DNA of 53,676 bases from Pseudomonadota bacterium (GTDB lineage Bacteria; Pseudomonadota; Gammaproteobacteria; Burkholderiales; Casimicrobiaceae). The translations under genes and the position numbers were made by a program. How positions within the stretch are numbered: the first letter of the stretch is position 1; every line of letters starts with the position of its first letter. The notes under the pieces are model-generated. The model searched no databases. It was not told the origin of the DNA and saw only the letters and a program-made list of their open reading frames with translations. Shown one piece after another: positions 1 through 53,676 of the stretch. The stretch is from the NCBI GenBank assembly GCA_018241765.1, contig JAFEDD010000014.1, positions 1 through 53,676 of the forward strand, written 5' to 3'.

Positions 1-25
1 GGCAATCGACGATTGGCGAGTGCAA

Positions 26-103
26 CCAAGCGACGTCAAGCCGTCGCCTACAGCGGCAAACGCCGTCGAGCCGCGATGTAGGCGCGGGCTCGACCGCGCT
101 TGG
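26..103. repeat. Facing pair of REP-like palindromes
   Basis: Two 27-nt REP-like units face each other, with their GTAG heads pointing inward. Positions 26-52 carry a minus-strand copy whose stem is GCGACG/CGTCGC around a GCTTGA loop. Positions 77-103 carry a plus-strand copy with stem GCGCGG/CCGCGC and loop GCTCGA. The same two stem classes make up the arrays at 8568-9313 and 52957-53676, but here each class lies in the opposite orientation. The pair sits downstream of the YeeE gene that ends at 152, a usual place for REP elements. No gene was found in 1-151. Confidence 0.75.
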
Positions 104-151
104 CGTCGGTGCGTCGACGTTCCCCCGCGCACCGCATGCAGACGCCGTTGA

Positions 152-562
152 TCAGCGATCCGCCATCCAGCCCTGCACCAGCGCGCCCAGCGCCAGACCG
201 GCCACCGCCCATAGCAAATCGAGGTTCCCGGCGCCGAGGCCGGCGATGGCGGGCCCCGGGCAGACGCCGGTGAGGCCCCAGCCGATACCGAAGCAGACCG
301 CGCCGATCACGGTGTCGCGGTTCCAGGCGCTCGGATGCACGCCGAAGCTGCCGCCGAGCAGCGGCCGGCGCATGAGACGCGGCAGCAGCTTGTAGGCGAA
401 GAGCGTCACGAGCACGCCGCCGGCCATGACCAGCGCCAACCCGAAGTCCTGAAACCACAGGAAGCTCAGCACGACCTCGGGGCGGATCATCGTCGAATAG
501 GCAAGCCCGAAGCCGAACAGCGCACCGGCGGCAAGCGTGGCCAACGCACGCGCGGCGTTCAT
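152..562 (-). CDS. YeeE/YedE family membrane protein, C-terminal half
   Basis: This 136-residue protein is almost entirely hydrophobic, with about four membrane segments. It carries GLTGVCPGPA at residues 97-106, with Cys101, which matches the second cysteine motif of YeeE/YedE (DUF395) thiosulfate and sulfur-compound channels. Its ATG overlaps the stop codon of the upstream gene (ATGA at 559-562), so the two are translationally coupled. Full-length YeeE proteins carry both cysteine motifs in one chain; here they are split over two genes, as in PmpA/PmpB-type pairs. It probably forms a two-subunit inner-membrane channel with its neighbour. The substrate is inferred from the family only. Confidence 0.85.
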   Translation of the reverse strand: MNAARALATLAAGALFGFGLAYSTMIRPEVVLSFLWFQDFGLALVMAGGVLVTLFAYKLLPRLMRRPLLGGSFGVHPSAWNRDTVIGAVCFGIGWGLTGVCPGPAIAGLGAGNLDLLWAVAGLALGALVQGWMADR

Positions 563-1035
563 GGCACGATCCAGCGGGTGACGACGTTCGCGGTCACGAA
601 GGCGCTGGCCATGAAGATGAGCACCGCGAGCAGCGAGGGCAGTTGCAGCGAACCGAGGCCGCAGATGCCGTGTCCCGAGGTGCAACCGTTGCCGCGCCGC
701 GCGCCGTAGCCGCCGATGAACCCGCCGAGCAGCAGCAGCCACCACGGCACGCGCGTCGTCTGCGCCACGCCCTGCCCCGCCCACAGCCACCACAGCGCAG
801 CACCGACGATGAGCCCCGCCGCGTAGACGAGCCGCCAGCCGCGCGTCTCGAGCCAGCGCGGGGCGCGGAAAAAAGGCCGCGACACGACATACGACCAAGT
901 GCTCGAGAACACCGAGCTCATGCCGCCGATGCGCCCGGTCAATGCAAACAGCAAGGCAACGCCCGCACCAAGGCAGAGCCCGCCCGCGAAGTAATGCCAT
1001 CCGCCATGCGGAAACAGTGTCGTCAGGGATTCCAT
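559..1035 (-). CDS. YeeE/YedE family membrane protein, N-terminal half
   Basis: This 158-residue membrane protein has about four hydrophobic helices and the motif GNGCTSGHGICGLG at residues 115-128, with Cys118 and Cys125. That is the first conserved cysteine motif of YeeE/YedE sulfur-compound transporters. I chose the ATG at 1035, 10 nt after the murQ stop. An ATG at 1062 would add nine residues and overlap murQ by 17 nt; neither has a clear ribosome binding site. The gene is coupled to the C-terminal half by an ATGA overlap. It may be co-transcribed with murQ, though no functional link is obvious. Confidence 0.85.
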   Translation of the reverse strand: MESLTTLFPHGGWHYFAGGLCLGAGVALLFALTGRIGGMSSVFSSTWSYVVSRPFFRAPRWLETRGWRLVYAAGLIVGAALWWLWAGQGVAQTTRVPWWLLLLGGFIGGYGARRGNGCTSGHGICGLGSLQLPSLLAVLIFMASAFVTANVVTRWIVP

Positions 1036-1045
1036 GACGGAAATA

Positions 1046-1963
1046 TTAGCGCTGCGCGCCATGCAAGGCCGCGCGCACGTCGCCCTCGCAAGCGTCGAGC
1101 CGGGCCAGCGCCGCCTCGGGGGTCAACCCACCGAGCAACATGACGATGGCCACCTTCACGCGATAGCGGCAGGCCTTCAGCGCGGCCTCGGCGGCCGCCT
1201 CGTCGGCGCCGGTGGCGAGCGCGGTCAGCCGGATCGCCCGCGCGAGCAGCTTGGCATTGGTCGGCACCAAATCCACCATCAGGTTGCCGTAGACCTTGTG
1301 CAGTCGCACCATCAACGCCGTCGAAAAGGTGTTGAGCGCGATCTTCTGCGCGGTGCCCGCCTTCAGCCGCGTGCTGCCGGAGACGGCCTCGGGGCCGGTC
1401 GCGAGCGTGATGCCGATGTCCGCCTGCGCGCAGACGGGCGCCCCCGTGTTGTTGGCGAAGCCGATGGCCAATGCCCCCGCAGCCCGCGCTGCGCGCAGCG
1501 CACCGAGCACATACGGCGTGCTGCCCGACGCCGCGAGCGCAAGCACCACGTCGTGGCGCGAAGGGAGCAGTCGTTCGAGATCGGCAGCGCCCTGAGCCGC
1601 GTTGTCCTCGGCCCCTTCGACCGCGCGATAGACCGCCCCCTGCCCGCCCGCCAGCAGCGCCAGCGCGCGCTCGGCCGGCCAGGAGAAGGTCGGATAGAGC
1701 TCGACGCTATCGAGCAACCCAAGCCGCCCCGACGTGCCGGCGCCAACGTAAATCAATCGCCCTCCGGCGCGGATGCGCGGCAGCGCGGCCTCCACCGCGC
1801 GGGCAAGCTCGCCCTGGGCCGCCGCAACCGCCGCCGCAGCGCGCGCCTGATCGGCCACCAGAGCGCCGACCAAGCTCGGCACATCGTAGGTATCGAGCGC
1901 CGTGTGCTCCCCGCTCGGGCGCTCGGTGGCGGGCAGCGCACGCGCATCAGCCGGTGTTTTCAT
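1046..1963 (-). CDS. murQ: N-acetylmuramic acid 6-phosphate etherase
   Basis: MurQ cleaves the lactyl ether of MurNAc-6-phosphate to GlcNAc-6-phosphate and D-lactate during cytoplasmic peptidoglycan recycling. The 305-residue product has the SIS-domain signature VGAGTSGRLGLLDSVELYPT at residues 73-92, with the acidic residue Glu88 in the place of the catalytic Glu of E. coli MurQ, and VEGAEDN at 115-121 for the second active-site Glu. The length is close to the usual ~300. I start at the ATG at 1963 because the family begins near this point; a further upstream in-frame start would add 21 atypical residues. No MurNAc kinase, PTS or anmK gene is adjacent. Confidence 0.93.
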   Translation of the reverse strand: MKTPADARALPATERPSGEHTALDTYDVPSLVGALVADQARAAAAVAAAQGELARAVEAALPRIRAGGRLIYVGAGTSGRLGLLDSVELYPTFSWPAERALALLAGGQGAVYRAVEGAEDNAAQGAADLERLLPSRHDVVLALAASGSTPYVLGALRAARAAGALAIGFANNTGAPVCAQADIGITLATGPEAVSGSTRLKAGTAQKIALNTFSTALMVRLHKVYGNLMVDLVPTNAKLLARAIRLTALATGADEAAAEAALKACRYRVKVAIVMLLGGLTPEAALARLDACEGDVRAALHGAQR

Positions 1964-2258
1964 GCAACCGTTTTTAGCGCAAATGCGCTCGCTGCGCAGT
2001 GACCACGAAGAACGACCGCCCTCCATGGCAACGTGCGCGCCGCGAGCGCAGCGATCACTTCCATGATCTTCTCGTCAAAGCAGGTACCGCGTAGCCTCGA
2101 TGCAACGAAGTGGAATCGAGCGCCATGGCATCAAACAAGCGTTGGCGCGTTGTCCAGATTCAAACGATTCGTTGCGTCTGGGTAGCCCGCGCCGCCCGAG
2201 CTCGGCGCGCTCTGACACAATGCCGTGATCAACGGCAACGGCACACGCATTCGCCACC
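1964..2258. other. Intergenic region between murQ and the SpmA/B fusion gene
   Basis: These 295 nt separate divergent genes. The only structured element is a short hairpin, AGCGC/GCGCT at 1976-1989, just upstream of murQ; it lacks a U-tract on the useful strand. A CACAAT hexamer at 2216-2221 could be a -10 box for the rightward gene, but no convincing -35 lies 17 nt upstream. No small ORF or RNA was recognised. Confidence 0.4.
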
Positions 2259-3497
2259 ATGACCCTCACCTACATCTGGAGCGGCTTCTTCATCGTCGGC
2301 TTCCTCGCCGCGCTGGTGCAGTGGCTGGTGTTTGGCGACGTGACGGTGTTCAAGCGCATCGTCGATGGCACCTTCGATGCGTCGAAGGTTGCGGTGATGG
2401 AGGTCGCGCTGCCGCTCGCTGGCGTGATGACGCTGTGGCTGGGCATCCTGAACATCGGCGAGCGCGCCGGCGCCATCGCTGTCGTCTCGAAGCTGATCGC
2501 GCCGTTCTTCTCGCGCATCTTTCCGCAGGTGCCGAAGGATCATCCCGCCACCGGCCACATGGTGATGAATTTCTCGGCCAACTTTCTCGGGCTCGACAAC
2601 GCGGCCACGCCGTTCGGGCTGAAGGCGATGGAAAGCCTTCAGACGCTGAACCCGAACAAGGAGGAAGCAAGCGACGCGCAGATCATGTTTCTGGTGCTGC
2701 ACGCCTCCGGCCTCACGCTGATTCCGCTCTCCATCATGGCGCAGCGCGCGGTGCTCGGCGCCGCCGATCCCTCCGACATCTTCATTCCGTGCATGATCGC
2801 GACCTACGTGGCGACGGTGACCGGATTGCTCGCGGTGGCAATTCGCCAGCGCATCCGGCTCTTCGACCCGGTCATCCTCGCGTGGCTCGGCTCGCTCACG
2901 GGCGCCATCGCGGGCATCGTCTGGTACATGAGCCAGTATCTGAGCAAGGATGAGATCTCGCTCGTCTCGAAGCTGGTCAGCAACTTCATTCTGCTCGCCA
3001 TCATCGTCGTCTTCGTCGTCGGCGGCCTGCGCCGACGCATCAACGTCTACGACGCCTTCATCGAAGGCGCACGCGGCGGCATCGAAACCTCGATCAAGAT
3101 CATCCCGTTTCTGGTCGGCATGCTGGTGGCGATCAGTGTGCTGCGGCAGTCGGGCGTGCTCGATTTCGTGGTCAGCGGCTTCACCTGGTTCTTCTCGCAG
3201 ATCGGCGTCAATACCGACTTCACGCCGGCGCTGCCAACCGCGCTGATGAAGCCGATCAGCGGCAGCGGCGCCCGCGCGATGATGATCGAGGCGATGAAGA
3301 ACTACGGCGTCGACTCATTCATCGGGCGACTGTCGGCGATCTTCCAAGGCTCGGCCGACACCACGTTCTACATCGTCGCGCTCTACTTCGGGTCGGTCGG
3401 CATCGCCCGCGTGCGCTACGCCATCACCTACGGGCTGATCGCCGAATTCGCCGGCGTCGTCGCCGCCGTGTTCGTCGCCTACCTCTTCTTCCACTGA
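2259..3497 (+). CDS. Fused SpmA/SpmB nucleoside-recognition (Gate) domain membrane protein
   Basis: This 412-residue, strongly hydrophobic protein has two Gate-type halves. The first, about residues 1-200, contains MNFSANFLGLDNAATPFG, which is typical of SpmA. The second, about 225-412, contains PISGSGARAMMIEAMKNYG and QGSADTTFYI, which are typical of SpmB. In Bacillus these are separate spore maturation proteins. In non-sporulating proteobacteria the fused form is common and is thought to be a transporter or nucleoside-linked membrane protein, with no established substrate. The ATG at 2259 starts directly at the first helix. The following gene begins 8 nt after its stop. Confidence 0.88.
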   Translation: MTLTYIWSGFFIVGFLAALVQWLVFGDVTVFKRIVDGTFDASKVAVMEVALPLAGVMTLWLGILNIGERAGAIAVVSKLIAPFFSRIFPQVPKDHPATGHMVMNFSANFLGLDNAATPFGLKAMESLQTLNPNKEEASDAQIMFLVLHASGLTLIPLSIMAQRAVLGAADPSDIFIPCMIATYVATVTGLLAVAIRQRIRLFDPVILAWLGSLTGAIAGIVWYMSQYLSKDEISLVSKLVSNFILLAIIVVFVVGGLRRRINVYDAFIEGARGGIETSIKIIPFLVGMLVAISVLRQSGVLDFVVSGFTWFFSQIGVNTDFTPALPTALMKPISGSGARAMMIEAMKNYGVDSFIGRLSAIFQGSADTTFYIVALYFGSVGIARVRYAITYGLIAEFAGVVAAVFVAYLFFH

Positions 3498-3505
3498 GTG
3501 CGACG

Positions 3506-4543
3506 ATGGTGACGCGCACGCGCCGAAGCGTCGCGGCAGCGACACTCGCGCTCGCGGGTGTCTGCGCACTGACCACGGGCGCACCGCGGCCGGTCGAGGC
3601 GATGACGCTCGCGCGCCATGGCGGCACGCTGATCCTCGCCGGCGACATCGAGCGCCGCGATCTGGACCGCATCACCGCCGCCTTCGACAGCGCTCCGACG
3701 ATCACTCACGTCGTGCTGCGCAATTCGCGCGGCGGCAACAGCTGGACAGGGTACCGGCTGGGCGAATTCTTTCGCGCCCGCGGCGTCACCACGGTCGTCT
3801 CGGGGCACTGCGTGTCCTCCTGCTCGCGGCTCTTTCTGGGCGGCGTCGTGCGCCAGTTTGCGGACGACTTTCCGGCCAGCCTCACCTACGTCGGTCTGCA
3901 CGGGCATTACGACTTCGACCGCCTGAACCGCGACGCCGTCACCAAAAACGATCTCGTCGCGTGGACGCTGCGCTTCACCGACGGCCGCGCCGACCCCGCG
4001 CTCGTGCGTCGCTGGGTCGCCATCGAAGCGCGCGCCGGCGACATCCGCTTTTATCCCCTCGCCGCGCGCAGCCGCTTCGGGCACACGACGATGCTCTGTC
4101 AAGGCAACGAATCACGCCGTCCCGACGACTGCGAGGCGATCGCGACGACCGCGCTGGCGCAGGGCATCGTGACGACCGATGCGCCGTGGTCGAGCCCCGA
4201 TGCCGCAACGCTGGTCTGGGGGCAGCGTCGACGGGCTTTTCCGGACACCGGCTACGCGACACTCGACGCGACCGAGCGCGTGCCCGCCCGCAGCGCGAGC
4301 GCCCGACGCGATTACGAACGCTTTCGGCGCGCCGCGCTGCCGCGCGCCTTCGCGGCCAGCGCCGACGGCAGCCACTGGGGTTGGGCGGGCAACGATCCGC
4401 GCTCGGTCGACGCCGCGATCGAGCGCTGCCAGCGTGGTGCGCCGCGCGTGCGCTGCCAGCTCTACGCGGTGGACGATCGCGTGGTGTGGCGGCCCGTCGG
4501 CGTGCGGGGAGACGCTGCGTCACCGCTCACGGGCAGGCGGTGA
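3506..4543 (+). CDS. Secreted ClpP-like serine hydrolase-family protein
   Basis: This 345-residue protein begins with a signal peptide (basic start, hydrophobic core, cleavage near residue 32). The mature part has a crotonase/ClpP-like layout: LRNSRGGNSW at 71-80 resembles the oxyanion-loop strand, GHCVSSCSRLFLGG at 100-113 places Ser104/Ser105 where the nucleophile belongs, and LHGHYD at 131-136 supplies a histidine. This CxSxC arrangement is seen in predicted periplasmic ClpP-like proteins of proteobacteria. The C-terminal ~90 residues form a separate Cys-containing region with GWAGNDPRSVDAAIERC. Substrate unknown. It follows the SpmA/B gene by 8 nt and precedes ddl by 25 nt. Confidence 0.72.
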   Translation: MVTRTRRSVAAATLALAGVCALTTGAPRPVEAMTLARHGGTLILAGDIERRDLDRITAAFDSAPTITHVVLRNSRGGNSWTGYRLGEFFRARGVTTVVSGHCVSSCSRLFLGGVVRQFADDFPASLTYVGLHGHYDFDRLNRDAVTKNDLVAWTLRFTDGRADPALVRRWVAIEARAGDIRFYPLAARSRFGHTTMLCQGNESRRPDDCEAIATTALAQGIVTTDAPWSSPDAATLVWGQRRRAFPDTGYATLDATERVPARSASARRDYERFRRAALPRAFAASADGSHWGWAGNDPRSVDAAIERCQRGAPRVRCQLYAVDDRVVWRPVGVRGDAASPLTGRR

Positions 4544-4556
4544 TGCCGAGGTTCCC

Positions 4557-4562
4557 TAGAAT
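4557..4562 (+). promoter_or_regulatory. Candidate -10 box immediately before ddl
   Basis: TAGAAT ends six bases before the ddl ATG at 4569. If it is a sigma70 -10 box, transcription would start at or very near the A of the start codon, giving a leaderless mRNA. No good -35 is visible 17 nt upstream. The same TANNNT-N6-ATG geometry occurs before the hydrolase gene at 10638. Confidence 0.35.
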
Positions 4563-4568
4563 TCGGCC

Positions 4569-5600
4569 ATGAACCCAGCGCAGAAAATCCGCGTGCTCGT
4601 GCTTGCCGGCGGTCAATCCGGCGAGCATGAGGTTTCGATCAACAGCGCGCGCAGCGTGCTCGCGGCGCTGCCGAAAGAGCGCTTCGAAGTGACCAGTGTG
4701 GTCATCTCGCGCGAGGGGCGGTGGCTGTCGGCGCGGGACTCGCTGCGCGCCCTCGAGCGCGGCAGCGCACCCAGCGGCGGCGATCTCGTGCTGCGCGAAG
4801 CGAGCGCGGCCGAAGGCTTCGATGTGGTGTTTCCGATCCTGCACGGCCCGAACGGCGAGGACGGCACCGTGCAGGGCCTGTTGAAGCTCGCGGGCATCCC
4901 GTGCGTCGGCTCCGGCGTGCTCGGCAGCGCCGTCTGCATGGACAAGGTCATGGCGAAGGCGGTGCTCGCGGCGCACGGCATTCCGCAGGTCGCGTACTGC
5001 CTGGTGACGCGCAGCGAATTCGCAGCGACGCCGGAGGCAGCCATCGAGCGTGCGTCGGCGCTGGGCTTTCCGCTCTTCGTGAAACCGGCCAATCTCGGCT
5101 CGAGTGTCGGCATCTCGAAAGCGAAGCACGACACCGAATTGCGCACCGCGCTCAGGCTCGCCTTCGAGCTCGACCGCCGCGTCATCGTCGAGGCCGCGAC
5201 GCGCGAAAAGCCGCGCGAGATCGAGGTCGGCATCCTCGGCAATGATCAGCCGCATGCGAGCCCGGTCGGCGAGCTCACGTTCAACGCCGAGTTCTACGAC
5301 TACGAGACGAAATACACGCCGGGACGCGCCGAGATGCACATTCCGGCCAACGTGCCCGCAGCCATCGCCGAGCGCGCGCGCAGCCTAGCGATCGACGCGT
5401 TCCGCGCGCTCGATTGCGCAGGACTCGCGCGGGTCGACTTCTTCTATCTCGACGGCAGCGGCGAGCTCTTCCTGAATGAAGTGAACACGATGCCCGGCTT
5501 CACCCGCACGTCGATGTATCCGGAGCTCTGGCGCGCCGCCGGCGTCGGCTACGGCGAACTGGTGTCGCGCCTGGTCGAACTCGCGCTCGAACGGCGCTGA
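4569..5600 (+). CDS. ddl: D-alanine--D-alanine ligase
   Basis: This ATP-grasp ligase joins two D-alanines for the peptidoglycan pentapeptide in the cytoplasm. The 343-residue sequence has [11 protein letters not shown] at 13-23, [12 protein letters not shown] for the N-terminal substrate region, [13 protein letters not shown] for the nucleotide loop, and [20 protein letters not shown] near the C terminus with the Mg-binding Asp/Glu/Asn residues. The long linker and length fit the DdlA type rather than the ~305-residue DdlB found in mur clusters, and no mur/fts genes are next to it. The start follows a candidate -10 box directly and lacks a Shine-Dalgarno sequence. Confidence 0.95.
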
Positions 5601-5619
5601 ACGAGCGTCGTCAGCTTTT
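5596..5619 (+). terminator. Candidate intrinsic terminator of ddl
   Basis: GCTG and ACGA (with a one-base bulge) pair with TCGT and CAGC around a GCG loop, followed by TTTT. The hairpin overlaps the ddl stop codon and runs into the 3' end of the convergent gene ending at 5611. The stem is short, so confidence is moderate. Confidence 0.42.
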
Positions 5620-6357
5620 CGCTGGCGCGGGCGCGGGCGGCGCGGCCGGCGCGACAGGCGCTGGCGCGGGCGTCGGAGAGATTGAGCCCGAGGTCGCCGG
5701 CGGCGGCGCGCTCGGCGCGGCGGGCGGCGACGTTGCCGCGCCCGACTTCGACGCGCTCGGAACAGCGCCGGGCGCTGCCGCATCCTTCGCGGCGGGCGCC
5801 GCGCCATGCAGCGTGCGCAGTTGCGCGAGCCACGCGCTCCAATCCATCGGGCCGCGCTCGAAGCGGCGACGCAGGTTGATCAGCACGCCGCTCCATGCGC
5901 GATCGAAATAGGCAAACGCGCGATCCCATTCGCCGCCGTCACCCCAACCGCTGTGGTGCACGCTGACGCGGGTCGATTTGTCGTCGATCGGATGCAGGCG
6001 CACCACGACGAAGGTGCGCTGCGCGCGCACCTCCGGCAGATCGGGCGGCGCGTTCCAGTCGAACGAGAGCATGCGCTTGGGTTGCAGCGCCAGAAAGCGC
6101 ATGTCGTCGGCGCCGCGCTTGCCCGGCTCGGCGAGCGGATCGATGAAGATATGGAAGGCGCCGCCGACGCGAGCGTCGATCTCGGCCTCGGGCGCGAAGA
6201 AACTGACGATGCCCTCGCGCGTGGTCCACGCCGCCCAGACGGCATCGACATTGGCGGGCACGACGATGTCGCGGGCAATGGCGCGCTCGGCGGCGTGCGC
6301 CGACGAGAGCACGAGCGCGGCGAACGCGGCGAGGAGACAGCGAAGAACTTGGGTCAT
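5611..6357 (-). CDS. Secreted SRPBCC (AHSA1-like) domain protein with Pro/Ala-rich tail
   Basis: The 248-residue product starts with a signal peptide (MTQVLRCLLAAFAALVLSSAHA). Residues ~25-165 match the START/AHSA1 ligand-binding fold: IVVPANVDAVWAAWTTREGI at the start, FFAPEAEIDARVGGAF, and a C-terminal helix with GWGDGGEWDRAFAYFDRAW. Family members usually bind hydrophobic ligands or act as co-chaperones; a secreted version is unusual. The last ~65 residues are low-complexity Ala/Pro/Ser. An upstream in-frame start (6546) would add 63 arginine-rich residues and hide the signal peptide, so I use 6357. Convergent with ddl. Confidence 0.78.
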   Translation of the reverse strand: MTQVLRCLLAAFAALVLSSAHAAERAIARDIVVPANVDAVWAAWTTREGIVSFFAPEAEIDARVGGAFHIFIDPLAEPGKRGADDMRFLALQPKRMLSFDWNAPPDLPEVRAQRTFVVVRLHPIDDKSTRVSVHHSGWGDGGEWDRAFAYFDRAWSGVLINLRRRFERGPMDWSAWLAQLRTLHGAAPAAKDAAAPGAVPSASKSGAATSPPAAPSAPPPATSGSISPTPAPAPVAPAAPPAPAPAKS

Positions 6358-6550
6358 GTCGTCGGCAGCGAACGCGAAGGGACGCCGCAAGGGAAACCGG
6401 CGCGAAGCGTAGCGCATTCGCGTGGCGGGGACGCCGCGCGCTGTGCGGGGCCGATGCCTGCGTCGCGTAAAATGACGCTTCGCTTCACCCCCTATCCTGT
6501 CGATGCGGCGCGCGTTCGCCGCCCGCCTCATTCCGGCCGGAGCCACGCTG

Positions 6551-8560
6551 ATGACGCTGCCGACCCATCACCTCGAGTTGCTCGCCCCCGCCCGCGACGC
6601 CGACATCGGCCGCGAAGCGGTGCTGCACGGCGCCGACGCGGTCTACATCGGCGGTCCCTCGTTCGGGGCTCGCACCAAGGCGGGCAACGACGTGGCGGAC
6701 ATCGCGGGGTTGTGCGACTTCGCGCATCGCTACGGCGCCCGCGTGTTCGTCACCGTCAACACCATCCTGCACGACGACGAACTCGAATCCGCGCGCACGC
6801 TGATCGGGCAGCTCCACGATGCCGGCGTCGATGCGCTCATCGTGCAGGACATGGCGCTGCTCGAACTCGACCTGCCGCCGATCGCGCTGCACGCATCGAC
6901 CCAATGCGACATCCGCGCCGCGGCCAAGGCGCGCTTCCTCGCCGACGTCGGCTTCTCGCAACTGGTGCTCGCCCGCGAGATGAGCATCGCGCAGATCCGT
7001 GAGGTCCGCGCCGCCGTGGCGCCGGAGGTCGCGCTCGAATACTTCATCCACGGTGCGCTCTGCGTCGCCTTCTCGGGCAACTGCTACATCAGCGAAGCGC
7101 ACACCGGCCGCAGCGCCAACCGCGGCGGCTGCTCGCAGGAGTGCCGCCTGCCCTACACGTTGGAAGACGGCCAGGGCCGCGTCGTCGCCTTCGACAAGCA
7201 CCTGCTGTCGATGAAAGACAACAACCAGAGCGCCAACCTGCGCGCGCTGATCGACGCCGGCATCCGCAGCTTCAAGATCGAGGGGCGCTACAAGGACATG
7301 GCCTACGTGAAGAACGTGACGGCGCATTACCGGCAGCGACTCGACGAGATCCTCGATGAGCGGCCCGAGCTCGCCCGTGCCTCCGACGGCCGCTGCCGCT
7401 TCGGCTTCGTGCCCGACCCCGAGCGCACCTTCAACCGCCAGAGCAGCGACTATTTCGCCACCGGCCGCAAGACCGACATCGGCGCCTTCGACGCGCCCAC
7501 TCACGTCGGGCAGGCGATCGGCCGCGTCAGCGCCATCGGGCGCACGCATTTCGACCTCGAAACCGGCGAGACACTCGCCAACGGCGACGGCCTCACCTGG
7601 ATGCACAAGCGCGAGGTGCGCGGTGCGCAGGTCAACACCGCCCGCGTCATCGACGCGCGGCACTGGCGCATCACACCGAACCAGCCTTTGGCAGACCTCG
7701 CCGCGCAGGGGCTGGCCGTTGGTGTCGGCATCAACCGCAACGTCGATCGCGTGTGGCAGCAAACGCTCGCGCGCAAGTCGGCCGAGCGCAGCATCGATGT
7801 CACGCTGCATTTCACCGACACCGACGACGGCTTTGCGCTGACCCTCACCGACGAGCGCGGCGCCAGTGGCCGCGCGAGCATCGTCTGCGCGCACGACCCG
7901 GCGCAGCAGGCCGAGCGCGCCAACGCGAGCCTGCGCGAGCAGCTCACGCGGCTGGGCAACACCGTGTTCAGCGCGACCGAGGTCACGCTCGACTGCCGCG
8001 CCGCTTGGTTCGTGCCGGCCTCCGTCGCCAACACGCTGCGCCGCGATGCCGTGGCCGCGCTGGACGCGGCGCGCGAAGCCCGCCGCCCGCGCTCGTGCCG
8101 CCGCGCCGCCGTCGAGCCGCCCGTGCCTTACCCCGACACCGCGCTCAGCTACCTCGCCAACGTCTACAACGACGCCGCCCGCCGCTTCTACACGCGCCAC
8201 GGCGTTCAATTGATCGACGCCGCGTTCGAAGCGCACGAGGAAGCGGGCGAAGTCTCGCTGATGGTCACCAAGCACTGCCTGCGCTTCTCGTTCAACCTCT
8301 GCCCGAAGCAGGCCAAGGGCGTCACCGGCGTGCAAGGGCAGGTTCGCGCCGAGCCGATGACGCTCGTCAGCGGCGGCGACCGGCTGACGCTGCGCTTCGA
8401 CTGCAAGGCCTGCGAAATGCACGTCGTCGGCCGCGCACGGCCGCATATCCTGCGCACGCCCGCGCCGGGCAGCGCCGCCGCGCAACACGCCGCGCTCAGC
8501 GGGGAAGCGGAAGCCGGCACCGCCGCCAGCACCCACGCGCTGCACGGCAAATCACGCTGA
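6551..8560 (+). CDS. rlhA: U32 family protein, 23S rRNA C2501 hydroxylation factor
   Basis: This 669-residue protein is close to E. coli RlhA (YdcP, ~653 aa), needed for 5-hydroxylation of C2501 in 23S rRNA. Residues 1-290 form the U32 TIM-barrel part with LLAPARDADIGREAVLHGAD at 10-29. The cysteine-rich U32 signature FSGNCYI...RGGCSQECRLPY lies at about 175-202, including Cys178, Cys194 and Cys198. Block DKHLLSMKDNNQSANL follows, and it is a hallmark of the YdcP branch. The C-terminal part carries further Cys-containing motifs (KHCLRFSFNLCPKQ; DCKACEMHV). An ATG at 6551 matches the family N terminus better than one at 6503. TAAAAT near 6469 may be its -10 box. Confidence 0.88.
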   Translation: MTLPTHHLELLAPARDADIGREAVLHGADAVYIGGPSFGARTKAGNDVADIAGLCDFAHRYGARVFVTVNTILHDDELESARTLIGQLHDAGVDALIVQDMALLELDLPPIALHASTQCDIRAAAKARFLADVGFSQLVLAREMSIAQIREVRAAVAPEVALEYFIHGALCVAFSGNCYISEAHTGRSANRGGCSQECRLPYTLEDGQGRVVAFDKHLLSMKDNNQSANLRALIDAGIRSFKIEGRYKDMAYVKNVTAHYRQRLDEILDERPELARASDGRCRFGFVPDPERTFNRQSSDYFATGRKTDIGAFDAPTHVGQAIGRVSAIGRTHFDLETGETLANGDGLTWMHKREVRGAQVNTARVIDARHWRITPNQPLADLAAQGLAVGVGINRNVDRVWQQTLARKSAERSIDVTLHFTDTDDGFALTLTDERGASGRASIVCAHDPAQQAERANASLREQLTRLGNTVFSATEVTLDCRAAWFVPASVANTLRRDAVAALDAAREARRPRSCRRAAVEPPVPYPDTALSYLANVYNDAARRFYTRHGVQLIDAAFEAHEEAGEVSLMVTKHCLRFSFNLCPKQAKGVTGVQGQVRAEPMTLVSGGDRLTLRFDCKACEMHVVGRARPHILRTPAPGSAAAQHAALSGEAEAGTAASTHALHGKSR

Positions 8561-8567
8561 GCGGAAG

Positions 8568-9313
8568 CCAAGCGCGGTCAAGCCCGCGCCTACATCGTGG
8601 CGCACGGCTTGACGTCGCGGCCGTTGCAGGCGACGGCTTGACGTCGCTCCCGCTGTAGGCGACGGCTTGACGTCGCTCGGGGGCCATTGCCGACCGTCGA
8701 CCACGGCCAAGCGCGGTCGAGCCCGCGCCTACATTGCGGCGCACGGCTTGACGTCGCTCCCGCTGTAGGCGACGGCTTGACGTCGCTCGGGTGCCATTGC
8801 CGACCGTCGACCACGGCCAAGCGCGGTCAAGCCCGCGCCTACATCGCGGCACACGGTTTGACGACGCGGCCGCTGTAGGCGACGGCTTGACGTCGCTCCG
8901 GTGCCATTGCCGATCATCGACCACGGCCAAGCGCGGTCGAGCCCGCGCCTACATTGCGGCGCACGGCTTGACGTCGCGGCCGCTGTAGGCGACGGCTTGA
9001 CGTCGCTACCCGCTGTAGGCGACGGCTTGACGTCGCTCGGGTGCCATTGCCGATCATCGACCGCGGCCAAGCGCGGTCAAGCCCGCGCCTACATTGCGGC
9101 ATTCGGTTTGACGTCGCGGCCGCTGTAGGCGACGGCTTGACGTCGCTCCCGCTGTAGGCGACGGCTTGACGTCGCTCGGGTGCCATTGCCGACCGTCGAC
9201 CACCGCCGAGCGCGGTCAAGCCCGCGCCTACATCGTGACACACGGCTTGACGTCGCTCGGTGGCCATTGCCGATCATCGACCACCGCCGAGCGCGGTCAA
9301 GCCCGCTCCTACA
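8568..9313. repeat. Modular REP (BIME-like) array
   Basis: Seven minus-strand REP units start at 8568, 8707, 8817, 8927, 9067, 9206 and 9287 (CCAAGCGCGGTCAAGCCCG core). Eight plus-strand units start at 8625, 8654, 8764, 8874, 8984, 9014, 9124 and 9153 (GTAGGCGACGGCTTGACG core). Each minus-strand unit is followed by a degenerate plus-type unit (CACGGCTTGACGTCGC). The distances between minus-strand units are 139, 110, 110, 140, 139 and 81, i.e. 81 + n x 29 with n = 0, 1 or 2: the variable part is the number of 29-nt plus-strand modules. The linker GCCATTGCCGA(CCG/TCA)TCGACCAC is shared. No gene was found between 8561 and 9624. Confidence 0.85.
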
Positions 9314-9362
9314 CTGCGGCACACGACCCGGCGCGACCGCGCGCCAACGAGCGTAAATATTT

Positions 9363-9488
9363 CATCGACAACTTTTCGTGCAGATGGCGTCCATGACGGG
9401 CTTGCGAGCCGTTTCATGCAATAGTCGACTTATGTTGAAATGCCGATCCAAGCCCTTTGTAGATGCGGCTTCCATGAAAAAGTTGTTG
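9363..9488. mobile_element. MITE-like palindromic element, copy A
   Basis: This ~126-bp imperfect inverted repeat has arms reading roughly CAACTTTTC..CCATGACGGGCTTG and, inverted, CAACTTTTTCATGGAAGC..GGGCTTGG, meeting at a central AGTCGACT palindrome near 9423-9430. It is homologous to the elements at 19651-19780 and 42412-42538. It has no ORF of its own, and its ends resemble terminal inverted repeats. It lies between the REP array and the DUF3617 gene, and is more AT-rich than its surroundings. Confidence 0.65.
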
Positions 9489-9624
9489 CCATCCCAAATG
9501 GCGTAAACGCCACCCCGCCGCCGCCCGTTGTCGCCGTTGGCGTGATGTTTGCGTCTGTTCCTTCCGTCACCCCTGCACGTGCGGCGGCGACTACACTCAT
9601 TGACCAACGTATCGAGGATTCACC

Positions 9625-10068
9625 ATGCATCGTCCCCTGCCCCTTCTGGCCGCGCTCGGCGCCGCCCTCACCGTCACCGGCGCGCTGGCCCAGTTGCCGA
9701 AGTTCGACACGGCGCCCGGCAAGTGGAGTTACACCACGCGCACCGAAATTCCGGGCATGGGCAGCATCCCGATGAGCTTCGAGCACTGCGTCACGCAAAA
9801 GGACATCGACGAGGGCCGCAACCTCAATTCGCAGAAGGATTCGGGCATGTCGTGCACCTACCGCGACGTGAAAGTCAGCGGCACCCGCTACCAGTTCACC
9901 GCCGTGTGCTCGGGCCGTGATCTTCCCGAGCCGATGGTGACCACCTACGACATGACGGCGACGCCGAACCAGTTCGACGCCAAGATGACCGCCACCGGCG
10001 GCCACACCAAGGCGATGGGCGGAAAGATGAACATGTCGATGAGCGCCAAGCGCGTCGGGGGCTGCTGA
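9625..10068 (+). CDS. DUF3617 domain protein, secreted
   Basis: This 147-residue protein has a signal peptide ending near ALA at residue 22. The mature part matches DUF3617: GKWSYTTRTEIPGMGSIP, then CVTQKDID with a conserved Cys, then SCTYRDVKVSGTRYQFTAVC, and a C-terminal KMNMSMSAKRVGGC. Cysteine positions suggest disulfides in the periplasm. Function is unknown for the family. GAGG at about eight bases before the ATG is a good ribosome binding site. The next gene, a paralogue, starts 1 nt after its stop, so the two form an operon. Confidence 0.85.
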   Translation: MHRPLPLLAALGAALTVTGALAQLPKFDTAPGKWSYTTRTEIPGMGSIPMSFEHCVTQKDIDEGRNLNSQKDSGMSCTYRDVKVSGTRYQFTAVCSGRDLPEPMVTTYDMTATPNQFDAKMTATGGHTKAMGGKMNMSMSAKRVGGC

Positions 10069-10069
10069 C

Positions 10070-10576
10070 ATGGCCCGCGCATGGTGTCGCGCGGCGATCG
10101 CCGCCTGCCTCGCGGCCGTCGGCGGTGCTTCGTCCGCGCAGACGGCGGGCGAGTGGCGCTACCAGATCGCCACCGACATGAAGGGCATTCCGCCCGACAT
10201 GCGCGTGAACTTCCCGACCATCCAGTTCAAGGCTTGCCTCAGCGCCGAGGACTTCACGACGGGCCGCGCCTTCGCGCTGCAAACGGCGCCGGGCAGCAGC
10301 GGCCGCTGCCCGAGCGTCGACTTCGAGCGCCAGGCGCTGTTGCGCATCGCACCGGGCGCGTCACCCGCCGATGCGCCCCAGGGCATCCGTTTCCGCTATG
10401 CCTGTGATGGCGGCAAGACGCTCGACGGCACGGCGAACGGTCGCGTCAGCGACAAGCGTTTCGAAGTGCATCTCGATTCACGCTACATCCCGCCCTCGCA
10501 GGGCATCGAGCACGTGCGCCAGACGATGAGCGCGCGCTACCTCGGCCCCTGCCCTGCCGCGAAGACGAGCCGCTGA
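10070..10576 (+). CDS. DUF3617-like secreted protein, paralogue of the preceding gene
   Basis: This 168-residue protein has a signal peptide (cleavage near SSA-QT at residue 23) followed by GEWRYQIATDMKGIPPDM, which parallels the GKWSYTTRTEIPGM start of the upstream protein, and a similar KACLSAEDF cysteine block. The C-terminal half (DSRYIPPSQGIEHVRQTMSARYLGPC) keeps the ending 'SARYLGPC' that DUF3617 proteins use. It is more divergent than its neighbour. The tandem arrangement points to duplication and a shared envelope role. No enzymatic residues were recognised. Confidence 0.75.
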   Translation: MARAWCRAAIAACLAAVGGASSAQTAGEWRYQIATDMKGIPPDMRVNFPTIQFKACLSAEDFTTGRAFALQTAPGSSGRCPSVDFERQALLRIAPGASPADAPQGIRFRYACDGGKTLDGTANGRVSDKRFEVHLDSRYIPPSQGIEHVRQTMSARYLGPCPAAKTSR

Positions 10577-10625
10577 CCCGCGCCGCGCGGCGACACCGCG
10601 CGCCGCTTGCCGACGTCGCAGCGCA

Positions 10626-10631
10626 TACACT
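10626..10631 (+). promoter_or_regulatory. Candidate -10 box immediately before the dehalogenase-like gene
   Basis: TACACT ends six bases before the ATG at 10638, the same spacing as the TAGAAT before ddl. It would give a leaderless or near-leaderless transcript. No clear -35 was found at the right distance. Confidence 0.33.
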
Positions 10632-10637
10632 GCGCCG

Positions 10638-11564
10638 ATGTTTGCCGATTCCACCCTGCGCCGCATCGAAGTCCGTGGCATCACGCTCGCGGTGCGCCTC
10701 GGTGGTGAGCGCAACCGCCCGCCGCTTCTGCTCTTGCACGGCCACCCGCAGACGCACGCGATGTGGCATCGGGTGTGGGATGCGCTGGGCGCGCACTTCA
10801 CGCTCGTCGCGCCGGACCTGCGCGGCTATGGCGACAGCGACAAGCCGCCCTCGAACGCCACCCTCGGCCACGCGCCCTACAGCAAACGCACGATGGCGGA
10901 GGACGCCGTCGCGTTGATGGCGGCGCTCGGTCACCCGCGCTTTCGGCTGCTCGCGCACGATCGCGGCGCACGCGTCGGTCATCGGCTGATGATCGACCAT
11001 CCGCACGCCGTCGAACGCGCCACCCTGCTCGACATCGCGCCGACGCTCGCGATGTACGAGCAGACGACGATGGACTTCGCCCGCGCCTACTGGCACTGGT
11101 TCTTCCTGATCCAGCCGGAGCCGCTGCCGGAGACGATGATCGGCGCCGACACCGATCACTACCTCGACGGCCTGATGGGCAGGCGTCACGCCGGTCTCGC
11201 CGCCTTCGATGAGCACGCGCTCGCCGAATACCGGCGCTGCCTGCGTCTGCCCGGCGCCGTGCATGCGATGTGCGAGGACTATCGCGCCGCAGCCTCCATC
11301 GATCTCGAACACGACCGCGCCGACCGCGCCCGCGCTCGCCGCATCACGCAACCGCTGCAAGTGCTCTGGGGCGCGCACGGCGTCGTCGCGCGCTGCTTCG
11401 CGCCACTCAGCGAATGGCAGCGCGTGGCCGACGACGTGCGTGGCGGCGCGCTGCCCTGCGGCCACTACCTCGCCGAGGAAGCGCCCGATGCGCTGCTCGC
11501 CGCCGCACTACCGTTTCTGCTGGCGGACACGCCATCCTCAATCACGACGACGACGACCCCATGA
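10638..11564 (+). CDS. Alpha/beta hydrolase, haloacetate (fluoroacetate) dehalogenase-like
   Basis: The 308-residue protein has the residue set that distinguishes fluoroacetate dehalogenases from epoxide hydrolases: nucleophile and carboxylate-binding arginines in HDRGAR (Asp108, Arg109, Arg112), Asp132 in LLDIAPT, the halide-pocket His153-Trp154 in YWHWFF, Tyr215, and His276 in CGHYLAEEAP. HGHPQTHAMWH at 34-44 holds the oxyanion region. Epoxide hydrolases would have HDWGG and two lid tyrosines. The likely reaction is hydrolytic dehalogenation of a haloacetate to glycolate, but substrate is not provable from sequence. Its last four bases overlap the next start codon. Confidence 0.82.
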   Translation: MFADSTLRRIEVRGITLAVRLGGERNRPPLLLLHGHPQTHAMWHRVWDALGAHFTLVAPDLRGYGDSDKPPSNATLGHAPYSKRTMAEDAVALMAALGHPRFRLLAHDRGARVGHRLMIDHPHAVERATLLDIAPTLAMYEQTTMDFARAYWHWFFLIQPEPLPETMIGADTDHYLDGLMGRRHAGLAAFDEHALAEYRRCLRLPGAVHAMCEDYRAAASIDLEHDRADRARARRITQPLQVLWGAHGVVARCFAPLSEWQRVADDVRGGALPCGHYLAEEAPDALLAAALPFLLADTPSSITTTTTP

Positions 11565-12640
11565 CCCAACGCATCGCAGTCATCGCCGGCGACGGCATCG
11601 GCCGGGAAGTCATGCCCGAGGGGCTGCGCGTGCTCGAAGCCGCCGCGCGCCGCTTCGGCATCGCGCTCGCCTTCGATCATTTCGATTTCGCGAGCTGGGA
11701 CTACTACGAGCGGCACGGCCGCATGCTGCCCGAGGACTGGAAGGCGCAGATCGGCGACCACGACGCCATCTACTTCGGCGCCGTCGGCTGGCCGGCGAAG
11801 ATCCCCGATCACGTGTCGCTGTGGGGCTCACTGCTGCTCTTTCGGCGCGAGTTCGATCAGTATGTGAACCTGCGCCCGGCGCGGCTGATGCCTGGCGTCA
11901 CGGCACCGGTCGTCCGGCGCGACGGTTCGCCCTACGCAGCCGGCGAGATCGATTTCCTCATCGTGCGCGAAAACACCGAGGGCGAATACTCGAGCGTCGG
12001 TGGCCGCATGTTTGGCGGAACGGAACGCGAGTTCGTCACGCAGCAAGCGATCTTCTCGCGCATCGGCGTCGATCGCATCCTCAAGTTTGCGTTCGAGCTG
12101 GCGCGAAGCCGCCCGAAGAAGCACCTGACCAGCGCCACCAAATCCAACGGCATCTCGATCAGCATGCCCTACTGGGACGAGCGCTGCGCCGACATGGCGA
12201 AATCCTACCCCGACGTCACCGTCGACCAATTCCACATCGATATTCTCTGCGCGCACTTCGTGCAGCGCCCGACGTTCTTCGATGTCGTCGTCGCCAGCAA
12301 CCTCTTCGGCGACATCCTCTCCGACCTCGGCCCCGCCTGCACCGGCACCATCGGCATCGCGCCGAGCGCCAACATCAACCCCGAGCGCAAGTTCCCGAGC
12401 CTCTTCGAGCCGGTCCACGGCAGCGCGCCCGACATCGCCGGTCGCGGCATCGCCAACCCGATCGGGCAGATCTGGTCCGGCGCCCTGATGCTCGACTGGC
12501 TCGGCCACCGCGCCGCGCACGACGCCATCGTCGACGCCTGCGCCGCCAGCACCGCGAGCGCCATCCGCACCCCCGACCTCGGCGGCACCGCCAGCACCAC
12601 CGATGTCGGCCGCTTCATCGCCGAAGCGGTGGCGGGCTGA
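11561..12640 (+). CDS. Tartrate/D-malate dehydrogenase-type decarboxylating dehydrogenase
   Basis: This 359-residue protein belongs to the isopropylmalate/isocitrate dehydrogenase family: GDGIGREV at 10-17, RENTEGEYSSVGG (substrate loop), a KSNGI lysine region, ASNLFGDILSDLG for metal binding, and EPVHGSAPDIAGRGIANP for NAD binding. The GAVGWP...DHVSLWGSLL and LRPARL segments fit the tartrate dehydrogenase / D-malate dehydrogenase (TtuC/DmlA) branch better than LeuB, and no leu genes are near. It starts within the upstream hydrolase gene (ATGA overlap), so the two are translationally coupled. It should oxidise and decarboxylate a 2-hydroxyacid with NAD+. Confidence 0.85.
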   Translation: MTQRIAVIAGDGIGREVMPEGLRVLEAAARRFGIALAFDHFDFASWDYYERHGRMLPEDWKAQIGDHDAIYFGAVGWPAKIPDHVSLWGSLLLFRREFDQYVNLRPARLMPGVTAPVVRRDGSPYAAGEIDFLIVRENTEGEYSSVGGRMFGGTEREFVTQQAIFSRIGVDRILKFAFELARSRPKKHLTSATKSNGISISMPYWDERCADMAKSYPDVTVDQFHIDILCAHFVQRPTFFDVVVASNLFGDILSDLGPACTGTIGIAPSANINPERKFPSLFEPVHGSAPDIAGRGIANPIGQIWSGALMLDWLGHRAAHDAIVDACAASTASAIRTPDLGGTASTTDVGRFIAEAVAG

Positions 12641-12658
12641 CCGCCTCGCGAGCGGCCG

Positions 12659-13108
12659 TTACGGTGGTGGCGGTGCCGCGAACAGCGCCTCGATCACGCC
12701 GGCGACATAGCGCCCGCCGACCAGCATGACGCCAAGCGGTGTCTCGTCCGCCGCAATGGTCAACGTCAGATAGCCGCTGGCCTGACGCACGCGCAGGCTG
12801 ACGATCTGGAAGGTGCCGGACTGAATCGTCAGCAGTTCGGGCGGCACATTGGACTGACTGGCGCGCAGCTCCGTCATCGTTGCGCTGCCAACCGACAGCA
12901 GCGACCCGGACAGCGCGGCCAACTTGCCGACCTGACGTTCGTCCACACCCAGCGAACAGATGTTGAAGCCGTCGGGCGTGCAGAGCATCGCCGCCGCCAG
13001 TTTGGGAATGCGCTTGGGCAGCTCCTGCATGGCAGGAAGCACGAAATTTCCGAGGGCGACAGAGTTCATTTGCCAGTCCGGTAAGCGTTGCATTGCGGTC
13101 GCAGTCAT
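12659..13108 (-). CDS. Roadblock/LC7 domain protein
   Basis: This 149-residue protein has the Roadblock/LC7 fold pattern: a helix (LPAMQELPKRIPKLAAAML), a strand pair with CTPDGFNICSLGV, a long helix (GKLAALSGSLLSVGSATMTEL), then strands ending in YLTLTIAADETPLGVMLVGG. Bacterial Roadblock proteins often act as partners or GAP-like regulators of the adjacent small GTPase (MglB is the best known). It is the last gene of the 14824-12659 unit, 31 nt after the GTPase. Three ATGs (13108, 13093, 13069) are possible starts, and none has a clear ribosome binding site. Confidence 0.78.
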   Translation of the reverse strand: MTATAMQRLPDWQMNSVALGNFVLPAMQELPKRIPKLAAAMLCTPDGFNICSLGVDERQVGKLAALSGSLLSVGSATMTELRASQSNVPPELLTIQSGTFQIVSLRVRQASGYLTLTIAADETPLGVMLVGGRYVAGVIEALFAAPPPP

Positions 13109-13139
13109 CGCGCGATGAAATCGGCATCGCCGCGCGGCA

Positions 13140-13718
13140 TCAGGGGGTTGTCGCCGCAGCGCTCATGTAGGGGGTTGCCAGCGCGATCAACGTTGCCTGC
13201 ACGACGCTCGTTTGATCGCGCGGATCCGCCGTGATCAACGGCGCCAGCGGGTGGTAGCGCGCGATCAGCTCACGAAACGGTGCCAGAACCCGATCGGGCA
13301 CGTCGTCCGGCAGGCGCGTCAGCGCGACCGCCAGCCGCGCCACGGCGTTGCGCGCGGCCAGCGCTTCGAGCCAGAAACGACAATCGGCAAGGGCGTTCGC
13401 GCGATCGCCAAACAGCCAGAGCACGACGGCGGAACTCTGCGGGAGCACGGCATCCCACATCGCGTGAAAGCGCTCCTGGCCGGGCACGCCGAAAAGCCCC
13501 ACGCGATCGCCGTCGCTGAACGCCCATTCGCCGTAGTCGAAACCGACCGTCGTCGTACTCTTGTCGGTCATGCCGAGCTGTCCGATCTCGCTGCTCGCGA
13601 CTTCGGTGCTGACGACGGGAATGTCGGAAATGGCGCGCAAGGCCGTGGTCTTGCCCACGCCGAACGGACCAACGAACACGACTTGCTGCTGGGTCTGGTG
13701 ACCGAGAACGGCCTTCAT
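13140..13718 (-). CDS. Small Ras-like GTPase
   Basis: The 192-residue protein has a P-loop GPFGVGKT at 17-24, a switch-I threonine stretch (STTTVGFDYG at 54-63), and GVPGQERF at 77-84 for G3. The usual Asp of DxxGQ is Gly77, as in many bacterial Ras-like GTPases. A degenerate G4 (ALTRLPDD) replaces NKxD, so guanine specificity is less certain. The pattern fits the GTP-binding proteins paired with Roadblock proteins (conservon-type and MglA-related). Its ATG overlaps the upstream stop (ATGA at 13718-13715). It probably switches between states controlled by the flanking LC7-like proteins. The output is unknown. Confidence 0.82.
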   Translation of the reverse strand: MKAVLGHQTQQQVVFVGPFGVGKTTALRAISDIPVVSTEVASSEIGQLGMTDKSTTTVGFDYGEWAFSDGDRVGLFGVPGQERFHAMWDAVLPQSSAVVLWLFGDRANALADCRFWLEALAARNAVARLAVALTRLPDDVPDRVLAPFRELIARYHPLAPLITADPRDQTSVVQATLIALATPYMSAAATTP

Positions 13719-14383
13719 CGCAATGAAAACCGCGCAAGCAGGCGACTGACGAGGCCGCGACGCGCGTTCTCGGTGGGCGACTCCGCAGGCTTCGCAGTCG
13801 CGGGCGCCGCCGCCACACCCGCGGCAGCGGGCACAGGCAGCAACTGCAACAGCCCCGCCGCCCACGCGTCCGCCAGCAGCGCGTCGATCGCATCGCGCTG
13901 CGCGCCGCGAGCGATCAAATCGCTGTAGAGCGTTGGCGCGCGAAGCAGTTGCGCACACGCCGTGATCACGTGCAGGTCTCGCCGAAAGCGAGCGAGGTTG
14001 GGCCATGCGCTCAGGCGCATGGGCTGCCAGCGCCACGGCTCGGTGCCAAGCCCGGCGTCGGCACGCGAGCCCGGTTGCACGTTGGCCGAATGCAGCCAAA
14101 GCGAAATCAGTTTCGGGTCGGTCAGCGGCGCCTTGAAGAACGCCCAGGCGGGGTGCGGCAGGTCACTCATCCAGCGACCGAGATACGCCACGGCGGGACG
14201 GGGTGTGGCCTGCTCGTAGAGGGTGCGCAGGCTCGCGTCGGGCTTGCCGTCGACACCATCGACGACCCACAGCGTCGCCTCGGCCGCGCGTTCGAGCACA
14301 GCGCAGTCGCCGGCGAGTTGCCCGAGCGCATGCAGGAAGCCATCGGTGGCAGGCGCTTGACGAGCCGAGACCCAGACTTTCAT
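13715..14383 (-). CDS. Unrecognised protein of the GTPase/Roadblock unit
   Basis: I do not recognise a named family in this 221-residue protein. Residues 1-125 look like a single alpha/beta domain with strands such as ATLWVVDGVDG and PAVAYLG, reminiscent of a receiver-like fold without its phosphorylation residues. Residues ~130-180 (RFRRDLHVITACAQLL then TLYSDLIARGAQRDAIDALLADAWAAGLLQ) look like a winged-helix-type helical module. A Pro/Ala-rich linker leads to a basic tail (RRGLVSRLLARFSLR). It sits between the LC7-like protein and the GTPase and overlaps the latter by 4 nt, so it is probably the effector or adaptor of this system. The ATG at 14383 precedes the first strand. Confidence 0.6.
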   Translation of the reverse strand: MKVWVSARQAPATDGFLHALGQLAGDCAVLERAAEATLWVVDGVDGKPDASLRTLYEQATPRPAVAYLGRWMSDLPHPAWAFFKAPLTDPKLISLWLHSANVQPGSRADAGLGTEPWRWQPMRLSAWPNLARFRRDLHVITACAQLLRAPTLYSDLIARGAQRDAIDALLADAWAAGLLQLLPVPAAAGVAAAPATAKPAESPTENARRGLVSRLLARFSLR

Positions 14384-14440
14384 GGTCACACTTCGCTCCG
14401 ACGCGCCCCGCCGGTGCGGGGCACGGGCGTGGGTCAAGGA

Positions 14441-14824
14441 TCAGGCGACGCGCGCCTTCTGCACGGCGTCGAGCGCCTTCGGGAGGGCGACGCTGAACAG
14501 GATGCCCATGTTCGCCTTGCGCGAATCAAGCAGGATGCCTTGCAGCAGATCCTCACCGTGCTTGAGAATCACCACCGCGTTGTTGTTGCCCAGATCGAGC
14601 AGGTAGTAGCGGTTCAGCGGCGGAAACCCCGAGTTCACCAGCGTCGTGCCGATGTCGGTGGTCAGCACGTTGAACAGCGCAGTGGCTGCGGGTTGGGGGT
14701 TGATGCCGGCGAGCGAGAGTCCGGTCGCCGGATCCCAGATGTCGGTGGCGAGCAGGCCATCGCGAAGCAATGCCTGAAGGTCAGCGACGGATTTTTCGAG
14801 CTTGGCGATGTCGATGTTCAGCAT
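14441..14824 (-). CDS. Roadblock/LC7-like small protein
   Basis: This 127-residue protein begins with an amphipathic helix (IDIAKLEKSVADLQALLRDGL) and then strands (TDIWDPATGLSLAGINP, YYLLDLGNNNAVVILKHGEDLLQGILLD). This order resembles a Roadblock/LC7 fold without its N-terminal helix. It is the first gene of a four-gene leftward unit (LC7-like, unknown, GTPase, Roadblock) and is 57 nt upstream of the next gene. With the Roadblock protein at 12659 it gives two LC7-type partners for one GTPase. Family assignment is by fold pattern, not by strong motif. Confidence 0.62.
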   Translation of the reverse strand: MLNIDIAKLEKSVADLQALLRDGLLATDIWDPATGLSLAGINPQPAATALFNVLTTDIGTTLVNSGFPPLNRYYLLDLGNNNAVVILKHGEDLLQGILLDSRKANMGILFSVALPKALDAVQKARVA

Positions 14825-15139
14825 GGTCTTATCTCTATCTGTGGTTATGGCAGTTACCGATGCGTACCGGCGCCGCAGACCGCGTCGCCAAGGTGAGGGT
14901 CCGCGTCTTGGCGCAGGCCCAGTTCCCTCGTTGATAATTGTAAAAAGAACCCTTCGGAAGTACCGTGAGGCTGACCTGAAAATGAAACCGGAGCCCGCCA
15001 AAATGTCTCGTCGGGTGACATAACGCGAGCCCGTGTAACCCGGAATCACCGCGTTCGCGTGAAAATCGATGCTTTGCCGCACGTTGCCGCCGTTGCGCCC
15101 AGCGTTTCGGATTTCCCACTGCCTTTCACTCCTCGTCGC
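14825..15139. other. Divergent intergenic region, GTPase unit / upp
   Basis: These 315 nt should carry the promoters of the leftward GTPase unit and of upp. A minus-strand TACAAT near 14940 is a candidate -10 for the GTPase unit, without a good -35. A CGCCAAG/CTTGGCG inverted repeat with a 14-nt loop lies near 14887-14914. An in-frame extension of upp back to 15059 reads through this region but is not family-like. No RNA gene was recognised. Confidence 0.4.
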
Positions 15140-15769
15140 ATGAACAACGTCCACCTGATCGACCACCCGCTCGTCCAACACAAGCTCACGCTGATGCGTC
15201 GCAAGGATGCGAGCACGAACAGTTTTCGCCGCCTGCTGAACGAGCTGGCGACGCTGATGACCTACGAGGTCACGCGCGACGTGCCGATGCAGGAGGTGCC
15301 GATCGAGACGCCGCTGGAGACGACGACGGGACGCGTCATCGATGGCAAGAAGCTGGTGTTCATCTCGATCCTGCGCGCAGGAACCGGCATCCTCGACGGC
15401 ATGCTGGCCGTGGTGCCGGGGGCGCGGGTGGGGCACATCGGCCTCTACCGCGACCCGCAGACGTTGCAGCCGGTGGAGTATTACTTCAAGGTGCCCGGCC
15501 ACATGGAAGACCGCGACGTGATCATCGTCGACCCGATGCTCGCCACCGGCAACTCGGCCGTCGCTGCCGTGGCTCGCATCAAGCAATTGCATCCGAGATC
15601 GATCAAGTTCGTCTGCCTGCTGACCTGCCCCGAGGGCATCCGTGCGATGCAGACGGCGCATCCCGACGTGGCGATCTACACCGCAGCGATCGACCGTCAG
15701 CTGAACGATCACGGCTACATCCTGCCCGGCCTCGGGGACGCTGGCGATCGCATCTTCGGCACCAAGTGA
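15140..15769 (+). CDS. upp: Uracil phosphoribosyltransferase
   Basis: This enzyme salvages uracil to UMP using PRPP. The 209-residue product has the expected length. The start ([20 protein letters not shown]) is the canonical Upp N terminus, [11 protein letters not shown] is the uracil-side loop, the PRPP-binding motif is [15 protein letters not shown], and the C terminus has [16 protein letters not shown]. It stands alone, without uraA or other pyrimidine genes adjacent. The start at 15140 is fixed by homology; an upstream start at 15059 would add 27 unrelated residues. Confidence 0.96.
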
Positions 15770-15850
15770 GCCGCGCCATCTCGCACGTCGCGGGCAGATA
15801 ATGGAGGCATCGGCGGCACCGTCGTTGCCGCCCCGGAAAGGAGAGCCCGC

Positions 15851-16339
15851 ATGACCTTCACGCTCAGCAGTTCGAGCTTCAGCGACCAGCAGACGTTGCC
15901 CAAGGCCTTCGTGCACAGCGCGATGGGCGCCGGCGGCGACAACGTTTCTCCCGATCTCTCGTGGAGCGGTGCACCGGCCGGCACCAAGAGCTTCGCGCTG
16001 ACGATGTACGACCCGGATGCGCCGACCGGCTCGGGCTGGTGGCATTGGGTCGTCTACGACATTCCGGCGAGCGCAAGCGGCCTCACGCTCGGCGCGGGTA
16101 GTGGCGGCAGCGCACTGCCGGCCGGAGCCAAACAGGGGCGCACGGACTTCGGCACACCCGGCTATGGCGGCGCTGCGCCACCACCGGGGCACGGACCGCA
16201 TCGCTACCTCTTCACGCTCTACGCGCTGAACACCGAGAAGCTCGACGTGGCGCCCGATGCGACCGCCGCGATGATCGGCTTCATGATCCATTTCGCGAAA
16301 CTCGGCGAAGCGAAACTGACTGCCATCTACCAGCGCTGA
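15851..16339 (+). CDS. YbhB/YbcL family PEBP-like protein
   Basis: The 162-residue protein has the phosphatidylethanolamine-binding protein (Raf-kinase-inhibitor-like) signature: GAGGDNVSPDLSWSGAPAGTKSFALTMYDPDAP, then WWHWVVYDIP, and GYGGAAPPPGHGPHRYLFTLYAL. No signal peptide is present, so it is cytoplasmic like E. coli YbhB. A strong ribosome binding site (GGAGA) precedes the ATG. Biological role of bacterial members is unclear. The M20 peptidase starts 23 nt after it and may be co-transcribed. Confidence 0.9.
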   Translation: MTFTLSSSSFSDQQTLPKAFVHSAMGAGGDNVSPDLSWSGAPAGTKSFALTMYDPDAPTGSGWWHWVVYDIPASASGLTLGAGSGGSALPAGAKQGRTDFGTPGYGGAAPPPGHGPHRYLFTLYALNTEKLDVAPDATAAMIGFMIHFAKLGEAKLTAIYQR

Positions 16340-16362
16340 GCCCGCCGATCGAGGAGACCACC

Positions 16363-17826
16363 ATGACTGCCCGCCCCGACACCCACCCGTTCACCGCCGA
16401 TCAATCGGCCGCGCTGCTGCGCCGCGCTTCGTCGCAGTGGGATGCCGACATCGTGCCGCAACTGATCGAGTACGTGAAGTTGCCCGCGAAGTCCCCCGCG
16501 TTCGAAGCCGACTGGCGCCGCGCCGGGCAGATCGAGCGCGCCATCGAGCAGGCGCGGCGCTTCGTGGCCGCGCAGCCGGTGGCCAACATGACGCTCGAAG
16601 TGATCACCCTCGAAGGGCGCACGCCGGTGCTCTTCTTCGACATTCCGGGCACTGGCGCCAAGGCGAGCGGCAAGAGCGTGCTGCTCTACGGCCACTTGGA
16701 CAAACAGCCCGAAATGGCCGGCTGGCGCGAGGATGGCGGGCCGTGGACGCCGATTCTCGAAGACGGCAAGCTCTATGGCCGCGGCGGCGCTGACGATGGC
16801 TACGCCGTGTTCGCCACGATGGCTGCCGTGCTCGCGCTCGACGCCGAGGGCATCGCGCGGCCGCGCTGCATCGGCCTCATCGAGACCTGCGAGGAGTCGG
16901 GTTCGTATGACCTGCCGCCCTACCTCGATCTGCTGGCGCCGCGCATGGGCGACGTCGGCCTCGTCATCGCGCTCGATTCCGGCGCCGGCAACTATGAACA
17001 GCTGTGGGCCACGACGTCACTGCGCGGCCTGGTCAATGGCGTGATGACGGTGCGCATGCTGACCGAGGGCGTGCACTCGGGCGACGCCGGTGGCGTCGTG
17101 CCATCGACGTTTCGGGTGGCGCGGCAACTGCTCGACCGCATCGACGACGCGGCGACCGGCGCGACGCGCTCGCCGGTGTTCGCCTCCGCCATTCCCGACG
17201 AGCGCATCGTGCAGGCGCGCCAGGCCGCCGACATTCTCGGCGACGTCGTCTGGCAGCGCTTCCCGTGGCAGAGTTGCGGTGGCGCCCATGAGTTCACGCT
17301 GCCCACGTCGAAAGACCCGGTCGAGCTCATCCTGAACCGCACATGGCGCGCTTCGCTGTCGGTGACCGGTGCCGACGGCCTGCCCTCATGCCGTGACGCC
17401 GGCAATGTGCTGCGCCCGTTCACGGCGCTGAAGCTCTCGCTGCGCATTCCACCCACCGTCGATGGCAGTGTGGCGGCCGCGGAAGTCAAGCGCCTGGTCG
17501 AGCACGAAACGCCGTACCACGCGCAGGTGAGCTTCGTGGCCGACAGCGCGGCAACCGGCTGGAACGCTCCAGCCTTCGCGCCGTGGCTCACCGTCGCCTT
17601 GGACTGCGCATCGATGCATTACTTCGGTCGTCCGGCAGCCTACCTCGGCGAAGGCGGCACCATTCCGTTCATGGGCATGCTCGGCGCGAAGTTCCCGGCC
17701 GCGCAGATGCTGGTGACCGGCGTGCTCGGCCCGAAGGCCAACGCGCACGGACCCAACGAATTCCTGCACATCGACTACGCGAAGAAAGTGACCGCCGCCA
17801 CGGCGATGGTCATCGCGGCGCTGTAG
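16363..17826 (+). CDS. M20 family metallopeptidase
   Basis: This 487-residue enzyme carries the M20 dinuclear-zinc motifs: YGHLDKQ (His111, Asp113), GRGGADDGYA (Asp144), the catalytic ETCEESGS (Glu177/Glu178), LDSGAG further on, and NAHGPNEFLH near the C terminus for the last histidine. The layout matches the CNDP dipeptidase / ArgE-like branch with an inserted dimerisation domain (about 205-370, containing EGVHSGDAGG). It should cleave a dipeptide or N-acyl amino acid in the cytoplasm; no signal peptide is present. GAGGAG precedes the ATG. It ends 17 nt from a convergent gene. Confidence 0.92.
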   Translation: MTARPDTHPFTADQSAALLRRASSQWDADIVPQLIEYVKLPAKSPAFEADWRRAGQIERAIEQARRFVAAQPVANMTLEVITLEGRTPVLFFDIPGTGAKASGKSVLLYGHLDKQPEMAGWREDGGPWTPILEDGKLYGRGGADDGYAVFATMAAVLALDAEGIARPRCIGLIETCEESGSYDLPPYLDLLAPRMGDVGLVIALDSGAGNYEQLWATTSLRGLVNGVMTVRMLTEGVHSGDAGGVVPSTFRVARQLLDRIDDAATGATRSPVFASAIPDERIVQARQAADILGDVVWQRFPWQSCGGAHEFTLPTSKDPVELILNRTWRASLSVTGADGLPSCRDAGNVLRPFTALKLSLRIPPTVDGSVAAAEVKRLVEHETPYHAQVSFVADSAATGWNAPAFAPWLTVALDCASMHYFGRPAAYLGEGGTIPFMGMLGAKFPAAQMLVTGVLGPKANAHGPNEFLHIDYAKKVTAATAMVIAAL

Positions 17827-17847
17827 CGCGCGCTCGGGCGGCGCTAC
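17823..17847. terminator. Bidirectional hairpin between convergent genes
   Basis: GTAGCGC at 17823-17829 pairs perfectly with GCGCTAC at 17841-17847. It spans the stop codons of both convergent genes. It lacks a U-tract on either side, so it is a weak terminator or transcript-end stabiliser at best. Confidence 0.33.
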
Positions 17848-19064
17848 TTCGGAGCCGCCGTCAGCGAGGCTCCCGGCTTCAGTTCGCAGCCGGCCGTGCC
17901 GAACAAGGCGGCGCGCCCGCAGACGGAATTGAACATCCGATCGGCCTCGTGGCCGACACCCGGAATTTCGACGCGCGTGTGATTGAGCGTGAGGTGCTGC
18001 TCGGAAGCGCGCCGCTGCAGATAGGCGAAATAGGAGTTGCCGCGCTGCAAGCGGTTGACGCCCTGCGCCTCGGCCATGCAGCTCTTGTCGAGCGCCTTGT
18101 GATTGGGGTCGGTGTCGGCACCGCCGAGCAGATAGATCACGCGGCGCGCATCGTAGCGCGCCTCGATGCCCTTCAGGTCGCCCTGCGCGCTGATGTAGGG
18201 CACGGGGTTCGCCATGCCGTAGCGCCAGTGGTTGCTGTCGCCACAGTGGGCGACGGCCACCGGCCGCTGGGTGTCGAAGTAGACGTAGGACGAGGGGTTG
18301 GCGACGACGTAGCGCACGCGGATGCCGTCGCGCACGGCGCCGTGGGTGGCGCTCGCGTCGTCACTGCCCGTCGCTGCCAGCGCACGAGCGCCGAGCATCG
18401 CCTCGGCGCGCCCGACGACCGCGTAGCGCTGGATGACCTGACCGCCGCCGGAGTGACCGGCGAAGACGATGCGTTCGAGATTCGGGAAGCGGCTGCGGTC
18501 GGCCAGCGTGGCGGCGATGGCATCGAAAAACTCGAAGGAGCTGACCGGGGCCGGCCCCAGCGCCGGCTCGCCGCCCATCCAGCCTTCCGCTCGCCAGCGG
18601 GCGACGCTCGCCGGCAGATCGTGGCGCGCGGCGTCGGCGGTGCTGATCATCTGCGGGGCGATCAGCAGCGTGTCCGCCTCGGCGGCGCTCGCCTTCAGCG
18701 CGGCGCTCGACAGTTCGAAGTAGCGGTCGGCATCGCGCAGCCGACCGTGCATGACGATGACGGCGCGGCGCACGTTCGGGAAGCTGCGCGCGCCGTCCTG
18801 GAACGGCAGGTTCATGAACGCGGGAAGCTGCACTTCGCCCTGCGCGGTGCGCAGCTTCAGGCGCTCCGGCGCCACGACCTTGACCGGACGGCGATGCGGC
18901 GCGTTGTCGTCGGTGGCCACCGCTGCCGGCGCGCGCGCTGCGGCGACCGCGCTGCCGGCGCTGAGCGTGAGCTTGACCGTGATGCCCAGAAGGATCAGCG
19001 TTGCCAGAAGAAGCACACGCCCGATGCCGTGCCGGCGACGGCGGATCGGTGCGGTTTGCGGCAT
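17844..19064 (-). CDS. Membrane-anchored or secreted alpha/beta hydrolase
   Basis: This 406-residue protein starts with a basic region and one hydrophobic segment (VLLLATLILLGITVKLTLSAG), either a signal anchor or an uncleaved signal. The rest is an alpha/beta hydrolase: VIVMHGRLRDADRYF, the nucleophile elbow GHSGGGQV, and a C-terminal GVGHEADRMF giving the catalytic His. PSSYVYFD and HWRYGMANP blocks place it in a family of uncharacterised proteobacterial hydrolases. GGAG lies nine bases before the ATG at 19064, which supports this start over one at 19109. Substrate unknown; the cell location suggests periplasmic face. Confidence 0.78.
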   Translation of the reverse strand: MPQTAPIRRRRHGIGRVLLLATLILLGITVKLTLSAGSAVAAARAPAAVATDDNAPHRRPVKVVAPERLKLRTAQGEVQLPAFMNLPFQDGARSFPNVRRAVIVMHGRLRDADRYFELSSAALKASAAEADTLLIAPQMISTADAARHDLPASVARWRAEGWMGGEPALGPAPVSSFEFFDAIAATLADRSRFPNLERIVFAGHSGGGQVIQRYAVVGRAEAMLGARALAATGSDDASATHGAVRDGIRVRYVVANPSSYVYFDTQRPVAVAHCGDSNHWRYGMANPVPYISAQGDLKGIEARYDARRVIYLLGGADTDPNHKALDKSCMAEAQGVNRLQRGNSYFAYLQRRASEQHLTLNHTRVEIPGVGHEADRMFNSVCGRAALFGTAGCELKPGASLTAAPK

Positions 19065-19124
19065 GATGGAATTCTCCAGTCGTTCGTATCGAGGGCGCCG
19101 AAGGAGCAACGTGTGTGCCAGCGC

Positions 19125-19583
19125 TCAGGCGGCCACGTCCGGCTTGCCGAACCACCCGGCCATGTCGGGTGGCAGGCGGGTCGGGCGGGCGCTCGCCGGA
19201 TCGCGCGGACACCAGGCTGTGACCGCGCGGGCCAGCACTTTGCTCCCGTCAATCCGAATTATCTCAGTGTGGCGGGGGTAGCGCAGACCGCGGGCGACGC
19301 CGGTCCAGGTGCGCGCGAGCAGGCGGTCGCCCGGCACCGCCTCGGCCAGATAGTCGATCTCGTGCCGCAGCGCGACCCACACCACGCGTTCGCGCTGCGC
19401 CGCCGTGGTCAGGAAATTCCAGTGCGCAATGGCCACCTGCTGAACCCACGCCAGATAGACGACGTTGTTGACGTGGCCCAGCTCGTCGATGTCGGCCTCG
19501 GTGATGGCGAGCGGCATCTCGAACGGCGTGACCGGCGAACGCTCGGACGGCAGATCCGCCTCGGGGATGGCGCGGGCGCTCAC
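19125..19583 (-). CDS. Acyl-CoA thioesterase family (hot-dog fold)
   Basis: This 152-residue protein has ADIDELGHVNNVVYLAW at about 30-46, the 4HBT hot-dog signature with the catalytic Asp region, followed by HEIDYLAEAVPGDRLLARTW and a strand pair typical of YbgC/FadM-type thioesterases. It probably hydrolyses a short- or aryl-acyl-CoA in the cytoplasm. The longest frame begins with GTG at 19583; an ATG at 19517 would give a shorter protein starting just before the motif. Neither has a good ribosome binding site. Confidence 0.83.
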   Translation of the reverse strand: MSARAIPEADLPSERSPVTPFEMPLAITEADIDELGHVNNVVYLAWVQQVAIAHWNFLTTAAQRERVVWVALRHEIDYLAEAVPGDRLLARTWTGVARGLRYPRHTEIIRIDGSKVLARAVTAWCPRDPASARPTRLPPDMAGWFGKPDVAA

Positions 19584-19650
19584 GTCGAACGCCCGCCGTC
19601 GCGAGGGGCGGCAGAAAACACGCGGTACACAGGCTCGGTCACCAGCAAAG

Positions 19651-19780
19651 TCATCATCATCTTTTTGACAGAAGCCGCATCCACAACGGGCTTGCAGCCC
19701 AATTTCGCCAAAAGTCGAGTTTAGCCCATTTCGAGCTGCAAGCCCGTTATGAACGTCATTTCAGCACAAAGTCATTGACT
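19651..19780. mobile_element. MITE-like palindromic element, copy B
   Basis: A ~130-bp imperfect palindrome whose left arm contains GCCGCATCCACAACGGGCTTG and whose inverted right arm reads GACGTTCATAACGGGCTTG, with a central AAAGTCGAGTTT at 19711-19722. It shares arms and centre with the elements at 9363 and 42412. It occupies most of the 210-nt gap between the thioesterase start and the end of the SMP-30-like gene. The rest of that gap shows no gene. Confidence 0.66.
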
Positions 19781-19793
19781 CGAATGGCGTTCG

Positions 19794-20906
19794 TCATGGG
19801 CTCCGCGGCAGCCAGCCGATGCCGTGCGCGTGCAGGCTCTGCACGTACCAGCGCTCGGGCGTCTCGGTGATGGCGGTGGTTTCGGGATAGGCGCCGCTCG
19901 GGTCCTGCAAATCGGCGAGCACGCGACCGTCCTCGCTGAAGGCGATGACGTGCCCGTAGGCCTTCGGCACCGGCCACAGCGCCCGCGGCAGGCGCAACGT
20001 GACCTTGCGCAGCCAGGGCTTGCCGGCCATGTCGTCGATCTTCGGGTTGCGCGGCTTGGCGAAGCCGAGCCAGATGCGTCCGTCGAGCCCGCGCATCAGG
20101 TTGTCGGGATACCCCGGCAGGTTGTCGAGCAGCACCACGGCCGCGCCCGCCACCGGCCCGGCGCTCAGGTCCACGTCGCGAGCGCCGACGCCGATCTTCC
20201 AGACGCGGTATTTGCCCGTCTCATTGACGAACAGGGTCTGCTCGTCGCGCGACAGCGCGATGCCGTTGGCAAAGGCGAGGCCGCGGGCGACGATGCGCGT
20301 GGCGCGCGTGGCCGGGTCGTACTCGAGCACGCGCCCGCTCGCCTGCTGCTCGAGGATGTCGAGCACGCTCGCTTCGAAGGTGCCACCCCACTGGCTCGGT
20401 GCAAATCGCGTCGAGGCATCGGTGAAATACATGCGACCGTTGGCGGCGACGACGACGGCATCGGCATAGCGAATCGGGTCGCCGCCGACGCGCTCGGCGA
20501 GCACGCTGACGCGCCGATCCGGCGTGACCGAGAGCAAACCCTTCATCGCGTCCGCCGCGATCAGATTGCCCGCGGCGTCGAAGTCGAAGCCGAGCACGCG
20601 CCCGCCGGTGTTGACGAACACTTGCTGCGCCGACCCATCGGGATTCATGCGCAGGATGTTGCCGCTGGCGACGGCGGCGTAGAGCTTCCCGTCGCGCCCG
20701 ATCGCCATGTGCTCGGGGCCGACTTCGGCGCCGATGTCGATCATCTTCAGTCCGGCCAGGCGCGTGTTCGGCGCATGCACGCCGACGTAGCCGGGCGCCG
20801 CCGGCGCCTGCCACGCCACCGGCTCGATCGGCACCGGCCACCACGCGAAATACCCGACCGCCGCGACGAGCAGCAGCCCGAGCAGCCAAAGCGCCTTGTT
20901 CAGCAT
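19794..20906 (-). CDS. SMP-30/strictosidine-synthase-like beta-propeller protein
   Basis: This 370-residue protein has an N-terminal hydrophobic segment (LWLLGLLLVAAVGYFAWW) that anchors or exports it. The rest is a six-bladed propeller of the strictosidine synthase-like type: GPEHMAIGRDGKLYAAVASG, GRVLGFDFDAAGNLIAADA, DGRMYFTDAS-like motifs, LAFANGIALSRDEQTLFVNE and LPGYPDNLMRGLDGRIWLGF. The last two are calcium-dependent lactonase/strictosidine-synthase-like hallmarks. Function is unknown. GGGAG lies seven bases before the ATG. It is the last gene of a tight leftward run that begins with the phosphonate regulator, 36 nt after the Nudix gene. Confidence 0.82.
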   Translation of the reverse strand: MLNKALWLLGLLLVAAVGYFAWWPVPIEPVAWQAPAAPGYVGVHAPNTRLAGLKMIDIGAEVGPEHMAIGRDGKLYAAVASGNILRMNPDGSAQQVFVNTGGRVLGFDFDAAGNLIAADAMKGLLSVTPDRRVSVLAERVGGDPIRYADAVVVAANGRMYFTDASTRFAPSQWGGTFEASVLDILEQQASGRVLEYDPATRATRIVARGLAFANGIALSRDEQTLFVNETGKYRVWKIGVGARDVDLSAGPVAGAAVVLLDNLPGYPDNLMRGLDGRIWLGFAKPRNPKIDDMAGKPWLRKVTLRLPRALWPVPKAYGHVIAFSEDGRVLADLQDPSGAYPETTAITETPERWYVQSLHAHGIGWLPRSP

Positions 20907-20942
20907 GAGATGCTCCCGTTCACTCCAAGATCCCGCGAAGGC

Positions 20943-21737
20943 TCAGTAGCCAAGCGCCGCGGCCGTGACCAAGCCCGCTTCCAGCGTGAACTTGCCGGCC
21001 GCGATGCCGGCCTCCATCGAAGCGCGCGGCACCTTCGCAAAGCGCGCCACCTCACCGTCCTGATTGCTCGGTTCGAGCGCGTTCGGCACCGTCGCCCGAT
21101 ACCAGTCGATGCGCTCGCTGATGTAGCCGCCGACGCCGTCCGTGGTCGGGCGATGGATATGCACGACGCCGCCCCATTCGAGCCCGAAGAGTTGCTCGAT
21201 GCGCAGCCCCGCCTCCTCCCAGGTCTCGCGCTCCAACGCGCGCTCGGGCGTGTCGACGGCCGTCACCATGCCGCCCATCAGCGTGTCCCACTGGCCCGGG
21301 TCGTTCGCCTTGTCCAGCGCGCGCTGCTGAATCCAGAATTGCCCGTCGGAGGTCTGCCCGACCAGATGCACCGCGCGCGTGCGAAGCCCGAGCGGCCGCA
21401 CGGCGGCGCGCTCGACGCTGCCCAGCACATGGCCGCGCACGTCATACACCGGCAACTGCTCGTTGCGCCACACATGCGCAAAGCCAAGGTCCCGCATCGC
21501 CAGCGCGACGCGGGCGAGGCTCTCGGTCAGATTGCCGTCGATGCACCAGCCGGCGCTCGTGTCACGCAGCGGCGTCAGGTTCTGAAAACTGAAGCTGTGC
21601 GCGATCTGGCGCAGGAGCTTCGGCTCGGCGTCACCGATCTCGACGCCGCCCCACGCGATGGGCACCCGCGCGCGCAGCGGCGGCTGGTCGGCTTCGGTGC
21701 GCAGGAGGCGCACCCACTCGGGGACGGCGTGCAGCAT
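20943..21737 (-). CDS. Nudix hydrolase with DUF4743-type N-terminal domain
   Basis: This 264-residue protein has an N-terminal domain (residues 1-110) of the DUF4743 / Tnr3-like type and a Nudix domain after it. The Nudix box is GMVTAVDTPERALERETWEEAGL-like around residue 155; the first Glu of the consensus GX5E is Asp, while REXXEEXG is intact, so metal binding should be kept. Homologues are associated with thiamine diphosphate or related pyrophosphate hydrolysis. It lies 15 nt after the flavoprotein gene, in the same direction, which suggests co-transcription, but a link to phosphonate metabolism is not obvious. Confidence 0.85.
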   Translation of the reverse strand: MLHAVPEWVRLLRTEADQPPLRARVPIAWGGVEIGDAEPKLLRQIAHSFSFQNLTPLRDTSAGWCIDGNLTESLARVALAMRDLGFAHVWRNEQLPVYDVRGHVLGSVERAAVRPLGLRTRAVHLVGQTSDGQFWIQQRALDKANDPGQWDTLMGGMVTAVDTPERALERETWEEAGLRIEQLFGLEWGGVVHIHRPTTDGVGGYISERIDWYRATVPNALEPSNQDGEVARFAKVPRASMEAGIAAGKFTLEAGLVTAAALGY

Positions 21738-21752
21738 GGCGGGACAGGCGGT

Positions 21753-24173
21753 TCAACGCACGGGTTCGGGCCAGCGATCATAGAGCTTCACGGCCACCGC
21801 TTCACCCCAAAGTTCGATCGTCGCCACCGTACCCGCATGCGCGCGCAACGCCGCCGCCCCGCGCACATAGCCCAGCCCGACGCAGGCGCCGGCGAGCGGG
21901 CTCCAGCCGACCGAGGAAAGCTCCCCGACGCTATGCCCGTCGAGCAGGATCGATTCGCCTCCCCACGCATACCGCGATGCCTCGTCGAACACCACGCTGA
22001 CGAGCTTCTTTCGCAATGGCTCCGAGCGCGCGGCGAGGAGCGCCGCGCGACCGATGAAGTCGACGCCCTTGTCGCACTTCACGGCAAAGCCAAGCCCCGC
22101 CTCCCACGGCGTCTCGTCCGGCCCGAGCTCCGCGCCCCAGGCCCGCCGCCCCTGCTCGATGCGCAGCGCATCGAGCGCGTAGTAGCCGGCATCGACGAAC
22201 CCGAACTCGGCGCCCGCCTCGTGCAGCGCCAGGTAGACGTGCCGCGCCATCTCGATCGGAACGTAGAGCTCGTAGCCCGGACCGCCGACATAGCTCATGC
22301 GCGCCGCGCGCACGCGGGCGTGACCGAGGTCGATCTCGCGCGTCGTCGAAAACGGCAGCGCCGAGCGCGACAGATCGTCCGGCGTCAGCCGCCCGAGCAA
22401 TTCCGCCGCGTTCGGCCCCATCACCGAGAGCACGGCGTACTGGTTGGTGACATCGGTCAGCACGGCGAACTCGTCGCGCCCGATGTGACGGCCGATCCAG
22501 TCGGCGTCTCGCGTGGTCTGCGCCGAGCCGGTGATGATCAGGAAGCGCTCGGCGCCGAGTCGCACCACCGTGAGATCACTCTCGAAACCACCGCGCGTGT
22601 TGAGCATCGCCGTGTAGACCATGCGATCGACGGCGACGTCGATGTCGTTCGCACACAGCCGTTGCAGCACGGCGAGCGCGTCGCGTCCCTGCAGCAGAAG
22701 TTTCGAGAACGAGGTCTGGTCGTAGATCGCGACGGCCTCGCGGGTCGCCCGCTGCTCGGCCATCACCCAGGGCAACCAGCCGGGCGTGTCGAGCGTGTCG
22801 GCAGGACGCTCGGCGCCGGTCGGTTTGAAATAGTTGACGCGCTCCCACCCGTTCTTGCTGCCGAACTCGCCCCCTTTCGCCGCCAGCAGGTCATAGAGCG
22901 GCGACGTGCGCAGCGGCCGCGCGGTGAGCAGTTCCTGCCGTGGCCAGCGCATCGCGTAGTGCAGCCCGAGCGTCTCCGCCGTGCGCGCGGCCAGCGCGCG
23001 GCGATTGCCGCTGAAGCCGCCGAAGCGACGGATGTCGACCTCCCACCAGTCGCCCGGCGCCTCACCGCCGACGATCCACTCGGCGAGCACGCGACCGGCG
23101 CCGCCCGAATTGGCAATGCCCGCGGAATTGAAACCCGCCGCCACGAAATAGTTGCGCAGTTCCGGCGCTTCACCGAGGATGAAGTTGCCGTCGGGCGTGA
23201 AACTCTCGGGCCCGTTCAGCAGCATCTTGATGGCGGCCGTCTCGAGACACGGCGTGCGGTGCAGCGCGTTTTGCAGCAGGATGTCGAACTGCTCCCAGTC
23301 CTCACCCAGAAGCTCGAACTGAAAGCTCGCCGGAATCGGGTCCACGCTCCACGGCTTCGCCTTCGGTTCGAAGCCGCCCATCAGCAGGCCGCCCACCTCC
23401 TCCTTGTAGTAGATGAACCCGTCGGGGTCGCGCACGACCGGCATCGAAGGTGTCACGCCCTCGATGCGATCGGTGACCAGATAGAAGTGCTCGGCCGAAT
23501 AGAGCGGCACGTTGACGCCGGCCAACCGGCCAAACTGACGCGCCCATTGCCCGGCGCAGTTGACCAGCACCTCGCAGCGCACTTCCCCCAGGCTCGTGCG
23601 CACGCCGGTGACCCGGCCGTGCTCTTGCAGCACGCCAGTCACCTCCACCCCCTCGACGATGCGAACGCCGCCATTGCGCGCGCCCTTGGCGAGCGACATG
23701 GCCAAGTCGGCCGGGTTCGCCTTGCCGTCGCCCGGAATCCAGATGGCGCCGGTCAGATCATCGACGCGCAGAATCGGCACGCGCTCGCGCACCTCGGCGG
23801 GCGAGAGCTCATGCACTTCGACGCCGAAGGCGCGCGCGAGCGCGATCTGCTTTTTCAGCACGCGCCGCCGCGCTTGCGTCGCCGCGACGTTCACGCTGCC
23901 GCATTGGCGCCATCCGGTCGCGAGCCCCGTTTCCGCCTCGAGCGAAGCGTAGAGCCCGATCCCGTACTGGCTCATCATCGTCATCGAGCGGTTCGGTCGC
24001 ATCTGCCCGATGAGGCCCGCCGCGTGCCACGTCGTGCCGCAGGTGAGCCGCCCCTGCTCGAGCAAGAGCACGTCGCGTTTGCCGAGCTTGGCCAGGTGAT
24101 AGGCGGTCGAACAGCCGGCGATGCCGCCGCCGACGATGACGATTTCCGCGTGATCCTTGAGTTGCGTCGTCAC
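21753..24173 (-). CDS. FAD-dependent N-methyl amine dehydrogenase-like protein with GcvT domain
   Basis: This ~806-residue protein is built like sarcosine and dimethylglycine dehydrogenases. An N-terminal DAO domain has the dinucleotide motif VGGGIAGCS and GTTWHAAGL, whose His is the covalent FAD site in DMGDH/SARDH. The C-terminal ~380 residues are a GcvT-like tetrahydrofolate domain (YDQTSFSKLLLQG, MLNTRGGFESDL, GGPGYELYVP, GLGYVRG). Family chemistry is oxidative N-demethylation passing a one-carbon unit to folate. It lies 38 nt downstream of the EamA gene in the phosphonate run, so an N-methylated aminophosphonate is a plausible substrate (inference). The start may be GTG 24173 (GGAGGAG five bases upstream) or ATG 24191. 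Confidence 0.82.
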   Translation of the reverse strand: MTTQLKDHAEIVIVGGGIAGCSTAYHLAKLGKRDVLLLEQGRLTCGTTWHAAGLIGQMRPNRSMTMMSQYGIGLYASLEAETGLATGWRQCGSVNVAATQARRRVLKKQIALARAFGVEVHELSPAEVRERVPILRVDDLTGAIWIPGDGKANPADLAMSLAKGARNGGVRIVEGVEVTGVLQEHGRVTGVRTSLGEVRCEVLVNCAGQWARQFGRLAGVNVPLYSAEHFYLVTDRIEGVTPSMPVVRDPDGFIYYKEEVGGLLMGGFEPKAKPWSVDPIPASFQFELLGEDWEQFDILLQNALHRTPCLETAAIKMLLNGPESFTPDGNFILGEAPELRNYFVAAGFNSAGIANSGGAGRVLAEWIVGGEAPGDWWEVDIRRFGGFSGNRRALAARTAETLGLHYAMRWPRQELLTARPLRTSPLYDLLAAKGGEFGSKNGWERVNYFKPTGAERPADTLDTPGWLPWVMAEQRATREAVAIYDQTSFSKLLLQGRDALAVLQRLCANDIDVAVDRMVYTAMLNTRGGFESDLTVVRLGAERFLIITGSAQTTRDADWIGRHIGRDEFAVLTDVTNQYAVLSVMGPNAAELLGRLTPDDLSRSALPFSTTREIDLGHARVRAARMSYVGGPGYELYVPIEMARHVYLALHEAGAEFGFVDAGYYALDALRIEQGRRAWGAELGPDETPWEAGLGFAVKCDKGVDFIGRAALLAARSEPLRKKLVSVVFDEASRYAWGGESILLDGHSVGELSSVGWSPLAGACVGLGYVRGAAALRAHAGTVATIELWGEAVAVKLYDRWPEPVR

Positions 24174-24211
24174 GATCTCCTCCTCCCTCATGAGTTCCTG
24201 TTGAGGCCCTC

Positions 24212-25075
24212 TCAGGCCATCCGCAATGCCATGACGCCAGCGACGATGGTGCAGGTGGCGACGATGCGCCGCATGCTGAAGCGTTCACGCAGCAACCAGG
24301 TGCCGAGCAGCGCGGCAAACAACACCGAGGTTTCGCGCAGCGCCGCCACCGTGGCCACCGGCGCGCGCGTCATCGCCCACAGCGCAATGCCGTAGGAGCC
24401 GAGCGAGGCGACGGCGCCACCGGCCGCGAGCGGCCAGCGCGCTCGCGCATAGGGCCAGGCTGCGGCGCCACGGCGGTACAGCACGAGCAGCGCGAAGGGC
24501 CAGCCATCGAGCACGAAGAGCGCGACGACGTATTGCAGCGCGTTGCCGGAGGCGCGTGCGCCCAGCGCATCGATGACGGTATAGACGGCGATGACCACGG
24601 CGTTGGCCAGTGCGAACAAGGTCGCGCGCCGGTTGTCGAGCGCGTGCCGACTGAGGCCGAGCACCAGCACGCCGACACAGATGCCAACGACGCCCGCCCA
24701 CGCCAGCGGCCGCAGCGTCTCGCCCACCGTGCCGAGCGCCGACATCGCGACCAGCATCGGCGCCACGCCACGCATCAGGGGGTAGGTGAGCCCGAGGTCA
24801 CCATGCTTGTAGGCGCCGGTCAACGCGATGTAGTAGCCGATGTGGATGACCACCGAGGCGAGAATGTACGGCCACGCAGACGATGCGGGCAGCCCGACGA
24901 TGGCAAGCAGCGGCAGCGCGATCAGCGAGCCGAGCAGATGAATCAGCGCGGTGTCGAGCGCCTTGTCGGTGCTGGACTTCACGAGCACGTTCCAGCTCGC
25001 GTGCAGCAGCGCGCCGACGAGCACCGCGAACACGACCGGCCAGGTCAGCGCGAGTTGGGCCGTGGGGCCGCTCAC
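24212..25075 (-). CDS. EamA/DMT family transporter
   Basis: This 287-residue protein has ten hydrophobic segments in two EamA repeats (ALLHASWNVLVK at the first, LRETSVLFAALLGTWLLRERF at the second), the classical drug/metabolite transporter layout. Members usually export or exchange small metabolites at the inner membrane. The GTG start lies inside the stop codon of the PhnZ-like gene (GTGA at 25075-25072), so it is translationally coupled to it. Its place between the HD oxygenase and the flavoprotein suggests transport of an aminophosphonate or its product. Confidence 0.85.
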   Translation of the reverse strand: MSGPTAQLALTWPVVFAVLVGALLHASWNVLVKSSTDKALDTALIHLLGSLIALPLLAIVGLPASSAWPYILASVVIHIGYYIALTGAYKHGDLGLTYPLMRGVAPMLVAMSALGTVGETLRPLAWAGVVGICVGVLVLGLSRHALDNRRATLFALANAVVIAVYTVIDALGARASGNALQYVVALFVLDGWPFALLVLYRRGAAAWPYARARWPLAAGGAVASLGSYGIALWAMTRAPVATVAALRETSVLFAALLGTWLLRERFSMRRIVATCTIVAGVMALRMA

Positions 25076-25626
25076 TCAGGGCACACGAGAGCCACGTTGC
25101 GCGCGCGCTCGAGGAAATGCTCGAGCGGTAGGGTCACGCGTCCGGCGATCTTCGCCTGATCGTCCCAGCGGCGCAGGCGCAAGGCCTCGGTGGCGCCCGG
25201 CAACGCTAGAAAGGCGCTCGCCTCGTCACCGGTGAACGCCCCGCCCTGCAGCGCGAGGCTGCGCATGGAGTCATCGGAGAGCGTCGCTCGATAGCCATCA
25301 TCGATGGCGCAGAGGTAGCGCTTGGCATCGACGTGCAGCTTGATCGGATCGAGCACACGGGCATCGAAGAGTCCGCGCAGCGGCCCGAGCGCGCGATATT
25401 GATGCTGATCGTCGACACCCTGCAACGTCGGCGTCGCACCCAGATCGTGCACGAGGTGCCCAAGGTCGTGCAAGAGCGCCGCCGTCACCAGCGCATCGCT
25501 GGCGCCTTCGGCCTCGGCGAGCGCGGCCGTCTGCAACGCATGCTCGAGTTGCGTGACCGGCTCGCCAGCGTATTGCTCGTGCCCGCGCCGCGCGAAGAGA
25601 TCGGCAATCCCGTCGAAATCGAGCAC
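25072..25626 (-). CDS. PhnZ-like HD-domain protein of phosphonate operons
   Basis: This 184-residue protein is the HD-domain protein associated with phosphonate degradation operons. It keeps residues that matter in PhnZ, the di-iron oxygenase that converts (R)-2-amino-1-hydroxyethylphosphonate to glycine and phosphate: Tyr19 and Glu22 in QYAGE, His29, His53-Asp54, His75, His98, Lys102 in AKRYL, and Asp155/Asp156 in RRWDDQAK. A strong ribosome binding site (GGAG, seven bases) precedes the GTG. It lies 3 nt after phnY. The usual partner, the AEP alpha-hydroxylating Fe(II)/2-oxoglutarate enzyme, is not in the window, so its substrate must come from elsewhere or differ. Confidence 0.85.
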   Translation of the reverse strand: MLDFDGIADLFARRGHEQYAGEPVTQLEHALQTAALAEAEGASDALVTAALLHDLGHLVHDLGATPTLQGVDDQHQYRALGPLRGLFDARVLDPIKLHVDAKRYLCAIDDGYRATLSDDSMRSLALQGGAFTGDEASAFLALPGATEALRLRRWDDQAKIAGRVTLPLEHFLERARNVALVCPE

Positions 25627-25629
25627 CGA

Positions 25630-27090
25630 TCAACTCCAGGGCAGGGTGTAGGTCTTCAGGTTGGTGAAGCTCTTCATGGCTTCCTGCACCCCTTCCTTGT
25701 AGCCCAGGCCGGAGTCCTTGATGCCGCCGAACGGTGTCAGCTCGAGGCGATAGCCCGGCACCTCGCGGATGTTGACGGTGCCGACGTCGAGCTCGCTGAC
25801 GAAGCGCGTGATGTAGTCGAGGCGGTTGGTGCAGACCGAGCTCGACAGCCCGAACGCGGTCCCGTTCGAGATGCGAATGGCGTCCGCGATGTCACGGAAC
25901 GCGATGATCGGCGACACCGGGCCGAAGGTTTCCTCGCGCACGACGGTCATCGCCGGGTCGACGCGATCGATGACGGTCGGCGAATAGAGCGCGCCACGGC
26001 GTTCGTTGCCGACCAGCAGGCGTGCGCCCTGCGTCACCGCTTCGTTGACGCGCGCCTCGAACAGTCGCGCGGCCGGCTCGTCGATGACGGTGCCCATGTC
26101 CACCGCCGCATCCGAGGGGTCGCCGTAGCTCCAGGCGCGGGTTTTCGCGACGACCTGCTCGGTGAACCGGTCGAGCACCGCCTCGTGCACCAGCATGCGC
26201 TTGACCGCCGTGCATCGCTGGCCACTGTTCTTGTACGACCCCTGCACGGCCAGTGTCGACGCTTCATCGATGTCGGCATCCTCCATGACGATGATCGGAT
26301 CGTTGCCGCCCAGTTCGAGCACCACACGCCGATAGCCGGCCGTGCGCGCGATGTACTTGCCGATGGCAACGCCACCGGTGAACGTGATCAGATCGACGTG
26401 TTCGTTGGTCAAGAGTTCGTCGGCAATCTCGCGCGGGTCGCCGGTGACGATCGACAGCATTTCCGGCGGCAACCCCGCTTCGTAGAGGAAGTCAGCGAGC
26501 AAAATGGCCGAGAACGGCACCTTCTCGGAGGGCTTCAGCACCATGCGGTTGTTGGTGGCAACACTGGGCACCACCTTGTGCGCGACCTGATTCATCGGGT
26601 GGTTGAACGGCGTGATGGCGCTGATGACGCCAAGCAGCGGGGCGCGCTGCGTGAACACGCGCCGGCGCTTGCCGTGATGCGTCAGGTCGCAGCTGAAAAT
26701 CTGCCCGTCGTCGCGCAACGCTTCGTTGGCACCGAACAGAAAGACATCGCTCACGCGCCCTGCTTCGTAGAGCGCATCTTTTATGCAAAGCCCGGCCTCG
26801 GCGCAGATCAGCGCCGCGACTTCGGCCTTGCGTCGCTCGGCGATGGCCGCCGCACGGTTGAGGATGGCAGCGCGCTCGTAGCGGCTCAGGTTGGGCTTGT
26901 AGCGCCGGCTGACCGCAAAGGCGTCGCGGATTTCTTCGACCGTCGCCTTCGGTACGGACCCGATGGTTTCCCCGGTGTAGGGGTTGTGTACCGCGATGAC
27001 GCGATCGCCGCTGCGATCGGCCCCGATGCGCTTGCCGTGGATGCGCATCGCGTTCAGATGGTGATCGAGGATGTACTGCTGGATGCTCAT
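25630..27090 (-). CDS. phnY: Phosphonoacetaldehyde dehydrogenase
   Basis: This 486-residue NAD-dependent aldehyde dehydrogenase should oxidise phosphonoacetaldehyde to phosphonoacetate. It has VVLELGGNDP with the general-base Glu and SGQRCTAVKR with the catalytic Cys. The Arg just before the Cys, the His in ITPFNHPMN, and the Arg in PGYRLELTPFGG match the phosphonate-binding residues known for Sinorhizobium PhnY. These set it apart from the second aldehyde dehydrogenase at 37220. I start at the ATG at 27090; a TTG at 27108 is possible. It lies between phnA and the PhnZ-like gene. Confidence 0.92.
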   Translation of the reverse strand: MSIQQYILDHHLNAMRIHGKRIGADRSGDRVIAVHNPYTGETIGSVPKATVEEIRDAFAVSRRYKPNLSRYERAAILNRAAAIAERRKAEVAALICAEAGLCIKDALYEAGRVSDVFLFGANEALRDDGQIFSCDLTHHGKRRRVFTQRAPLLGVISAITPFNHPMNQVAHKVVPSVATNNRMVLKPSEKVPFSAILLADFLYEAGLPPEMLSIVTGDPREIADELLTNEHVDLITFTGGVAIGKYIARTAGYRRVVLELGGNDPIIVMEDADIDEASTLAVQGSYKNSGQRCTAVKRMLVHEAVLDRFTEQVVAKTRAWSYGDPSDAAVDMGTVIDEPAARLFEARVNEAVTQGARLLVGNERRGALYSPTVIDRVDPAMTVVREETFGPVSPIIAFRDIADAIRISNGTAFGLSSSVCTNRLDYITRFVSELDVGTVNIREVPGYRLELTPFGGIKDSGLGYKEGVQEAMKSFTNLKTYTLPWS

Positions 27091-27144
27091 GACGTGTCGG
27101 AAAGGCAAGAGGGAGGACGGCGTTGGCGCCGCGGTGTCGCAGTC

Positions 27145-28407
<1,263 letters not shown>

Positions 28408-29184
28408 TCAGGCCACCCGCTTTTCACGGTTGGCGACGGTTTCGGGTCCGCGCGTCTGACGGCGCAGGTCGTTCGCGATGGTGCGCTCCTTGCTCTCCAT
28501 CACGTGGTCATACATGGCGCGACCGGCGGCCTCAGGGTCGCCCGAGGCGATCGCCTTCAGGATCTGGCGATGCTCACCCGCAGAGATCGGCATCAGCCAG
28601 CCATCGGCAAGGTTCAGGCGACGAAACAGCGCCAGTTCCTTGATGAGCTTGCGATAGATCGCGGTGAGCTTGCGGTTGCCCGCCATCTCGACCAGACGAT
28701 CATGGAATTTCAGGTTGAGCAGGTGATAGGTGCGCGTGTCACCCGACTTCACCGCCCGCTCCATCGCATCGACGAGCGATTTGATTTCCTTGTGCTGCGC
28801 TGTCGTCAACGATTTCGCCAACTGGCGACCGACCAGTTCATCCATCGCCGCGCGCAGATCGAATATCTCGATCGCCTCATCGATCGGGATGTCGCGCACG
28901 AAGACGCCACGATTCTTCTCCGTGCGTACGAGCCCCGCCTCGTCGAGCATGCGAAAGGCTTCACGGATGGGCCCGCGCGAAACGCCCATCTTCTCCGCCA
29001 GTGCCGTTTCGACCAGCTTGGTGCCGGGCGCGTATTCGCCAGCGAGAATCGCGCGCTCGATGTCTTGCTGGACAAGCACGGTGAGCGAGCTCGTCTGCAG
29101 CAAAGCGATCGTGGCCAGCGAATCGGCCGTGATCGACGCCACGGCAGGCGGCAGCACCGGCGGGAGCACTTCAGCGGTCGCCAT
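28408..29184 (-). CDS. GntR (FadR-type) phosphonate utilisation regulator
   Basis: This 258-residue regulator has a GntR winged helix (about 35-105: VLVQQDIERAILAGEYAPGTKLVETALAEKMGVSRGPIREAFRML) and a FCD-type helical ligand domain (DLRAAMDELVGR, LLNLKFHDRLVEMAGN, EHRQILKAIASGD) that normally binds a metal and small acid. It matches the phosphonate-associated GntR group of Burkholderia-type operons. It starts the leftward operon and is divergent from the transporter operon. The inverted repeats at 29251-29298 are its likely operator, so it probably represses both directions and its own gene. A pathway intermediate would be the inducer (inference). Confidence 0.9.
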   Translation of the reverse strand: MATAEVLPPVLPPAVASITADSLATIALLQTSSLTVLVQQDIERAILAGEYAPGTKLVETALAEKMGVSRGPIREAFRMLDEAGLVRTEKNRGVFVRDIPIDEAIEIFDLRAAMDELVGRQLAKSLTTAQHKEIKSLVDAMERAVKSGDTRTYHLLNLKFHDRLVEMAGNRKLTAIYRKLIKELALFRRLNLADGWLMPISAGEHRQILKAIASGDPEAAGRAMYDHVMESKERTIANDLRRQTRGPETVANREKRVA

Positions 29185-29242
29185 GGTGGCGACGACAGCG
29201 CGGATTGGTGGGGGCGAGTCGCGGTACGGAGTTCATGGCACC

Positions 29243-29271
29243 ATTTAAGCGGGTTGTCACAAAATTGTCAA
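29243..29271 (-). promoter_or_regulatory. Promoter of the leftward regulator-phnA-phnY operon
   Basis: On the minus strand a perfect -35 (TTGACA, plus-strand 29266-29271) is followed by exactly 17 nt and TTAAAT (29243-29248) as -10. The -35 lies inside the ATTGTCAACAAT palindrome. The predicted start is about 50 nt upstream of the regulator's ATG. Confidence 0.68.
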
Positions 29272-29298
29272 CAATCTGCAAAAAACAATTGACAACCC
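29251..29298. promoter_or_regulatory. Candidate GntR operator in the divergent phosphonate promoter
   Basis: GGGTTGTCA at 29251-29259 and TGACAACCC at 29290-29298 form a perfect 9-bp inverted repeat with 30 nt between. In the gap lies ATTGTCAACAAT (29264-29275), a palindrome with 5-bp arms. Thus three TTGTCA/TGACAA-type sites overlap both promoter -35 boxes. FadR-type GntR proteins bind such TTGT..ACAA palindromes, so this should be the binding site of the regulator encoded at 28408. Confidence 0.65.
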
Positions 29299-29318
29299 AT
29301 GACCGCTACGGATAAAAG
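29289..29318 (+). promoter_or_regulatory. Promoter of the rightward AEP transport operon
   Basis: A perfect -35 (TTGACA, 29289-29294) is followed by 17-18 nt and ATAAAA/TAAAAG (29312-29318) as -10. The right arm of the operator (TGACAACCC) covers the -35, so repressor binding would block it. The binding-protein gene starts at 29482, leaving a ~155-nt leader with no recognised riboswitch. Confidence 0.65.
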
Positions 29319-29481
29319 TTGCGTACGACGGCGCGAGGGGACGTACCTGCGGATATCGATTCCGCGTTCACGCTCCAGCTGGGGAAAGGTGTACAAGAAT
29401 GAGGACGAACAGTCCCGCCGCCATTCCCGGCGTTGTCACGAGACTGCAATCGCCATGCTTGTTTTCAAAAGGAGCCATCCC

Positions 29482-30519
29482 ATGCGTTTACCCGACCTGT
29501 TCCGCCTCGGCGCCATCGCGAGCGCCGTCGCCTTTGCGTCCCTCGGATATGCCCAAAAAACCCAACTGACGGTCTACACCGCGCTCGAAACCGATCAGAT
29601 CAAGGCCTACGAGCAGGGGTTCTACAAGGCCGTGCCGGATATCGAGATCAAGTGGGTGCGCGATTCGACCGGCGTCGTCACCGCCAAACTGCTCGCCGAG
29701 AAGGCCAACCCGCAGGCTGACGTCATCTGGGGTGTGGCCGCATCGAGCCTCGCGCTGCTCGACCAGCAGGGCATGCTCGACCCCTACGCGCCCGCCAACC
29801 TCGCCGCCATCGCGCCGCAATACCGCGACCCGAAGAACCCGCCGGCGTGGTGGGGCATGGATGTCTACGGCGCGACCATTTGCTACAACACGGTCGAGGG
29901 AAAGAAGAAGAACGTTCCCAAGCCAGAATCCTGGGCCGACCTCCTGAAGCCGGCGTACAAGGGACAAATCGTGATGCCGAACCCGGCGTCCTCCGGCACC
30001 GGCTACTTCGACGTCGTCGCATGGCTCCAAATGATGGGCGACGACAACGGCAAGGGCGGCGGCTGGAAGTACATGGACAGCCTGCACGACAACATCGCGC
30101 AGTACACGCACTCCGGCTCCAAGCCTTGCAACATGGCCGCCGCCGGTGAATACGTGGTCGGCATCACGTTCGAATATCGCGGCCACAAGAACAAGGCGCA
30201 GGGCGCGCCGATCGATCTGGTGTTCCCGAAGGAGGGGCTGGGATGGGATCTCGAATCCTTCGCCATCCACAAAGGCACCAAGAAACTCGCGGCCGCAAAG
30301 AAGCTCGCCGACTGGGCCTCGAGCAAGGACGCGATGGCGCTCTACGGCAAGAACTTCGCGGTGACGGCGCAACCGGGCGTGGCCGAGAAACTCGCCAATA
30401 TCCCGGCCGACTATGAGTCGCGCCTGATCAAGATGAACTTCAACTACGCGGCAGCCAACCGCGAGCGCATCCTCGCCGAGTGGAACAAGCGCTACGACGT
30501 GAAGTCGGAGAAGAAGTAA
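29482..30519 (+). CDS. 2-aminoethylphosphonate ABC transporter substrate-binding protein
   Basis: The 345-residue protein has a signal peptide (cleavage after GYA near residue 27) and the fold of iron/AEP-type family 1 binding proteins: LTVYTALETDQIKAYEQGF, WVRDSTGVVTAKLLAEK, ADVIWGVAASSLALLDQQGML and MPNPASSGTGYFDVVAWLQMMG. These match the binding protein of the PhnSTU2-type AEP importers in Burkholderia. It should capture AEP in the periplasm. GGAG seven bases before the ATG at 29482 fixes the start; longer in-frame starts hide the signal peptide. It is the first gene of the rightward operon. Confidence 0.9.
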   Translation: MRLPDLFRLGAIASAVAFASLGYAQKTQLTVYTALETDQIKAYEQGFYKAVPDIEIKWVRDSTGVVTAKLLAEKANPQADVIWGVAASSLALLDQQGMLDPYAPANLAAIAPQYRDPKNPPAWWGMDVYGATICYNTVEGKKKNVPKPESWADLLKPAYKGQIVMPNPASSGTGYFDVVAWLQMMGDDNGKGGGWKYMDSLHDNIAQYTHSGSKPCNMAAAGEYVVGITFEYRGHKNKAQGAPIDLVFPKEGLGWDLESFAIHKGTKKLAAAKKLADWASSKDAMALYGKNFAVTAQPGVAEKLANIPADYESRLIKMNFNYAAANRERILAEWNKRYDVKSEKK

Positions 30520-30604
30520 CCGAAGCCCATGCACCGCGGCCGCGCGACCTGCGTGCGGCCGCAGTGAGGTCTTGCTCCGCCACTCCACCGAACATCGCTG
30601 CCCG

Positions 30605-31684
30605 ATGACTGCCGATCCGTTTCTCTCGCTGCGCAACATCTACAAGACGTTCGGCAGCTTCACCGCCCTGTCCCAGATCAACCTCGATATCGCACGCGGC
30701 GAGTTCATCTGCTTCCTCGGCCCCTCGGGTTGCGGCAAGACGACGCTCTTGCGCATCATCGCCGGACTCGAAACGCAGAGCTCGGGCACGCTGACGCAAG
30801 GCGGGCGAGACATCTCGCGCCTGCCTCCGGCCGAGCGCGACTACGGCATCGTCTTTCAGAGCTACGCGCTGTTCCCCAACCTCACCGTCGCCGCCAACGT
30901 CGCCTATGGCCTCGTCAACCGCAAGACGCCGCGCGCCCAGGTCGAGGCCCGCGTCAGCGAGCTGGTGAAACTGGTCAGACTGCCGGGCAGCGAGGGCAAG
31001 TATCCAAGCCAGCTCTCGGGCGGGCAGCAACAACGCATCGCGCTCGCTCGCGCGCTCGCGACGTCGCCCGGTCTGCTGTTGCTCGATGAGCCGCTCTCCG
31101 CGCTCGACGCGCTCGAGCGCGTCCGGTTGCGCCAGGAAATCCGGGCGCTTCAGCAAAAGCTCGGCATCACCACGATCATGGTGACGCACGACCAGGAAGA
31201 GGCGCTCTCCATTGCCGATCGCATCGTGGTCATGAACCACGGCGTCATCGAACAAGTGGGCACCGCGCTCGAGGTGTATCGCGAGCCGGCGACGCCATTC
31301 GTGGCCGATTTCGTCGGCAAGGTCAATGTGCTGCCCGGCCGCCTCGAAGGCGAGCACCTGCACGTCGGCAGCTTCCGGCTGCCGGCGCGTGAGCGCGTCG
31401 ACACCGCCCGTGACGTGAAGATCTATCTGCGCCCCGAGGATGTCCTCGCGCGCCCCGCCGTCAGCGGAGCCGGCTTCGCAGCGGACGATCCGCACATGTT
31501 CGAGGCGGTCATCGAAAAGATCGAATTTCTCGGCTCGTTCTGCCACGTGCACGTGCGCAGTGACGCCTTCCACCCGCACCGGCTGATCGTCTACCTCTCA
31601 CTCAATTTCCTGAGCGAACAGTCGCTCGCCGTTGATTCTCCGCTCCGGCTACGCCTGATGCCCGAGCGCATGCGCGTGTTCTAA
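30605..31684 (+). CDS. 2-aminoethylphosphonate ABC transporter ATP-binding protein
   Basis: The 359-residue ATPase has a Walker A GPSGCGKTT, Q-loop SYALFPNLTV, signature LSGGQQQRIALARAL, Walker B LLLLDEPLSALD and a switch His in MVTHDQEEAL. After ~235 residues a TOBE-type domain follows (FVGKVNVLPGRL, IYLRPEDV), typical of iron/AEP/spermidine importers. It energises the fused permease encoded next, 17 nt downstream. I use the ATG at 30605; a TTG at 30572 has GAGGT only one base away and is unlikely. Confidence 0.92.
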   Translation: MTADPFLSLRNIYKTFGSFTALSQINLDIARGEFICFLGPSGCGKTTLLRIIAGLETQSSGTLTQGGRDISRLPPAERDYGIVFQSYALFPNLTVAANVAYGLVNRKTPRAQVEARVSELVKLVRLPGSEGKYPSQLSGGQQQRIALARALATSPGLLLLDEPLSALDALERVRLRQEIRALQQKLGITTIMVTHDQEEALSIADRIVVMNHGVIEQVGTALEVYREPATPFVADFVGKVNVLPGRLEGEHLHVGSFRLPARERVDTARDVKIYLRPEDVLARPAVSGAGFAADDPHMFEAVIEKIEFLGSFCHVHVRSDAFHPHRLIVYLSLNFLSEQSLAVDSPLRLRLMPERMRVF

Positions 31685-31701
31685 CTAACCGCCGCCCGTT
31701 C

Positions 31702-33417
31702 ATGGAAGCCTCTCTGTCCCTCGCTGCGGCGCCCGTTCGCCAGAAGACCCATTGGACCGAGCGCATCGCGCACGTGGTGCTCGCCGGCATCGCGCTGGTG
31801 CTGCTGTGCTTTCTGGCGATGCCGCTGGCGGCGATTCTCGTCAAATCGGTGCAAGGCAAGGACGGCGAACTGGTGTGGTTCGCACACTTCATCGACTACG
31901 CCCGCACGCCATCGCTGTTCAGCAGCCTGTGGAACAGCATCTGGGTGTCGGGCCTGGTCACCTTGATCACCGTCCCTCTCGCTTTCATCTTTGCCTATGC
32001 GCTTCACCGCTCGTGCATGCCGTTCAAGAAACTGCTGCGCGGCATCACGCTGATTCCGCTCCTCGCGCCGTCGCTGCTGTCGGCGATCTCGCTGATCTAC
32101 TGGTTTGGCAATCAGGGCGTGCTGAAGTCACTGCTGCAGGCGCTCGGCTTCGATCAGATCTACGGCGCCGTCGGCATCGTGTTTGCCGAGTGCTTTGCCA
32201 CCTTTCCGCACGCGCTGATGATTCTCGTCACCGCGCTCACGCTGGCCGATGCACGGCTCTATGAAGCGGCGGACGCGCTCGGCACCAGCAAGCTGCGCAA
32301 GTTCTTCACCGTGACCCTGCCCGGCGCCAAGTACGGCATCATCTCGGCGGCACTGGTCACCTTCACGTTGGTCATCACCGACTTCGGCATCCCGAAGGTG
32401 ATTGGCGGCAGCTTCAACGTGCTGGCCACCGATGTGTTCAAGCTCGTCATCGGCCAGCAAGACTTCGCCAAAGGCGCCGTCGTCGCCATCTTGCTGCTGT
32501 GCCCGGCGGTGCTCACCTTCGCGGTGGATCACTTCGTGAGCCGCAAACAAACGGCGATGCTCACGGCGCGCGCCGTTCCCTTCCGACCGCGCCCATCACG
32601 GGGGTTCGACGCGCTGATGACGGGCTACTGCGTCTTCATCGCGATCATGATGCTGGCCATGCTCGGCATGGCGATCTTCGCTTCGTTCGCGACGTTCTGG
32701 CCGTACAACCTGACGCCAAGCCTCAAGCACTACATCTACGGCCTCATCGACAACGAGGTCGCCGAGGGCTTCGTCAACAGCCTGAAGATGGCGTTTGGTA
32801 CGGCAACCTTTGGCACCGCCATGGTGTTCCTCGGCGCCTATCTGCTGGCGAAGACGAAGGGCGCATCGTGGGTTCGCACACCGGTGCGCCTGCTCGCGAT
32901 GCTGCCCATGGCGGTTCCCGGCCTCGTCCTCGGCCTCGGCTACATCTTCTTCTTCAACGCGCCGGAGAACCCGCTGAACGGGCTCTACCACACGATCACG
33001 CTGCTCACGCTGTGCACCATCGTGCACTTCTACACGACGGGGCACCTCACGGCGAGCACCGCGCTGAAGTCGCTCGACGACGAGTTCGAGGCGGTCGGCG
33101 CTTCGCTGAAAGTCCCCTGGTACAAGACCTTCTTCCGCGTCACGCTGCCGATCTGCTCACCCGCCCTGGTCGACATCGCGCGCTATTTTTTCGTCAATGC
33201 GATGACGACCATCTCGGCCGTCGTCTTCCTCTATTCGCCGGAGACCAAGGTCGCCTCGATCGCCATCCTGAACATGGACGAAGCGGGCGAGATCAGTCCG
33301 GCGGCCGCGATGGCGGTGTTGATCGCTGCAACCTGCGCGGTCGGCACGCTGCTCTTTTCCGCGCTTGGCTGGTGGGTGGATCGTCGTGCCCAGGCGTGGC
33401 GCACGAGTTCACGTTAG
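31702..33417 (+). CDS. 2-aminoethylphosphonate ABC transporter permease, fused dimer
   Basis: This 571-residue protein carries two complete permease units in one chain, each with about six helices. Both have EAA loops: EAADALGTSKLRKFFTVTLP in the first half and AVGASLKVPWYKTFFRVTLP in the second. This fusion is the PhnU2 type of AEP importer and removes the need for a separate PhnV. It forms the inner-membrane channel for the binding protein and ATPase encoded upstream. It begins 17 nt after the ATPase gene, and phnW follows after 9 nt, so all four are one operon. Confidence 0.92.
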   Translation: MEASLSLAAAPVRQKTHWTERIAHVVLAGIALVLLCFLAMPLAAILVKSVQGKDGELVWFAHFIDYARTPSLFSSLWNSIWVSGLVTLITVPLAFIFAYALHRSCMPFKKLLRGITLIPLLAPSLLSAISLIYWFGNQGVLKSLLQALGFDQIYGAVGIVFAECFATFPHALMILVTALTLADARLYEAADALGTSKLRKFFTVTLPGAKYGIISAALVTFTLVITDFGIPKVIGGSFNVLATDVFKLVIGQQDFAKGAVVAILLLCPAVLTFAVDHFVSRKQTAMLTARAVPFRPRPSRGFDALMTGYCVFIAIMMLAMLGMAIFASFATFWPYNLTPSLKHYIYGLIDNEVAEGFVNSLKMAFGTATFGTAMVFLGAYLLAKTKGASWVRTPVRLLAMLPMAVPGLVLGLGYIFFFNAPENPLNGLYHTITLLTLCTIVHFYTTGHLTASTALKSLDDEFEAVGASLKVPWYKTFFRVTLPICSPALVDIARYFFVNAMTTISAVVFLYSPETKVASIAILNMDEAGEISPAAAMAVLIAATCAVGTLLFSALGWWVDRRAQAWRTSSR

Positions 33418-33426
33418 GAGTACCCG

Positions 33427-34548
33427 ATGGACCGCGACCACATTTTGCTGACCCCAGGACCGCTGACAACCACCTTGCAGACCAAGCTCGCGATGCTGCG
33501 CGACTGGGGCTCGTGGGATGGCGCCTTCAATGCCGTCACCGCGCGCGTCCGCAAGAGCCTGCTCGCCATCGTGCACGGCGAGGACTCGCACGTCGTGGTG
33601 CCGTTGCAGGGCAGCGGCACGTTCAGCGTCGAGGCGGCAGTTGCGACGCTGGTGCCGCGCGATGGACACGTGCTGGTGCTCGACAACGGCGCCTACTGCA
33701 AGCGCGCGGCCCGGCTGACCTCGATGATGGATCGGCGCTGCACGGTGCTCCCCTTTGCCGATCACGAGGCGGTGTCGCCTGCGGCGGTGCGCCAGGCGCT
33801 CGTCAACGATTCCAGCATCACGCACGTCGTGCTGATCCATTGCGAGACCGGCGCCGGTGTGCTCAACCCCTTGCAGGAGGTGGCCGGCCTCTGCGCCGAA
33901 CATGGCCGCGGCCTCATCATCGATGCCATGAGTTCGTTCGGCGCCATTCCGATCGACGCCCGCAGCACCCGCTTCGATGCCCTCATCGCTGCCAGCGGCA
34001 AATGCCTGGAGGGCGTACCCGGCATGGGTTTCGTGTTCATCCGCAAGGCCGTGCTCGATGCCTGCGCCGGACGCAGCCAATCGCTGGCGATGGATCTCCA
34101 TGACCAATACGTCTACATGGAGAAGACGGGCCAGTGGCGCTTCACACCGCCCACCCACGTCGTCGTCGCCCTCGCCGAGGCAATCGCGCAGTTCGAGGCC
34201 GAAGGCGGTCAGAGCGCCCGTCTGGCGCGATACACGCAGAACTTCCGCACGCTCGTCGACGGCATGGCTGCGCTCGGCTTCAAGCCCTTCCTCGCGCCCG
34301 ACATTCAAGCGCCGATCATCGTCACCTTTCACGCCCCGGCGCACCCCAACTACGACTTCAAGCGCTTCTACGAAGCGGCCAAGGCGCACGGCTTCATCCT
34401 CTATCCGGGCAAGCTCACGCAGGTCGAGACTTTCCGCGTCGGCTGCATCGGCGCCATCACGGCCGTCGAAATGGAACAGGCAGTGCACGCCGTGGCGCTC
34501 GCGCTGAAGGATCTCGGCATTCCGTCCGGCGTCCCCGCTGGCGGGTGA
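33427..34548 (+). CDS. phnW: 2-aminoethylphosphonate--pyruvate transaminase
   Basis: PhnW transfers the amino group of AEP to pyruvate, giving phosphonoacetaldehyde and L-alanine. The 373-residue protein starts with [10 protein letters not shown], has [23 protein letters not shown] for the phosphate cup, [12 protein letters not shown] with the PLP-pyridine Asp, and [13 protein letters not shown] with the Schiff-base Lys. All match PhnW of the aspartate aminotransferase superfamily class V. AGGAG lies before the ATG. Phosphonoacetaldehyde from this step feeds phnY and phnA of the divergent operon; no phosphonatase (phnX) is in the window. Confidence 0.95.
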
Positions 34549-34615
34549 TGCACCCGACCGCCGCCCGCCCTGCCCGCCCCGCGTCACCGACGAACCCCTC
34601 GCAAACCATTCCACC

Positions 34616-35983
34616 ATGGCCACATCCACCCCGAAAGAACATCCCGCACTTGCCGCCTTCCGCAAGTCCAACGCCGGCAAAGTGAAGGTCGCCGTCAGCG
34701 ACATCGATGGCATCCTGCGCGGGAAATACCTGCACCGTGACAAATTCATCGGTGCAGCAGACAGCGGATTCGGTTTCTGCGACGTCGTGTTCGGCTGGGA
34801 CAGTCACGATGTCTGCTATGACAACACGACCGTGACCGGCTGGCAGCACGGCTATCCCGATGCCACCGCCAAAATCGATCTCGACACCCACCGCAAAGTG
34901 CCCTGGGACGGCGACATCGACTTCTTCCTCGCCGAGTTCGTCAACGCCGACGGCTCGCCGCACCCCGTCTGTCCACGGCAGACACTGAAGCGCGTATTGA
35001 AACGCGCCGAGAAGCTCGGTGTGCGTGCGATGACGGGCATGGAATTCGAGTGGTTCAACTTCGTGGAAACGCCGCACAGCTGGGCCGCGAAGCAGGGCGT
35101 CGGGCCGACGCCGTTGACGCCTGGCATGTTCGGCTACTCGCTGTTGCGCATGGCCGACAATCGCCCATTCTTCTCCGCGCTGATGGATGAAATGCCGCGT
35201 ATCGGCGTGCCGCTCGAAGGGCTCCACACCGAGACCGGCCCCGGCGTTTTCGAGGCGGCCATCGCCTTCAGCGAAGCCCTCGAACAAGCCGACCGTGCGA
35301 TTCTGTTCAAGACCGGTGCCCGCGAGATCGGCAAACGCTTCGGCATCATGCCGAGCTTCATGGCGAAGTGGAACCAGCAGTATCCGGGCTGCAGCGGGCA
35401 TTTGCACCAAAGCCTGTCCGACGGCAAGAAAAATCTCTTCTACGACGGCAAGCACCCGCGCTTCATGAGCAAACTCTTCGAGAGTTTCCTCGCCGGGCAG
35501 ATCGCCTGCCTGATGGAATTCGCACCGATGTTCTGGCCGACCGTCAATAGCTACAAGCGTCTGGTCGACGGCTTCTGGGCCCCCGTGAAACCGACCTGGG
35601 GCATGGACAACCGCACCGCGAGCTTCCGCGTGATCGCGGGCTCCGCAAAGGCAACACGGCTGGAGACGCGCTGCCCTGGTGCCGACGTCAATCCGTACCT
35701 CGCAGCCGCCGCGCTGCTCGCTGCCGGCCTCCACGGCATCGAAAAGGGCTTGAAGCTCACCGCGCCGCCCATCACCGGCACCAACCATGGCGGCGAACAC
35801 ATTGCGCGCGCCCCGCGCAGCCTGATCGAGACGACGCGACTGTTCCGGCAGTCCGACATCGCCCGCGACTGGCTCGGCGACACCTTCGTCGATCACTTCG
35901 CCGCCACCCGCGAGTGGGAGTGGCGGCTGTGGCAAGACGCGGTGACCGACTGGGAACTGAAGCGCTACTTCGAGATCATCTGA
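34616..35983 (+). CDS. Glutamine-synthetase-like gamma-glutamyl ligase
   Basis: This 455-residue protein has the catalytic parts of the GS fold: MEFEWFNF (metal Glu pair), LHTETGPGVFEAAI, GCSGHLHQSL (metal His), NSYKRLV, NRTASFRVI, and RLETRCPGADVNPYLA. The N-terminal beta-grasp starts with VKVAVSDIDGILRGKY. It lacks the adenylylation-loop motif of housekeeping GlnA. Such GS-like enzymes glutamylate amines other than ammonia (PuuA, IpuC, GlnA4 types). Here it sits 67 nt after phnW and before an alcohol and an aldehyde dehydrogenase, so an amino alcohol or aminophosphonate may be its substrate (inference). True glutamine synthesis cannot be excluded. Confidence 0.85.
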   Translation: MATSTPKEHPALAAFRKSNAGKVKVAVSDIDGILRGKYLHRDKFIGAADSGFGFCDVVFGWDSHDVCYDNTTVTGWQHGYPDATAKIDLDTHRKVPWDGDIDFFLAEFVNADGSPHPVCPRQTLKRVLKRAEKLGVRAMTGMEFEWFNFVETPHSWAAKQGVGPTPLTPGMFGYSLLRMADNRPFFSALMDEMPRIGVPLEGLHTETGPGVFEAAIAFSEALEQADRAILFKTGAREIGKRFGIMPSFMAKWNQQYPGCSGHLHQSLSDGKKNLFYDGKHPRFMSKLFESFLAGQIACLMEFAPMFWPTVNSYKRLVDGFWAPVKPTWGMDNRTASFRVIAGSAKATRLETRCPGADVNPYLAAAALLAAGLHGIEKGLKLTAPPITGTNHGGEHIARAPRSLIETTRLFRQSDIARDWLGDTFVDHFAATREWEWRLWQDAVTDWELKRYFEII

Positions 35984-36015
35984 CGGCCTGCGCTCCAGCA
36001 CTCGCAGTGCGGCGT

Positions 36016-36055
36016 GCGCGTCCTGAGCGACGCGCCGCGCCGCCTGTTTTTCTTT
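36016..36055 (+). terminator. Candidate terminator or attenuator after the GS-like gene
   Basis: GCGCGTC (36016-36022) pairs with GACGCGC (36029-36035) around a CTGAGC loop. A T-rich run (TTTTTCTTT, 36047-36055) follows after 11 nt. The T-run is further away than in a classical terminator, so partial attenuation between the ligase and the alcohol dehydrogenase is more likely than a full stop. Confidence 0.38.
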
Positions 36056-36077
36056 CGATACGTCCGCGAATCCGACC

Positions 36078-37211
36078 ATGACCATTTCCTCTTTTTCCTT
36101 CCCCACCACCATCAAGTTCGGCGTCGGCGCCCGCAAGCTGGTCGCCGAGCACCTGCGCGAGCAAGGGTTGAAGCGACCTCTGATCGTGACCGACCGCGCA
36201 CTGGGCGCGCTGCCGGTGCTCAGCGAATTCAAGAGCACGCTGAGCGGCCTCGATGTCGCCGTCTTCTCCGGTGTGTTCGGCAACCCCACCTGCGCCCAGG
36301 TGATGGAGGGCGCGCAGGCCTTCAAGGCGCACCGCGCGGACTGCGTCATCGGTTTCGGCGGCGGCGCGGCACTCGACGTCGCGAAGATCGTCGGCGTTGC
36401 CGCAACGCACGACGGCGACATCCTCGAATACGTCTGGGATCACCCCAACGTGCGCCCCATCGTCCATGCGCTGCCCTACTTCGTCGCGCTGCCGACGACC
36501 TCGGGCACCGGCTCCGAGGTCGGCCGCTCCTCTGTCGTCAGCGAGAACGACACCCACCTGAAGCGCGTCGTCTTCAGCCCCAAGATCCTCGCCCGCTGCG
36601 TGTTCGCCGACCCGGAGCTGACCGTCGGACTGCCGCCCGCCGTCACCGCCGCAACCGGCATCGATGCGCTGACTCACAACGTCGAAAGCTATCTCTCGCC
36701 GGCCTATCACCCGCTGTGCGACGGCATCGCGCTCGAAGGCACGCGCATCGCCGCGCGCGCGCTGGCGACCGCGGTGCGCGAGCCCGCCAACCTCGCCGCT
36801 CGCGGTGACATGATGATGGCCTCGATGATGGGCGCCATCGCCTTCCAGAAGGATCTCGGCGCGGTGCACTCCTGCGCGCACGCGCTGGGTGCCGTCAACG
36901 ATCTGCACCACGGCCTCGCCAACGCGTTGATGATCGACACCGTGCTCGCATGGAACCACGACGTCGTGCCGGCCAAGTTCGATGAACTGGCGCATGTCTG
37001 CGGCGTTGCCGGCGGCGGCGATGCGTTCGTGCCATGGCTGCGCGAGCTGAAGGCGACGATTGGCATCCGCGGCCCGCTGTCGGCGCACGGCGTCACGGCG
37101 GCGCACCTGCCACGATTGGTCGAAATCGCCACCCGCGATGGCTGCCATCAAACCAACCCGCGACCGTGCACGGCGGCCGATTTCGAGCGCCTCTTTCTCG
37201 CCGCGCTGTAG
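36078..37211 (+). CDS. Iron-containing (group III) alcohol dehydrogenase
   Basis: This 377-residue enzyme has GFGGGAALDVAK for NAD(P) binding, PTTSGTGSEVGRSSVV, and the metal site in GIDALTHNVESYLSP plus GAVHSCAHALGAVNDLHHGLANA with its conserved histidines. Related enzymes reduce phosphonoacetaldehyde to 2-hydroxyethylphosphonate in phosphonate biosynthesis (PhpC type). In this catabolic setting it could run in reverse and feed hydroxyethylphosphonate into phnY/phnA, or oxidise a glutamylated amino alcohol made by the upstream ligase. Sequence alone does not decide. It is followed after 8 nt by the second aldehyde dehydrogenase. Confidence 0.87.
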   Translation: MTISSFSFPTTIKFGVGARKLVAEHLREQGLKRPLIVTDRALGALPVLSEFKSTLSGLDVAVFSGVFGNPTCAQVMEGAQAFKAHRADCVIGFGGGAALDVAKIVGVAATHDGDILEYVWDHPNVRPIVHALPYFVALPTTSGTGSEVGRSSVVSENDTHLKRVVFSPKILARCVFADPELTVGLPPAVTAATGIDALTHNVESYLSPAYHPLCDGIALEGTRIAARALATAVREPANLAARGDMMMASMMGAIAFQKDLGAVHSCAHALGAVNDLHHGLANALMIDTVLAWNHDVVPAKFDELAHVCGVAGGGDAFVPWLRELKATIGIRGPLSAHGVTAAHLPRLVEIATRDGCHQTNPRPCTAADFERLFLAAL

Positions 37212-37219
37212 GAGCCCTC

Positions 37220-38593
37220 ATGAGCGAACTCATCCTCATCAACCCGGCGACGGGAACCCAGAGCGCCATCATTGCCGCCGACGATGCGGCCAGCGTCGCC
37301 GACAAGGCCGAACGCGCGCGCGGCGGGCAAAAGCGCTGGGCGCGCGTTGCGCTTGCCGGGCGTTGCGCCGCCATCGAGCGCTTCCGTGCTTTCGTCGTGC
37401 GCGACCTCGAAGCGCTCGCCCGCACGCTGACCATCGACACCGGCAAACCCATCCGGCAGGCTCGCAATGAACTGAACGGTCTGCTCGGTCGCATCGACTT
37501 CTTCCTTGCGTCGGTTCAGCGCGCGACCCACACCGAGACCGTACTCGACGAGGGCGGCATGCGCGAGGAAATCGAGCATGTCCCGCTGGGTGTGATCGGC
37601 AACATTTCGGCTTGGAACTACCCTTGGTTCGTCGGTGGCAACGTGTTCATCCCCGCGCTGCTGACCGGCAACGCGGTGCTCTACAAGCCGTCGGAGTACG
37701 CGACGATGACCGGGCTCGCCATCGCAGGCCTGTTGCGCGAGGCGGGCATTCCCGACGATGTCTTCATCACGCTGGTCGGCGATGGCAGCGTCGGTGCCGC
37801 ATTGCTCGAACAGCGCATCGACGGGCTCTTCTTCACCGGCTCCTACGCGACGGGCGCACGCATCGCCCGCAGCATCGGCCCGCGCATGATGAAGCTGCAA
37901 CTCGAACTGGGCGGCAAGGATCCGACGTACGTGCGCGCCGATGCGCCCGTCGCTGTCGCGGCCGAATCCCTTGCCGACGGCGCGATGTACAACACCGGGC
38001 AGAGCTGCTGTTCGGTCGAGCGCATCTATGTGCACGAGTCGATCTACGATGCCTTCGTCGACGCCTTCGTCGCCACCGTGCGCGACTTCAAGGTAGGTGA
38101 TCCACTCGCGGAAGACACCTACATCGGTGCCATCACGCGGACGCCGCAACTCGATGTCCTCGACGCGCAGGTGGAAGATGCCAAGCGCAAGGGTGCGCGC
38201 CTGCTCATGGGCGGGCGCCGCCTTCCGGCACCGGGCAACTGGTACGAGCCGACCGTGTTCGCCGATGTCGACCACAGCATGGAGTTGATGCGCGAGGAGA
38301 GCTTCGGCCCGATCATCGGCATCCAGAAAGTGCGCGACGACGCCGAAGCCGTGCGCCTGATGAACGACACGCGCTACGGCCTCACCGCCGGCGTCTTCAC
38401 GCGCGACGAGGCCGTCGCGCGACAGTTGCTCTCGGAAGTCAACGCCGGAAGCGTCTACTGGAACTGCTGCGATCGGGTCAGCCCGCGGCTGCCGTGGAGC
38501 GGCCATGGCGACTCGGGCGTCGGCATCACGCTGTCGAGCTACGGCATCCAGACCTTCTGCCGCCCGAAGGCGTGGCATCTGCGCAATCCCTGA
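37220..38593 (+). CDS. NAD(P)-dependent aldehyde dehydrogenase
   Basis: The 457-residue protein has LELGGKDP with the general-base Glu and NTGQSCCSVER with the catalytic Cys, plus ESFGPIIGI. Unlike the PhnY encoded at 25630, the residue before the Cys is Ser rather than Arg and the segment ISAWNYPW has Tyr in place of His, so the phosphonate-binding residues are missing. It is therefore unlikely to be a second phosphonoacetaldehyde dehydrogenase; an uncharged or gamma-glutamyl-amino aldehyde is more plausible. GGAG lies six bases before the ATG. It closes the ligase/ADH/ALDH trio. Confidence 0.88.
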   Translation: MSELILINPATGTQSAIIAADDAASVADKAERARGGQKRWARVALAGRCAAIERFRAFVVRDLEALARTLTIDTGKPIRQARNELNGLLGRIDFFLASVQRATHTETVLDEGGMREEIEHVPLGVIGNISAWNYPWFVGGNVFIPALLTGNAVLYKPSEYATMTGLAIAGLLREAGIPDDVFITLVGDGSVGAALLEQRIDGLFFTGSYATGARIARSIGPRMMKLQLELGGKDPTYVRADAPVAVAAESLADGAMYNTGQSCCSVERIYVHESIYDAFVDAFVATVRDFKVGDPLAEDTYIGAITRTPQLDVLDAQVEDAKRKGARLLMGGRRLPAPGNWYEPTVFADVDHSMELMREESFGPIIGIQKVRDDAEAVRLMNDTRYGLTAGVFTRDEAVARQLLSEVNAGSVYWNCCDRVSPRLPWSGHGDSGVGITLSSYGIQTFCRPKAWHLRNP

Positions 38594-38596
38594 GCG

Positions 38597-39271
38597 ATGA
38601 CGTCACACCGGCGCACGCTCGCCCTCTTCGATCTCGACCACACGCTGCTCGATGGCGACAGCGACGTGCTGTGGTGTGACTTCCTCGTGCGCGAAGGCGT
38701 CCTCGATGCGTCGCGCTTCAGTGAGCGCAACGCCGAGATGGCCGCTCGCTATCGCGCCGGCACGGTCGGCACGCGCGAATTCAGCGAGTTCTACATCGAC
38801 ACCCTCAGCGGACGCTCGCCGGCGCAATGGCTGCCGCTTCGTGAGCGCTATTTCCGCGAGGAGATCGCACCGCGCATCTCGTCGGCCGCGCGTGATCTCG
38901 CCGATCGCGAGCGCGAGCGCTGCGATCTGGTCGTGCTGACGACGGCAACCAACCGCTTTCTGGTCGAACCGACGGTAGCCCATCTTGGCATCGAGCATCT
39001 GATCGCGACCGAACCCGAACTCATCGACGGCCGCTTCAGCGGGCGTGCGCAGGGCACGCTCAACATGCGCGAAGGCAAGCTCGAACGCCTCGGGCAATGG
39101 CTTGCGGCGCGAGGCCTGCACCGCGAAGATCTCACGGTGACCGCCTACAGCGATTCGATGAACGATCTGCCGCTGCTTGCGGCGGCGGATCATCCCGTTG
39201 CCGTGCATCCCGATGCCGGGCTCGCGGCGTGGGCCGCCCAACACGGCCACCCGGTGCTTCGATTGCATTGA
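38597..39271 (+). CDS. HAD-IB family phosphatase (SerB-like)
   Basis: This 224-residue protein has the HAD motifs LFDLDHTLLDGDSD (nucleophile Asp and acid Asp), VVLTTATN (Thr), a lysine in REGKLERL, and YSDSMNDLPLL (metal Asp pair). It belongs to the PSPase-like HAD-IB group common in betaproteobacteria, which act on phosphoserine-like or other phosphomonoesters. It does not resemble the phosphonatase PhnX, which carries a Schiff-base lysine cap. It begins 3 nt after the aldehyde dehydrogenase stop, so it is probably co-transcribed with the phosphonate operon. Confidence 0.88.
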   Translation: MTSHRRTLALFDLDHTLLDGDSDVLWCDFLVREGVLDASRFSERNAEMAARYRAGTVGTREFSEFYIDTLSGRSPAQWLPLRERYFREEIAPRISSAARDLADRERERCDLVVLTTATNRFLVEPTVAHLGIEHLIATEPELIDGRFSGRAQGTLNMREGKLERLGQWLAARGLHREDLTVTAYSDSMNDLPLLAAADHPVAVHPDAGLAAWAAQHGHPVLRLH

Positions 39272-39366
39272 TCGGCGCGAAGCCTGCGCGGGGGCTGCCG
39301 ACACAAGAGGCACAATAGCGGGCGTCAATCGCAGCGTCCGACGCCGCTCGCGCGGCGTCTTCCCTC

Positions 39367-41121
39367 ATGCCGATTCCCCCGGAGGATATTGCCGACTCGC
39401 TCGAGCGCGTACTCGCCAGCGCAACCTTCGCACGTGCGCAGCGCGCCCGCGAACTGCTCGCCTGGCTCGTTCGTCGTGCCGCCGACGACGACCGTGGCGC
39501 GCTGAAGGAGGCGAGCATCGCGCTCGATGTATTTGGCCGCGACGCGGCCACCTATGATTCGAGCACCGATGGCGTCGTGCGCGTGGCGGTCAACCGGCTG
39601 CGGGAACTGCTCGATCGATACTACGAGGGCGAAGGCCGCAGCGACGCCGTGCGCATCGAAATCCCGCGAGGCGGCTACGCGCCACTCCTTCGCCGTCAGA
39701 CGCCGCCCACGTTGCCGGCACAACCTCGCCTCGCCGTGCTGCCACTGGCCAATTTCACCGGCCTCGCCGAGGCCGACGCGTTGTGCGACGCCTTGACGGA
39801 GGACATCATCGATGCCCTCACCCGGCTGCCTGACCTGCGCGTGATCGCGCGCACCTCCAGCTTTCACTATCGCAACGTCCATCGTGACGTGCGCCGCATC
39901 GCGCAGGAACTGGCCGTCGATGCGCTGCTCGAAGGCAGCGTTCAGAAGGATGGCGCACTGCTGCGCGTGACCGCGCAACTCGTGCTTGGCAGCGACGGCT
40001 CCCACGTCTGGAGCCACACATTCGTGTTCGAGCGCGAGCGGCGCCATGTGCTGCTCGACGCCGTGATCGATCTCATGGTGCGCTCGCTGCATACTGCAAG
40101 CACGCAGCCGGCGGGCGCTGACGCCACCTATGTCCCGACCAAGGCACCCAGCGCAGCGGTGCAGTCGCTGATCGACCAGGCGCGCGGTCTCAACGTCACC
40201 CAGTCGAGCGAGAACCTGCCGCTCGCCGAAGCCATTGCCGAGCGCGCGACGCTGCTCGACCCGTATTGTGCCGACGCCTGGTTCGTGCTGGCCATGGTCC
40301 GCTTTTCGCGCCGGGCATCGCTTTCGGTGCAGTCGAGCGCGTCGAGTGACAGCGTGGAAACCGCTCTCGAACGGGCGCTCGCGCTCGACCGGAGCCACGC
40401 GGCGGCCCGCTCGTTGTGGGCCTACGTCGCCATCTGCACGCATCAACGCTGGACCGATGGGCTGGCGGCAGCGCGCGCGGCGGTCGCGATGGCGCCTCAC
40501 CACGGTGGCATCAACGGTCGCCTCGCCTACATCTGCCTCGCGCTCGGCCTGCACGACGAGGCGGTGAGCATCTACGACCGTGTGCTGGCGCTCGATCCGC
40601 TCGCCCCGCCGGCGCACTATCACCGCGCACTGGGCCTGATGCTCGCGCAGCGCCTCGACGACGCGGCACAGGCGCTCGAGGCCGCCCGCCAGTCGCTCGG
40701 CGAATCCGACCTGCATCTGCATACGCTTTGTACCTGGCACGAATGCCGCGGCGACGACGAGGCTGCGCTGGCGACGGCCGAGCAAGCGCTTCAGCGCTAT
40801 CCCTTCGCGGTCGCGCCGCTGATGCACGGCGGCCGAGCGCTGGCGCGACGCGGCGACATGGCCGCTGCACGGCGAATGGCGGCGCGCTTCTCGGGGCTTC
40901 GTGACGCGGCACGGCATTACGCCTGCGCCTACATCGAAAGCGGTGGCACGGACACGGCGGCATGCTTCGATCATCTCGATCACGTCGCACACCCCCCGGA
41001 GCCGTTGCAGATGATGCTGCCGATCGAACCCGTGTTCCGTCCGCTGCACACGCACCCGCGCTGGCAGAGCCTGCTACGCGCCATGCGCCACCCTTCCTCA
41101 CCGACGGCGGTGACGGACTGA
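39367..41121 (+). CDS. TPR protein with TolB/FlgO-like middle domain
   Basis: The 584-residue protein has three parts. Residues 1-100 contain the short module LKEASIALDVFGRD...STDGVVRVAVNRLRELLDRYY...VRIEIPRGGYAPLL, often found at the start of TPR and cyclase-like signalling proteins. Residues ~117-240 (RLAVLPLANFTGLAEADALCDALTEDIIDALTRL) are a TolB-N/FlgO-like domain, as in CadC-type proteins. From ~270 on are TPR repeats (LALGLHDEAVSIYDRVLALDP and similar). No signal peptide or transmembrane segment was seen. It is a likely scaffold or sensor with unknown output. Confidence 0.78.
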   Translation: MPIPPEDIADSLERVLASATFARAQRARELLAWLVRRAADDDRGALKEASIALDVFGRDAATYDSSTDGVVRVAVNRLRELLDRYYEGEGRSDAVRIEIPRGGYAPLLRRQTPPTLPAQPRLAVLPLANFTGLAEADALCDALTEDIIDALTRLPDLRVIARTSSFHYRNVHRDVRRIAQELAVDALLEGSVQKDGALLRVTAQLVLGSDGSHVWSHTFVFERERRHVLLDAVIDLMVRSLHTASTQPAGADATYVPTKAPSAAVQSLIDQARGLNVTQSSENLPLAEAIAERATLLDPYCADAWFVLAMVRFSRRASLSVQSSASSDSVETALERALALDRSHAAARSLWAYVAICTHQRWTDGLAAARAAVAMAPHHGGINGRLAYICLALGLHDEAVSIYDRVLALDPLAPPAHYHRALGLMLAQRLDDAAQALEAARQSLGESDLHLHTLCTWHECRGDDEAALATAEQALQRYPFAVAPLMHGGRALARRGDMAAARRMAARFSGLRDAARHYACAYIESGGTDTAACFDHLDHVAHPPEPLQMMLPIEPVFRPLHTHPRWQSLLRAMRHPSSPTAVTD

Positions 41122-41208
41122 GAGGTTGCGCGCCTGCCGAACCCCACGCGGCGTGATACGGTTCATGCCCAGTCGACGATCCGCCACCGCCACTGCCCGT
41201 TGCCCGCC

Positions 41209-42366
41209 ATGCCCACCACCGCGCGCCGTCTATCCCAGATCGAACCGTTTCACGTCATGGAAATCGCGAGCCACGCCCGCGCGCTCGAAGCGACGGGACG
41301 TGACGTGATCCACATGGAAATCGGCGAACCCGACTTTCCGACGCCGCAGCCCGTGATCGACGCCGCGCAGGCCCTGCTCGCAAGCGGCCAGGTCTACTAC
41401 ACCAGCGCGCTCGGCATCCGAGCGCTGCGAGAGGCAATCAGCGGACACTACCGTCGCGTGCACGGCATTGACGTGGCACCCGAGCGCATCATGGTCACGG
41501 CGGGAGGGTCGGCCGCGCTGCTGCTCGCCTGCGCGCTGCTCGTCGACCGCGACGACGAGGTGCTGCTCACCGACCCCTCCTACCCCTGCAACCGCCACTT
41601 CGTTCGTGTCATGGAAGGCGTGCCGCGCACGCTCGCGGTCGGGCCGGAACAGGCGTACCAGTTCACCGCGGCGATGATCGATGCGGCGTGGGGCACGCAA
41701 ACGACGGGCGTCATCGTCGCCAGCCCATCCAACCCGACCGGCACACGCCTGTTGCCGGGCGAGCTTCGGCGCATCATCGAATGCGTCGCGGCGCACGGCG
41801 GCGTGTTGATCTCCGATGAAACCTACGCTGGCCTGAGCTATGGCCGTCCGCCGGAAACCGCGCTCGAACACAGCGACGACGTGTTCGTCGTCAGCAGCTT
41901 CTCGAAATACTGGAACATGACCGGTTGGCGACTCGGCTGGCTCGTCGCCCCCGAACGGCACATGCGCGACCTCGAAAAGCTCGCGCAGAACCTCTACATC
42001 TCTCCGGCCGCGCTGTCGCAACACGCCGCGCTCGCCTGTTTCAGCGACGCCGCCTACGCCATCGCCGAGACGCGCCGGCGGGAATTTCAGGCCCGGCGCG
42101 ACCTCTTCGCCGAGGCGCTACGCGGCATCGGGTTCCGGATTCCGGTCATGCCCGACGGCGGCTTCTTCGTCTACGCCGATGTCAGCGCCTTCACGAAGGA
42201 CAGCGAAGCCTTCGCCTCCTCGATCCTCGATCGCACCGGCGTCGCGTTCGCGCCCGGCATCGATTTCGGTGACTTCCGCGCCCGCGAGCACGTTCGCATG
42301 GCCTACGCCGTCAGCCAAGCCCGCCTCGAAGAAGGCGTCGCGCGGCTGCGCGCGGTGCTTGCTTGA
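41209..42366 (+). CDS. Class I/II PLP-dependent aminotransferase
   Basis: The 385-residue enzyme has IGEPDFPTPQPVIDAA, SNPTGTRL, DETYAGLSYG, the PLP-lysine motif SSFSKYWNMTGWRLGW and a C-terminal RMAYAVSQARLEEGVARL with the substrate-carboxylate Arg. It fits the aspartate aminotransferase fold type I, near AlaC/AspC-like enzymes of proteobacteria; the amino donor is not clear. I use the ATG at 41209, nine bases after an in-frame TTG. It is not coupled to neighbours. It is followed by a MITE-like element. Confidence 0.9.
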   Translation: MPTTARRLSQIEPFHVMEIASHARALEATGRDVIHMEIGEPDFPTPQPVIDAAQALLASGQVYYTSALGIRALREAISGHYRRVHGIDVAPERIMVTAGGSAALLLACALLVDRDDEVLLTDPSYPCNRHFVRVMEGVPRTLAVGPEQAYQFTAAMIDAAWGTQTTGVIVASPSNPTGTRLLPGELRRIIECVAAHGGVLISDETYAGLSYGRPPETALEHSDDVFVVSSFSKYWNMTGWRLGWLVAPERHMRDLEKLAQNLYISPAALSQHAALACFSDAAYAIAETRRREFQARRDLFAEALRGIGFRIPVMPDGGFFVYADVSAFTKDSEAFASSILDRTGVAFAPGIDFGDFRAREHVRMAYAVSQARLEEGVARLRAVLA

Positions 42367-42411
42367 GCGGCGGAACCGGCGCGCTCATCGCCTCGTGTTC
42401 GAACCCTTATC

Positions 42412-42538
42412 GTCATCAGCTTTTTGCTGAAATGACGTTCATAACGGGCTTGAGCGCTGATTATCATCAAACTCGACTTTATGCCAAATGAGGCTCCAAG
42501 CCCGTTATGGATGCGGATTTCAATGAAAAGTTGTTAGT
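42412..42538. mobile_element. MITE-like palindromic element, copy C
   Basis: A ~127-bp imperfect palindrome with left arm GCTTTTTGCTGAAATGACG..AACGGGCTTG, inverted right arm AACTTTTCATTGAAATCCGC..AACGGGCTTG, and a central AACTCGACTTT at 42470-42480. Its left arm is closest to the inverted right arm of copy B, showing two arm subtypes (GAAATGACGTTCATAACGG and GAAGCCGCATCCATAACGG). It lies in the 294-nt gap after the aminotransferase gene; the rest of that gap holds the terminator at 42596-42621. Confidence 0.67.
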
Positions 42539-42595
42539 GAAAATCGTCAGGGAAACGACGCAGGCAAAGCTTCCGAGCACCAGCGAACCGCCAAC

Positions 42596-42621
42596 AAAAA
42601 AGGCGGCCGAAGCCACCTTTT
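42596..42621 (-). terminator. Rho-independent terminator of the DUF3501 gene
   Basis: On the minus-strand RNA, GGUGGC pairs with GCCGCC (one G-U pair) around a UUCG tetraloop and is followed by six U residues; outer A-U pairs extend the stem. It lies 40-65 nt beyond the DUF3501 stop. UUCG loops are especially stable, which makes this the best terminator in the window. Confidence 0.82.
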
Positions 42622-42660
42622 CTGGAAAGATACCGGCCGAAGCCGTCGCGTTGACCGACG

Positions 42661-43257
42661 TTACTTCAAATCCGCAACGAGCGCATTGCGGATCGTCTGC
42701 GGCAGCGGGTTGATGGCCGCCTTGTAGCGCGGATGGTCGACGCCCATCGCGAGGCCGACGCCGTACTTCAGCGCGGCCTTCATCTCCTTGGTCAATTCGA
42801 AGCGCAGCGCGTGCACCATCGACGGACCGTAGTCGCCCTCGCGATCGGCCTCGTCGTCGGCGATGGAGTAGAGCTTCGAGCTGCCCTCGACCTGAATCCA
42901 GACGCGATCTTCGATGCCGATCAATTGCGACAACTGCCGTTTCTGGTCGGCGTCATCGGAGTAATCGAGCGTCATCGTCGCCTTCAGGTTGCCACCATCG
43001 GGGATCAATGGCAGATGGGCGTCGATCTCCGACTGCACCTGGTCAGGGTCGATCGCCTCGCTGTGCAGCATCTCCTGGATGCGGTAGCGCACCGTCATCT
43101 CATCTTCGAATTGCAGCGTCAGGTGATTGCCCAGATGCACCGTGCGGTTTTGCAGGTGCGCAAGCACCTCGGGCTGGAAGGTCGGACGACGCTTGGCGTA
43201 TTCGTCGTGCGACCAAAGGTTGGCCCGCGACAGGACGGGCGCTGACTTCTTGGCCAT
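42661..43257 (-). CDS. DUF3501 family protein
   Basis: The 198-residue protein matches DUF3501: RANLWSHDEYAKRRPTFQPEV, then a beta-rich core LGNHLTLQFEDEMTVRYRIQEMLHSE, and NLKATMTLDYSDDADQKRQLSQLIG. It looks cytoplasmic. In betaproteobacteria such proteins usually sit beside a rubrerythrin and an Fe-S reductase-like protein, suggesting a redox-linked role; here neither partner is next to it. A palindrome 220-260 nt upstream (43481-43515) may regulate it, and a strong terminator follows it, so it is monocistronic. Confidence 0.85.
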   Translation of the reverse strand: MAKKSAPVLSRANLWSHDEYAKRRPTFQPEVLAHLQNRTVHLGNHLTLQFEDEMTVRYRIQEMLHSEAIDPDQVQSEIDAHLPLIPDGGNLKATMTLDYSDDADQKRQLSQLIGIEDRVWIQVEGSSKLYSIADDEADREGDYGPSMVHALRFELTKEMKAALKYGVGLAMGVDHPRYKAAINPLPQTIRNALVADLK

Positions 43258-43480
43258 GATTCAATCCGTATGCAGTCGATATATCCCGATCGGCGGTTTT
43301 GCTTCTGCTGGCACCTAGCCCGACATACCGAAAACGGTGCTTCGCGACGCCGACGGACGGTCAATTCAGACCGACAGCCTACGCCTACTCCTGCGTGCAC
43401 GCTTATGAGCGGTAGACCGTGATTTTAGGGGTTCGGTTCCGAAAAAGCCAGTGCCAGGGGCTCGGAAAATGCCGTAATCC

Positions 43481-43515
43481 GCCCCATTTTGCACCACAAT
43501 AGTGCGAAATGGGGC
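43481..43515. promoter_or_regulatory. Extended palindrome containing an NtrC-like site
   Basis: GCCCCATTTTGCAC (43481-43494) and GTGCGAAATGGGGC (43502-43515) are 14-bp arms with one mismatch and a 7-nt gap. The core TGCACCACAATAGTGCG (43490-43506) has the TGCAC-N7-GTGC spacing of NtrC (NRI) binding sites. It lies 224-258 nt upstream of the DUF3501 gene and 64 nt past the end of aceB. A TGGCAC at 43451-43456 (minus strand) could be a -24 element, but its -12 partner is poor. The rest of the 320-nt gap (43258-43578) shows no gene. A simple DNA hairpin is the alternative. Confidence 0.42.
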
Positions 43516-43578
43516 TTCGAACGCCGCATCGCGTGTGCGGCGCAGCATTTTGCGCCGCCGTCCGCGTCGCTCAGCCGC

Positions 43579-45171
43579 TCAGATCTCCTCGTACAGCGGC
43601 AGCGTCAGGAACTCCGCAAACGCGTCCTGCGTGCTCATCTGCGTGAAGATCTCGGCGGCGCGGTCGAATTTGCCCACGAAGCCCCCGGCCTTGATCTTCG
43701 CCAACTCTTCCGGGACCAACGTCCGCACCAGCTCGGCGGTGACCTTGCGGCCGTCGTCGAGCACGCCCTTCGGCGAGCGGATCCACTGCCACACCTGCGA
43801 ACGGCTGATTTCGGCGGTCGCCGCATCCTCCATCAGGTTGTGGATCGGCACGCAGCCGTTGCCACCGAGCCACGCGCCGAGGTAATGGATGCCGACGTTG
43901 ATGTTCATGCGCAGCCCCGCCTCGGTGATCGGCGCCTCCGGCTGGAAGGCAAGCAGTTCGGCGGCACTCACGTTGACCTCGGGCTTTTGCTTGTCCCACT
44001 GGTTCGGGCGTTCGCCGAGCACCGCGACGAATTCCTTCATCGCAGGCTCCACCAACCCCGGATGCGCCACCCAGCCGCCGTCATAGCCGTCGGTCGCATC
44101 GCGACGCTTGTCGTTGATGATGCCCTGCATCGCGACGGCGTTCTTCTCGGGGTCGTTCTTGATCGGGATCAGCGCGCTCATGCCGCCGATCGCCGGCGCC
44201 CCGCGCCGGTGACAAGTCTTCAGCAGCAGCAGCGCATAGGCGCGCATGAACGGCGATGTCATGGTGACCTTCGAGCGGTCGGCCAGGCAGAAGTCGCGGT
44301 CGAGCTTGAACTTCTTGATGCACGAGAAGATGTAATCCCAGCGTCCGGCGTTGAGCCCTGCGCTGTGTTCGCGCAGTTCGAAGAGGATCTCGTCCATCTC
44401 GAACGCGGCGAGGATCGTCTCGATCAGCACCGTCGCCTTGATCGTGCCCTGCGGCAAGCCGAGCTCGTTCTGCGTCATCACGAACACATCGTTCCACAGC
44501 CGCGCCTCGAGATGCGACTCGAGCTTGGGCAGATAGAAAAACGGGCCGGCGCCGCGCGCGATCAACTCCTTCGCGTTGTGGAACATGAACAAGGCGAAGT
44601 CGAAGATGCCGCCGTGCACGCGCTGACCATCGATCCGCACATGCTTCTCGTCGAGATGCCAACCGCGCGGACGCACCTGCAACGTCGCAATCTGCTCATT
44701 CAGCGTGTAGCGCTTGCCGCCCTGCTCGAGCGTCAATTCGCGACGAATCGCGCGCTTCAAGTTGATCTGCCCCTGAATCTGGTTGTCCCACGATGGCGAG
44801 TTCGAATCCTCGAAGTCGGTCATGTAGCTGTCGGCGCCGGAATTGAACGCGTTGATGACCATCTTCGCCTCGACCGGGCCGGTGATCTCCACGCGGCGGC
44901 GTTCGAGCGCCTTCGGCAGCGCGGCAATCTTCCAGTCCCCTTCCCGCACCGCGCGGGTCTCGGGCAGGAAGTCGGGGCGCTCGCCGGCGTCGAGCCGACG
45001 CGCCCGTTCGGCGCGGGCGGCGAGCAGCTGCTGGCGGCGGGGTTCGAATGCCCGGTGCAGCTTGGCGACCAGCGCCATCGCCTCGGGCGTCAGGATGGCG
45101 GCGAAATCCGGCGTGATCGGCGCCTCGACGACGATACCGGAGGCATAAGCGGGGGTGTTGTTGCTCATCAT
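43579..45171 (-). CDS. aceB: Malate synthase A
   Basis: Malate synthase condenses glyoxylate with acetyl-CoA to malate in the glyoxylate shunt. The 530-residue length fits the A isoform. Motifs are DFEDSNSPSW, LQVRPRGWHLDEKHV with the catalytic Arg, YLPKLESHLEARLWNDVF, and KCLADRSKVT-type CLADRSKVTMTSPFMRAY; the C-terminal plug has NINVGIHYLGAWLGGNGCVPI and the catalytic-Asp-bearing NLMEDAATAEISRSQVWQW. Since the phosphonate route ends in acetate, a glyoxylate shunt would let the cell grow on it. No isocitrate lyase is in the window. Two adjacent ATGs (45171, 45168) are possible starts. Confidence 0.95.
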   Translation of the reverse strand: MMSNNTPAYASGIVVEAPITPDFAAILTPEAMALVAKLHRAFEPRRQQLLAARAERARRLDAGERPDFLPETRAVREGDWKIAALPKALERRRVEITGPVEAKMVINAFNSGADSYMTDFEDSNSPSWDNQIQGQINLKRAIRRELTLEQGGKRYTLNEQIATLQVRPRGWHLDEKHVRIDGQRVHGGIFDFALFMFHNAKELIARGAGPFFYLPKLESHLEARLWNDVFVMTQNELGLPQGTIKATVLIETILAAFEMDEILFELREHSAGLNAGRWDYIFSCIKKFKLDRDFCLADRSKVTMTSPFMRAYALLLLKTCHRRGAPAIGGMSALIPIKNDPEKNAVAMQGIINDKRRDATDGYDGGWVAHPGLVEPAMKEFVAVLGERPNQWDKQKPEVNVSAAELLAFQPEAPITEAGLRMNINVGIHYLGAWLGGNGCVPIHNLMEDAATAEISRSQVWQWIRSPKGVLDDGRKVTAELVRTLVPEELAKIKAGGFVGKFDRAAEIFTQMSTQDAFAEFLTLPLYEEI

Positions 45172-45585
45172 TCAACTCATGAACTGCGCACGGCGGCCGC
45201 AACCGGCTGCCAGCGCCAAAAAGGTGGCAGGATGGGGCGAAAGGGTGTGCCGTCAGGGTCACCGCGGATCGCGCGGAGACACAACGCGACGGGCAAGCGA
45301 AGCGATGGCTGATTGTACTGTGCGATGCTGCGGTGCAGCGACGCCGATTGCCGATTGGAGCGCAGGCTCAGCCATCTCCAGCGCCCGCCAAACGGCGACC
45401 ACACACCCGCCGCCGCCTCCCTTCCGGCCGATGAAACCTTGACGAATTTTCGACGCGCACACGGTAGACTTGGTTCGCGCAGGGGGAGCGCACGACGAGA
45501 CGAGCACCGTCGCGCGCTGCCCCGTGCAACGAACCCTGCACATCCCAGCGAATCCGAACTCCACGCGCCCGTGTCCACCTCGCCC
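45172..45585. other. Divergent intergenic region, aceB / PAS-GGDEF-EAL gene
   Basis: About 414 nt without a convincing gene. It should hold the aceB promoter on the minus strand and that of the cyclic-di-GMP gene on the plus strand. A TTGACG near 45440 followed by TAGACT has a 20-nt spacer, too long to trust. The downstream gene's frame is open back to 45313, but the residues are low-complexity and unlike a PAS domain. Confidence 0.4.
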
Positions 45586-47631
45586 ATGCTTCCGCTCGAG
45601 GACTTGCTTCGCCTCATGGACGAAGTGCCCGTCATGTTGGCATGCTATGACGCCGTCACCCAGCGCTGCCTGTACGCCAACCGCGCCTACGCCGCACTCG
45701 GCGGATTCACCCCGACCGAGGCAATCGGCCGCACCGCCGACGAAATCGTCGGCGTCGAAGTCAACGCCAGAATCCGTCCTGACCTCGAACGCGCGCTCGT
45801 CGAAGGTCGACCGCTCACGTATGCGCGCAGCGCCAGCGTGAATGGTGCGGAACGGTGGATCGAAGTCACGCTGGTGCCGTCAGGCGTTCCCGCATCCCTC
45901 ATGTTCATCGTTGCCACCGACATGACGGCCCATCGCGCTGCCGAGATGGCAAGCCGGCAAAACGCCGATCGTCTCGCCAAGTTCATGGCCGCGAGCGTCG
46001 AGGGCATCGCCTTTCACAAGGACGGCGTGGTGACCGACATCAATCCGCCGTTGCTGCGCCTGCTCGGCTACGAGAGTCCTCACGAGATGATCGGTCGGCT
46101 GACGACCGACTTCGTGGAGCCGACTGAACTTGCCCACGTGCGCCGTGTGCTGGCAGCCGCACCGGAGACGAGCTACGAGAGCCTCGCCGTGCAACGCGAT
46201 GGCACGGCGATCCCGGTGGAATACACGGTGCGCAACATGGAGTGGGCGGGTCGGCAGCAGCGCATGATCATCGTGCGCGACCTGCGCGAGACACATGCAG
46301 CACGCAGCCGCATCCGATTCCTGGCCGCTCACGACGCGCTGACCAGTCTGCCCAACCGCGCGCGCCTCGATGAGCACCTGAACGAAATGATCGCACTGAG
46401 CGGCGAGCAGCAACAGCCGTTTGCCGTGCTCTTTCTCGATCTCGACCAGCTCAAGCGGGTCAACGATTCCCTCGGCCATGCATCGGGTGACGAAGTGTTG
46501 ATCGCGCTGGCGGGCAAACTGCGTGCGTTCTGCGACGAGTGCAACCAACATGGCACCCACGCTTGGCTCGCACGGCATGGGGGTGACGAATTCGTCATGA
46601 CCTGCCGCACCGGCACCCGCCTCGAGCTGATCGGCCTCATCGAGCGACTACGCCATATCTTCGACACCCCGACCCGCGTCGGCACGCGGCAGTTTCGGGT
46701 CACGGCATCGATCGGCGTCGCGCTGTTTCCCGACGACGGTGACACCCCGACCCAATTGCTGAAGAACGCCGATGCCGCGATGTATCTGGCCAAAAGCGCC
46801 GGGCGCGACACCGTCCGCTTTTTCGATCAAGCCATCGCCCGCGAAGCCGACCGCGCATTGATGATCGAAGAGGCGCTCGGTCCCGCACTCGTCAACGGCG
46901 AGTTCGAATTGCACTATCAGCCCGCCGTTTCCGCTGATGGTATGCGCCTGCTCAGCGTCGAAGCGCTGATCCGCTGGAACCGTGGCGACGGCGGGCTCTG
47001 GATGCCCGACGAGTTCATCCCGATCGCCGAGAGCATGCACCAGTTCGTACCCATCGGCGGGTGGGTCATCGACACCGCGCTCGACCAGGTCGCACACTGG
47101 CGCGCCCTCGGCTGGCTCGAACCGCTCGTCGCGGTCAACCTCTCGAGCAACCAGTTTCGCGCGCCCGACTTCGTCGACTCGCTGCTCGCCGCACTCACGC
47201 GGCGCAACCTCCCCGGCACCTGCCTGCAGCTCGAGGTGACCGAACGCATGCTGATGCACGAGGACGCCGCCCTGCAAGACGCACTCACCCGCCTGCGCAC
47301 GGCGGGCGTCTCGCTCGCCATCGACGATTTCGGCACCGGCTTCTCGTCGCTGTCGCGGCTGCGCACGCTCGCGGTCGACACGTTGAAGATCGACCAGAGC
47401 TTCGTGCGTGAACTGCCGGCATCGGCGAGCTCGAGCGCCATCGTCAACACCATCGTCGATCTCGCGCACGGGTTGTCGATGACGACCATCGCGGAAGGGG
47501 TCGAGACACTCGAGCAACAGCGTTGCCTGCAGGGGCTCGGCTGCCGCGTCATGCAGGGATTTCTATTCGCGAAGCCGATGCCCGCGGCGCAATTCGACCG
47601 CTGGCTTCAGCAACTGCTTGCGCGCGGCTGA
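45586..47631 (+). CDS. PAS-PAS-GGDEF-EAL cyclic-di-GMP turnover protein
   Basis: This ~681-residue cytoplasmic protein has two PAS domains (about 1-115 and 125-245), then a GGDEF domain with intact RHGGDEFVM, and an EAL domain with EALIRW, NLSSNQF, LEVTERMLM, IDDFGTGFSSLSRL and AEGVET. All EAL metal and catalytic residues visible to me are kept, so both synthase and phosphodiesterase activity are possible. No RxxD inhibitory site precedes GGDEF. No membrane segment. The start is uncertain: ATG 45586 or GTG 45571, since the longer N-terminal extension is not domain-like. It ends facing the EamA gene. Confidence 0.9.
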   Translation: MLPLEDLLRLMDEVPVMLACYDAVTQRCLYANRAYAALGGFTPTEAIGRTADEIVGVEVNARIRPDLERALVEGRPLTYARSASVNGAERWIEVTLVPSGVPASLMFIVATDMTAHRAAEMASRQNADRLAKFMAASVEGIAFHKDGVVTDINPPLLRLLGYESPHEMIGRLTTDFVEPTELAHVRRVLAAAPETSYESLAVQRDGTAIPVEYTVRNMEWAGRQQRMIIVRDLRETHAARSRIRFLAAHDALTSLPNRARLDEHLNEMIALSGEQQQPFAVLFLDLDQLKRVNDSLGHASGDEVLIALAGKLRAFCDECNQHGTHAWLARHGGDEFVMTCRTGTRLELIGLIERLRHIFDTPTRVGTRQFRVTASIGVALFPDDGDTPTQLLKNADAAMYLAKSAGRDTVRFFDQAIAREADRALMIEEALGPALVNGEFELHYQPAVSADGMRLLSVEALIRWNRGDGGLWMPDEFIPIAESMHQFVPIGGWVIDTALDQVAHWRALGWLEPLVAVNLSSNQFRAPDFVDSLLAALTRRNLPGTCLQLEVTERMLMHEDAALQDALTRLRTAGVSLAIDDFGTGFSSLSRLRTLAVDTLKIDQSFVRELPASASSSAIVNTIVDLAHGLSMTTIAEGVETLEQQRCLQGLGCRVMQGFLFAKPMPAAQFDRWLQQLLARG

Positions 47632-47641
47632 GAGACTGCGC

Positions 47642-47663
47642 CGCACCCGATGCGTCGGGTGCG
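47642..47663. terminator. Bidirectional hairpin between convergent genes
   Basis: CGCACCCGA and TCGGGTGCG form a perfect 9-bp stem with a TGCG loop, placed exactly in the 40-nt gap between the cyclic-di-GMP gene and the convergent EamA gene. There is no U-tract, so it may act with Rho or protect 3' ends. Confidence 0.5.
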
Positions 47664-47671
47664 ACGCGACC

Positions 47672-48571
47672 TCACTCCGGCGCCGCCACGTCCCCCTCGT
47701 CGGCCGCGCGCCGCGTCAGCTGCCGCGTCTCATACAGCACGAAGAGCCCGCTGCCGAGAATGCACAGCATGCCGAGCAACGTGAAACCGTCGGGGAGGTT
47801 GTCGAAAAACAGCCACCCGTAGAACGTCGCAATCAACAGTTGCACGTACATGAAGGGCGCCAGCGTCGCGGCGTCGGCGTGTTCGTACGCGCGAATCATG
47901 CACCAGTGACCGAGGGAGCCGAACACGCCGAGCATCGGCAGCAACAGCCACTGCGCCCAACCCGACGGCCACTGCGATGTCATCGGCGCCAACGCGCTCA
48001 GCACCAGCGCACCGATGGCATTGGCGTGAAAGAGCAGCGCCAAGGCGTCCTCCTCGCCAGTGAGTTTTCGCGTGAGCACCAGATAGAGCGAATAGAGCGT
48101 CGCCGAGGCCAGCGCAGCCAGCGCTCCGATGCCGGGCTGCGAGAAACCGGGCCGCAGCGCAATGACCACGCCGGCAAAGCCGATGGTCAATGCCCACCAG
48201 TGCGCGCGACGCGGACGCTCACGCAGCAACAAGGACGAGAAAACGACGACGATCGTCGGCCCGATGAACGACACCGTCGCCGCTTCGACCAGCGGCAGAT
48301 GATAGAGCGCCGTCCAGAAGCAAAGCGTGCTCGCCACCAGCGTCACACCACGCAGCGCCTGTACCCGCGGGTTGCGCGTGGCGGCGAACTTCCAGCCACG
48401 GGTTCGCCACAGATAGCCGCCAACGAGCACCGTCGGCACCAGGTAGCGCACCCAAACGGCCGCCGCGATCGGGTAGCTTCGGCTCAGCCATTTGGCCGCC
48501 GCATCCATCGTCGCAAACAGCACAATGCCCGTGAACAGCCACGACAGCGCGCGCCACAACTCAGGACGCAA
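47672..48571 (-). CDS. EamA/DMT family transporter
   Basis: The 299-residue protein has ten transmembrane segments in two EamA repeats: ATMDAAAKWLSR and VEAATVSFIGPTIVVVFSSLLLRERP in the first half, and a second half ending TLLGMLCILGSGLFVLYETRQL. It probably exports a small metabolite. The start is a TTG within the last codons of lolD (11-nt overlap); GGAGGGGGG lies just upstream, which supports this start over the internal ATG at residue 22, which would remove the first helix. Confidence 0.87.
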   Translation of the reverse strand: MRPELWRALSWLFTGIVLFATMDAAAKWLSRSYPIAAAVWVRYLVPTVLVGGYLWRTRGWKFAATRNPRVQALRGVTLVASTLCFWTALYHLPLVEAATVSFIGPTIVVVFSSLLLRERPRRAHWWALTIGFAGVVIALRPGFSQPGIGALAALASATLYSLYLVLTRKLTGEEDALALLFHANAIGALVLSALAPMTSQWPSGWAQWLLLPMLGVFGSLGHWCMIRAYEHADAATLAPFMYVQLLIATFYGWLFFDNLPDGFTLLGMLCILGSGLFVLYETRQLTRRAADEGDVAAPE

Positions 48572-49286
48572 GAGCGCCCCCCTCCGACTCCGCCCGCAGC
48601 ACGCCGTGGACGAGCGTCAGCGTGCGCCCGCAACGCGCCGCCAGATTCCGGTCATGCGTCACCAGCACCAGCGACGCCTTGCGCTCGCGGGTTGCCGTCA
48701 ACAGCAAATCGAAGACGCGCTGGCCATTGTCGGCATCGAGGTTGCCCGTAGGCTCGTCGGCCAACACGCACGAGGGCTCGGTCACCAACGCCCGCGCGAT
48801 GGCAACGCGCTGGCGTTCGCCGCCCGAGAGTTCGGTCGGCAGATGCAGCAGCCGATGCTCGAGTCCGACGGCGACGAGCAGCTCGCGCGCACGCGCTTGC
48901 GCCTCGACCCGCGGCACGCGCCGGATGCGCAGCGCGAGTGCAACGTTCTGCACGGCCGTCAGTTCGGCCAGCAGATGATGGAACTGGTAGACGAAACCGA
49001 GTGCGCGGTTGCGCAGGTCGCCGCACGCGGCCTCGGAGAGCGCGGCGAGCGGTTGCCCCAACAGCGTCACCTCGCCTGAACTCGGCGCATCGAGTCCGCC
49101 AAGCAGATGCAAGAGCGTGCTCTTGCCCGAGCCGGACACCCCGACGATCGCCACCGTCTCGCCGGCATCGACGCGCAATGACACATCGGTCAGCACCTCC
49201 GTGCTCGCCGGGCCGCTGACATAGCGCTTGGCGAGCGCACGCGCCACGAGCACGGGCGACGCCGCGCTGTCGTTCCGGTCACTCAT
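48561..49286 (-). CDS. lolD: Lipoprotein-releasing system ATP-binding protein LolD
   Basis: LolD powers extraction of outer-membrane lipoproteins from the inner membrane. The 241-residue ATPase has Walker A GVSGSGKST, the LolD-type YQFHHLLAELTAVQNV, signature LSGGERQRVAIARAL, Walker B CVLADEPTGNLD and switch VTHD. The FHHLL motif is the usual discriminator from MacB/FtsE relatives. It overlaps the lolC stop/start region by 8 nt (49279-49286), so the two are coupled. Confidence 0.94.
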   Translation of the reverse strand: MSDRNDSAASPVLVARALAKRYVSGPASTEVLTDVSLRVDAGETVAIVGVSGSGKSTLLHLLGGLDAPSSGEVTLLGQPLAALSEAACGDLRNRALGFVYQFHHLLAELTAVQNVALALRIRRVPRVEAQARARELLVAVGLEHRLLHLPTELSGGERQRVAIARALVTEPSCVLADEPTGNLDADNGQRVFDLLLTATRERKASLVLVTHDRNLAARCGRTLTLVHGVLRAESEGGALAS

Positions 49287-50535
49287 AGCGCAGTGCCTCG
49301 GCCGGATTCACGCGGCTCGCGTGCCAGCTGGGGTACAACGTTGCCGCCAGCGACAGCGCGAGGCTCATGGCCGTGATCGTCAGCACGTCGGAAGCCAGCA
49401 CCTTCGAAGGCAGCTCGGTGATCAGATACACCGTCTTGTCGATGAAGGTGACGCCGAACACGCGCTCGATGAAGCCGACGACATGATCGAGATTGAACGC
49501 CACGGCAAGCCCGAACATGAGCCCGAGCAGCGTGCCGACGACGCCGATCACGGCGCCCTGCACGACGAAAATCTGCATCACGCTGCCGGGCCTGGCGCCC
49601 AGGGTGCGCAGGATCGCGATGTCGGCCTCCTTGTCGGTGACCACCATCACCAAGGTGCTGACCAGGTTGAACGCGGCCACCGCGACGATCAGCGTCAGGA
49701 TGACGAACATCACCCGCTTCTCCATCTGCACGGCCTTGAAGAAGCTCTGGTTCTGCGTCGTCCATTCCGAAATGCCAAGCCCCGGCGGCAGCGTACGCAG
49801 CCAGCCGTTGGCGACTTCCGGCGCCCGCATCAGATCATGCAGCCGAACCCGGATGCCGGTGACGGCATCGCCGAGTTGATAGAGTCGCTGCGCATCGGCC
49901 AGATGAATGAGCGCCACGCGTGAATCCGCCTCGATCCAGCCGATCTCGAAGAGACCGGTGACGGTGAAGCTCTTCACCCGCGGCACGCTTCCGGCCGGTG
50001 TCACGGTACCCTGCGGCGTCACCAGCGCAACCTTCTCGCCCACGCGCACACCAAGCCCTCGCGCGAGATCGACGCCGAGGATCACGCCCCATTCCCCCGG
50101 GCGCAACGAATCGAGTGAGCCCACCTTCATGTGCTTCTGCACACTCGCGACCTGAGCTTCGCTCGCGGGGTCGATGCCGCGCACGAGTGATGGCTTGTTG
50201 ACTTCGCCGTTCACCCAGAGCCCCTCGCCCTGCACATACGGCGCGGTCGCGGCGACTTCCGGGTTCTGCCGCAACTGCGCGGCCACCGACTGCCAGTCGG
50301 CGAGCGGCGCATCGAGCCCCTTCACTTCGATGTGCGCCGTCGCGGCCAGCATGCGTTCGCGCAGCTCGCTCTGAAAACCGTTCATCACCGAGATGACGAT
50401 GATCAACGCAGCCACGCCGAGCGCGATGCCGAGCATCGAAACCAGCGAGATGAAGGAAATGAAGCTGTTGCGGCGCTTGGCGCGCACGTAGCGCAGACCG
50501 AGCTCGAGCTCGTAACGGGCAGGCGGGGATATCAC
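49279..50535 (-). CDS. lolC: Lipoprotein-releasing system permease LolC/LolE
   Basis: The 418-residue protein has an N-terminal segment RRNSFISFISLVSMLGIALGVAA (first helix), a ~210-residue periplasmic domain and three C-terminal helices (FNLVSTLVMVV, IGVVGTLLGLMFGLAVAF, ITAMSLALSLAATLYPSW). This is the LolC/E layout, with VISVMNGFQSELRERML as hallmark. It begins with GTG. Only one LolC/E-type subunit is here; in E. coli there are two. A single permease (LolF-type homodimer) is the likely architecture unless a second gene lies elsewhere. Confidence 0.9.
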   Translation of the reverse strand: MISPPARYELELGLRYVRAKRRNSFISFISLVSMLGIALGVAALIIVISVMNGFQSELRERMLAATAHIEVKGLDAPLADWQSVAAQLRQNPEVAATAPYVQGEGLWVNGEVNKPSLVRGIDPASEAQVASVQKHMKVGSLDSLRPGEWGVILGVDLARGLGVRVGEKVALVTPQGTVTPAGSVPRVKSFTVTGLFEIGWIEADSRVALIHLADAQRLYQLGDAVTGIRVRLHDLMRAPEVANGWLRTLPPGLGISEWTTQNQSFFKAVQMEKRVMFVILTLIVAVAAFNLVSTLVMVVTDKEADIAILRTLGARPGSVMQIFVVQGAVIGVVGTLLGLMFGLAVAFNLDHVVGFIERVFGVTFIDKTVYLITELPSKVLASDVLTITAMSLALSLAATLYPSWHASRVNPAEALRYE

Positions 50536-50560
50536 CCGAGCATTCTACGGTGCGCCCGGC

Positions 50561-51883
50561 TCACTCCTGCCAGCGAAAGCGCCACCATGCAAAGAGCGCG
50601 AAAGCGAGCGCAAAGGCGAGCAGCACGGCACTCGGGACCAGCGCAGCCTCGAACCCGAAGCCGCGCCACGTCATCGCGTCGAAGGCGTCGACCGCCCAGC
50701 GCGTCGGTGTCGTCAGCGACAGCGTCTGCAACCACTTCGGAAAGATGAAGGCAGGCACCCAGGCGCCGCCCAGCATCACGAGAATCAAGGTGACCACAAT
50801 GGCGAGCCCGCGCGTGGCGTCGACCGTCTTGCCGACGGCGGCGATGAAGAGGCCGAAGGCAGCGGTCATCACCGAAAAGCACAGCGTGACCAGCAGAAAA
50901 CCCGGGACGCTGCCCCGGATGCGCACGCCGAAGAAGGCAATCGCCGCCGCGAAGATCAACAGCATGAGCACGGCGGCGATGATGGTGCCGCTCATCATGC
51001 GACTGCCAAGCAGCGTCGCCCGCGACAGCGGCGCGGCGCGCAGGCGCTGCCACAACCCCATGCGCCGCGCCAGCAGCAGCGCGACACCGAGATCGATGCC
51101 AAGGAACAAGATGAACTGCACCCCCATGCCGGCAAACGAATGGGCGTAGCCGTTGTATTCGCGGTCATGATCGGCGTTGGCCGATGTCCTTTTCAGCGAG
51201 AACGGTTGCTGGAGCTTCATTCCGGCGCCACCGGGTACGGCCCCGCTTGAATCGACCGCGCGCTGCGCCGCCATCAGCGACGACAGCGAATCGAAGAACG
51301 CGCTCCACGTCGCCTTTTGCGCGGGCGTGCCGGGCGTCTCCGGCGCGGCGAGCGAACGCCGCCAGCCGTCGATCGTCGATTGGCTGATCGCGTTGGGCGA
51401 GAACGCGCTCGCCGTCACTGCCTGCATCACATGCTGCATGAGCAAGCCCTGCACGATGGCCACCTCGGTGGCCTTGCTCGGGTCCTCCAGCAAACCGATC
51501 TCGGGACGTCCGTCGGGCACGAAGAGCGCCTGCGTCGCCGTCACGCCAAAGCGCGGTGGGAAGGTGATTGCCGCGCGCAGCTTGCCCTCGCCCACCAGGC
51601 GGGCGGCCGTGCTCGCGTCGCTCACCTGCACGGCAAGGTTGTCGTCATGCTGCATGGCGTCGATGATGGCGCGGGTCACCGCGCCGCCGTCGAGATCGAC
51701 GATCGCGATCGGAACATGCGGCGCGGCATCCTCGCGCGGACTGAACACATAGCCGAAGAACGCGGCGATCAGAATGGGGGCGAGCACGTGCATGAGCAGC
51801 GTGCGGCGGCTGGAAAAGTACAAGCGCAGTTCCGCGAGCACCAGCGCCCTGAGTGCGACGCTCCGGGAAATCGGGGTATTCAT
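50561..51883 (-). CDS. ABC-2 type exporter permease
   Basis: The 440-residue protein has one N-terminal helix (LLMHVLAPILIAAFFGYVFSP), a ~190-residue extracytoplasmic domain containing VPIAIVDLDGGAVTRAII, and five C-terminal helices (FILFLGIDLGVALLLARRMG; GTIIAAVLMLLIFAAAIAFF; VMTAAFGLFIAAVG; IVVTLILVMLGGAWVPAFIF; a last one). This is the YhgE/YbhR-like ABC-2 layout, often linked to drug or lipid export. Its start overlaps the stop of the ATPase gene upstream (ATGA at 51883-51880). Substrate unknown. Confidence 0.88.
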   Translation of the reverse strand: MNTPISRSVALRALVLAELRLYFSSRRTLLMHVLAPILIAAFFGYVFSPREDAAPHVPIAIVDLDGGAVTRAIIDAMQHDDNLAVQVSDASTAARLVGEGKLRAAITFPPRFGVTATQALFVPDGRPEIGLLEDPSKATEVAIVQGLLMQHVMQAVTASAFSPNAISQSTIDGWRRSLAAPETPGTPAQKATWSAFFDSLSSLMAAQRAVDSSGAVPGGAGMKLQQPFSLKRTSANADHDREYNGYAHSFAGMGVQFILFLGIDLGVALLLARRMGLWQRLRAAPLSRATLLGSRMMSGTIIAAVLMLLIFAAAIAFFGVRIRGSVPGFLLVTLCFSVMTAAFGLFIAAVGKTVDATRGLAIVVTLILVMLGGAWVPAFIFPKWLQTLSLTTPTRWAVDAFDAMTWRGFGFEAALVPSAVLLAFALAFALFAWWRFRWQE

Positions 51884-52821
51884 GCGTGGTCCCGCAGTTG
51901 ACGACCGGTGAGGGCCAGAAAGACATCCTCGAGCGTGCGTCGCTCGCAGCGCATGTCGCGCACCACCACGCCCGCCTCGGCACAGGCGCCAAGCACGCGC
52001 GCACCGTCCGCGGCGAGCGATGCCACCTCGACGCGGAGCTGCCCTGCGCCATGCGCCACGCAGCGCAGGTCGGAAAGCGGCGCGAGTGCGCTGAGCGCGG
52101 CGTCGGCGTCGCCGGCGACCGTCAGTTCGATCCGCTCGCCGCCGTCGGCGCGGCGCAGCAGGGCCGGCAGCGTGTCATCGGCCACCACAACGCCGTGGTC
52201 GATGATGACGATGCGCTCGCAAAGACGCTCGACTTCTTCCATGTAGTGCGTCGTGTAGAGCAGCGCCTTGCCCGCGTCACGCAACGTTTCGAGGTTCTCG
52301 AAAATCGCGTTGCGGCTTTGCGGATCGATGCCGACGGTCGGCTCGTCGAGCACCAGCACGTCCGGGTCGTGCACCAGCGCACAGGCGATGTTCAGCCGGC
52401 GTTTCATGCCGCCGGAAAAGGTCGATGGTCGATCCTTCGCGCGATCACGCAGGCCCACCAGGTCGAGCGCGGCATCGACGCGGCGGCCGAGCGCCGCACC
52501 GTGCATGCCGTAGAGTGCGCCGAAGAGCGTGAGGTTCTGCCGCGCCGGCAACTCCTCGTAGAGCGCGAGGTCCTGCGGGACGAGTCCGATGCGGCGCTTG
52601 AACGCGTCGACGCGGCCCGCGGTCAGCGACACACCATCGTCGAACGCCACGTCGCCACGCTCGGGCGGCAGCAAGCCGCAGAGCATCGCGACGGTGGTCG
52701 ACTTGCCGGCACCGTTCGGCCCCAGCAGGCCGAGCACGCGGCCCGGCGTGAGACGCAACGACACGTCGGAGACGGCCGCGCGGCCGCCGTAGGATTTGCT
52801 GAGATGGGTGGCTGAGAGCAT
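51880..52821 (-). CDS. ABC exporter ATP-binding protein
   Basis: The 313-residue ATPase has Walker A GPNGAGKST, Q-loop LVPQDLALYEEL, signature FSGGMKRRLNIACAL, Walker B VLVLDEPTVGID and switch TTHYMEEVERL. This is the pattern of DrrA/CcmA-like exporters of the ABC-2 family. A C-terminal ~80-residue domain (ERIELTVAGDADAALSAL) follows the ATPase core. It pairs with the permease encoded next with a 4-nt overlap. I use the ATG at 52821 because a start at 52851 would add ten non-family residues. Confidence 0.9.
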   Translation of the reverse strand: MLSATHLSKSYGGRAAVSDVSLRLTPGRVLGLLGPNGAGKSTTVAMLCGLLPPERGDVAFDDGVSLTAGRVDAFKRRIGLVPQDLALYEELPARQNLTLFGALYGMHGAALGRRVDAALDLVGLRDRAKDRPSTFSGGMKRRLNIACALVHDPDVLVLDEPTVGIDPQSRNAIFENLETLRDAGKALLYTTHYMEEVERLCERIVIIDHGVVVADDTLPALLRRADGGERIELTVAGDADAALSALAPLSDLRCVAHGAGQLRVEVASLAADGARVLGACAEAGVVVRDMRCERRTLEDVFLALTGRQLRDHA

Positions 52822-52956
52822 GGCTGCGGTCCGGATTCGCTTGTCCAACAATTCAGAGCATGGCGCGCAGTCTAGGGCGCGGGCAGCGAAACGGACCGCC
52901 GAAGCGACGAGCCGCCTTCGGGCCGCGCCAACGGTCGTTGGCTGTCGCCAGTCGCA

Positions 52957-53676
52957 GCAGCGCGGTCAAGCCCGCGCCTACACGATGTAGGCGACGGCTT
53001 GACGTCGCTTTCGTGTCGTTGATCATCGCCACCCGTCTTCGAACGCAGCCAAGCGCGGTCAAGCCCGCGCCTACCTCGATGCAGGCGACGGCTTGACGTC
53101 GCTTTCAGGCGCTTGATCGTCGTTGACCGTCATCGAGTGCAGCCAAGCGCGGTCAAGCCCGCGCCTACCTCCGATGCAGGCGACGGCTTGACGTCGCTTT
53201 CGTGTCGTTGATCATCGTCAGCCGTCTTCGAACGCAGCCAAGCGCGGTCAAGCCCGCGCCTACACGATGCAGGCGACGGCTTGACGTCGCTTTCAGGCGC
53301 TTGATCGTCGTTGACCGTCATCGAGTGCAGCCAAGCGCGGTCAAGCCCGCGCCTACACGATGTGGGCGACGGCTTGACGTCGCTTTCAGGCGCTTGATCA
53401 TCGTCACCCGTCTTCGAACGCAGCCAAGCGCGGTCAAGCCCGCGCCTACACGATGCAGGCGACGGCTTGACGTCGCTTTCAGGCGCTTGATCATCGTCAC
53501 CCGTCTTCGAACGCAGCCAAGCGCGGTCAAGCCCGCGCCTACCATCCGATGCAGGCGACGGCTTGACGTCGCTTTCAGGCGCTTGATCGTCGTTGACCGT
53601 CATCGAGTGCAGCCAAGCGCGGTCAAGCCCGCGCCTACACGATGCAGGCGACGGAGTTGTGTGTGTCAAGTTGTGC
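52957..53676. repeat. REP array with ~94-bp period, running off the window
   Basis: Eight minus-strand REP units start near 52957, then at 53049, 53143, 53238, 53331, 53424, 53517 and 53613 (CCAAGCGCGGTCAAGCCCG core), spaced 92-96 nt. Each is followed by a plus-strand unit TG(C/T)(A/G)GGCGACGGCTTGACG. The linkers come in two versions, one containing TTGATCATCGYCACCCGTCTTCGAACG and one GATCGTCGTTGACCGTCATCGAGTG, in irregular alternation. The first and last plus-type units differ: the last is broken at GACGGAGTTGTGTG (53650). No gene was found in 52822-53676. Confidence 0.83.

Follow-up and report, generated by a model that had tools for sequence, protein, structure and literature searches.

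According to PMC10590968, N-methyl-AEP is common in nature, and the transaminase PhnW cannot accept it. The flavoenzymes described for its use, PbfB, PbfC, and PbfD, oxidize the ethyl C–N bond and release methylamine, according to the main text of the same report. FAD appears to be non-covalent in the three proteins purified there (PbfC, PbfD1, and PbfD2), and that main text makes no mention of GcvT or folate in connection with PbfB, PbfC, or PbfD; an earlier note on the locus described here had anticipated that its flavoprotein would differ from known N-methyl-AEP oxidoreductases, and in this it was right. PbfB, PbfC, and PbfD genes were reported never to share a cluster, and the authors argued from this same exclusion pattern. 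That survey was confined to complete genomes and retained only sequences resembling PbfB, PbfC, or PbfD (PMC10590968), a filter that would probably pass over an FAD–GcvT class. No report of such a class in phosphonate catabolism was found in the literature searched (open text only, the Pbf supplements aside), and the accessible parts of PMC10590968 and PMC10132767 do not describe one. In DMGDH, an N-methyl carbon is oxidized and trapped by THF, as given in the accessible part of PMC5082570.

The Flavoenzyme and Its Gene Neighborhood

The window, i.e., the whole 53,676-nt stretch of DNA analyzed, contains on the minus strand, at positions 21753–24173, a gene for an 806-amino-acid DMGDH-type FAD/GcvT flavoenzyme, a proposed N-methyl-AEP demethylase. 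The gene starts with a GTG at 24173, preceded by a purine-rich ribosome site; an alternative in-frame ATG at 24191 would give a product of 812 amino acids. The earlier note had placed this gene, which is real, at the right coordinates, and had not given its strand. The plus-strand frame across 21753–24173 is also open, and was taken as spurious.

The single chain carries the domain set of DMGDH and DMGO, namely, DAO (residues 11–366), FAO_M (370–424), GCV_T (426–697), and GCV_T_C (722–797), all above Pfam cut-offs. The TWHAAG motif, which had been pointed out together with the GcvT domain, is present, and its histidine is H50. A sequence search of solved structures returned rat and human DMGDH as the best matches (461.5 and 458.1 bits), with Arthrobacter DMGO at 350.8 bits. 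The AlphaFold2 model, built from a 21-row alignment, had a mean pLDDT of 80.1, with values below 50 in segments 252–254, 258–267, 272–286, and 386–419, which include part of the flavin domain. Foldseek placed rat DMGDH at rank 1 (TM 0.91), and the top eight matches were all DMGDH or DMGO; the overall fold of the model is thus of the DMGDH/DMGO type. Scores against the models for known classes were below the cut-offs, at 32.1 bits (cut-off 632.8) for TIGR03329, taken as PbfC, and 60.4 bits (cut-off 285.1) for TIGR03364, PbfD1. When proteins of the same genome were searched, the matches were the flavoenzyme gene and one GcvT-only protein.

The minus-strand run in which the gene lies consists of PhnR, PhnA, PhnY, Phn-HD, EamA, and then the flavoenzyme. 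The PhnR_burk GntR/FCD regulator (28408–29184; TIGR03338, 326.1 bits, cut-off 271.5), the phosphonoacetate hydrolase PhnA (27145–28383; TIGR02335, 580.7 bits, cut-off 407.55), the phosphonoacetaldehyde dehydrogenase PhnY (25630–27108; TIGR03250, 849.1 bits, cut-off 635.65), and the Phn-HD oxygenase family protein (25072–25626; TIGR03276, 222 bits, cut-off 214.6) all score above cut-off. The phosphonate-associated EamA membrane protein (24212–25075) resembles TIGR03340, a model named “phosphonate utilization associated”, at 273.3 bits, just below the cut-off of 288.15. The neighborhood agrees with what the earlier note had described: the flavoenzyme gene is separated from the EamA gene by 38 nt, and the latter overlaps the Phn-HD gene of the PhnA–PhnY run by 4 nt. 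The note had also called the EamA protein an exporter, a role that is a guess from the family. A homologue of EamA was found in 54 of the best 80 of 120 homologous loci. On the other side, 15 nt downstream of the flavoenzyme gene, a Nudix hydrolase is encoded on the minus strand (20943–21737); it has a homologue (at least 45% identity) in only 4 of the best 80 of 120 loci, and is therefore probably outside the pathway.

The opposite strand carries a run encoding the AEP ABC transporter, i.e., the substrate-binding protein phnS2 (29479–30519, start approximate), the ATPase PhnT2 (30572–31684), and the permease PhnU2 (31702–33417), each above cut-off, followed by the AEP:pyruvate transaminase PhnW (33427–34548; TIGR02326, 490.7 bits, cut-off 400.8), a module of a glutamine-synthetase-like gene, an iron alcohol dehydrogenase, and an aldehyde dehydrogenase (GlnA/Fe-ADH/ALDH, 34616–38593), and a HAD phosphatase. 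The ORF listing for the window covered the part after position 9400.

Linkage to Phosphonate Genes among Relatives

Genome contigs were scanned for homologous loci, and the best 80 of 120 confirmed loci, with homologues 58–82% identical to the flavoenzyme, were analyzed; they are mostly from Burkholderiales or other betaproteobacteria, and three are alphaproteobacterial. The gene order of the window is often repeated. Linkage was counted, using our own identity cut-offs for neighboring genes, on the 56 loci whose upstream flank reaches 5 kb or more, the 24 with less being left out. At least one core gene of phnA, Y, W, R, S, T, or U was found in 46 of the 56, and at least three in 41; phnY alone was found in three. 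The phnX gene of locus L036 passes TIGR01422, which brings the phn-linked loci to 47 of 56 (all from the best 80 of 120). One gene family common to four loci was phnX in both members tested (L023 and L036). With phnX at some loci and phnY/A at others, the flavoenzyme accompanies both the phnWYA and the phnWX pathways. Three loci (L026, L043, and L066) had EamA or Phn-HD only, and six (L037, L062, L073, L074, L081, and L084) had no phn-type gene in view; the genomes of these six still hold PhnW, that of L084 as a contig-end fragment only. Separately, a gene family present in 23 loci was a Na/Pi cotransporter in its one tested member (L060).

A search of plasmid proteins matched 384 records, 20 of which, picked from the best and spread listings, were opened; one record in the 60–80% identity band was left out of examination. 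Homologues at about 56–59% identity came from Sinorhizobium, Ensifer, Shinella, and Aminobacter, and from one Roseateles record. Genes of the phn type lie within 12 kb of the homologue in all ten opened plasmid loci of this rhizobial type, whose homologues are 57–59% identical to the flavoenzyme. Both phnW and phnA are present in nine; the tenth (L122) has an AEP transporter and a partial phnY, where the flank ends. On pSymB of S. meliloti 1021, the homologue (1060597–1062921) is located ~3 kb upstream of phnWAY; this is the strain cited for PhnWAY and an established AEP degrader (PMC8316502).

By the same thresholds, only 1 of 21 distant relatives (35–51% identity) was phn-linked. The sole match (L128) is a lone ABC ATPase, 50.4% identical to PhnT and 10.3 kb away; phnA, phnY, or phnW was found near none of the 21, five of which (L095, L096, L111, L113, and L117) have one flank shorter than 2 kb. 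Chance neighborhood was rejected on the comparison of 46 of 56 loci (best 80 of 120) with 1 of 21. The Fisher test of linkage took the distant relatives as 0 of 21, i.e., without L128, and its values are overstated, since the observations are not independent: the loci include near-copies, and several of the ten plasmid loci come from Sinorhizobium/Ensifer strains, two of them almost identical. ETF, folD, or purU genes were found beside the homologue in five of ten plasmid stretches of distant relatives, as folate-linked demethylation with ETF would predict; none of these genes is listed in the five annotated phn-linked plasmid stretches, for which the gene table is incomplete. Among Burkholderiales-type and rhizobial-type bacteria, the flavoenzyme subfamily shows a strong association with phnA, phnY, and phnW. 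The earlier note had named homologues lying away from phosphonate genes as evidence against its reading; the opposite was observed, both in the genome contigs and on the plasmids.

Phylogeny and Conserved Residues

In a 52-row tree that included 19 window-clade rows (80 in the alignment), the phn-linked proteins formed one clade of 32 rows with support of 97/98. Two lineages make up this clade, one of the Burkholderiales type and one rhizobial; the latter also contains Reyranella and L098. The label “phn” in the tree includes three copies away from phn genes (L037, L074, and L084) and one near the end of its contig, where no phn gene is visible (L103), while the label “other” includes L092, on a 3-kb contig, and L098. 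For DMGDH, DMGO, L134, and L136, which have long branches, the deep placement is unsure.

Residues H50, H229, Y255, D533, Y628, E635, and R671 of the flavoenzyme align with H48, H225, Y259, D552, Y651, E658, and R694 of DMGO, and are invariant, where covered, in the 80 window-clade sequences (best 80 of 120 loci) and 10 rhizobial sequences. The set typical of DMGDH and DMGO is thus present, with H50 as the predicted flavin-linking residue, H229/Y255 as the dyad, and D533 as the folate aspartate. Lysine K151, in a PGDGK motif, is present in 79 of 80 window-clade and all 10 rhizobial sequences of the phn clade, while the 22 other sequences that cover this position all lack it; in the alignment, it is a signature of both phn lineages. 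Clade residues were not accepted as proof of phosphonate binding, since K151 was picked out by alignment and not by its position in an active-site structure. Two other residues, R62 and S68, were rejected as special: the rhizobial lineage has A and I in their place, so they are not general.

Within the folate domain of the window clade, G631, P632, and R676 replace E, L, and Y/F. The loss of the first glutamate (G631) was not accepted as loss of folate binding, since the tyrosine and the second glutamate of the motif, which we take to be the folate contacts, are kept. Identity within the window clade is 0.733 for the GcvT domain versus 0.803 for the FAD domain, compared to 0.477 versus 0.495 in paralogues, i.e., divergence ratios of 1.36 and 1.04, respectively. 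The faster divergence and the clade-specific changes in the folate motif mean that folate coupling could be altered. By our own assignment of alignment columns, A52 and I353 resemble human DMGDH and not the oxidase. Ala and Ile residue types are linked to low oxygen reactivity in DMGDH in the accessible part of PMC5082570, and A52/I353 suggest a dehydrogenase that uses ETF or quinone.

Co-Occurrence and Exclusion across Genomes

Co-occurrence was studied in 40 related genomes at the genus, family, and order levels. Among the 17 genomes of the window genus, the orthologue and phnA are present in the same nine (Fisher p 4e-5; the gene of G003 is partial). Three family-level genomes (G017, G020, and G023) have both the orthologue and PhnA; in G022 the homologue is 56% identical and PhnA is split into pieces that score below the cut-off, and in G018 there is a 63% fragment and no PhnA. 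Three order-level genomes (G028, G030, and G035) have PhnA above the cut-off without the orthologue.

Of the 79 genomes with the flavoenzyme gene, 66 (42 of 49 and 24 of 30) have a PhnW scoring above the cut-off and three more have a fragment; PhnW was not found in the remaining 10, many of them draft bins. Among 200 genomes sampled from the order, PhnW was above the cut-off in 21, of which two had the flavoenzyme gene, six TIGR03329, six TIGR03364, and seven none of the three, with zero overlap. The flavoenzyme is therefore optional, given these seven genomes and the three order-level phnA genomes without the gene. PbfC/PbfD1-type genes (TIGR03329 or TIGR03364) were found in 0 of 44 PhnW genomes with the flavoenzyme (the 42 above plus two from the order sample) and in 12 of 19 without it, the sets being differently drawn and sharing kinship. 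Exclusion was judged on two HMMs, TIGR03329 in all 79 genomes and TIGR03364 in 49 of them. We infer that TIGR03329 is PbfC; PbfD1 of A. baumannii is annotated as TIGR03364, as indicated in PMC10590968. TIGR03329 was found in none of the 79 genomes with the flavoenzyme gene, nor in control genomes, and matched 8 of the 200 order genomes; TIGR03364 was found in 1 of 49 (G248), where PhnW was not found. Thus, both genomic features of a Pbf functional class, recurrence in phnWX/phnWYA clusters and exclusion of PbfC/PbfD1-type genes, were observed for the flavoenzyme.

Proposed Function and Alternatives

We lean toward the reading that the flavoenzyme converts N-methyl-AEP to AEP and 5,10-methylene-THF in a step ancillary to AEP catabolism, to which we give a slightly better than even chance, judging from sequence and gene context; it is preferred because the flavin- and folate-site residues are invariant. 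The earlier note had proposed this role, a folate-linked demethylase feeding PhnW, and the present results support it in part. The predicted covalent FAD would oxidize the N-methyl group of N-methyl-AEP, and possibly of N,N-dimethyl-AEP, to an iminium, and the GcvT domain would hand the methyl carbon to tetrahydrofolate, yielding 5,10-methylene-THF and AEP. PhnW would then convert AEP to phosphonoacetaldehyde, PhnY/PhnA (or PhnX) would complete the breakdown, and electrons would probably exit via ETF.

The flavoenzyme might instead deaminate N-methyl-AEP to phosphonoacetaldehyde and methylamine, as PbfC and PbfD do, its GcvT domain being a relic or serving another role. It does seem to occupy the PbfC/PbfD1 slot, and the faster divergence of the GcvT domain and the altered motif residues in the window clade fit a relic; D533, Y628, E635, and R671 of the folate site are, however, invariant in 80 of 80 (best 80 of 120 loci) and 10 of 10 sequences, and PhnW is above the cut-off in 66 of 79 genomes, as demethylation would require; we regard deamination as unlikely. 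Equally unlikely, in our estimate, is the demethylation of N-methylated ethanolamines that feed the GlnA/Fe-ADH/ALDH module, with the AEP genes as mere neighbors in a head-group regulon. That module is in the window at 34616–38593, GlnA-like and Fe-ADH genes recur in L035, L043, L048, L051, L098, L099, and L101 and near the Salipiger relative (with ETF, folD, and purU), and gamma-glutamylation of ethanolamine is reported in a marine bacterium in the accessible part of PMC10132767. Yet nine of the ten rhizobial-type loci have no GlnA-like/Fe-ADH match within 12 kb (the tenth has only a 29% glutamine synthetase), all ten have phn genes, and the Salipiger homologue falls outside the phn clade. 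The gamma-glutamylation-like module beside phnW may serve another substrate class.

The closest solved structures, DMGDH and DMGO, bring to mind a sarcosine/dimethylglycine dehydrogenase, with a housekeeping role or one in clearing N-methylglycines made by Phn-HD from N-methylated hydroxy-AEP. Phn-HD is part of the window operon, and the own-genome search returned nothing beyond the flavoenzyme gene and the GcvT-only match. Against this, no Phn-HD match was found in 14 of 45 phnA/phnY loci (best 80 of 120; some flanks short) or in the 10 rhizobial-type loci, and the presence of the flavoenzyme tracks phnA exactly within the genus; we judge this role improbable, somewhat more so than the two above. 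Lowest in our ranking is an activity on another N-alkyl aminophosphonate, of which N-methyl-hydroxy-AEP and glyphosate, a secondary amine, are examples. The same phn linkage applies to it, and the sequence does not specify the exact substrate, but N-methyl-AEP is the frequent natural candidate, as stated in PMC10590968.

If true, folate-linked demethylation of N-methyl-AEP would be a second chemical solution to a problem that the reported enzymes solve by releasing methylamine; it would salvage a one-carbon unit, and peroxide formation would not be required. Phosphonate breakdown would be joined to one-carbon metabolism in Burkholderiales and rhizobia, and cells could also eat methylated AEP and retain the methyl group. 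Since the gene lies ~3 kb from phnWAY in the AEP-degrading S. meliloti 1021, the question is directly testable.

Comparison with Known Enzymes

The window enzyme resembles DMGDH (rat 4pab/4p9s, human 5l46) in domain order, fold, flavin-linking His column, His/Tyr dyad, and folate site, as well as in having Ala52 and Ile353 at the low-oxygen-reactivity columns. The identity is 33–34%; the columns of DMGDH His104 and His398 are occupied by Ser68 and Asn355, and Glu575 corresponds to Asp533. DMGO of Arthrobacter globiformis (1pj5) is 29–30% identical, and its H225, Y259, D552, Y651, and E658 are kept in the window enzyme; at the putative oxygen-gate columns, DMGO has Pro50 and Val362, whereas the window enzyme has Ala and Ile. 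MABO of Paenarthrobacter is an FAD–GcvT protein, from which the window enzyme differs in its proposed substrate and in its operon. A purU-mabO-folD arrangement is not seen in the window, where EamA and Nudix genes directly flank the flavoenzyme gene. A homologue from tobacco-root Arthrobacter, flanked by purU and folD, shares 39.6% identity with the window enzyme, and homologues in MABO-like settings (L136 and L133) fall outside the phn clade.

Like the window enzyme, PbfB, PbfC, and PbfD are PF01266 flavoenzymes encoded in phnWX/phnWYA clusters (main text of PMC10590968), and all of them probably fill the same metabolic slot. In nicotine breakdown, as described in the accessible part of PMC6214936, N-methyl-GABA is either demethylated by MABO, which acts on a longer N-methyl amino acid and yields GABA and methylene-THF, or deaminated by MAO with release of methylamine, and MABO sits beside this methylamine-forming oxidase. 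By analogy, PbfB, PbfC, and PbfD would be the deaminating side, and the window enzyme would be the demethylating side. We see an even chance that the latter is a fourth, independently recruited N-methyl-AEP class, marked by the K151 signature and spread over Burkholderiales and rhizobia, including S. meliloti 1021, which would demethylate its substrate, pass the methyl group to the folate pool, and leave the nitrogen on AEP for PhnW.

Sequence and gene neighbourhoods of the flavoenzyme

In the clade of 80 Burkholderiales-type sequences to which the flavoenzyme belongs, residues 631 and 632 are G-P, replacing the almost universal E-L of the GcvT motif, and residue 676 is Arg in place of an aromatic. 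Second FAD-GcvT copies, 43-44% identical to the window protein, were found in Sinorhizobium sp. RAC02 (L122:16022, minus strand) and Shinella (L123:20191, plus strand), in both cases within several kb of the copy that is linked to phn genes. At two further homologue loci (L037:12445-14082 and, judged by eye, L041:6881-8587), where the copy has moved out of the phn cluster, it is arranged tail to tail with a gene for a GMC oxidoreductase.

The window encodes a Phn-HD oxygenase (25072-25626, minus strand; TIGR03276), and no 2-oxoglutarate oxygenase was noticed among those cluster genes that were scanned. PhnHD without PhnY* is likewise discussed for Achromobacter in PMC11203657. A gene family found at 23 loci, frequently near phnY and Phn-HD or EamA, is represented at L060:264-1940 by a Na/Pi cotransporter with a PhoU domain (an identity tested for this member, the other 22 loci being family matches), and perhaps exports surplus phosphate.

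A Salipiger plasmid cluster (L132:11058-26275) contains genes for a phosphotransferase, FAD-GcvT, ETF, folD, purU, glutamine synthetase, ALDH, Fe-ADH, and serine hydroxymethyltransferase; this content suggests a folate-linked route for demethylating N-methylated ethanolamines. In the window, phnW is directly followed (34616-38593, plus strand) by genes for a glutamine-synthetase-like protein, an iron alcohol dehydrogenase, and an aldehyde dehydrogenase. GlnA-like and Fe-ADH genes are present too at L035, L043, L048, L051, L099, and L101, and at L098 they adjoin two FAD-GcvT homologues. The window genes resemble an ethanolamine gamma-glutamylation pathway (compare PMC10132767).
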